A stretch of DNA of 33,028 nt from an uncultured Lachnospiraceae bacterium (GTDB lineage Bacteria > Bacillota > Clostridia > Lachnospirales > Lachnospiraceae), in contig CANPTH010000049.1 of assembly GCA_947576945.1 (NCBI GenBank), positions 1 through 33,028 on the forward strand, written 5' to 3'. How positions within the stretch are numbered: position 1 is the stretch's first letter; every line of letters starts with the position of its first letter. Below the pieces are notes generated by a model, which saw only the letters and a list, made by a program, of their open reading frames with translations, was not told the origin of the DNA and ran no database searches. A program made the position numbers and the translations under genes. This document shows positions 1-33,028 of this stretch, piece by piece.

Positions 1-47
1 GTCCGGTTCTGAGAGGGGTAAGCCCCGTAAGGGACTTACCTACTTAC
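1..47 (+). mobile_element. Probable 3' end of a group II intron (end of domain V plus domain VI)
   Basis: The window opens on GTCCGGTTC, which matches the 3' strand of a group II domain V. It is followed by a hairpin with arms GGTAAG (17-22) and CTTACC (35-40), an inner CCC/GGG pairing and a GTAA loop. One unpaired A (34) sits on the 3' strand, as expected for a branch point. The stretch ends in CCTACTTAC, close to the CCTACTTCAC end of the lactococcal Ll.LtrB intron. The reverse transcriptase gene would lie upstream, outside the window. The exact 3' boundary (about 43-48) is uncertain. Confidence 0.5.
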
Positions 48-233
48 CAAATTTCTCGGCCTGACCGGGTGCGTGAACTCACTGAGGGCATCGAAGAGGA
101 ATGCATGTCGTAAGAATGATCTTGCAGGCGGCTGACTTCACTATTATGGCATGTGATTTTATGATGGATACGATACTGGCGACGAATAAATGTAGTTGGA
201 GGAGCCCAAAGCGCTTCGGAATGGAGGAAACAT

Positions 234-464
234 ATGAACGAACTGTATGTGATCATGAGGGAACTGTTGGAGGTGGAGTACAATCAGAAAGCATTGCTGT
301 ATATCATGGAGATGATCGAGACGGCATACGGGGGAGAGAAACAGGAAGAGTCCGGGCTGGCGGTCAGTGGAGTCAGATATTATCTGACAGTCCTGCACAG
401 GGATCTGAGGATTACGATCAACAGGCTGGATGCCTATATGGCGGAACGGGGCAGGCAGCAGTAA
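234..464 (+). CDS. Small protein of unknown function
   Basis: A 76-residue protein that I do not recognise. It starts at an ATG six bases after a clear GGAGG site (223-227). It is charged and probably mostly helical (MRELLEVEYNQKALLYIMEMIE), with no membrane segment, signal peptide or known motif that I can see. It ends just before a hairpin shared with the convergent XRE regulator gene. Good ribosome site, normal codon use and a terminator behind it make it likely to be real. Its position between an intron end and a regulator suggests accessory DNA, but I can give no function. Confidence 0.55.
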   Translation: MNELYVIMRELLEVEYNQKALLYIMEMIETAYGGEKQEESGLAVSGVRYYLTVLHRDLRITINRLDAYMAERGRQQ

Positions 465-467
465 CGC

Positions 468-521
468 TAAAATAGGCAGCGGCTTTATCTGATCAAATGA
501 TAAATGCCGTTGCCTATTTTA
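468..521. terminator. Bidirectional terminator between convergent genes
   Basis: An inverted repeat with arms of about 20 bases: AAATAGGCAGCGGC then TTTATC on the left, and GATAAA then TGCCGTTGCCTATTT on the right, with two small mismatches. The right arm runs into TTTT on the plus strand and the left arm begins with a run of A, which reads as T on the minus strand. The stop codon of the minus-strand regulator lies inside the right arm. It can serve both genes that converge here. Confidence 0.75.
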
Positions 522-738
522 CAGGGTATGCAGATCTGATATTGCTGGCTCCGGTGATGTAGTCTAACGACACATCATAATATCTGGCCAGGATCATCAG
601 GCTGTCGACCGGAATTCTGGTCTTACCACTTTCATAATCAGCATAGGTTCGTTGTCCTATGTGCAGCAGATCTGCTATTCTCTGCTGCGTCAGGGAATTA
701 TCTTCCCGGATTTCCCGTATCCGTTCATTATATTTCAT
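514..738 (-). CDS. XRE/Cro-type helix-turn-helix transcriptional regulator
   Basis: A 74-residue protein consisting of little more than one HTH_3 domain. The motif LTQQRIADLLHIGQRTYADYESGKTR (about residues 16-41) has the typical recognition helix and the YESGKTRIP turn, followed by LMILARYYDVSLDYITG as in the family. I chose ATG 738, nine bases after GGAG on the minus strand; a TTG directly upstream (741) is in frame but less likely. The gene is divergent from the polysaccharide operon, whose promoter 135 bases away carries two matching palindromes, so it is the natural candidate to bind them. That regulatory link is inference. Confidence 0.9.
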   Translation of the reverse strand: MKYNERIREIREDNSLTQQRIADLLHIGQRTYADYESGKTRIPVDSLMILARYYDVSLDYITGASNIRSAYPVK

Positions 739-873
739 CAATTATTCTCCACTGCTAATGATACAACTCTCAACATCATGCAGCAGGTACATGATGCGGC
801 TTGCAAAAGGATTATTTATTACACTCCGGCTATATTTTATCTAAGGTCAGTATAAGTGATTCGTACAAAAGTA

Positions 874-902
874 TTGACAAATAGAGTTATAAACTCTAAT
901 AT
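874..902 (+). promoter_or_regulatory. Promoter of the polysaccharide operon
   Basis: TTGACA (874-879), a 17-base spacer and TAATAT (897-902) form a near-consensus vegetative promoter. No other gene start lies between it and the first glycosyltransferase at 1016. The -10 region and the spacer overlap the first operator palindrome, so a bound regulator would block RNA polymerase. Confidence 0.8.
882..898. promoter_or_regulatory. Operator palindrome 1
   Basis: TAGAGTTATAAACTCTA is a perfect dyad of 7-base arms (TAGAGTT/AACTCTA) around ATA. It lies between the -35 and -10 elements. The same arms recur in a second palindrome 36 bases downstream, centre to centre. Confidence 0.75.
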
Positions 903-916
903 GAGTATGTCAAAGC

Positions 917-935
917 GTAGAGTTTATAACTCTAC
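917..935. promoter_or_regulatory. Operator palindrome 2
   Basis: GTAGAGTTTATAACTCTAC has the same TAGAGTT/AACTCTA arms as operator 1, extended by one G-C pair and centred on TAT. It lies just downstream of the predicted transcription start, as expected for a second repressor site. Confidence 0.75.
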
Positions 936-1015
936 ACAAGAGTATTTTACAATCTGCCGGTTTTATACAAATGTCAGGAAAAGTGTTTTTCATGGGGAGT
1001 TGTGGAGAGGATGAG

Positions 1016-1990
1016 ATGAAACAGAAGTATGCGATCGTCATTGTTACTTATAACAGGGTACAGCTGCTGCGTGAGTGTGTTGCACATGTCAAAGCGCAGA
1101 CAAGGCAGGCGGACAGCATAATTATTGTAGATAATGCATCCACAGACGAAACCGGGGAGTATCTTCTGAGACTGGAAAAGGAAAATAATATAGAGATCGT
1201 CAGGCTTTTACAGAATATGGGAGGCGCCGGAGGGTTTGCAGCGGGCATGCAGCATGCGTTACAGAAGAATGTTGACTGTATGCTGCTGATTGATGACGAC
1301 GCAATGCCTGCAGCGGATTATATGGAGAAGATTCTGGCGGCCAGAAGCTGTTCTTCACAATATCGGGCTTTTGCAGGTGCGGTGAAGAGCGGAGGAAGAA
1401 TCAGTACTTCTCATCGGGCTGATTTGAGAAAGGCCGGATTGCTGTCTGTAAATATACCGGAGAAGAATTATCAGGGAGCAAGTTTTGTGTGCGATATAGC
1501 TTCCTTTTGTGGAATGGTCGTGGATACAGAGCTGGTTCGGCTGATAGGATTGCCCCGCGCAGAATATTTCATATGGTTTGACGATACGGAGTATTCGCTG
1601 CGGATTCACAGATACAGCAGATTTCTGGTGATTACCGATGCAGATATCGATCATAAAACCGAGCAGGAAATTTACAGTCGTCCCAGACGGTATGGCTGGA
1701 AGGATTATTATGCCGTTAGAAACAGGCTTCTGATGGTAAAAGAACATGGAAATATTCTGAACAGGGTCATTAACCTGGCACATATGTTTCTCCACATTAT
1801 GTTCAGAAACTGGCTGTTCGGCCTGATCAGGCGGGATCATTATGATTGGAAGTATGAGCGGAATCTGGTGAAGGCGGCATGGAAAGATTCCCGCCGTGAG
1901 CGACTGCATAATATTGTGATGGAAAGGCCGCAGCCTGAACAGGATATTGCGTTTGATGCATTGCCCGCACCTCAGAACAGAATAATTTAA
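1016..1990 (+). CDS. GT2 family glycosyltransferase, GlfT2/rhamnosyltransferase-like
   Basis: A cytoplasmic inverting glycosyltransferase, first gene of the polysaccharide operon. The fold starts at once (KYAIVIVTYNR), followed by IIIVDNASTDETGEYL, the NMGGAGGFAAGM loop typical of galactofuranosyl- and rhamnosyl-transferases of this family, and the metal-binding acidic motif LLIDDDAMP. Later FIWFDDTEYSLR and the segment GWKDYYAVRNRLLMVKEHG match the family. ATG 1016 is preceded by GGAGAGG five bases upstream; the in-frame ATG at 971 lacks such a site. Length about 324 residues, no membrane segment. It probably adds a backbone sugar; donor and acceptor cannot be told from sequence. Confidence 0.9.
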   Translation: MKQKYAIVIVTYNRVQLLRECVAHVKAQTRQADSIIIVDNASTDETGEYLLRLEKENNIEIVRLLQNMGGAGGFAAGMQHALQKNVDCMLLIDDDAMPAADYMEKILAARSCSSQYRAFAGAVKSGGRISTSHRADLRKAGLLSVNIPEKNYQGASFVCDIASFCGMVVDTELVRLIGLPRAEYFIWFDDTEYSLRIHRYSRFLVITDADIDHKTEQEIYSRPRRYGWKDYYAVRNRLLMVKEHGNILNRVINLAHMFLHIMFRNWLFGLIRRDHYDWKYERNLVKAAWKDSRRERLHNIVMERPQPEQDIAFDALPAPQNRII

Positions 1991-2030
1991 ATCCTGCACG
2001 GAGGGGTCAGACAGAGAGGAAACTGTTGAG

Positions 2031-3863
2031 GTGACAGAGAAGAAACGAATGAAAGATCAGATAGATAAAGCTTTTATAAAAAGTAATGCATGGATCGTAG
2101 GAGAAATGCAGCGGCATTATAAAGAGCAAGGCCGGCCCGCCGGAGCAGTGGAACGGATGTGGTTGATCCTGCGTCTGTTTCTTGCTTTCGGTGTGTTAAG
2201 AAAAAATCCTGTCCGTATAAAACAGAAAAGTCTTGGAAGACGAAGATATCCGGAATCTTCCCACAGGCAGAAGATTTCGAGGCAGAGGCTGATCGACGCT
2301 ATAAAAGATAAAAACATTGTCATATTTGATTTGTGGAATGTACTTGTATGTTCTGCTTTGGATGCCGGACATCTGCATGCATTGTTCGAAACGGTGACAG
2401 GATCCCATGGAATCACGGGATATGCAGGTTATTGCTCTGCGCAGAATATGGGAATGAACAGGCACATGGAAGAAATTATCCTGGATTTCTGTATGGATAA
2501 CCAATATATGCATTCTGCCTGGAACCATGCAAAAGGCATGGGGAAAAAGGTTTATTTATATAATAATTCTGATTTTGAGGAAATATTTGCTCGTAAAATT
2601 GCAGAGAAATTTGGATATGCAGGGGAATTTTATGATGGAGATAAATCAGCCGGACTCTATATAACAGCGGATTCCAAAGAGAAGGCGGGAATCAGATACA
2701 GGGATGTTAATGAAGCCGGCGGGCGATACAGGCCGTTTCTGCACACCAATGTGGTCACGGATTTTTACAGCAGGTATGTCAATCTTAAGTTCCATGCAGG
2801 ATGGCCGGCCAGAAGTATCTTCTATGAGTACGGATTTGTCTGCGGCGGGATCCTGACCTGCGGATTCTGCCAGTATTTGAATGAACTGGCCGCACAAACA
2901 AACATCGATAAATTTCTGTTTGTATCCAGAGACGGAGATATTCTCAGAAAAATTTATGACAGGTATTACAAAAAGTGTGATACTGCGTATTTGGTTTATT
3001 CCAGATTAGCGTCCTATGAAATTATATTTGAAGATTTTCCAGAAGAATATCTTGATAAGAATATCAGGGTGAGAATGCGCAGCGGCAGGTATACGATTGG
3101 AGAAATCCTGTGTATGTGCGGGCTGTCGTGTCTTGAGGAACATCTGGGCGGACAGGGATTATCCGCCGCAGACGAACTGGATGACGATCACTACGAACGG
3201 TTCCGACGGTTTTTGCTGCAGCATAAGGAGTTGGCGGCAGAAGTGTTCCGTGATTCAGGAAGAGCGGCAAAAAAGTATTTTATGCAGGAAATAGAAGGAT
3301 ATAACAATGTATGCGTGGTCGATCTGGGGTGGCGTGGAACCTCGGCAGTTTATCTGAGATATTTATTTCAGGAGAAATATGGATGGCATGGTAATGTGAC
3401 AGGCGCGATGATAGGGGCGGCCATGGATGACGTGACACAGACCTATGTCAGGGACGGCACGCTTCACGCGTATGCGTTTGACAGTGAGTTCTACAGAGGG
3501 ACGGGAATCAACCATGGAGGATATATGCTGTCGGAAGAGCTGTTCTGCATTGAAGCATTATTTTCCTCCACGGAACCTTCACTTCTTCGGTATAAGCTGG
3601 ATCATAACGGTACAGTCGGATTTATATACGGCCCGCAGGATAAGAATACGGAAATAATAACGGAAATTCAAAAAGGAATCATTGATTATGCACAGGGGTT
3701 TGCGCCGCTTTTGCAGAAATACCATCTGACTGTTCTGGCAGGGGATGCATATATGCCGTTGGATTCCTGTATGCAGAACAGACATTACAGGAAACTGATC
3801 TGTCGGGCATATCCTGGAGAAAAAGAGGCATTGTCGGGATTTGAGACTTTGCAGGGGGATTAG
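2031..3863 (+). CDS. HAD-like protein with degenerate catalytic motifs (COG5610-type)
   Basis: About 610 residues, starting at a GTG eleven bases after AGAGAGGAA; ATG 2049 is an alternative. It has the same two-part layout as the C-terminal two thirds of the fusion protein at 7422-10550. A HAD-like half begins IVIFDLWNVLV, where the partner has ISFDIYDTLV. A second half contains FVSRDGDILRKIYD (partner FLARDGYLPMKAYE) and VVDLGWRGTSAV (partner IAFDMGYSGRIQ). Here the second Asp of the nucleophile motif is Asn, and the GDTWQND motif of the partner reads NVVTDF. The HAD half is therefore probably not a phosphatase. A role in glycan assembly is inferred from position only. Confidence 0.75.
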   Translation: MTEKKRMKDQIDKAFIKSNAWIVGEMQRHYKEQGRPAGAVERMWLILRLFLAFGVLRKNPVRIKQKSLGRRRYPESSHRQKISRQRLIDAIKDKNIVIFDLWNVLVCSALDAGHLHALFETVTGSHGITGYAGYCSAQNMGMNRHMEEIILDFCMDNQYMHSAWNHAKGMGKKVYLYNNSDFEEIFARKIAEKFGYAGEFYDGDKSAGLYITADSKEKAGIRYRDVNEAGGRYRPFLHTNVVTDFYSRYVNLKFHAGWPARSIFYEYGFVCGGILTCGFCQYLNELAAQTNIDKFLFVSRDGDILRKIYDRYYKKCDTAYLVYSRLASYEIIFEDFPEEYLDKNIRVRMRSGRYTIGEILCMCGLSCLEEHLGGQGLSAADELDDDHYERFRRFLLQHKELAAEVFRDSGRAAKKYFMQEIEGYNNVCVVDLGWRGTSAVYLRYLFQEKYGWHGNVTGAMIGAAMDDVTQTYVRDGTLHAYAFDSEFYRGTGINHGGYMLSEELFCIEALFSSTEPSLLRYKLDHNGTVGFIYGPQDKNTEIITEIQKGIIDYAQGFAPLLQKYHLTVLAGDAYMPLDSCMQNRHYRKLICRAYPGEKEALSGFETLQGD

Positions 3864-3870
3864 GAAAGTT

Positions 3871-4641
3871 ATGAAGAATATAGTATTGATTTTAAGAATG
3901 GCAGGAAATGATTTCAAGTCCCGCTATGCAGCGTCGGTTTTGGGGATTTTGTGGGCTTTTGTATTGCCGATCATAACAATCATCGTTTTCTGGGTTGTTT
4001 TTCAACTGGGATTCAAGTCGGTACCCATTCAGAATGTCCCTTATATATTGTGGTTTGCGGCGGCTTACGTTCCGTGGATTTATTTTAACGATATGCTTAG
4101 TTTTGGAGTGAATGCATTGTCCGACTACAGCTATCTGGTCAAGAAGGTCAGGTTCCAGGTGGGCTGCATACCATTGATCAGGATAGTGTCTTCGATGCTC
4201 GTACATCTGTTTTTTATTTTGTTTTTGTATTTTATGTTTTGGTGCTACGGTATGCCGTTGTCTTTTTTCTCAATGGTTCAGGCATTGTATTATAGTTGTG
4301 CCTTGACTTGCTTTACCAGCGGATTAGTATTTCTGTTGTCTTCGCTGGCGGTGTTTTTCAGGGATGTGGCGCAGCTGGTTATGGTGATTTTACAGATTGG
4401 TTTTTGGGTGACGCCTATTTTCTGGAATGCGCGGGAGATAGAGCAGAGTGTTTTGGATGTGGTCAGGTTAAACCCTCTTTTCTATATTATAGAAGGGTAT
4501 CGGGAAGGCTTTATCTATCATGTTCCATTTTGGGAGCATCCGGCGATGGCCTGTTATTTTTGGACAGTCACAATCGTGATTGGTACGGTGGGATATTTTA
4601 CGTTTAAACGCCTCAGGCCGCATTTTGCAGATGAATTATAA
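3871..4641 (+). CDS. wzm: ABC-2 type polysaccharide exporter, permease
   Basis: Membrane subunit of an ABC exporter of the Wzm/TagG type, moving an undecaprenyl-linked glycan across the membrane. About 256 residues with six predicted membrane segments, starting with SVLGILWAFVLPIITIIVFWVVF. The family features SRYAASVLGILWAF near the N terminus and QIGFWVTPIFW followed by LNPLFYIIEGYREGF near the C terminus are clear. ATG 3871 lies seven bases after the previous stop codon; a TTG at 3841 would overlap it and is unlikely. The ATPase partner follows directly. Confidence 0.92.
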   Translation: MKNIVLILRMAGNDFKSRYAASVLGILWAFVLPIITIIVFWVVFQLGFKSVPIQNVPYILWFAAAYVPWIYFNDMLSFGVNALSDYSYLVKKVRFQVGCIPLIRIVSSMLVHLFFILFLYFMFWCYGMPLSFFSMVQALYYSCALTCFTSGLVFLLSSLAVFFRDVAQLVMVILQIGFWVTPIFWNAREIEQSVLDVVRLNPLFYIIEGYREGFIYHVPFWEHPAMACYFWTVTIVIGTVGYFTFKRLRPHFADEL

Positions 4642-4706
4642 CATTTCGTACAGGTTATAGGATACATTTGCCGGCAGGCCGGAAGAAGAGAATGAAGGAC
4701 GGTTAC

Positions 4707-5957
4707 ATGAAAGCAATCAGTGTAAAAGATTTAAAAAAGGTATATCCGCTATATAAAAGCAAAATGGGTAAGGTAAAAGAGGCGCTTTCTCTTTCAGGGA
4801 AAAGCTATCATGATGATTTTCATGCATTGCGGGGGATCAGCTTTGAAGTTGAAAAGGGAGAGTGTGTGGGGATCATCGGACTGAACGGTTCCGGGAAATC
4901 TACATTGCTCAAGATCCTTACAGAGGTGATCACCCAGACGGAGGGAGAGATTGAAATAAACGGCAAGGTTTCTGCTCTGCTGGAATTGGGCGCCGGTTTT
5001 AATCCGGAATACACGGGTATGCAGAATATCTACTTAAACACCATGCTGATGGGATATACGCGTAAGGAGACAGACGGCAAGATTGCGCAGATCATTGAAT
5101 TTGCCGATATTGGTGATTTCATTTACCAGCCGGTTAAAGTATATTCGTCCGGTATGTATGTAAGGCTGGCTTTCGCAATCGCTGTTACGGTGGAGCCGGA
5201 TATTTTGATCATTGATGAAGCGCTCAGTGTAGGAGATGTTTTCTTCCAGCAGAAGTGTTACCGGAAAATAAAGGAGTTTGCGGGAAGGTCTACGGTGCTT
5301 ATCGTATCCCATGATTTAAATGCCATTACGAAGTTCTGCCCGAGAATGATCGTGATGGATCAGGGACAGATCGTATACGACGGGGAATCCAAGGAAGCGG
5401 TCTCCTGCTATTTCGGCATTAAACAGGGCAGGTACAGGCAGGAACCGTCACAGAGCATAAGGGAAGTGGAAGTTGATTTCGAGAAGTATAAAGAACCTGA
5501 CAGGAACATATACAGCGGTCACATGGATGTGGTGATCAGCAGGTTTTTTTATGATGTAAACGGACAGGATTATGCGGAATACTGCACAGAAGGGGATAAC
5601 GTTCATATATGGATGCTTACGGAGGCCAGGCGGCCGGTGGAAGATGTCATAGTGGGGTACCAGGTAAGGGATAAGTATGGCAATGAGATCTTCGGGGAAA
5701 CTTCGCTTACATCGCACGTGGATTCTTTTCCGCTGGCGGCCGGAAAGAATCTGATTTCTTTTACGGTGGTGTGGCCGGAAGTAAGAGAAGGGGATTATTT
5801 TATCACATTAGGAATCGGTGAAGGCAGTGAAGTCCTGAATCAGGTGGAGCAGTGCTGGCTTAATAATGCGCTGCACCTGATCGGGACGACACGGGATAAG
5901 ACAATCTTCGGGATTTTTAACCATGAAATGGAAGAGTTTGAGATCAGAAAATTATGA
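4707..5957 (+). CDS. wzt: ABC exporter ATPase with C-terminal glycan-binding domain
   Basis: Powers export together with the preceding permease. Residues 1 to about 240 are the ATPase: Walker A GLNGSGKST, signature YSSGMYVRLAFAIAV, Walker B ILIIDEALSVGD, switch His in VSHDLNA. From about residue 265 to the end there is a Wzt_C-like beta-sandwich domain (TEGDNVHIWMLTEA, VIVGYQVRDKYGNEIFGETS, GDYFITLGIGEG). In ABC-dependent O-antigen systems such a domain binds the chemically capped end of the finished chain and licenses export. Its presence here predicts that this glycan also receives a terminal cap, and a methyltransferase gene follows. ATG 4707 follows AAGGA by about eight bases; ATG 4692 is possible. 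Confidence 0.92.
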   Translation: MKAISVKDLKKVYPLYKSKMGKVKEALSLSGKSYHDDFHALRGISFEVEKGECVGIIGLNGSGKSTLLKILTEVITQTEGEIEINGKVSALLELGAGFNPEYTGMQNIYLNTMLMGYTRKETDGKIAQIIEFADIGDFIYQPVKVYSSGMYVRLAFAIAVTVEPDILIIDEALSVGDVFFQQKCYRKIKEFAGRSTVLIVSHDLNAITKFCPRMIVMDQGQIVYDGESKEAVSCYFGIKQGRYRQEPSQSIREVEVDFEKYKEPDRNIYSGHMDVVISRFFYDVNGQDYAEYCTEGDNVHIWMLTEARRPVEDVIVGYQVRDKYGNEIFGETSLTSHVDSFPLAAGKNLISFTVVWPEVREGDYFITLGIGEGSEVLNQVEQCWLNNALHLIGTTRDKTIFGIFNHEMEEFEIRKL

Positions 5958-6027
5958 AATCAAATCGAAAGAGTTCAGGTAAGAAGTGTTTTCCGGGGCA
6001 GCATGAAGTGAGAAGGAGACAGGATAT

Positions 6028-7410
6028 ATGAAAGACAGGTGGGAATATTACAACGGGGATTTTACAGCGGATCAGTATAATGACACATTGCTGAAATATT
6101 CCCCGTGGTCCGGTCACAGGCGGTTTGGGTATGATCTGATCTCTTATTATGAACCGGAGAATTTAGTGGAGCTGGGAAGTCATTATGGTGGATCTATGTT
6201 TGCTTTTGCACAATCGGTAAAAGATTACGGGTTAAGAACAAAGTGTTATGCAGTAGATTTATGGGAAGCATCAGATATTTATACAAGTCATGATTATGAA
6301 AGAGATATTTTCGCTTTTTTTAAAAATGTCAGAGAAAAAGAATTTCGAGAAGCAGATATACGAATGATGAGGACGAGCTTTGATAAGGCAGCGGATGAAT
6401 TTGATGAAAGTTCTATTGAAATTCTTCATATTGACGGATCCCATGAGTACGGTGATGTCAAACACGATTTTAAAAAATGGATGCCGAAAATGAAGAAAGA
6501 CGGGATTATTTTATTTCACGATATAAGCAATCAGAAAGTTTTGGGTAAGATAATGGGATCCTGCATCTTCTGGAAAGAGCTGAAGGAGAGATACCCTTAT
6601 ACAGTAGAAATGCGGCACAGCTGGGGATTGGGATTATTGTTCCTTTCCGGGACGAAGTACAGAGATTTTATGGATAAGGTGAATCTGGATCATTACCTGC
6701 AGATGAGCATTTACGACGAGAATGTGGCAAAGGATCGGATCAGAACAGATTATTTCAGACTGGCGGACGCCAATAAATGGATTGCATCGCTTCGTCAGGA
6801 TAAGATGCTGGCAGATCAGGACAATGGCAGGCTTCTTCAGGAACTGGAGACCGTCAAAAGGCGTTACGAAGAGACAGACCGTCAGAAGGATGCCTATGCG
6901 GAAGAATTGAAAAATATCATCAGCCAGTACGAGCAGACAGCGAAGGCCAAAGATGTCTACGCGGGTGAACTTGAGGAAACGATCAGGGAGTATGGCCGGA
7001 CGGTGGAAGCCAAAGACGCTTATGCGGGTGAACTTGAGGAAACGATCAGGGAATATGGCCGGACGGTGGAAGCCAAAGACGCTTATGCGGGTGAACTTGA
7101 GGAAACGATCAAAGAATATGGCCGGACGGTGGAAGCCAAAGATGTCTATGCAGGTGAACTTGAGGAAACGATCAGGGAATATGAACAGACGGTGCAGGGT
7201 AAGGATATTTATGCAGGGCAGCTGCAGGAAGCCGTGAAGGCGTATGAACAGACAGTGGCGGGCAAAGACAGTTATATTGAAGAACTGCAGCAAACGATCA
7301 AGGCATATCAGCAGGAGATCGATAAGATCAAAGAAGCTTATGAGCACACGATACAGGGCAAAGATGCTTATATAGAAGAACTGGAAACCGCAGGAAAAAA
7401 CAGGAGATAA
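6028..7410 (+). CDS. SAM-dependent methyltransferase fused to a tandem-repeat coiled coil
   Basis: A 460-residue protein in two parts. Residues about 1-230 are a class I methyltransferase of the Methyltransf_24 type: SAM loop LVELGSHYGGSMFAFA, acidic loop CYAVDLWE, IEILHIDGSHEYGDVKHDF and GIILFHDI. Residues about 270-455 are charged helix built of 21-residue units (three heptads), each with a K-D-x-Y start, ELEE, a T-I/V pair and E-Y. Seven units run at exact 63-base spacing and an eighth follows after an extra 33 bases. Next to a Wzt with a recognition domain, this resembles E. coli O9a WbdD, a chain-capping methyltransferase whose coiled coil sets glycan length. There is no WbdD kinase domain. 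The ruler role is inference. Start ATG after AAGGAG. Confidence 0.88.
   Translation: MKDRWEYYNGDFTADQYNDTLLKYSPWSGHRRFGYDLISYYEPENLVELGSHYGGSMFAFAQSVKDYGLRTKCYAVDLWEASDIYTSHDYERDIFAFFKNVREKEFREADIRMMRTSFDKAADEFDESSIEILHIDGSHEYGDVKHDFKKWMPKMKKDGIILFHDISNQKVLGKIMGSCIFWKELKERYPYTVEMRHSWGLGLLFLSGTKYRDFMDKVNLDHYLQMSIYDENVAKDRIRTDYFRLADANKWIASLRQDKMLADQDNGRLLQELETVKRRYEETDRQKDAYAEELKNIISQYEQTAKAKDVYAGELEETIREYGRTVEAKDAYAGELEETIREYGRTVEAKDAYAGELEETIKEYGRTVEAKDVYAGELEETIREYEQTVQGKDIYAGQLQEAVKAYEQTVAGKDSYIEELQQTIKAYQQEIDKIKEAYEHTIQGKDAYIEELETAGKNRR
6886..7326 (+). repeat. 63-bp coding tandem repeat (7 units, plus an offset eighth)
   Basis: Units begin with AAAGA or AAGGA at 6886, 6949, 7012, 7075, 7138, 7201 and 7264, exactly 63 bases apart. 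The units starting at 6949, 7012 and 7075 are almost identical in DNA and the one at 7138 is close; the outer units have drifted. A further unit starts at 7360 after a 33-base insertion. Near-identity at the DNA level in the centre implies recent duplication, so copy number can change by slippage or recombination without breaking the frame. Confidence 0.92.
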
Positions 7411-7421
7411 AAACCGGATAA

Positions 7422-10400
7422 ATGAACAGATCAATACTTAACAATGAATATAAGATATCCATCATTATGCCGGTTTATAATACGGAAGCGTATTTTGACC
7501 GGTGTATCGGAAGCGTGCTTGCGCAGTCGTATCGGAATATCGAGTTGATCGTGGTAGACGACTGCTCACAGGGCGATATCAGGGAGCGGATACAGGAATA
7601 TCTTGCGCAGGACAGCAGAGTCCGCCTGATCTCCCATGAGAAGAACGAAGGTTTATTAAAGGCAAGGCTTACGGGAGCGGAAGCGGCAACAGGAGAATAT
7701 ATAGCATTTATCGATAGTGATGACTATGTGTCGTCAGACTACTACCATACGCTTCTGGACAGGGCGGTAAGCGAGAAGGTTGACATTGTGATCGGGCACA
7801 CCGTACATCAGGACAGGGACGGGTACCGGTTCCTCTATAATCTGTATGAAGCGGGCTTCTGCTTCGACAGATTGGACGGCGAGGCGGTAAGAGAAAGGTT
7901 TTATGCGCAGGAGGGGCAGTGCTACGCGTGGCATACGATATGGAATAAACTGTATTCCAAATCTCTGTGGGATCGCTGCATGCCGTACTACAAAAGGATC
8001 AGGCAGCATGTGATCATGACGGAAGATATCGCATTTTCCTCGGTATTGTTCTATTTTGCAGAATCTGCGGCAGTCACGGCCAACGATGCTTACTTCTATT
8101 GTGCCAATGATAACGCGTCAACGAATACCGAAGAGATTTCCATGCAGAAATTTGAGAAAAATATGCAGGATATCCGCACGGTTTTCGATTTTGTGGAATC
8201 TTTTCTGGAAGAACAGCAGGCACAGAAACAGATAAAGGAACATTTTCTTGCCTTCAGAAAACTCTATGCGCGCATATGGAATAATATCCCCGCATACAGG
8301 CTGTCGGGGGCGGATGCCTTAAGAGGACGCAGAATTATGCGTGAGTTCTGCCCTGATGAAACATCCTGTGCCACAGAGGATGACGGGCTGTTCTTAAGCA
8401 TCACATCGCCATGGAACGGCGGTCTTGAGAGTATCAAGGAAAGCATTCTGCGGGCACAGGATGCTTATATCAGTTTTGACATTTATGATACATTGGTCCA
8501 GCGGCCGTTTTTAGAGCCGACAGATCTGTTCGAACTGTTGGATAAGGATTTCGAACAGCTGCTGTCATCTAATCTGAAATTCAGGCAAATACGGACAGGA
8601 GCAGAAGAGATTGCCAGAAGAAGATACGGGACATACCATCCGGACTGGCAGGATATCACTCTGCCGGAGATTTACCGGGTTATGTGCGAAGCATATCATA
8701 TTCCGGAGAAGATTGCGGACCGGCTTATGGAGCGGGAGAAGCAGCTGGAACTGGAATTCGGCAGTATCCGGAATGCGGGCCGTGAATTGTATGAGGCGGC
8801 GCTCCTTTCCGGCAAACAGGTGATTCTTATTTCGGATATGTATCTGGAACGGGAGACGATTGTTAAGCTTCTGGAACGGAATGGCTATTGCGAATACAGT
8901 AAACTGTATCTGTCTTCAGAGATCAGACGGACCAAGCATAACGGCAGTCTTTATCGGTATGTGCGCAAGGAACTGGGAATTGGGCAGGATACCCATATCT
9001 ACCATATAGGCGATACATGGCAGAACGATTACATCAATGCCAGGGATAATGGGTTCGACCCGATCCTGCTTCCTAAAGCGAGAGAAATATTTGAGAATCG
9101 GATACAGGGAGCGGTGACGAATGACTGTGCTTCCATCGGGCTTAAAGCCAACGGCTGTATCGTGGACAGGCGGAAGCAGTATGGCTCCGTTGGAATTGGC
9201 TGTATGTATGCGGCAGTCTGCAACAAATATTTCGACAATCCCTACAGATCTTTTCATCCGGAAAGCGATTTCAATGCGGATCCATATCTGATCGGATTCT
9301 ATGCGCTTGGTATGCATCTCGCCGGATTGAATCGGTGGATTACGGAGGAGTGCAGGAAAAGGAAGGCGGAAAAGATTCATTTTCTGGCGAGGGACGGTTA
9401 TCTGCCTATGAAGGCCTATGAGATTCTGAACGCCGGGAGGGATGATGTGCCCGAGGCAGACTATCTGTATGCGTCGCGCAAGGCCGTGCTGCCCGGTATG
9501 ATCAGATCGGAAACAGATTATTATGGTCTGCCTGTGGAATATCGGAACCACTCACCGGAATCACTGCTTAAGGTTTTGGAATTTGCATCTTCAGACATGG
9601 ACGAAGAGACGAAAGAGAAAATCTGTAAACAAAACGGCATTGCTTACCATAAGGTATTTACACAGAAAGAAGAGTATCTGAAATTCATTGACGTTTTTCT
9701 TCAGCACATTTATGACGGCGCTGTGTATACCGAAAGCTATGAGACTGCATCCCGGTATTATGCCGGCATTGGTGAGAAGGATATTGCGTTTGACATGGGA
9801 TACAGCGGCAGAATCCAGAATGCGGTTTCAAGGCTGGCAGGCAGAGGCGTGGATGTTCTGTTTGTTCACAGCGACAACGACCTGTCGGATAAAATGGCGA
9901 GAACCGGACGATTTAAGATCGTCAGTTATTATGACTTTATTCCATGTATATCGGGATTGCTCAGAGAACATATGCTGTCGGATACCGGGGCCGGATGTAT
10001 TGGATTCCGGTGTACGGCAGGAAGTGTGGAGCCGGTCTTACAGGAGGAAGGAAGGACTGTGCAGGACAGACTGGTGCTGGGGATGCTCCAGCAGGGAGCG
10101 TTGGATTTTGTCACATGTATGCGGCAGCTGTTCGGCGCATACGAAGAATACATACCATTCCGGGTGACGGAAAGCTCCATGCCCTTTGAAGGATATCTGC
10201 GGAATGCAAAGGAGATTGACACAAAGATTTTCGCTGCATCGTATTTCGAGGATTTTGTGTACGGGGCGTCAAAGCAGATCAATATCGGACAGTTTATTCA
10301 TGAACATTACAGAAATGAGCCTGTTCCAGGCAGTGAAACGGTGTGTACCGAGTCATTTTTCGAACAGAAGATCAGGCATAAGGGCAAGATGAGAAGAGCA

Positions 10401-10550
10401 CTGCTTTTCCTGCTGCTCGACAAGGATACCTTCCGGGGGAAGATGGCCGATGAGCTGCGGGATAAACCGGCGCTGTACCGGCTGGGAAAGTGGCTTTGGA
10501 ATCTGGGGAAGCAGGTGCAGATAATGTGTTTTGGAAAATCAGTGAGATGA
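7422..10550 (+). CDS. Bifunctional GT2 glycosyltransferase and HAD-like protein
   Basis: A 1042-residue fusion. Residues about 9-240 are a GT2 domain: ISIIMPVYNTEAYFDRCIGSVLAQSY, IELIVVDDCS, the FIDSDDYVSSDYY acidic motif and a late EDIAFS. From about 345 a HAD domain with a complete motif set follows: FDIYDTL (Asp353, Asp356), VILISDMYLE, RTKHNGSLY and HIGDTWQND. From about 640 to 1000 there is a second domain (HFLARDGYLPMKAYE, IAFDMGYSGRIQNA) shared with the 2031-3863 protein and typical of COG5610. No membrane segment, so cytoplasmic. The GT2 part adds a sugar; the HAD part may remove or transfer a phosphate on the glycan or its donor, which is inference. ATG follows AGGAGATAA by about twelve bases. 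Confidence 0.88.
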   Translation: MNRSILNNEYKISIIMPVYNTEAYFDRCIGSVLAQSYRNIELIVVDDCSQGDIRERIQEYLAQDSRVRLISHEKNEGLLKARLTGAEAATGEYIAFIDSDDYVSSDYYHTLLDRAVSEKVDIVIGHTVHQDRDGYRFLYNLYEAGFCFDRLDGEAVRERFYAQEGQCYAWHTIWNKLYSKSLWDRCMPYYKRIRQHVIMTEDIAFSSVLFYFAESAAVTANDAYFYCANDNASTNTEEISMQKFEKNMQDIRTVFDFVESFLEEQQAQKQIKEHFLAFRKLYARIWNNIPAYRLSGADALRGRRIMREFCPDETSCATEDDGLFLSITSPWNGGLESIKESILRAQDAYISFDIYDTLVQRPFLEPTDLFELLDKDFEQLLSSNLKFRQIRTGAEEIARRRYGTYHPDWQDITLPEIYRVMCEAYHIPEKIADRLMEREKQLELEFGSIRNAGRELYEAALLSGKQVILISDMYLERETIVKLLERNGYCEYSKLYLSSEIRRTKHNGSLYRYVRKELGIGQDTHIYHIGDTWQNDYINARDNGFDPILLPKAREIFENRIQGAVTNDCASIGLKANGCIVDRRKQYGSVGIGCMYAAVCNKYFDNPYRSFHPESDFNADPYLIGFYALGMHLAGLNRWITEECRKRKAEKIHFLARDGYLPMKAYEILNAGRDDVPEADYLYASRKAVLPGMIRSETDYYGLPVEYRNHSPESLLKVLEFASSDMDEETKEKICKQNGIAYHKVFTQKEEYLKFIDVFLQHIYDGAVYTESYETASRYYAGIGEKDIAFDMGYSGRIQNAVSRLAGRGVDVLFVHSDNDLSDKMARTGRFKIVSYYDFIPCISGLLREHMLSDTGAGCIGFRCTAGSVEPVLQEEGRTVQDRLVLGMLQQGALDFVTCMRQLFGAYEEYIPFRVTESSMPFEGYLRNAKEIDTKIFAASYFEDFVYGASKQINIGQFIHEHYRNEPVPGSETVCTESFFEQKIRHKGKMRRALLFLLLDKDTFRGKMADELRDKPALYRLGKWLWNLGKQVQIMCFGKSVR

Positions 10551-10584
10551 TGTGTGTTGAATTTGATCGAATGGAGTATGAGAA

Positions 10585-12675
10585 ATGAAAGATAAGCTGA
10601 CAGCTATGATAAAAGAATCACTGTATGTTGCTTTCATCAAAAGAAACAGAAATATGATATTGATTTCTGCACTGCTCTCCGTATTGTTGGTGGCGGTCAC
10701 TTATCCGGGGATTATGTACTCGGATTCTTACAGACGTGCCGAACTGATTGACAGTCTTGAATTATGGTTTCATGCTTTTTGGTCAGGGCAGCGTGATCTG
10801 ACGACGGGATCTGTCTGGTGGACGCTGACACCCATCTACTTTCTGTGGTTGTCCGTGAAATTGACGGGAAGCATTGCGCTGTACACCTATTTTCAGAGCT
10901 TCTTTTTTCTAATGGTAATGTTTGTTTTCGGTAACCGGTTGATTTCCAACCGTAAGATACTGATGGCGTTTTATATATTGGCGACGCCGGTTTTTGCAGG
11001 ATACAGCATTTATCAGGAGGCAAGCGTTGTCTGTGCGGCCGCGGTCATGGCAATCCTGATGCTCATATGGAAATGGAATGAATTTCAGAGCAGGACAGAT
11101 AAGGTCATTACGCTTATTTTGTTGTTGTTTTTATCATTTCTCGCGTTCGGATATCGGGCAAATGCTTTTACCATTCTGCCGGTGATACTGGCTGCCGTTT
11201 TTATGAAACAAAGGAAAAAATCAGTGGGGGGGGGTATGATCACAGCGGTGATCTTTGCCGGGTTTTTGATGGTTTCTGCAATACCGAAGGCGCTCCATAT
11301 CAATACAATGTCCTCTTATATAGGTGGATTTATCTGGGAGATCATTTCCGTTATTCAGACGATGGAAGAGGAAGATCAACAGGAATATATGGGCTATTTG
11401 GATGATATTTTCGGGGAAGGAATTACCGCTGCTGCAGTCGAACAGAGTACCTATAAAGAATATCATTCGGATATAAACAGTATATGGTGGGGCAATCCTT
11501 TTGATATAAATGAGATTTCCCGCAAAGAAAATACCAGAGCAGTCTTAAAGAAATATGTCCTGCTGATAAAAGAGGAACCCGGCGTTTTCTTTAAAACAAA
11601 AGGAGCGTTTGCAGCGCGCTCTATGGGCATCAATATGCCGCTCAGGTTTGTTGCATATCCTCATAATGAGTGGGATTACATGCCGGAGTATGACTTCAAT
11701 GATTCGAGGGTAAGAGAAGATTTCGTAGAATATTTCAACTCCTATATGGAATTTATGTGCGTGTTCAGAAGGCCATGGATTATGTTCGCGGCGGCTTTTT
11801 TGCTGATTTTGATCCGGCGGGGTAAATATGCGCTGAACAGAAAAGAAGTGACATTGCAGGAAATCTCTTTCTTAACGGCGTTGTTCTACTACGGGGCATA
11901 CCTATTAGATACGCAGTCTTTTGAATTCAGGTATTTTTTCCCTTCATGGGTATTATTGTTTTTCGTTATCGTTTCATTGGTCATAGAAATATGTGACAGG
12001 ATAAACAGGAAGACTTTACCGGTTATCTTACTTGCCGCATGGACACTGATTACTTTAGGAGGCGGATATGCGGAGCTTACCGAACATGGAGACGACATTG
12101 TAGAAACCATCAAAAGCGAGGGGATTTTACTGGCGCAGGCGGATCGGCAGGCTGTTTACTATCTGGATGATAACTTATATTTCCTGGCAGCTCCCGGAGC
12201 AGACACGGAATTTACATATTTTCTTCATTACTATAAAGAAGATGGAACTATGACCGGGCATGATTTCAGGTTCAGGGACCGCCAGCTGTATACATCTGCT
12301 TTTCATGAGAAAGCAGCGGTCAGCGAAGTGCCGCTGCAGGGGTTCAGTTATATCGAATTTGGACAGTGTTACGGTGATATAAGGTTCTGGGAGCAGAAGA
12401 AAGGGATTTCGGAATTTGTTGCGGCGCCTCAATGGATAGACATTCTTGATTTTAGTGATGAAAACTGGACACACGGCTACTGCAACTGGGGCGGATGCCT
12501 CTTAGCTTCCAACGTCAGTTTGGAAAACACTGTGCTTGTGGGAAAGCGTTTGATTCTGCCGGACGGCAGGAGCACTGTGATCACTGATACGGAAGTGGTG
12601 GAGGGATACCAGAGGATTTACACACAAGACGATATATCGGCATATGGTGAAAGAAGCTATCAAATAGGCGAGTGA
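10585..12675 (+). CDS. Phase-variable multi-pass membrane protein, GT-C-like glycosyltransferase candidate (ON)
   Basis: A 696-residue protein with about ten predicted membrane segments and a soluble C-terminal part (from about residue 490). After the first membrane helix comes an external-loop motif PGIMYSDSYRRAELID; an acidic residue at this place is usual in GT-C enzymes that use polyprenyl-linked sugars outside the cell. The C-terminal part holds DFSDENWTHGY, a motif shared with two neighbours. Nine consecutive G (11226-11234) encode Gly215-217 in a loop between membrane helices; the gene is in frame. With eight G translation would stop at once (GTA TGA). Start ATG after GGAG. No family name can be given with confidence; the GT-C role is inference. 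Confidence 0.72.
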   Translation: MKDKLTAMIKESLYVAFIKRNRNMILISALLSVLLVAVTYPGIMYSDSYRRAELIDSLELWFHAFWSGQRDLTTGSVWWTLTPIYFLWLSVKLTGSIALYTYFQSFFFLMVMFVFGNRLISNRKILMAFYILATPVFAGYSIYQEASVVCAAAVMAILMLIWKWNEFQSRTDKVITLILLLFLSFLAFGYRANAFTILPVILAAVFMKQRKKSVGGGMITAVIFAGFLMVSAIPKALHINTMSSYIGGFIWEIISVIQTMEEEDQQEYMGYLDDIFGEGITAAAVEQSTYKEYHSDINSIWWGNPFDINEISRKENTRAVLKKYVLLIKEEPGVFFKTKGAFAARSMGINMPLRFVAYPHNEWDYMPEYDFNDSRVREDFVEYFNSYMEFMCVFRRPWIMFAAAFLLILIRRGKYALNRKEVTLQEISFLTALFYYGAYLLDTQSFEFRYFFPSWVLLFFVIVSLVIEICDRINRKTLPVILLAAWTLITLGGGYAELTEHGDDIVETIKSEGILLAQADRQAVYYLDDNLYFLAAPGADTEFTYFLHYYKEDGTMTGHDFRFRDRQLYTSAFHEKAAVSEVPLQGFSYIEFGQCYGDIRFWEQKKGISEFVAAPQWIDILDFSDENWTHGYCNWGGCLLASNVSLENTVLVGKRLILPDGRSTVITDTEVVEGYQRIYTQDDISAYGERSYQIGE
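11226..11234 (+). repeat. Poly-G tract A, 9 G, in frame
   Basis: Nine consecutive G in the coding strand at codons 214-217. The present length keeps the 696-residue frame open. Removing one G gives GTA TGA immediately, and adding one G shifts to a frame that closes about 55 codons later. It is a candidate slipped-strand switch. Confidence 0.85.
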
Positions 12676-12728
12676 GCGGCGGTGGCGGAAAATTCCTCAG
12701 CGTAAAACGCTTCGGGATGGAGGTAAAG

Positions 12729-14555
12729 ATGATGGATTTAATAAGGGGGCTGCAGTCGAGGGCGGCGATTATGCTGGCTGTTATCGCTATAGTCCTGGTA
12801 AGCGGTACGGCTGTGATTAAATTTAGAGAGGGAGAGATCAATTATTATAATTCGGATGCTGTATGGCACACGCTGCTGACGATTGAGGCCTATAATGAGA
12901 CGCCGATCTCCAGTCATCTGTTCCTGCCGATCGTTTCTCTTGGTGAGGAGGGGGATAAAGGAATTCCATGGGGTGCAACAGTTCCTGACAAAGACGGGAA
13001 TTATTATTATACATCGTTTTCCGCCGCAGGATTCTTTTTGCCGTGGCTTTTTATGAAAGTGTTTCATCTGGCTGTTTCGGAACGGAGTCTGTATATTTTT
13101 AATACGTTACTTTTTCTGGCTTCGTCAATCCTGTGGACAGAATTTATTTATATGATATATTTCAGACGTTTTAGAGACGGCTCTGCTTTTGTTTTAGCGC
13201 TGATCGGTCTGCTGACATATATTTTTTCGCCGGAAATGCTGCATGGTATGGGAATTGTTTACTGGCATCAATCGATTATGCAGGTCACGTTATTGGTTCA
13301 GGTAATTGCCTGGTATTGCATGAAAGAAACAGATTCTTCCGGAGGAAAGGCCGTGTTTTATCTGATGACGTTTCTGAATCCTTACATTGAATGGACCGGT
13401 TATGTTGCAAATGTTGGATTTGCGTTGGCGGAGTGTATTACAACATGGAAAACAAACAGGGAACAGGCATTAAAACGAGCGGTCTGCATTGGCGCTGTCA
13501 GCGCAGCATCTTTTGGCCTGTTTGTGCTGCATTATCTGACAAGAGTGGATGCAGATATCCTTTTTGAAGCATTAAGTGCGAGATTTATGGCCAGAAATGT
13601 ATTGACGCCGGTTGCAATGACGGATATATTCAGCGGCTATTTCAGTTCTTTTCTGTATCTCTGGGTATTGATTGCCATAACGGCAGGATGGAATATACTG
13701 AGAGACAAAAAGATCGAACTGCAGCCAACCGTGCTGCTGTTCATTTTATTGTTTCCGGTTGTGGAGAACATGATCATGAAAGAGCATGCGTACAGCTATA
13801 CGTATGACCGGATGAAACTTATCTTTGCGCTTTCTCTTCTGATCTGTGAATTATGCTGCGGTCTGCTGACGGCTTCCAATAAGAGAAAAATATTATATAT
13901 GAAATTATTGTCTGCCGTCGGAGCCGTCTGTGTACTGAATCTTTATTCCTATATAAGGAACCAGGACTATGTCTGGCAGACAGATTACAGAGAAGATAAT
14001 CGCACGCTGGCAGAATACATCAGGCAGAATTATGACGATTCGGTATTAGCGCTGTATAATCTGCCGGTCAGAGGATATGTAAATCTTCTGTACAACAGGG
14101 GCGTGTATGAGATGACGGATATGGAACAGGCGCGGTCGCTTGCAGGCAGTGCGGGAAAGCGTTGGGCTGTTATGCTGGAGAGCTTTGGGGGGGGGTGGAA
14201 TTTGTATGATCTGAGAGCGGCAAATGTGTGTGAACTGGATTCCGGGATGGTCACACGGTTGGAGGTAACAGAAGGGACATTGCAGATTTCTCAGTTATCA
14301 GCAGATACAGAGAACTGGCAGCTGGCAGATTTTACAGATGAAAACTGGAATAAAGGGTACGCAAGAACAGAGAATACATTGCTGTTCCACAGGCAGGATG
14401 ATTTACTCCGCCAATTAGCCGGAAAGACTAAGGTAATATGCGGCAATGAGATCTATTATATACAAAACATGGATTATGACGATCTGTGGATCAGAATAAC
14501 CGTGGACAAGGAAGCGCACGGATGTATGTATCCGGCATATATCCGGCTGGAGTAA
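12729..14555 (+). CDS. Phase-variable multi-pass membrane protein, GT-C-like glycosyltransferase candidate (ON)
   Basis: About 608 residues. After one membrane helix comes YYNSDAVWHTLLTIEAYNETPISSHLFLP and then DGNYYYTSFSAAGFFLPWLF, a layout typical of PMT/ArnT-like GT-C enzymes (acidic residue in the first external loop, then a Y-TSF-GF-LPW segment). About ten further helices follow, then a soluble tail with DFTDENWNKGY near residue 537. Nine G at 14187-14195 encode Gly487-489 in the tail. Any change of tract length by one brings a stop within nine codons. Start ATG 12729 (or 12732) follows GGAGGT; a GTG at 12672 overlapping the previous stop is unlikely. Substrate unknown. Confidence 0.72.
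   Translation: MMDLIRGLQSRAAIMLAVIAIVLVSGTAVIKFREGEINYYNSDAVWHTLLTIEAYNETPISSHLFLPIVSLGEEGDKGIPWGATVPDKDGNYYYTSFSAAGFFLPWLFMKVFHLAVSERSLYIFNTLLFLASSILWTEFIYMIYFRRFRDGSAFVLALIGLLTYIFSPEMLHGMGIVYWHQSIMQVTLLVQVIAWYCMKETDSSGGKAVFYLMTFLNPYIEWTGYVANVGFALAECITTWKTNREQALKRAVCIGAVSAASFGLFVLHYLTRVDADILFEALSARFMARNVLTPVAMTDIFSGYFSSFLYLWVLIAITAGWNILRDKKIELQPTVLLFILLFPVVENMIMKEHAYSYTYDRMKLIFALSLLICELCCGLLTASNKRKILYMKLLSAVGAVCVLNLYSYIRNQDYVWQTDYREDNRTLAEYIRQNYDDSVLALYNLPVRGYVNLLYNRGVYEMTDMEQARSLAGSAGKRWAVMLESFGGGWNLYDLRAANVCELDSGMVTRLEVTEGTLQISQLSADTENWQLADFTDENWNKGYARTENTLLFHRQDDLLRQLAGKTKVICGNEIYYIQNMDYDDLWIRITVDKEAHGCMYPAYIRLE
14187..14195 (+). repeat. Poly-G tract B, 9 G, in frame
   Basis: Nine G encode three Gly codons followed by TGG. 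With eight G the reading continues for a few codons to a TGA, and with ten G it reaches TGA after GTG GAA TTT GTA. Both alternative frames therefore close almost at once and would remove the last 120 residues. Confidence 0.85.
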
Positions 14556-14602
14556 ATAACCGGAAAAGATTCTGGCAATGCAGAAGTGAGAGGAATGACA
14601 GG

Positions 14603-15736
14603 ATGAATACAAAATATGACAAGATCATCATCGGAGCAGGATTATACGGTCTATATTCAGCGCTGTTCTGCGGTGAGAAAGGACAGAAAGTTCTGGTTCT
14701 GGAATGCGACCCGGTTCCATTCGGACGGGCGACCTATATCAATCAGGCCAGAGTACACCAGGGATATCACTATCCGCGGTCGATTTCTACAGCGATGAAA
14801 TCAGCCGGTTATTTTGCAAGATTTAACAGGGATTTTGATTTCTGTATTAACAGGGAATTTCAGAAAGTCTATGCAACGTCCTCGGAATATTCCTGGTCTG
14901 ACGGGGAACAGTTTAAGAATTTCTGCAGGGCCGCAGAGATTCCGTGCGAAGAAATGCATGTGGGGCAGTTCTTTAAAGCGGGTATGTGTGACGGAGCATT
15001 TATGACAAGAGAATATACTTATGATGCAATGATCCTGAGAGATTACTATCTGGAAAAGATAAAGCCGCTGAAGAATGTGACAGTTAAATATAATGTCAGG
15101 ATCCGTACAATCGAGAAAGGGGAGGATGCTTATTATATATATGATACAGAAGGAGCCGGGTACGCAACAGGTTTTCTTCTGAATGCGACATATGCCGGTA
15201 CGAATCAGATTCTTGATATGATCGGATACGAGAAATTCAAGATCAAGTACGAGCTGTGCGAGATTATTCTTTGTGATGTGAATGATGTGCTGAAACAATA
15301 TGGTTTTACGGTGATGGACGGCCCGTTCTTTTCCATTATGCCTTTTGGCAAAACAGGGTTACATTCTTTAACATCCGTGACATTTACACCGCATACGACA
15401 AGCTATGATGCTGTTCCGACATTTGCATGCCAGACGAAAGCGGTGTCGGCATACTGTTCGCCCGGGCATTTGGGCAACTGTAATGACTGTATGACAAAAC
15501 CGATATCTGCCTTTCCGTATATGGCGAACCTTGCGCGTAAATATCTGAAGGATGAATACGAATTTAGTTACAGGAAATCGCTGTTTTCCATGAAACCGAT
15601 CCTGATGAGTTCGGAAATTGATGATTCCAGGCCGACAGTAGTACGTAAGTGTTCCCAGAATCCGACATGCGTCAGCGTGCTGTCGGGCAAAATAAATACA
15701 GTATACGATTTAGATGAGGTGTTGAGCGATGGCTGA
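14603..15736 (+). CDS. FAD-dependent oxidoreductase (DAO/UGM-like fold)
   Basis: About 377 residues. The N terminus is a Rossmann dinucleotide site, KIIIGAGLYGLYSALFCGEKGQKVLVLE, with the GxGxxG glycines and the Glu that binds the ribose. The motif YINQARVHQGYHYPRS follows, common in FAD oxidoreductases of glycan clusters and reminiscent of UDP-galactopyranose mutase. The reaction cannot be assigned: oxidation of a nucleotide sugar or a mutase-like rearrangement are both possible. ATG 14603 follows AGAGGAA by about eight bases; longer in-frame starts run back into the preceding gene. Its end overlaps the next gene by eight bases, showing translational coupling. It has no G tract, unlike its membrane neighbours. 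Confidence 0.85.
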   Translation: MNTKYDKIIIGAGLYGLYSALFCGEKGQKVLVLECDPVPFGRATYINQARVHQGYHYPRSISTAMKSAGYFARFNRDFDFCINREFQKVYATSSEYSWSDGEQFKNFCRAAEIPCEEMHVGQFFKAGMCDGAFMTREYTYDAMILRDYYLEKIKPLKNVTVKYNVRIRTIEKGEDAYYIYDTEGAGYATGFLLNATYAGTNQILDMIGYEKFKIKYELCEIILCDVNDVLKQYGFTVMDGPFFSIMPFGKTGLHSLTSVTFTPHTTSYDAVPTFACQTKAVSAYCSPGHLGNCNDCMTKPISAFPYMANLARKYLKDEYEFSYRKSLFSMKPILMSSEIDDSRPTVVRKCSQNPTCVSVLSGKINTVYDLDEVLSDG

Positions 15737-16667
15737 TAAAGAAAAGAATTTTATATCTGCGGTTATTTATGTACATAATGCGGAAGAACAAATAGAAACG
15801 TTCCTGAGAACAGTGGCGGAGACTCTGGAAGACCATTTTGAACATGCGGAGATCATATGTGTCAATGATCATTCAACTGATCGCAGCATTGAGCGGATCA
15901 AAGAATTCAGCAGGGAAGAAGCGGCATTCAGCATAACGGTTCTGAATATGAGTTATTTCCATGGCTTGGAAATGGCCATGAATGCGGGCGTTGACCTGGC
16001 AATCGGTGATTTTGTCTTTGAGTTTGATGTGCCGGTGTCTGATTTTGCGCAGGAAGAGATTATGAAAGTATATTACAGATCACTGGAAGGGTATGATATC
16101 GTCAGTGCATCTCCGGACAGAAGTGAGAGGATTTCTTCGCGGCTGTTTTACAGGACATTTCATTATTTTACGGACCTGCCTTATAAAATGGAGACGGAAA
16201 GCTTCCGGATTCTGAGCCGCAGGGTGATCAACAGGATCAGCTCCATGAACAAGACAATACCTTATAGAAAAGCGGTTTATGCGGGGAGTGGATTGAAGAC
16301 AGACCATATGAAATACCATGCAGACAGTTCCGTTAAGAATCACACAGATCGGAAAGAAAAGGGCTATCGGAGCAGGCTTGCGGTGGATTCTCTGATCCTG
16401 TTTACGGAGATGGGATACAGATTGTCTGTGATGATGGCGGCGCTGATGATGGCGATAACCGTTTTGATGGTGGTATATTCTGTTGTTATTTATATGACTG
16501 CAAGCCCTGTGGCCGGTTGGACGACGACAATCCTGTTTTTGTCAGTAGCATTTTTGGGTCTGTTTGGTGTATTGTCAGTGATTATTAAGTATTTGCAGCT
16601 GCTTGTGGATCTTGTTTTCAGAAGAAAGCACTACAGTTTTGAAAGTGTTGAGAAGCTTACGAAATAA
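15729..16667 (+). CDS. GtrB/DPM1-like GT2 glycosyltransferase with two C-terminal membrane helices
   Basis: 312 residues. A GT2 domain (ISAVIYVHNAEEQIETFL, AEIICVNDHSTDRSIERI, NAGVDLAIGDFVFEFD) is followed by two membrane helices (about 230-255 and 263-295). This layout is that of polyprenyl-phosphate glycosyl synthases such as GtrB and DPM1, which charge the lipid carrier with a sugar for use outside the cell. The usual DADLQD acidic motif is altered to FEFDVPVSDF, so activity is not certain. If active it would feed the GT-C-like proteins around it. Start ATG after GAGGTG, overlapping the FAD oxidoreductase gene by eight bases. Confidence 0.85.
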   Translation: MADKEKNFISAVIYVHNAEEQIETFLRTVAETLEDHFEHAEIICVNDHSTDRSIERIKEFSREEAAFSITVLNMSYFHGLEMAMNAGVDLAIGDFVFEFDVPVSDFAQEEIMKVYYRSLEGYDIVSASPDRSERISSRLFYRTFHYFTDLPYKMETESFRILSRRVINRISSMNKTIPYRKAVYAGSGLKTDHMKYHADSSVKNHTDRKEKGYRSRLAVDSLILFTEMGYRLSVMMAALMMAITVLMVVYSVVIYMTASPVAGWTTTILFLSVAFLGLFGVLSVIIKYLQLLVDLVFRRKHYSFESVEKLTK

Positions 16668-16748
16668 GGGCGGGAAACAGAAAGGCATTAGTCGGAGACA
16701 GGGGACAGAACCGGATACTTATGCGATAAAAGTGAGGTATCGGAAGAA

Positions 16749-18269
16749 ATGAAAAGAGAGCTGATAAAAAGATATGTATTTGTTATGATTTTAATTTCTG
16801 TAATGACAGTAAATTACAGGAACAATCTGTTGGATGTGGGAAATACCTTGTTTTCATATTTTCAGGAAGACAGTGAAACTTTGGTAACGGGCATGATTAT
16901 AGCTGACAGACAGGGGATCGATACGTTGAAATATGGACTGTCCAGATATTGTGACAGTTCAGGAGAGCTTTTTTCGCTGGATAATCGGGGGGGGGGATTT
17001 CTCACGGACGATAATTGGTCCGGGGGATACTCAATATGGGAACCAAAGATATTACTGAGCAATAATATCTATACACAAACTTATGCGGTACCGGGGAATT
17101 ATGTCCGATTTGGCAGCAAAGAGAGCGTTCTTATATGTGACGCATGGGCGGACGATCCCTATTACGTCGTATTGCTGGATAAGGCTCAGCCGCTGGATCC
17201 GGATCAGTATGGTTCCCTGCAGGATATGGTATTGCTGGATCAAAACGGGGCTGCCTGCCCGGCAGGGGCAGTACTCAATTACTGCAGCCAGTATGGTCTG
17301 CAGGGTAAAGTATTCAGGCGGTGGGCAGGCTGTTTAAGCTCCGGGATAGAAGAAACAGTGAAGGTGCTTCATACTTTCTGTTCGGCGGTAACGGCATTTG
17401 TTTTTGTGCTGATCGTGCTGCTGATCCGGAAAAAATACGATGGATTAATGGGAGCCTGCTTTTATATTACTTTTTTACTGTCGCCGTGGATCGTGAATTT
17501 TGCCAGAAATTTGTATTGGGTTGAATTTACATGGTTTATTCCGATGCTGATCGGTTTGATCTGTTCGATCTATGTGGCAGACAGAAAGAAGCGTCTTTTA
17601 TGTTACTTTGCTGCTTTTATTGCGATAGCTGTTAAATGTCTGTGCGGTTATGAATATATTTCGGTGATCATGATGGGAATGTGTTCTTTTTTGCTCGCCG
17701 ATTTTATTATGTGCCGTTTTGTCGAACATGATTCGGTTAAGGCGAAACTGCTGTTCAGGACATTATTTATAATAGGATGCTGTGCCCTTATGGGATTTAT
17801 AGCCGCCGGATGCATACACGCATACTACAGAGGCGGGGGAGATGTCCTGCAGGGTATCGGGAATATCATCAGACAGGATGCTGTCAGGCGGATACAGGGG
17901 GTTGCCGATGAGACAGGCGGAGCCTCGGTAAATGCCCGGGTATGGACTGTATGCGGATTATATACCCGGTTTTCAACAGAGATTATCACCGGGCTTTCGG
18001 GCAATCTTTTTCCGCTGTTGTGTATAGCGCCGATCTGCATATTTGTCTGTGATCGTCGGAAGAAATGCATGAACCGGAACGATGTGATCCTGTATTTTGT
18101 TTTTATGGCGGCATCGGTTTCATGGTTTGTTCTGGCGAAAGGACATTCTTATGTCCATTTACATATGAATTATGTCCTTTGGTATTTTGGATATATCCAG
18201 ATATGTATTTATGTGATTCTAAAGAGGATTCGGTCCTATGTGAAATCACCTGAGAAGGATAACAGTTAA
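16749..18269 (+). CDS. Phase-variable membrane protein with extracytoplasmic N-terminal domain (ON)
   Basis: 506 residues. One N-terminal membrane helix (about 9-25) leads to an external domain of about 185 residues holding LTDDNWSGGYSIW, the motif also found at the C-terminal ends of the 10585 and 12729 proteins. Some seven or eight membrane helices follow from about residue 210, beginning ETVKVLHTFCSAVTAFVFVLIVLLI. A run of ten G (16987-16996) at codons 80-83 lies directly before the shared motif. The gene is in frame. Eleven G would give a stop nine codons later, nine G a stop after about twenty. I cannot name a family; a role in modifying the glycan outside the cell is inferred from context. 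Confidence 0.7.
   Translation: MKRELIKRYVFVMILISVMTVNYRNNLLDVGNTLFSYFQEDSETLVTGMIIADRQGIDTLKYGLSRYCDSSGELFSLDNRGGGFLTDDNWSGGYSIWEPKILLSNNIYTQTYAVPGNYVRFGSKESVLICDAWADDPYYVVLLDKAQPLDPDQYGSLQDMVLLDQNGAACPAGAVLNYCSQYGLQGKVFRRWAGCLSSGIEETVKVLHTFCSAVTAFVFVLIVLLIRKKYDGLMGACFYITFLLSPWIVNFARNLYWVEFTWFIPMLIGLICSIYVADRKKRLLCYFAAFIAIAVKCLCGYEYISVIMMGMCSFLLADFIMCRFVEHDSVKAKLLFRTLFIIGCCALMGFIAAGCIHAYYRGGGDVLQGIGNIIRQDAVRRIQGVADETGGASVNARVWTVCGLYTRFSTEIITGLSGNLFPLLCIAPICIFVCDRRKKCMNRNDVILYFVFMAASVSWFVLAKGHSYVHLHMNYVLWYFGYIQICIYVILKRIRSYVKSPEKDNS
16987..16996 (+). repeat. Poly-G tract C, 10 G, in frame
   Basis: Ten G encode the end of an Arg codon (CGG) and three Gly codons (GGG GGG GGA). The reading frame is open on both sides at this length. 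Because it lies near the start of the gene, a slip would leave a product of about 90-100 residues with only one membrane helix. Confidence 0.85.
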
Positions 18270-18296
18270 ATCTAAACAGCTGGAGGAGCCGGTTCT

Positions 18297-18917
18297 ATGA
18301 AAGAGCGGGAGTGTGGAATTGATATATTCAGGATCATGTGCTGTATTGGAGTCTTGGATTATCATATCATGGATGATGTTGTATTTAGTACAGGTGGAGA
18401 TCTGTGCCGATTTTTGTACTTTATGGGATCCTTCTGTGTTCCGGGATTTTTTCTCTTAGCAGGATATCTTGTGGGAGCAAGAGAGAATATAAGTATGTCG
18501 TATATTGAAAATAAAATGATTAGCATAATTCGAAAGTGCTTTGGGTGGGTAGTGTTCTGGATCAGCGTACATTATCTTCGGACAGGAGAAATGTATGAAT
18601 TGTGGGATCATTTTACTGCAGCGATCGAAGCCCGGGGTATATTGCCTGTCGCATGGTTTCTATTTTTGTACTGTCTGCTACTGCTGCTGGGATACCCGCT
18701 GTATCATTTCTATAAAAAATATCCCTATGTGTTTTCCGGCATGGTAGTCTTGTGGCTACTGGCATTGTCCTTCGGTTACGGATTGCATATAAGGGAGACA
18801 AGAGGGCAGCATTTATGGATACATCTTTATCTTGGATATTTTTGTGCCGGTATGGCACTGAATAGGTTAAAAGAAAAAATGTCGAGGGGGGGGGGGAAAA
18901 CTATTTTATTATATTAG
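18297..18917 (+). CDS. Acyltransferase 3 family O-acyltransferase, N-terminal part; phase-OFF at a poly-G tract
   Basis: 206 residues in the present frame. It begins GIDIFRIMCCIGVLDYHI, the R-to-H motif of OafA/WecH-type acyltransferases in which the His is catalytic, then FFLLAGYLVG and further membrane helices. The frame breaks at eleven G (18886-18896): translation ends six codons later at TAG. With nine or twelve G the frame joins the open frame downstream (to 19276), which supplies the missing helices and gives about 325 residues (nine G), the normal size for the family. ATG follows GGAGGAG. When ON the enzyme would transfer an acyl group, probably acetyl, to the surface glycan. The read-out is an OFF state or a homopolymer sequencing error. 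Confidence 0.85.
   Translation: MKERECGIDIFRIMCCIGVLDYHIMDDVVFSTGGDLCRFLYFMGSFCVPGFFLLAGYLVGARENISMSYIENKMISIIRKCFGWVVFWISVHYLRTGEMYELWDHFTAAIEARGILPVAWFLFLYCLLLLLGYPLYHFYKKYPYVFSGMVVLWLLALSFGYGLHIRETRGQHLWIHLYLGYFCAGMALNRLKEKMSRGGGKTILLY
18886..18896 (+). repeat. Poly-G tract D, 11 G, out of frame
   Basis: Eleven G at codon 197 of the acyltransferase. Frame arithmetic: upstream codons start at positions divisible by three, while the downstream open frame starts at positions with remainder two, so loss of two G or gain of one restores the gene. This is the longest of the five tracts. Confidence 0.88.
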
Positions 18918-19276
18918 CAGGTATAAATTTATGCAGCCTGTGCGTGTATGGCTATAAGGTTAGGATGGCGGAGGAATTTTTATTGCCGCATACTTATTAT
19001 GGCAGTTGGTTCTATATCACTTGGCTTGTGTCTCTGTTTTTGTTTGTCTCTATGATAGATTTTCAAAATGAGTGTTTGCGGAGAATCATTTCCGGCATGG
19101 CGTTAAATACTTTCGTCGTTTATTTAGGACATCTGCCGATCCTATTATATGTTACAGGAATATACCCATTGAGGAACACTGCCAAAGCAGTAGTATATAT
19201 TCTGATATTTTTTGTTGGTCTGCAATTAGCGGCAGAGGTATTCCGACGGTTTCCGGTGCTTAGAAAGCTAACGTGA
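18897..19276 (+). pseudogene. Acyltransferase, C-terminal part separated by the tract D frameshift
   Basis: Read with nine G, the sequence continues as YFIILAGINLCSLCVYGY, then the loop MAEEFLLPHTYYGSW and three more membrane helices (WLVSLFLFVSMIDF, ALNTFVVYLGHLPILLYV, VVYILIFFVGLQLAAEV). These are the last helices expected of an acyltransferase 3 protein. An ATG at 18944 opens this frame but has no good ribosome site and starts inside a membrane helix, so independent translation is unlikely. It is better seen as the second half of a switchable gene than as a dead remnant. Confidence 0.75.
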
Positions 19277-19320
19277 GAAGCCTTTGGATTTGAGACGAAA
19301 CAAATGAGGAGGTAAGCGCA

Positions 19321-20565
19321 ATGCTTAAGAATTTTTGGCGGGAAAGACAAATGATCATATTGGGCGCACTGATGCTGTTGGTAATCTGTGGGATGCATGC
19401 AGTACAGGCGGGGAATTATGTTGATTTTTTTCCTACAAACGGAACGTTCCAAAATTTTAATCCGGTGAGACGTCTGCTGTCAGGACAGATTCCTTATAAG
19501 GATTTTCAGGATTATTTGGGATTGGGGCATTTATATACAGGCACAATCTTTACAGCGCTGTGCGGAGGAGATTATCGGGCGAGCCTTATAGCATTTTCGT
19601 TTCTGACGATACTCAGTTTCACAATGCTTTTGATAGTGATCGGAAGTTCTGTGTATGTTAAAAGATCAGTAGTAATTGAAATGACCGGCATTATTATGAT
19701 CATGTTGTTTATGCGCCCTCTTTTGTTTGTAAATATGCTTGTCGGAACGGAGGAAATGGATGGTGCGCTGAGTGCAGCTCTTGGGCCGGGCAATTCAGCA
19801 AGATTTGTGCGGGGGCTCATATTGCCGATATCTTGTGCACTTATTGTATTGGTTTATAAACTCTATGAGTCAGACAGGATCATGAAGTTTGCAACAGGCC
19901 GGTGGAAGGAATATAGTATATTTAGTTTTTTGGGGTGCATAGCAGGTTTTGCCTTTCCGTGGAGTAATGATTATGGGATAAGCTGCTGGCTCTGTCTGCA
20001 TGTCATGCTGGCTTTGATTCTTATGGCAAAAACGGGGAGACCTGTGAAAATGCTTATTTCGGTCCTGTATACATTTCTTATATCACTCATCAGTATTTTT
20101 GTGTTCGTAGAAATATTTACAGCAGGCCATTTTAAAGAATGGTTCAGCTCGACATTTGGAATAGGAGGATGGCAGAGTTGGTATTACAATTCACCCAAAA
20201 GCTATTATTTATTTGATGTGGATTTTTCATTTATTATGCTCCTTCAGGGAATTGTATGCTTAATCTATTTGCTAAAGATCTGGAAAACTAAAGCGGTTAA
20301 AGATTCTGTTATAAGGTATGGGATACCGGCATTCGCCAATATGACAGGATTTTGTGCTGTTAATGAATATCGTATGTTAAGCGGCGGAGAATCAAGAGAG
20401 GTGGCTCTGACGGTGTTATTTGCCACTTTAATATTTGAATTTTGTCGATATGTCAATAATTGGAAAGCGGAAAAATTTGTACGAACTGCAGCGTTTGTAG
20501 TCAGCCTGGCATGGATTGTTTCTACGGCTAAAGAGGAAGTAATTTTTATAGGGGGGGGGGTATAA
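19321..20565 (+). CDS. Multi-pass membrane protein, GT-C-like, N-terminal part; phase-OFF at a poly-G tract
   Basis: 414 residues in the present frame with about ten membrane helices. After the first helix the loop NFNPVRRLLSGQIPYKDFQDYLGLGHLYTG resembles the first external loop of GT-C glycosyltransferases. The frame ends at ten G (20551-20560), read as Gly-Gly-Gly-Val-stop right after the last helix and a short charged stretch. With nine G it continues into the soluble domain encoded to 21577, giving 751 residues. ATG follows GAGGAGG by about eight bases. In the OFF state the membrane part would still be made without its extracytoplasmic domain. Family not recognised; role inferred from context. 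Confidence 0.75.
   Translation: MLKNFWRERQMIILGALMLLVICGMHAVQAGNYVDFFPTNGTFQNFNPVRRLLSGQIPYKDFQDYLGLGHLYTGTIFTALCGGDYRASLIAFSFLTILSFTMLLIVIGSSVYVKRSVVIEMTGIIMIMLFMRPLLFVNMLVGTEEMDGALSAALGPGNSARFVRGLILPISCALIVLVYKLYESDRIMKFATGRWKEYSIFSFLGCIAGFAFPWSNDYGISCWLCLHVMLALILMAKTGRPVKMLISVLYTFLISLISIFVFVEIFTAGHFKEWFSSTFGIGGWQSWYYNSPKSYYLFDVDFSFIMLLQGIVCLIYLLKIWKTKAVKDSVIRYGIPAFANMTGFCAVNEYRMLSGGESREVALTVLFATLIFEFCRYVNNWKAEKFVRTAAFVVSLAWIVSTAKEEVIFIGGGV
20551..20560 (+). repeat. Poly-G tract E, 10 G, out of frame
   Basis: Ten G at codon 411. At this length the reading is GTA TAA immediately after the tract. Nine (or twelve) G joins the downstream frame as Gly-Gly-Gly-Tyr-Asn-Arg-Glu; eight or eleven G stops within about ten codons. 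The tract sits at the junction of the membrane part and the soluble part. Confidence 0.88.
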
Positions 20566-21577
20566 CAGAGAAGGGGAATATGTAGCTGAACTGGGAGGTA
20601 ATTTGACCCATTATGGTAGCGATTTGTTAAGGACAAAGGGGTTCTTAAGCGGAGACAAATTTTTTGCAACCTATGCATCGGCACAAGAGGTGGTATCGGG
20701 CATCTTTCAGCCATCAGGAACAGATTATATCATCCATGCGTTAGGGGATGACCAGCGAGAAAAATATCTACAGTGTTTTAGAGAAGGTGATTTTCGGTAT
20801 GCCGCCACCGTGAAAGAGGAGGCCACGCTTTGGGAATATTGGATTCGGAGGGGCAATTGGTTCTTCTATAGAGAGTTATACAGGGAGTGGCATCCGGTGT
20901 ATGCGAATACTTATGAAATGTATTGGGAAAGAAATAAAGGTATAAATCATATAGCAACAGGAGCATGTTCTGTAGAGGTGCAGGAAATAGATAACGCGAC
21001 CAGGAAGATCATTGTGAGGGCAGACGCGCAGATAAATGGAATAGCGGATGTGTATATAGATTATGAAGTAAAAAAGAGTGATGGGAAAATGAGCAGGCTG
21101 TTATTTCAGAGTATGTTAAGTGTGGTAAATTCGGGAACCGTATTTTCGAGCAATCCTGGGTATGAAACAAATTATCTGCGGCCGGTTGGTGCGGAGTTTA
21201 TACCGGTTACGGTGGTAGACGGGTATGGAGAGGTTACGATAACTGCTTCGCCTGCGGCAAGCACTGAGCTGGTGTTAAATGAGGCAGCGTGTTCTGATAT
21301 TTATCAGGTTATTTTTGATTATGTTGAATGTAAGGGTATTTTCGACAGGGATTCCAACATCGTTTTCAAGGTTTCTAACATAGATAGGCATAAGAAGGCA
21401 TTGAACAGTGCAACCGGCATTGGCATACAGGGATATGAATATTCAGTGTTGGAGATCAGTTCGGATGAAGAGTTTATATATATTCTATGCGGCGGGAATG
21501 AGGCAGATTTTGCCGCAGGTTTGGATATATATAATTATAGCAATATTTTACATGTGGTGAAGGAGATGAAAGATTGA
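20561..21577 (+). pseudogene. Extracytoplasmic C-terminal domain of the 19321 membrane protein, separated by the tract E frameshift
   Basis: Read with nine G, this supplies about 338 residues continuing YNREGEYVAELGGNLTHYGS and lacking membrane helices. A tryptophan- and tyrosine-rich part (LWEYWIRRGNWFFYRELYRE) is followed by a beta-rich part (KIIVRADAQINGIADVYIDYEV). A TTG at 20603 lies three bases after GGGAGGT, too close for good initiation, so separate translation is doubtful but not excluded. The long intact open frame argues that the gene has not been dead for long. Function unknown. Confidence 0.72.
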
Positions 21578-21656
21578 AAATTAAAATTTTCAATCGCGAG
21601 ATTTGTGTCTGCGCGTTGCTTGCCACAAACTCGATAGGCGCAAAAAGCAACGCAGA
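21573..21656 (+). repeat. Palindrome plus compact pseudoknot-forming element at a gene junction
   Basis: First a near-perfect palindrome: ATTGAAAATT (21573-21582), AA, AATTTTCAAT (21585-21594). Then two interleaved pairings: CGAGATTTGTG (21597-21607) with CACAAACTCG (21624-21633), one base bulged; and TCTGCGCGTTGCTT (21608-21621) with AAGCAACGCAGA (21645-21656), two bases bulged. Interleaved order makes an H-type pseudoknot possible. It contains the stop codon of the preceding gene and a TTG start of the next. It may be an inserted repeat element or an RNA control element. Confidence 0.6.
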
Positions 21657-22467
21657 AATGGAGGAAATGATGGAAATCTATGACCGGCAAGAGGGTGTAC
21701 CCAGGTTTGCGTGTACCGAATTCAGGAATAAGGAGAAAGATTATGTTGTTCTGATACCGATCATTAATGAAGGGGACAGAATTATCAAAGAATTGAAAAG
21801 AGCAGATAAGTATCAGGTCGCAGAGAGCGCTGATCTGGTTATCTGTGACGGCGGATCATCTGACGGATGTACGGAGGAACAGAGGCTTCGGCGGTTAGGC
21901 GTCAATACATTGCTGGTAAAGCAGGATGCAGGTAAACAGGGCGCGCAGCTCAGAATGGGCATATGGTGGGCGCTGAAGAGAGGATATAAGGGCATAATCA
22001 CAATTGACGGGAATAATAAGGACAGCATTGAGGATGTGCCAAAGTTCCTTGAGAAATTACAGGAGGGATATGATCTGGTGCAGGGATCCCGTTTTATCCG
22101 GGGAGGCAGGGCAGTCAATACGCCGCTGATCAGGCTGATCTCACTGCGATTGATACATGCCCCTGTTATTTCTCTGACGGCGCGGCACAGGTTTACGGAT
22201 ACGACTAACGCATACAGGGCATATTCGGCAGAATATCTTCGGCATCCTGAAGTGCAGCCGCTTAGAGATATCTTTATGTCGTATGAACTGCTGGCGTATC
22301 TGTCGGTCAGGGCAACACAGCTTGGAATGCGGGCCTGTGAGATTCCTGTGACCAGGGCATATCCAGGGAATGGACGCACGCCGACTAAGATCAGTTTTGT
22401 CAAAGGGAATGTTGAGCTGATGAGCATTTTATTGAAAAATCTCTTTGGGGTTTATGAACCGGATTAG
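21574..22467 (+). CDS. GT2 family glycosyltransferase, DPM1-like without membrane helices
   Basis: Up to 297 residues. The GT2 core begins YVVLIPIINEGDRIIKELKRA, then ADLVICDGGSSDGCTEE, QDAGKQGAQLRMGIWWALKRGYKGIITIDGNNKDSIEDVPKFL (acidic motif DGNNKD) and GYDLVQGSRFIRGG, close to dolichyl/polyprenyl-phosphate sugar synthases. No membrane helices. The start is unclear: TTG 21574 has AAGGAG eight bases upstream and overlaps the previous stop, but the first 28 residues are encoded by the palindrome/pseudoknot element. ATG 21670, five bases after GGAGG, fits the family length better. It is the last gene of the polysaccharide operon and may charge a lipid carrier or add a sugar. Confidence 0.85.
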   Translation: MKIKIFNREICVCALLATNSIGAKSNAEMEEMMEIYDRQEGVPRFACTEFRNKEKDYVVLIPIINEGDRIIKELKRADKYQVAESADLVICDGGSSDGCTEEQRLRRLGVNTLLVKQDAGKQGAQLRMGIWWALKRGYKGIITIDGNNKDSIEDVPKFLEKLQEGYDLVQGSRFIRGGRAVNTPLIRLISLRLIHAPVISLTARHRFTDTTNAYRAYSAEYLRHPEVQPLRDIFMSYELLAYLSVRATQLGMRACEIPVTRAYPGNGRTPTKISFVKGNVELMSILLKNLFGVYEPD

Positions 22468-22638
22468 CCACCGGTATTTTACATAAGAAAATGCATGGCA
22501 ATTTCTGCTGGGCATGGAATCTATTTATGTTTATTGCATATGTATTCTCCATGAGGATAGCGATTATAGAAGACCAGTTTGCCGGTTTTGCACATTCAGT
22601 TTAGCGCAAGGTAATGATTGTGTCTTATACCAGACAAA

Positions 22639-22652
22639 CTGATCATGATCAG
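22639..22652. other. Perfect 14-base palindrome
   Basis: CTGATCATGATCAG lies between the end of the polysaccharide operon and the 3' end of the convergent small gene. No run of T follows closely enough to call it a terminator. The rest of the gap 22468-22657 shows no gene that I can support. Confidence 0.4.
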
Positions 22653-22657
22653 AAACG

Positions 22658-22849
22658 TCATTCTTTTATTTCATCAATGTCAGTGAGATCGACTCCGGCG
22701 ACGGTAAGGATTGCCTTTAGAGAGAGATACTCCCTCTTTAATTCGGCATATGTTTCGGTGGCATTTTCCTTTTTGGCAATTGTCATGTAACGTTGTATCT
22801 TTCTGAAATCGTCTATGGCAGTCTTTGTAATTTCGAGACCATTTGGCAT
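22658..22849 (-). CDS. Small conserved-looking protein of unknown function
   Basis: 63 residues, mostly charged helix (TAIDDFRKIQRYMTIAKKENATETYAELKREYLSLKAIL), ending VDLTDIDEIKE. No membrane segment or recognisable motif. ATG at 22849 is preceded on the minus strand by AGGTGA at about seven bases. It stands alone, convergent to the polysaccharide operon and divergent from carB. The good ribosome site and protein-like composition make it likely to be real. No function can be given. Confidence 0.65.
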   Translation of the reverse strand: MPNGLEITKTAIDDFRKIQRYMTIAKKENATETYAELKREYLSLKAILTVAGVDLTDIDEIKE

Positions 22850-22953
22850 ATAGATTCACCTGCTTTCTGTGCATTAAGGTTTCGGTACGTTGTCATTGTC
22901 ATATTAATTTTAGCAAATAGTAAGATTGGTGTAAAGTCACACAAAGAAGCGAA

Positions 22954-22982
22954 TTGACACCCCTGATATCTAATGATAGAAT
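22954..22982 (+). promoter_or_regulatory. Promoter of carB
   Basis: TTGACA (22954-22959), 17-base spacer, TAGAAT (22977-22982): a near-consensus vegetative promoter. It is 153 bases upstream of the carB start and produces a leader RNA containing two perfect inverted repeats. Confidence 0.8.
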
Positions 22983-23020
22983 GAGGAACGACAACGAAAT
23001 TTGACACAGCAAAGTGAGAT

Positions 23021-23072
23021 TCTGTGAAAATTTTCACAGACGGATATGCTGCAGATCCAGAGCATATCCGTC
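23021..23072 (+). promoter_or_regulatory. Two adjacent inverted repeats in the carB leader
   Basis: TCTGTGAAAATTTTCACAGA (23021-23040) is a perfect 20-base palindrome. It is followed by GACGGATATGCT (23039-23050) and AGCATATCCGTC (23061-23072), 12 perfect pairs around a 10-base loop. The two share bases 23039-23040. No run of T follows the second stem, so it is not a simple terminator, and I do not see the PyrR-binding consensus. It may be an operator plus an RNA stem. Confidence 0.55.
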
Positions 23073-23134
23073 GGAAATATTCGGAATCAGAATCACACAT
23101 AGTGGGTACGCAAAGATAAGAATGGAGGACATGT

Positions 23135-26371
<3,237 letters not shown>

Positions 26372-26374
26372 TGT

Positions 26375-26403
26375 TTGACAGATTCAAAAGACTGTGATAT
26401 GCT
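26375..26403 (+). promoter_or_regulatory. Promoter of the ABC-2 transporter operon leader
   Basis: TTGACA (26375-26380), 17-base spacer, TATGCT (26398-26403), starting four bases after the carB stop codon. Transcripts from here cross about 310 bases of structured leader before the ATPase gene at 26715. Confidence 0.75.
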
Positions 26404-26627
26404 ATCTGAAAATTTACAGCAGCAAGCTGACAGTCCGGCAATCCGGACTGTCATGTGGAGGAAAGTATGAGTACGATCAAGCAGGTTCTGTTTATAGCCA
26501 TTATGCAGGTACCGCAGATTTTTCAGATCACGGTCACAGCCTGAGGGCGGCGGGAAGCCGCCGGAGCGCATGGCCGTAAGACGGAAAGTCTTATTTGGCT
26601 ATGCGGGAATCAGGATCGAAAACAGGA
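26404..26627 (+). ncRNA. Structured leader RNA of the ABC-2 transporter operon, riboswitch or attenuator candidate
   Basis: Successive stems: GACAGTCCGG/CCGGACTGTC (26429-26452, loop CAAT); GGCGGC/GCCGCC (about 26546-26562, loop GGGAA); and a longer one with CGCAT/ATGCG, GCC/GGC and TAAGAC/GTCTTA nested around GGAAA (about 26567-26610). An intrinsic terminator follows at once, before the first structural gene. This layout is that of a regulated leader. I could not match it to a riboswitch class that I know, including SAM, TPP, cobalamin, guanidine, ZTP and fluoride types. Confidence 0.5.
26467..26544 (+). CDS. Possible 25-residue leader peptide
   Basis: A short open frame starting at ATG, seven bases after GGAGG (26457-26461), and ending at TGA 26542-26544. 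The peptide starts MSTIKQVLFIAIMQ and is hydrophobic in the middle. It lies between the first leader hairpin and the GC-rich hairpins, so a ribosome on it could influence which stems form before the terminator. There is no run of one amino acid as in classic attenuators. The ribosome site is good but the reading may be chance. Confidence 0.4.
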   Translation: MSTIKQVLFIAIMQVPQIFQITVTA

Positions 26628-26680
26628 GAACCGCATGGAAGATACACTTTAGGTGTATGGAACATGGCGGTTCTTTTTTT
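26628..26680 (+). terminator. Intrinsic terminator inside the transporter leader
   Basis: Outer arms GAACCGC (26628-26634) and GCGGTTC (26667-26673), then ATG/CAT, and an inner ATACAC/GTGTAT stem with TTTAG loop, followed by seven T (26674-26680). It sits 35 bases before the ATPase start codon, so the downstream genes need read-through or anti-termination. Confidence 0.85.
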
Positions 26681-26714
26681 GTCCTGTAAATGGAAGAAGA
26701 GGGAGGAGAAAGTC

Positions 26715-27728
26715 ATGCAGGCAATCAGAGTGGAGGCGTTAACGAAGACATTCCGGGTGAGGCGGAAGGAAAAGGGAATGCGGGGCAGTATCAAAGCGAT
26801 CCTGCGGCCGCAGACGGAAGAGATCAGGGCAGTGCACGGGGTTTCTTTCGGGGTGGAAGAAGGGGAGATGCTGGCATTTATCGGGCCAAACGGCGCCGGC
26901 AAGAGCACCACGATCAAGATGTTGACGGGAATTCTCTATCCGGACGGCGGCAGGGTGGAAGTGCTGGGCATCGATCCGACGAAAAAGCGCAGACAGCTGG
27001 CGTACCAGATCGGGACGGTGTTCGGCCAGAAGGAACAGCTTTGGACGCATCTGACGCCCTATGATAATTTCCGGTTCTTCGGTGCGATCTATGACATTCC
27101 GGACGAAGAGATGGAACACAGGATCGGGGAGCTGGCGGAGCGCTTCGAGCTGCATGAGTTTATCAATACGCCGGTGCGGAATCTTTCGCTGGGACAGCGC
27201 ATCCGCTGTGAGATCGTAGCGTCCCTGATCCACAGGCCGAAGGTGCTGTTCCTGGATGAGCCGACCATCGGGCTGGATCCGGTGGTGAAAGAGCAGATCC
27301 GGAACCTGATCAGGCAGATGAACCGGGAGTACAACACAACGATCTTTCTGACCAGCCATGATGTGGGGGATATTGAAAAGCTCTGTAAGCGGATCATCAT
27401 CGTGAACGACGGGCAGATCGTGCTGGATGATTCCATGGAACATTTGAAATATCATTACCTGCACAAGAAGATCGTGGAGGTCAAGATGCAGGAGGAGACG
27501 GCGCTGCCGCAGGTGGCGGGCATTACGGTCTTAAAGCAGAAGGGCAGCCATGCCAGACTGGAAGTGGATACCGGCGCGGTAGAGATCGGCGACGCGCTCA
27601 GGCAGATCAATGTGGAGAACATGGAGGATATCAATATTTCCAATGTGCCGCTGGAAAATATCATCATGGAAATTTACAGGGCAAAAGACAGGCAGCAGGT
27701 AAAAGCGGCTATAGCGCCGGTGGGTTAA
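26715..27728 (+). CDS. ABC transporter ATP-binding protein, COG4586 family
   Basis: About 337 residues. ATPase of an ABC-2 type transporter: Walker A IGPNGAGKST, Q-loop in TVFGQKEQLWTHLTPYDN, signature LSLGQRIRCEIVASLI, Walker B VLFLDEPTIGLDP and switch His TSHDVGD. A C-terminal part of about 90 residues (KIVEVKMQEETALPQVAGI) is typical of the family. ATG 26715 follows GGGAGGAGAA; the longer frame back to 26595 runs through the terminator and is not the true start. Two COG4587 and COG3694-like permease genes follow. The substrate is not known; members are often annotated as drug or daunorubicin-type exporters. Confidence 0.92.
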   Translation: MQAIRVEALTKTFRVRRKEKGMRGSIKAILRPQTEEIRAVHGVSFGVEEGEMLAFIGPNGAGKSTTIKMLTGILYPDGGRVEVLGIDPTKKRRQLAYQIGTVFGQKEQLWTHLTPYDNFRFFGAIYDIPDEEMEHRIGELAERFELHEFINTPVRNLSLGQRIRCEIVASLIHRPKVLFLDEPTIGLDPVVKEQIRNLIRQMNREYNTTIFLTSHDVGDIEKLCKRIIIVNDGQIVLDDSMEHLKYHYLHKKIVEVKMQEETALPQVAGITVLKQKGSHARLEVDTGAVEIGDALRQINVENMEDINISNVPLENIIMEIYRAKDRQQVKAAIAPVG

Positions 27729-27745
27729 GGGAGGATGGCAGCAGG

Positions 27746-28630
27746 ATGAACAGATATGAGAACAGTGCGGTTTCCAATGCAGGGGATATAGCAAAGAGGC
27801 GGTTTCTGGGGCAGCTGCGCCGTGGGCATGGCATACCGGGACGGAAATACGGGGTCATCTATCGGTCGGTGCTGATGGAGAATCTGCAGTATGTGGCGAA
27901 TATGGCGCTGGGGTTTTTCGGGTATTTTGTGTTTATCTATATTTTCATCAAACTCTGGGAATATATGTATCGGACGCCGGAAGAGCTGATCGCAGGGTAC
28001 TCGAAGGAACAGATGATCTGGTATGTGATGATGACGGAGATGATGTGGTTCGGCTCTAATGCGAGTGCGGTGGGCTGGCAGGTGAAGACGGATATCCGGG
28101 GCGGCAATATTGCTTATCTGATGAATAAGCCCTATCACTATACCTTATATATCCTGGCGAAATATACCGGGGAGTGGAGCATCAGGCTGCCCATGTATGC
28201 CGGGCTTGCAGTGGTGATAGGTACGGTGATGGTGGGGGCGATACCGGGTTTCAGACTGATCACCGTGCCGGCGATGGCGCTCTGCATTATGTTTGGCCTG
28301 ACCATCAATGCGGTCTTTAAGATCTGCATCGGCCTGCTTTCGTTCTGGATCGAGGATGCGACGCCTTTTCAGTGGCTGTATGATAAGCTGATTCTGGTGG
28401 TGGGCACGATCTTTCCGATCGAGATTTTCCCCGGGGCGCTGCAGCCCTTCTTTAAGCTGACGCCGATCTATACGGTGTGCTACGGGCCGGCCAAGCTGAT
28501 CGTGGATTTCCAGCCGGCAAAATGTGTGGAGATCCTGGCGGCACAGGCCGTGTATCTGGCGGCCGGCTGCGGACTGATGTTCTTTGTTTACAGAAAGGGG
28601 GTTAAGAAGCTGTATGTTAACGGCGGTTAA
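27746..28630 (+). CDS. ABC-2 type transporter permease, COG4587 family
   Basis: 294 residues with six predicted membrane segments after a charged cytoplasmic start of about 35 residues. Segments such as NMALGFFGYFVFIYIFIKLW and ILVVGTIFPIEIFPGALQPFFKLTPIYTVCYGPAKL match ABC-2 permeases that pair with COG4586 ATPases. ATG 27746 is 17 bases after the ATPase stop codon, with GGGAGG upstream. It overlaps the second permease gene by 17 bases, which implies coupled translation and a hetero-dimeric membrane part. Confidence 0.88.
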   Translation: MNRYENSAVSNAGDIAKRRFLGQLRRGHGIPGRKYGVIYRSVLMENLQYVANMALGFFGYFVFIYIFIKLWEYMYRTPEELIAGYSKEQMIWYVMMTEMMWFGSNASAVGWQVKTDIRGGNIAYLMNKPYHYTLYILAKYTGEWSIRLPMYAGLAVVIGTVMVGAIPGFRLITVPAMALCIMFGLTINAVFKICIGLLSFWIEDATPFQWLYDKLILVVGTIFPIEIFPGALQPFFKLTPIYTVCYGPAKLIVDFQPAKCVEILAAQAVYLAAGCGLMFFVYRKGVKKLYVNGG

Positions 28631-29408
28631 AAATCAGACGAGGGTGTGTCTGCTCTCTTTAAAATATAATATTATGCGGGAAATGGTCAATAAGGTTACG
28701 TTTTTGATGAATATCATTTTCATGATGCTGAACAATGCGTGCATTCTGATACAGTGGTTTATCCTGTTCCGGCTGCGGGAGGAGATCGGGGGATATACGA
28801 TGCGGGAGATCATGATGCTCTGGGGATTGACCGCGGCTTCCTTCGGGCTGTCTCATATTTTGTTTGCAAGGGTATTCTCCCTGCCGGAGCTGATCGTCAG
28901 TGGTAAGCTGGATTCTTATCTGGTGCAGCCGAAAAATGTGCTGCTGGGGGTACTGACATCCGCCACTGCCGTATCGGCCATCGGAGATTTCCTGTATGGG
29001 GTGGCGCTCCTTTTGTTCTGCGGCCTTGCTGTGGGCGGTTTCCTGCTGGCGCTGCTGCTCATCGTGACCGGGACTGTTATTCTCACGGCGTTTGCCCTGC
29101 TTTTCGGAAGCCTGGCTTTCTGGTTTGTACGGGTGGAGATACTGGGAAATCAAATGGTCATGGGAATTGTCAGCTTTGCCACGTATCCGGACGGAATCTT
29201 TCAGGGAATTTCCAGATTCCTGCTCTATTTTATCATCCCGGTGGGGATGGCGGTCTATCATCCGGTACATATTCTGGCGGAGTTTGATGCCGGAAGGCTA
29301 TTCACGGTGCTGGGCTATGCGTGCCTGCTGTCGACGGCGGCCGTGGCGGTGTTCTACAGGGGACTGCGGCGGTATTCGTCCAGCAGCCTGATGGAAGCGC
29401 GGATGTAG
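28614..29408 (+). CDS. ABC-2 type transporter permease, COG3694 family
   Basis: About 264 residues with six predicted membrane segments. TFLMNIIFMMLNNACILIQWFILF near the start, the cytoplasmic stretch LPELIVSGKLDSYLVQPKNVLL typical of this family, and IPVGMAVYHPVHIL near the end are visible. I chose ATG 28614, which overlaps the end of the first permease gene; the upstream in-frame ATG 28584 lies deeper inside that gene. Third and last gene of the transporter operon, with a terminator-like hairpin 65 bases later. Confidence 0.88.
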   Translation: MLTAVKNQTRVCLLSLKYNIMREMVNKVTFLMNIIFMMLNNACILIQWFILFRLREEIGGYTMREIMMLWGLTAASFGLSHILFARVFSLPELIVSGKLDSYLVQPKNVLLGVLTSATAVSAIGDFLYGVALLLFCGLAVGGFLLALLLIVTGTVILTAFALLFGSLAFWFVRVEILGNQMVMGIVSFATYPDGIFQGISRFLLYFIIPVGMAVYHPVHILAEFDAGRLFTVLGYACLLSTAAVAVFYRGLRRYSSSSLMEARM

Positions 29409-29473
29409 CGGGAATAATACGAAAGCTTTTGCACGATCGAAAGCGAAATTTTCAATGTCGTTAAAAGAAAAGC

Positions 29474-29518
29474 AATCACCAGGTTTTTATTTTACAAAAT
29501 AAAAATCTGGTGATTTTA
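29474..29518. terminator. Terminator after the ABC-2 transporter operon
   Basis: Arms AATCACCAG then TTTTTATTTT on the left, and AAAATAAAAA then CTGGTGATT on the right, with one mismatch and a short ACA loop; TTTTAT follows. The stem is A/T-rich at its top. Its symmetric A and T flanks could also stop antisense transcription. Confidence 0.7.
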
Positions 29519-29532
29519 TATGTTTTTTGCGG

Positions 29533-29538
29533 TATAAT
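29533..29538 (+). promoter_or_regulatory. Probable -10 box upstream of the AAA ATPase gene
   Basis: A perfect TATAAT in an A/T-rich stretch, 46 bases before the ATPase start codon. No good -35 element stands at the proper distance, because that place is taken by the arm of the preceding terminator. The promoter is therefore only a candidate. Confidence 0.45.
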
Positions 29539-29583
29539 ATAATAAAATTAATTTTATAGAACAGGTAAAGGAGAACTGAGTAC

Positions 29584-30771
29584 ATGGTAGAGAGAAGACA
29601 ATACCTGGATAAACTGATCAAATTGAGAAATAAGCAGATCATAAAGGTGGTGATGGGAGTCAGACGCTGTGGTAAATCTACACTGCTGCTGCAGTTTCAG
29701 GATTATCTGCGGGGAGAAGGGGTGGAAGAAAGACAGATTATTTATCTTAATTTTGAAAAAATAGAGAATGAACCACTGCATGACTATCATGTACTGTACG
29801 ATTACGTGAAAAGTCATCTGCAGCCGGGAAAGATGACTTATATTTTCCTGGATGAGATTCAGGCGGTGCCGGGTTTTCAGAAAGCGGTGGATTCTCTTTT
29901 TGTGCTGGAGCAGACAGATCTTTATATAACGGGATCTAATGCACACATGCTATCCGGAGAACTGGCCACGCTTCTGTCGGGAAGATATATGGAGATTCAG
30001 ATGCTGCCGCTCTCTTTTGCGGAGTACCATGAACTGACCGGCGGCGACAGGCGGGATGCATGGAACCGATATTTCCAAAATGGCGGTTTCCCGTATGCAG
30101 CATACATCGAAGAAGCGGATATTCGACGGGACTATCTGCAGGGCATTTATCATACGGTTCTGTTGAAGGATATTGTGGAACGTAAGAAAATACAGGACGT
30201 CACATTGCTGGAGAGTGTCATACGATTTTTGATTGATAATACCGGTAACATTGTATCGTCAAAAAAGATAGCGGACAGCCTTACTTCTTGTGGGCGGAAG
30301 ACGACATCTGCCACGGTGGAGAACTATATTCGCGCGTTGGAAGAGTCGTTTATCCTTTACAGAGCTGATAGATATGATGTGAAGGGAAAACAGTATTTGA
30401 AATCCCTGGAAAAATATTATGTGGTAGATCAGGGGCTTCGGGGATTGATATGTGGTGGTCAAAGGCGGGATGTGGGTCATGTACTGGAGAATATCGTTTA
30501 TCTTGAACTGCGGCGTCTGGGATATCAGGTTTTCATAGGCAAGGTGGGAAATCAGGAGATAGATTTTATTGCTATGAAAGAAGACAGCAGAGTTTATTAT
30601 CAGGTATCCGCCAGCATTCTGGATTCACAGACATTTCAGAGAGAGATTGCACCGCTGAAAATGATCAATGACCATTATCCCAAATGGATTGTTACGATGG
30701 ACGAGGTGCCGATGGGGGAAGATGGTATCCGTCAGATCAATGTGATAGATTTTCTGCTGGGTAAGGTGTAA
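29584..30771 (+). CDS. AAA_14/DUF4143 ATPase
   Basis: 395 residues. AAA part: Walker A MGVRRCGKSTLL, Walker B YIFLDEIQAVPGF, sensor-like LYITGSNAHMLSGELATLLSGRY and the family motif LPLSFAEYHELTGG. The C-terminal DUF4143 part contains YYVVDQGLRGLICGGQRRDVGHVLENIVYLELRRLGY and VGNQEIDFIA, which resemble a PD-(D/E)xK-type nuclease core (E-xx-Y-E-L, then E-I-D-F). Such proteins are widespread single genes in gut bacteria and archaea, of uncertain function. ATG follows AAAGGAG. No partner gene lies beside it, so it seems to be a self-contained insertion between the transporter and PadR operons. Confidence 0.9.
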   Translation: MVERRQYLDKLIKLRNKQIIKVVMGVRRCGKSTLLLQFQDYLRGEGVEERQIIYLNFEKIENEPLHDYHVLYDYVKSHLQPGKMTYIFLDEIQAVPGFQKAVDSLFVLEQTDLYITGSNAHMLSGELATLLSGRYMEIQMLPLSFAEYHELTGGDRRDAWNRYFQNGGFPYAAYIEEADIRRDYLQGIYHTVLLKDIVERKKIQDVTLLESVIRFLIDNTGNIVSSKKIADSLTSCGRKTTSATVENYIRALEESFILYRADRYDVKGKQYLKSLEKYYVVDQGLRGLICGGQRRDVGHVLENIVYLELRRLGYQVFIGKVGNQEIDFIAMKEDSRVYYQVSASILDSQTFQREIAPLKMINDHYPKWIVTMDEVPMGEDGIRQINVIDFLLGKV

Positions 30772-30830
30772 AAGGCAGAGTTGCTTCCAGCCGCTTACAG
30801 AATATCTTAATACTATAAAGAAATTAGTAC

Positions 30831-30859
30831 TTGACAATACATAGTAGTAGGTTTACTCT
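30831..30859 (+). promoter_or_regulatory. Promoter of the PadR operon
   Basis: TTGACA (30831-30836), 17-base spacer, TACTCT (30854-30859). The -10 is weak. The flanks hold repeated AGTA/TACT steps (TTAGTAC, AGTAGTAGG, TTTACTC), which may belong to a PadR operator, since PadR regulators usually control their own operon. Confidence 0.6.
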
Positions 30860-30958
30860 AATACCAGAAGCGAAATGACCGGAGCGGGTTGATGATGTGC
30901 ACTGTCTGAAAGCGGGACACGGTGCTGTCTGTGTACCGCTATGGAGGGATGCCGTGAT

Positions 30959-31276
30959 ATGAATCCACAATTTAAAAAAGGAGTGCTGGAACTGATCGTG
31001 CTGGAATCTGTGCGCCGTAAGGATATGTACGGGTATGAGCTTGTCGAGGAGGTCTCGGAGGTTATTGATGTGAATGAGGGGACCATCTATCCGCTGTTGA
31101 AGCGCCTGACCAACGAACGTTATTTCGAGACTTATCTGCGGGAATCGTCCGAGGGGCCGCCCAGAAAGTATTATCATCTGACGGCTGCCGGAATTCTGTA
31201 CCTGGAGCGGCTGGCAGCGGAATGGGAAGAGTTTCAGGCGAAAGTCAATGCATTTGTAAGAGGCAGCGGAGGGTAA
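30959..31276 (+). CDS. PadR family transcriptional regulator
   Basis: About 105 residues with the PadR winged helix: FKKGVLELIVLESVRRKDMYGYELVEEV, then VNEGTIYPLLKRLTNERYFETYL and the wing GPPRKYYHLTAAGILYLE. A short C-terminal helix (WEEFQAKVNAF) serves dimerisation. ATG 30959 is ten bases after GGAGGG; ATG 30941 is in frame but would include that site. In Firmicutes this type heads an operon with DUF1700 and DUF4097-like membrane genes, as here, often linked to envelope stress. Confidence 0.93.
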   Translation: MNPQFKKGVLELIVLESVRRKDMYGYELVEEVSEVIDVNEGTIYPLLKRLTNERYFETYLRESSEGPPRKYYHLTAAGILYLERLAAEWEEFQAKVNAFVRGSGG

Positions 31277-31369
31277 CAGTTCAGCCCGGAACTATGCGTT
31301 TACTATAAGCATGTGAAAGCAATGCGAAAGATGCGGCGAATAGAGTTTCGTCATGGAATGGAGGTAGAC

Positions 31370-32416
31370 ATGAGCAAAGAGCGATTTTTGAGTGAGCTGC
31401 GGGAATATCTCAGCATTTTGGAGGATCAGGAGCAGGAAGATATTCTGGCGGAATACGCCCAGCATATAGATATGAAGATGTTAAAGGGGCTGAGCGAGGA
31501 GGAAGCGATCCGTGATTTCGGTTCTGTCAAAGAGCTGGCGGCGGAGATCCTGGCGGCCTACCATGTGGATTCCAGGCATGCGCTGGCGGCGGGACGGCGG
31601 GGAATCTGGCCGGTTACGCCCGGCCCAGGCAGGAGTAGCGCGCATGAAAAAGGGCTTTCAGCACACGTGACAGAAGAGGCGGAAGGGAATAAAAGACCGG
31701 AAACCTTTTTCGGGAGATTCTGCAGGCGGGGCAAAGAACTGCTGCTGCGTGCACTGCGGGGAATGCAGGCAGGCCTTTGCTGGATCGGCAGGAAGTGCCG
31801 GGGTGCGGCGGCGTGGTGTGCGCGGCCTTTTACCGGCAGAGGAGCACAGGCGGACAGCCTGGATGTTGATGAGGAATATGCCGGCCTGCTGGAAGACGGC
31901 GAGCGCACCGGATCCGATGCTGGTGCGGAAGATGTTAAAAATGACAAAAATGTCGCAAATGAGGAAAGCACCAGATGTGAAAATCGTGACAGAAATGTCA
32001 TAAATGGCGATGCTTTACGAGGGAAGAAGGCCGGAATAAGAGAAACGAAAGAGAGGAGCAGCGCAATGGGAGGATTTTTTGGAGCGATGGGCCGGGGGAT
32101 GGTGCAGATGTGGCAGTGGATGCTGGGTTGTTGTATTTTTGGGCTGCGGCTGTGTTGGAATACCGGCTGGCTGTTGTTTTCGCTGCTGTGTGCAGGGATA
32201 GCCATGATCATGCTGCTGGGAGTCGGCATGACAATCGTGTTATTGTGCTGTGGGTATCCGTTTACAGGAATTTTTATAACCGGTCTGGGAGGGCTTCTGT
32301 GTTTTGGCGCACTTGCGGCCGGAGGATTCGGTATGATGATCCGGAAGAAAAGGGAGAACGAAGACGGAACAAAGGGGAAGAGGATGGAGGAGGTGCACTA
32401 TGAGCAGACTGCATAA
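31370..32416 (+). CDS. DUF1700 domain membrane protein
   Basis: About 348 residues. The N terminus is a typical DUF1700 helical bundle: SKERFLSELREYLSILEDQEQEDILAEYAQHID followed by GLSEEEAIRDFGSVKELAAEILAAY. A long variable, charged linker follows (about 75-230), rich in basic and then acidic and Asn residues. The end holds three membrane helices (about 245-330). ATG 31370 is preceded by GGAGGT. It lies 93 bases after the PadR gene and overlaps the next gene by 17 bases. The molecular role of DUF1700 is not known; it is probably a partner of the regulator or of the following protein. Confidence 0.88.
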   Translation: MSKERFLSELREYLSILEDQEQEDILAEYAQHIDMKMLKGLSEEEAIRDFGSVKELAAEILAAYHVDSRHALAAGRRGIWPVTPGPGRSSAHEKGLSAHVTEEAEGNKRPETFFGRFCRRGKELLLRALRGMQAGLCWIGRKCRGAAAWCARPFTGRGAQADSLDVDEEYAGLLEDGERTGSDAGAEDVKNDKNVANEESTRCENRDRNVINGDALRGKKAGIRETKERSSAMGGFFGAMGRGMVQMWQWMLGCCIFGLRLCWNTGWLLFSLLCAGIAMIMLLGVGMTIVLLCCGYPFTGIFITGLGGLLCFGALAAGGFGMMIRKKRENEDGTKGKRMEEVHYEQTA

Positions 32417-32918
32417 AATATCGATCATCGTATTCTGTCTCGGGGTTTTGCTGAGTGGAATCGGAGCAGGAGTGGCATTTATGGAATTTGGCGGATATAC
32501 TTACGGGGGAAAATATATCCTGGGGGAGCCGGATATGAGGACGGATCTGATCGATGTCGCATTCGAGCCGGAAGAGGAGGCCCTGGATATTTTCGGAGTG
32601 ATTGGATCCTATAACCGCAGAAGTACCAGGATTGAAACGGATCGCAGTGTGCCGAAGAATACCGCGCGGTTTTGCGTAACCTATAATGCAAAACGGGTGG
32701 AACCCTTTGCATGGCTGGAAGAAGAGGACGCGAGGATCGACTTTGGCTGGTACTGGAAGTATACCGGTGACGAGATGGAACTTATGCTGGAAGCAAAGGA
32801 TGTTATTCTGGAAAAACTGAAAGAAGGGGAACTGGTTTCCTGCGATATTGCAGAAGTGGAGAGTGTGACAGTGCTGATTAATCCGGCCAATGAGGGGGAC
32901 GTGCGGATTATGTATTAG
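32400..32918 (+). CDS. Small membrane-anchored protein of the PadR/DUF1700 operon, DUF4097-like candidate
   Basis: 172 residues. One N-terminal membrane helix (ISIIVFCLGVLLSGIGAGVAFM) is followed by an external domain of about 145 residues with alternating hydrophobic and charged strands. In operons of this layout the third gene often encodes a DUF4097 beta-helix protein; this one is shorter and I do not see the repeated strand pattern clearly, so the family name is tentative. Its start codon lies within the end of the DUF1700 gene, which implies coupled translation. Confidence 0.78.
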   Translation: MSRLHKISIIVFCLGVLLSGIGAGVAFMEFGGYTYGGKYILGEPDMRTDLIDVAFEPEEEALDIFGVIGSYNRRSTRIETDRSVPKNTARFCVTYNAKRVEPFAWLEEEDARIDFGWYWKYTGDEMELMLEAKDVILEKLKEGELVSCDIAEVESVTVLINPANEGDVRIMY

Positions 32919-32932
32919 AAGTTACGGTTTGA

Positions 32933-32970
32933 TTACCATGAAAGTCCTCGACTTTCACAGCATGGTGTAA
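32933..32970 (+). other. Hairpin after the PadR operon
   Basis: GAAAGTC (32940-32946) pairs with GACTTTC (32950-32956) around CTC; outer ACCATG (32935-32940) can pair with CATGGT (32961-32966) after a four-base bulge. No T run follows directly, so termination is uncertain. The remaining 60 bases to the window end show no gene. Confidence 0.4.
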
Positions 32971-33028
32971 GTTTATTTGCAGTGCAAAGGAATTCTTAAG
33001 AATTTTTCGTCTTTCTGTAGATGACTTA

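What the first reader, a model, noticed from the sequence alone, without database searches (positions are those of the whole stretch)
11226..20560. Five poly-G contingency tracts in one surface-polysaccharide operon
Runs of 9, 9, 10, 11 and 10 G lie at 11226, 14187, 16987, 18886 and 20551, each inside a coding region and on the coding strand. I saw no run longer than about six G elsewhere in the 33 kb. All five genes encode multi-pass membrane proteins; the soluble GT2, FAD, methyltransferase and exporter genes between and before them have none. Three tracts are in frame, two out of frame. Slipped-strand poly-G switching is well known in Campylobacter, Helicobacter and Neisseria, but I know of little on it in Gram-positive gut Clostridia. 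With five independent switches the operon could show 32 surface states.
Basis: partly seen in the sequence, partly recalled or inferred. Interest (0 to 1): 0.96.

Follow-up and report, generated by a model that had tools for sequence, protein, structure and literature searches.

The report
Slipping poly-G switches in surface-sugar operon
A bacterium, likely a gut Lachnospiraceae, carries five runs of nine to eleven Gs inside one predicted surface-sugar operon, two of them breaking their gene's reading frame, and these runs would likely lengthen and shorten during DNA copying and so flip individual sugar-decorating enzymes on and off between sister cells.

Summary
The five G runs (9, 9, 10, 11, 10) are the only G runs longer than five in 33 kb; three keep the frame, two break it. 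Genome-wide, exact run counts G7 to G12 are 7, 3, 31, 5, 2, 1: decay, then a separate class peaking at nine, as printed for Campylobacter. The 39 runs of nine or more include a second five-tract glycan cluster and five that fill the spacer of a sigma-70-like promoter. A full-length acyltransferase identical to both window pieces lies on another contig; its residues fit G9 where the window has G11. Related species have tracts in this operon at the same site (g2) or in other genes, some frame-broken. Best reading: slipped-strand phase variation of enzymes that decorate a surface polysaccharide. The mechanism is known; eight literature searches listed no report from Lachnospiraceae. No reads were seen, so switching within a clone is inferred.

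The parts
3841..5957 (+). Wzm/Wzt-type ABC exporter: membrane part 3841-4641, ATPase with Wzt_C domain 4668-5957; no tract
   Evidence: Pfam ABC2_membrane, ABC_tran, Wzt_C; no run >=6
6028..10550 (+). Methyltransferase (6028-7410) and large GT2 protein (7422-10550); no tract
   Evidence: Pfam Methyltransf_24 and Glycos_transf_2
10585..12675 (+). g1: multi-pass membrane protein, 696 aa, with C-terminal DENWxxGY module; in frame
   Evidence: open frame; 9 hydrophobic segments, tract at residue 214; module shared with g2 by hhalign E 3e-7; no Pfam match
11226..11234 (+). tract 1, G9, in g1, in frame
   Evidence: the G005 homologue has no GGG at this place
12672..14555 (+). g2: GT-C-fold membrane glycosyltransferase-like protein, 627 aa, in frame
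   Evidence: AlphaFold model pLDDT 91; all 22 PDB matches with E<=0.001 are OST/PglB, ArnT, AftA, DPY19 or Pmt4 entries, or translocon maps containing OST, i.e. GT-C enzymes
14187..14195 (+). tract 2, G9, at residues 506-508, after the last membrane helix; two relatives end within about 20 residues after GGG at the same position
14606..15736 (+). FAD-dependent oxidoreductase (DAO family), conserved anchor gene, no tract here (tracts in relatives)
   Evidence: Pfam DAO; tracts in G117 and G042 homologues
15729..16667 (+). GT2 with two C-terminal hydrophobic segments, PgfS-like (likely polyprenyl-phosphate sugar synthase), no tract here
   Evidence: Pfam Glycos_transf_2; NCBIfam NF047588 89.5 bits, below its cut-off of 500
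16749..18269 (+). g5: membrane protein, 506 aa, a 52% relative is named YfhO family; GT-C-like; in frame
   Evidence: P0166 name; model pLDDT 85; the 21 best PDB matches are GT-C but E >= 0.0028
16987..16996 (+). tract 3, G10, at residues 80-83, in frame, just before the DENWxxGY module
18297..19276 (+). membrane acyltransferase (Acyl_transf_3) split by the tract into 206 aa and a downstream piece
   Evidence: both pieces match Acyl_transf_3, the second below cut-off; intact 325-aa copy P0001
18886..18896 (+). tract 4, G11, out of frame
   Evidence: other allele P0001 fits G9
19321..21577 (+). g8/g9: membrane core (414-aa ORF) and outer domain (324-aa ORF), one gene in relatives, split by the tract
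   Evidence: single open frame over both parts in 5 of 6 homologues checked
20551..20560 (+). tract 5, G10, out of frame, between membrane core and outer domain
21574..22467 (+). GT2, PpgS-like (likely polyprenyl-phosphate sugar synthase), no tract
   Evidence: NCBIfam NF058614 44.8 bits, below its cut-off of 370; Pfam GT2 20.0 bits, below 23.3
12430..12642 (+). DENWxxGY module in g1 (residues 616-686)
   Evidence: hhalign
14310..14522 (+). DENWxxGY module in g2 (residues 547-617)
   Evidence: hhalign
17001..17186 (+). DENWxxGY module in g5 (residues 85-146)
   Evidence: hhalign

Best explanation
The five G runs are likely contingency tracts: predicted to gain or lose single Gs by slipped-strand mispairing during replication, they would shift the reading frame of five membrane enzymes that probably decorate an exported surface polysaccharide, so that a clone would hold cells with different surface sugars. 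Shown: the tracts, their frames (three in, two out), their genome-wide length spike at nine, an intact copy of one broken gene, and tracts with broken frames in the same operon of related species. Inferred from families and one good model: two GT2 enzymes load sugars onto polyprenyl phosphate; g2 (GT-C fold) and probably g1, g5 and g8/g9 transfer them outside the membrane; the acyltransferase adds acyl groups; the Wzm/Wzt exporter, methyltransferase and large GT2 make and export the chain and carry no tract, so variation would fall on decoration and not on the chain itself. Slippage in g2 and g8/g9 would remove an outer domain rather than the whole enzyme. The operon is one part of a genome-wide set of 39 tracts, some in promoter spacers, where slippage would tune transcription. 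Not shown: mixed lengths within one clone, switching rate, the polysaccharide itself.
For: Whole-genome exact counts G7..G12 = 7, 3, 31, 5, 2, 1. The published Campylobacter spectrum peaks at 9 (53%) and 10 (26%) (PMC6321876, passages). Of 27 tracts I classed as coding, 25 have G on the coding strand; 10 of 24 unambiguous ones are out of frame (my reading). P0001: 196-aa and 126-aa stretches identical to the window pieces, joined by RGG, which fits nine Gs, longest contig 19,980 bases. g2: P0044 (75% identical) and P0054 (G074, G15) end shortly after GGG at the same site. G074: g1 G11 out of frame, g5 G13 at another site. G005: GT2 G8 and a neighbour gene G9 out of frame. G117: FAD G9 out of frame. 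G042: FAD tracts at two loci. Promoter spacers: 5 of 12 non-coding tracts score 10-11 of 12 with spacer 16-19; 0 of 27 coding tracts reach shuffle P <= 0.05.
Against: No reads: every length is one assembled consensus, and the G9 of P0001 is read from protein, its DNA not seen. Homopolymers are error-prone (PMC9187656, passages). The raw total of 39 is not an excess by itself: a first-order Markov model taken from the window would give about 60 runs of nine or more genome-wide; the argument rests on the shape, since the same model also over-predicts G6-G8. A full-length MutS frame is present, which should lower single-base slippage. Tracts are not required by the operon: in 11 of 17 genus genomes with the FAD gene, and in all 36 named loci, no G/C run of eight or more lies in the fetched stretch. 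Co-transcription and product were not tested; g1 and g8/g9 have no Pfam match.
Confidence: 0.85

Rival explanations
1. Assembly or sequencing error: the true tracts are shorter or all in frame, and the two broken genes are intact in the organism.
For: G tracts are prone to polymerase and sequencing error (PMC9187656 passages); the genome is a 133-contig draft; the intact acyltransferase P0001 could be the correct sequence.
Against: Errors change a length by one or two but do not create long runs where G6-G8 are absent or a genome-wide spike at nine. Tracts recur in other species' assemblies, up to G15. Promoter-spacer placement is not an error signature.
Confidence: 0.07
2. Plain glycine-codon use: runs of GGG codons in linkers, with no switching role.
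For: G264 of the same family has 105 G9 and 88 G8 runs; all 15 sampled lie in open frames of more than 200 codons, so codon use may make such runs (its codon use was not measured).
Against: Here GGG is the third of four glycine codons (172 of 716 in 22 ORFs), G8 is nearly absent, 12 of 39 runs are non-coding by my reading, 10 of 24 coding ones break the frame, and homologues without a tract mostly have no glycine run at these places.
Confidence: 0.04
3. Slippage at the level of RNA polymerase or ribosome: the DNA length is stable and each G run yields a mixture of in-frame and out-of-frame products in every cell.
For: Homopolymers can cause transcriptional slippage (mentioned for Buchnera poly-A tracts in PMC2831843 passages); MutS is present.
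Against: Does not explain promoter-spacer tracts, the different implied length in P0001, or varying lengths and positions among relatives.
Confidence: 0.04

Closest known systems
Campylobacter poly-G/C phasome (surface-structure genes)
   Same: Poly-G tracts peaking at nine, mostly in ORFs with G on the coding strand, most in genes that modify surface structures (PMC6321876 passages).
   Different: A distant, likely Gram-positive host with MutS present; tracts fall on predicted extracytoplasmic GT-C and acyl transferases behind an ABC exporter, and also on sugar-uptake and sensor-regulator genes.
Bifidobacterium breve UCC2003 sortase-pilus G-tract switch (bbr_0113, bbr_1889)
   Same: Intragenic G11/G10 tracts in a gut commensal splitting a surface gene into two ORFs; length changes shown by maximum-depth sequencing, with enrichment of ON lengths in mice (PMC9187656 passages).
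   Different: Pilus genes, two loci studied; here 39 tracts with clusters of five in glycan operons, and no reads.
Neisseria meningitidis porA promoter poly-G
   Same: Poly-G inside a promoter alters expression (PMC3639595, start of abstract in listings), as predicted for the spacer tracts here.
   Different: Here the promoters precede giant secreted-like proteins, a solute-binding protein, an ABC permease and a membrane-like protein; expression untested.
Polyprenyl-phosphate glycosylation sets (GtrB/CsbB-like GT2 plus YfhO/ArnT-like GT-C)
   Same: GT2 enzymes scoring to PgfS and PpgS models, a GT-C-fold partner and a YfhO-named relative.
   Different: Several GT-C-like partners, three with a shared DENWxxGY module, interrupted by tracts; GT2 scores are below the curated cut-offs. 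GtrB/CsbB/YfhO roles are recalled, not from a call.

Membership tests
Slipped-strand (poly-G) phase-variable contingency loci | Homopolymer of hypermutable length (about 8-9 or more) inside an ORF or promoter | tested here: met
   Five runs of 9-11 in ORFs; five promoter-spacer tracts elsewhere in the genome
Slipped-strand (poly-G) phase-variable contingency loci | Tracts in excess of chance | tested here: met
   Window: shuffles and Markov. Genome: spectrum 7, 3, 31, 5, 2, 1 for G7-G12; against it, the total of 39 is below the 60 of a naive Markov model
Slipped-strand (poly-G) phase-variable contingency loci | A change of one or two Gs switches full-length product on or off | tested here: met
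   Frames on either side of each tract; two out-of-frame genes; tracts 2 and 5 truncate after the membrane part. By sequence only
Slipped-strand (poly-G) phase-variable contingency loci | Length differs between strains or cells | tested here: inconclusive
   P0001 fits G9 against G11 in the window, one locus, protein only; different species differ
Slipped-strand (poly-G) phase-variable contingency loci | High-rate reversible switching in a clone | not testable with these tools
   No reads or cultures at hand
Surface-polysaccharide biosynthesis locus with ABC export | Wzm/Wzt-type exporter with glycosyltransferases | tested here: met
   ABC2_membrane, ABC_tran + Wzt_C; GT2 genes at 971, 7422 and 15729 over Pfam's cut-off
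GT-C glycosyltransferases (g2) | Multi-pass membrane fold of OST/PglB/ArnT type | tested here: met
   22 of 22 PDB matches with E <= 0.001 are GT-C enzymes or complexes with OST; TM-score by query only 0.39-0.48, catalytic residues not examined
GT-C glycosyltransferases (g5) | Same fold | tested here: inconclusive
   Top 21 matches are GT-C, but best E is 0.0028
GT-C glycosyltransferases (g1, g8/g9) | Same fold | not tested
   Only hydrophobic segments counted; g1 aligns to g2 in the outer module only

The most novel reading that the evidence does not exclude
A gut Lachnospiraceae lineage has evolved on its own a Campylobacter-scale poly-G switchboard: some forty tracts, in frames and in promoter spacers, that jointly randomise surface-glycan decoration, flagellin, giant secreted proteins and sugar-sensing regulators, with new tracts arising again and again at different sites of the same operon in sister species, so that a Gram-positive commensal hedges against phages, antibodies and diet at once.
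Probability: 0.6. Interest if true: 0.82.

Novelty: new member of a known kind. Interest (0 to 1): 0.72.

Why it matters
In gut Clostridia I know phase variation mainly from DNA inversions (recalled; the passages on Clostridioides difficile in a 2025 review describe invertible promoters, PMC11868660). A poly-G phasome in a commensal Lachnospiraceae would mean that strain-level metagenomics, which tends to ignore homopolymer indels, overlooks a large and measurable source of surface diversity. It would make testable whether phage, IgA or diet selects tract states in the gut, and why tracts settle at nine Gs in lineages as far apart as Campylobacter and Lachnospiraceae.

Tried and rejected
Rejected: a 'five-gene only' phenomenon (39 runs in the genome); a rule that only membrane genes carry tracts; loss of mismatch repair as the cause (mutS over cut-off in 74 of 77 genus genomes, own copy full length). 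Two other family members with many runs were set aside: G413 has 60% GC in 30 fetched loci, so its 107 G8 are likely background, and G264's sampled runs lie in long open frames. A promoter reading was rejected or left open for 7 of 12 non-coding tracts; of these L007 (9 of 12, shuffle P 0.02) and L033 (9 of 12, P 0.07) are weaker candidates and are not counted.

Led nowhere: Pfam and NCBIfam for g1, g2, g5 and g8/g9; searching g5 for a differing allele of this strain (best hit an 88% relative with RGGG at the same site); naming the window's own species.

Limits: the split into 27 coding and 12 non-coding tracts, and 10 out of frame of 24 (3 at gene ends set aside: L001, L025, L034), is my reading, not a gene caller's; for instance L007, which I called non-coding, is overlapped by a 356-aa ORF on the other strand. 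In one search I gave 27 of the 36 loci: 12 of 27 genomes had a G9 match. In A1 I used 46 of the 120 listed g2 hits (276 found), in A2 26 of 120 listed g5 hits (798 found). The synonymous shuffle held 3 of the 5 tracts. Of the literature searches one search listed 25 of 73 papers; I judged listings by title and start of abstract.
Full report
WHAT IS THERE. The window is contig C49 of a 4.37-Mb draft genome of 133 contigs. The five runs are as stated. Apart from them no G run exceeds five and no C run exceeds four. In order the locus reads: GT2, a 610-aa protein without family match, Wzm/Wzt-type exporter, methyltransferase, large GT2, g1, g2, FAD oxidoreductase, GT2 with two hydrophobic segments, g5, acyltransferase, g8/g9, GT2. 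Co-transcription is inferred from strand and spacing.

MORE THAN CHANCE. A Markov model of the window expects 0.46 runs of nine or more against five seen. Synonymous shuffles of 22 ORFs, holding three of the five tracts, reach three in 0.07% of 3000 and expect 6.1 runs of G6-G8 where there are none. Whole-genome exact counts are G7 7, G8 3, G9 31, and from the places G10 5, G11 2, G12 1. Runs decay to eight and then jump tenfold at nine, so long tracts look like a class of their own. The total alone proves nothing: the window's Markov model scaled to the genome gives about 60 runs of nine or more, more than the 39 seen, but it also gives far more G6-G8 than there are. [quoted passage not shown] Here 31 of 39 are nine, 27 of 39 are coding by my reading, and 25 of 27 have G on the coding strand.

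HOW WIDESPREAD. Among 299 genomes of the family this one has the second-highest G9 count; the highest, G264, has its sampled runs in long open frames. By nine-G windows, 22 of 24 genus relatives have at least one, some with more windows than this genome. Of 16 genomes from other families of the order 11 have one, mostly few, but G028, G032 and G035 have many, so the trait is not confined to this genus. Of 27 named genomes with the FAD gene, 12 have one.

GENOME-WIDE SET. A second cluster of five lies on contig C11 within 10.2 kb, with two GT2 genes and an FkbM methyltransferase; two of its five tracts break the frame. Random placement gives five of 39 in some 10.2 kb in 0.01% of trials and never two such clusters in 20,000. 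Other tract genes: GT2/methyltransferase, GT-D-like (just below cut-off), DegT aminotransferase, F420-type/pyruvyl transferase (out of frame), GDPD (out of frame), solute-binding and DUF3502 proteins, LRR surface protein, histidine kinases and response regulators, AraC and HTH regulators, HAD and GNAT enzymes. One tract lies four bases before the start of a flagellin gene. Of 12 non-coding tracts five fill the spacer between a TTGACA-like and a TATAAT-like box (10-11 of 12 matches, spacer 16-19, shuffle P 0.027 or less); none of 27 coding tracts does at P <= 0.05. Behind these promoters are a solute-binding protein, a 556-aa protein with a hydrophobic start, a 3646-aa and an at least 2335-aa protein whose starts look like signal peptides, and an ABC permease.

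ALLELES. The protein database holds P0001, 325 aa, whose first 196 and last 126 residues equal the two window pieces of the broken acyltransferase; the three residues between (RGG) fit nine Gs where the window has eleven. Its longest contig is 19,980 bases, so it is not the window's contig; its DNA was not seen. For g2, P0043 (607 aa) is identical and on two contigs, one of the window's length. No own-strain allele of g5 was found.

RELATIVES. The 17 of 77 genus genomes with the FAD gene at E <= 1e-80 were all examined, in stretches of up to 20 kb or, for this genome, the window. Six have a G/C run of eight or more there: this one, G074, G005, G117, G042 and G071. Eleven have none. Positions differ. 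g2 has GGG at the same site here, in G074 (G15) and in P0044 (protein only); the latter two end shortly after it. g1 is hit at residue 214 here, near residue 600 in G074 (out of frame) and near the start in G005 (in frame). g5 is hit at residue 80 here, by its residues also in P0163, and near 370 in G074. The FAD gene is hit in G117 (out of frame) and at two loci of G042, one of them broken in more than one place. The GT2 gene is hit in G005 (G8, out of frame). In G057 two contigs end inside the FAD gene between residues 184 and 188, just where G117 has its tract; an unresolved tract there is a guess. The 36 named loci fetched by the FAD gene, one of them the same record as G060, have no run of eight or more.

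HOW IT LIKELY WORKS. g2 folds confidently (pLDDT 91) and its PDB matches are GT-C enzymes; g5 points the same way more weakly. g1, g2 and g5 share a DENWxxGY module, likely outside the membrane, and tracts sit shortly before it in g2, in g5 and in G074's g1. g8 and g9 are one gene in 5 of 6 homologues checked, with the tract between membrane core and outer domain. The tract genes are thus predicted extracytoplasmic transferases, fed by polyprenyl-phosphate sugar synthases, that decorate a chain made and exported by tract-free genes. Slippage would change decorations while keeping the chain. That step, and switching itself, are inferred.

AGAINST. No reads; draft assembly; full-length mutS; most relatives lack tracts in this operon; the product is unknown.

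KNOWN OR NEW. The mechanism is classical. Closest are Campylobacter phasomes, Bifidobacterium breve pili and the porA promoter (abstract start in listings). Eight searches of the open-access library listed no paper whose title or abstract start points to poly-G phase variation in Lachnospiraceae or other gut Clostridia; one search listed 25 of 73, and most subscription papers are not held. A 2010 survey of 99 genomes found poly-G tracts longer than two bases generally under-represented, with an excess at 7-8 bases in nine genomes (PMC2831843, passages). A 2025 review of gut surface polysaccharides has no hit for 'slipped' or 'homopolymer' (PMC12413058, passages). I rate this a new member of a known kind, in an unexpected host and on an unexpected scale.

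Noticed in passing
L031 (G000:C11:1-20000), tracts at 5938, 10471, 11622, 15173, 16127: Second five-tract glycan cluster; the GT2 genes at 10471 and 11622 share identical sequence around their G9 tract, which suggests duplication of a tract-bearing gene; the gene at 16127 has an acyltransferase-like start (by eye) and is out of frame.
   Followed up: partly
L039:1945-1953: G9 tract four bases before the ATG of a flagellin gene, where a ribosome-binding site should lie.
   Followed up: partly
L128:1072-12009 and L129:3-7007: Genes for a 3646-aa and an at least 2335-aa protein with signal-like starts lie behind promoters whose spacer holds a G9 tract.
   Followed up: partly
L001, L018, L025, L034, L037, L040: Six tracts lie in histidine-kinase, AraC-type or response-regulator genes, three of them (L001, L025, L034) at the gene's end; switching of regulators or of their tails is possible.
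   Followed up: partly
L125 and L126 (G057 contigs C35 and C66): Both contigs end within the FAD gene between residues 184 and 188, the place of the G9 tract in G117; an assembler may have broken on a variable tract.
   Followed up: no
L166-L168 (G264): A family member with 105 G9 and 88 G8 runs in an incomplete 1.6-Mb genome, all 15 sampled ones in long open frames; perhaps odd glycine-codon use.
   Followed up: partly
window 12430-12642, 14310-14522, 17001-17186: A shared DENWxxGY module in g1, g2 and g5; Pfam names nothing there.
   Followed up: partly
P0003 and P0037 (protein hits): Acyltransferase relatives of 204 and 201 aa that stop near the same place, one with PPP and one with RGG close to its end, perhaps tracts there too; contig ends not excluded.
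   Followed up: no
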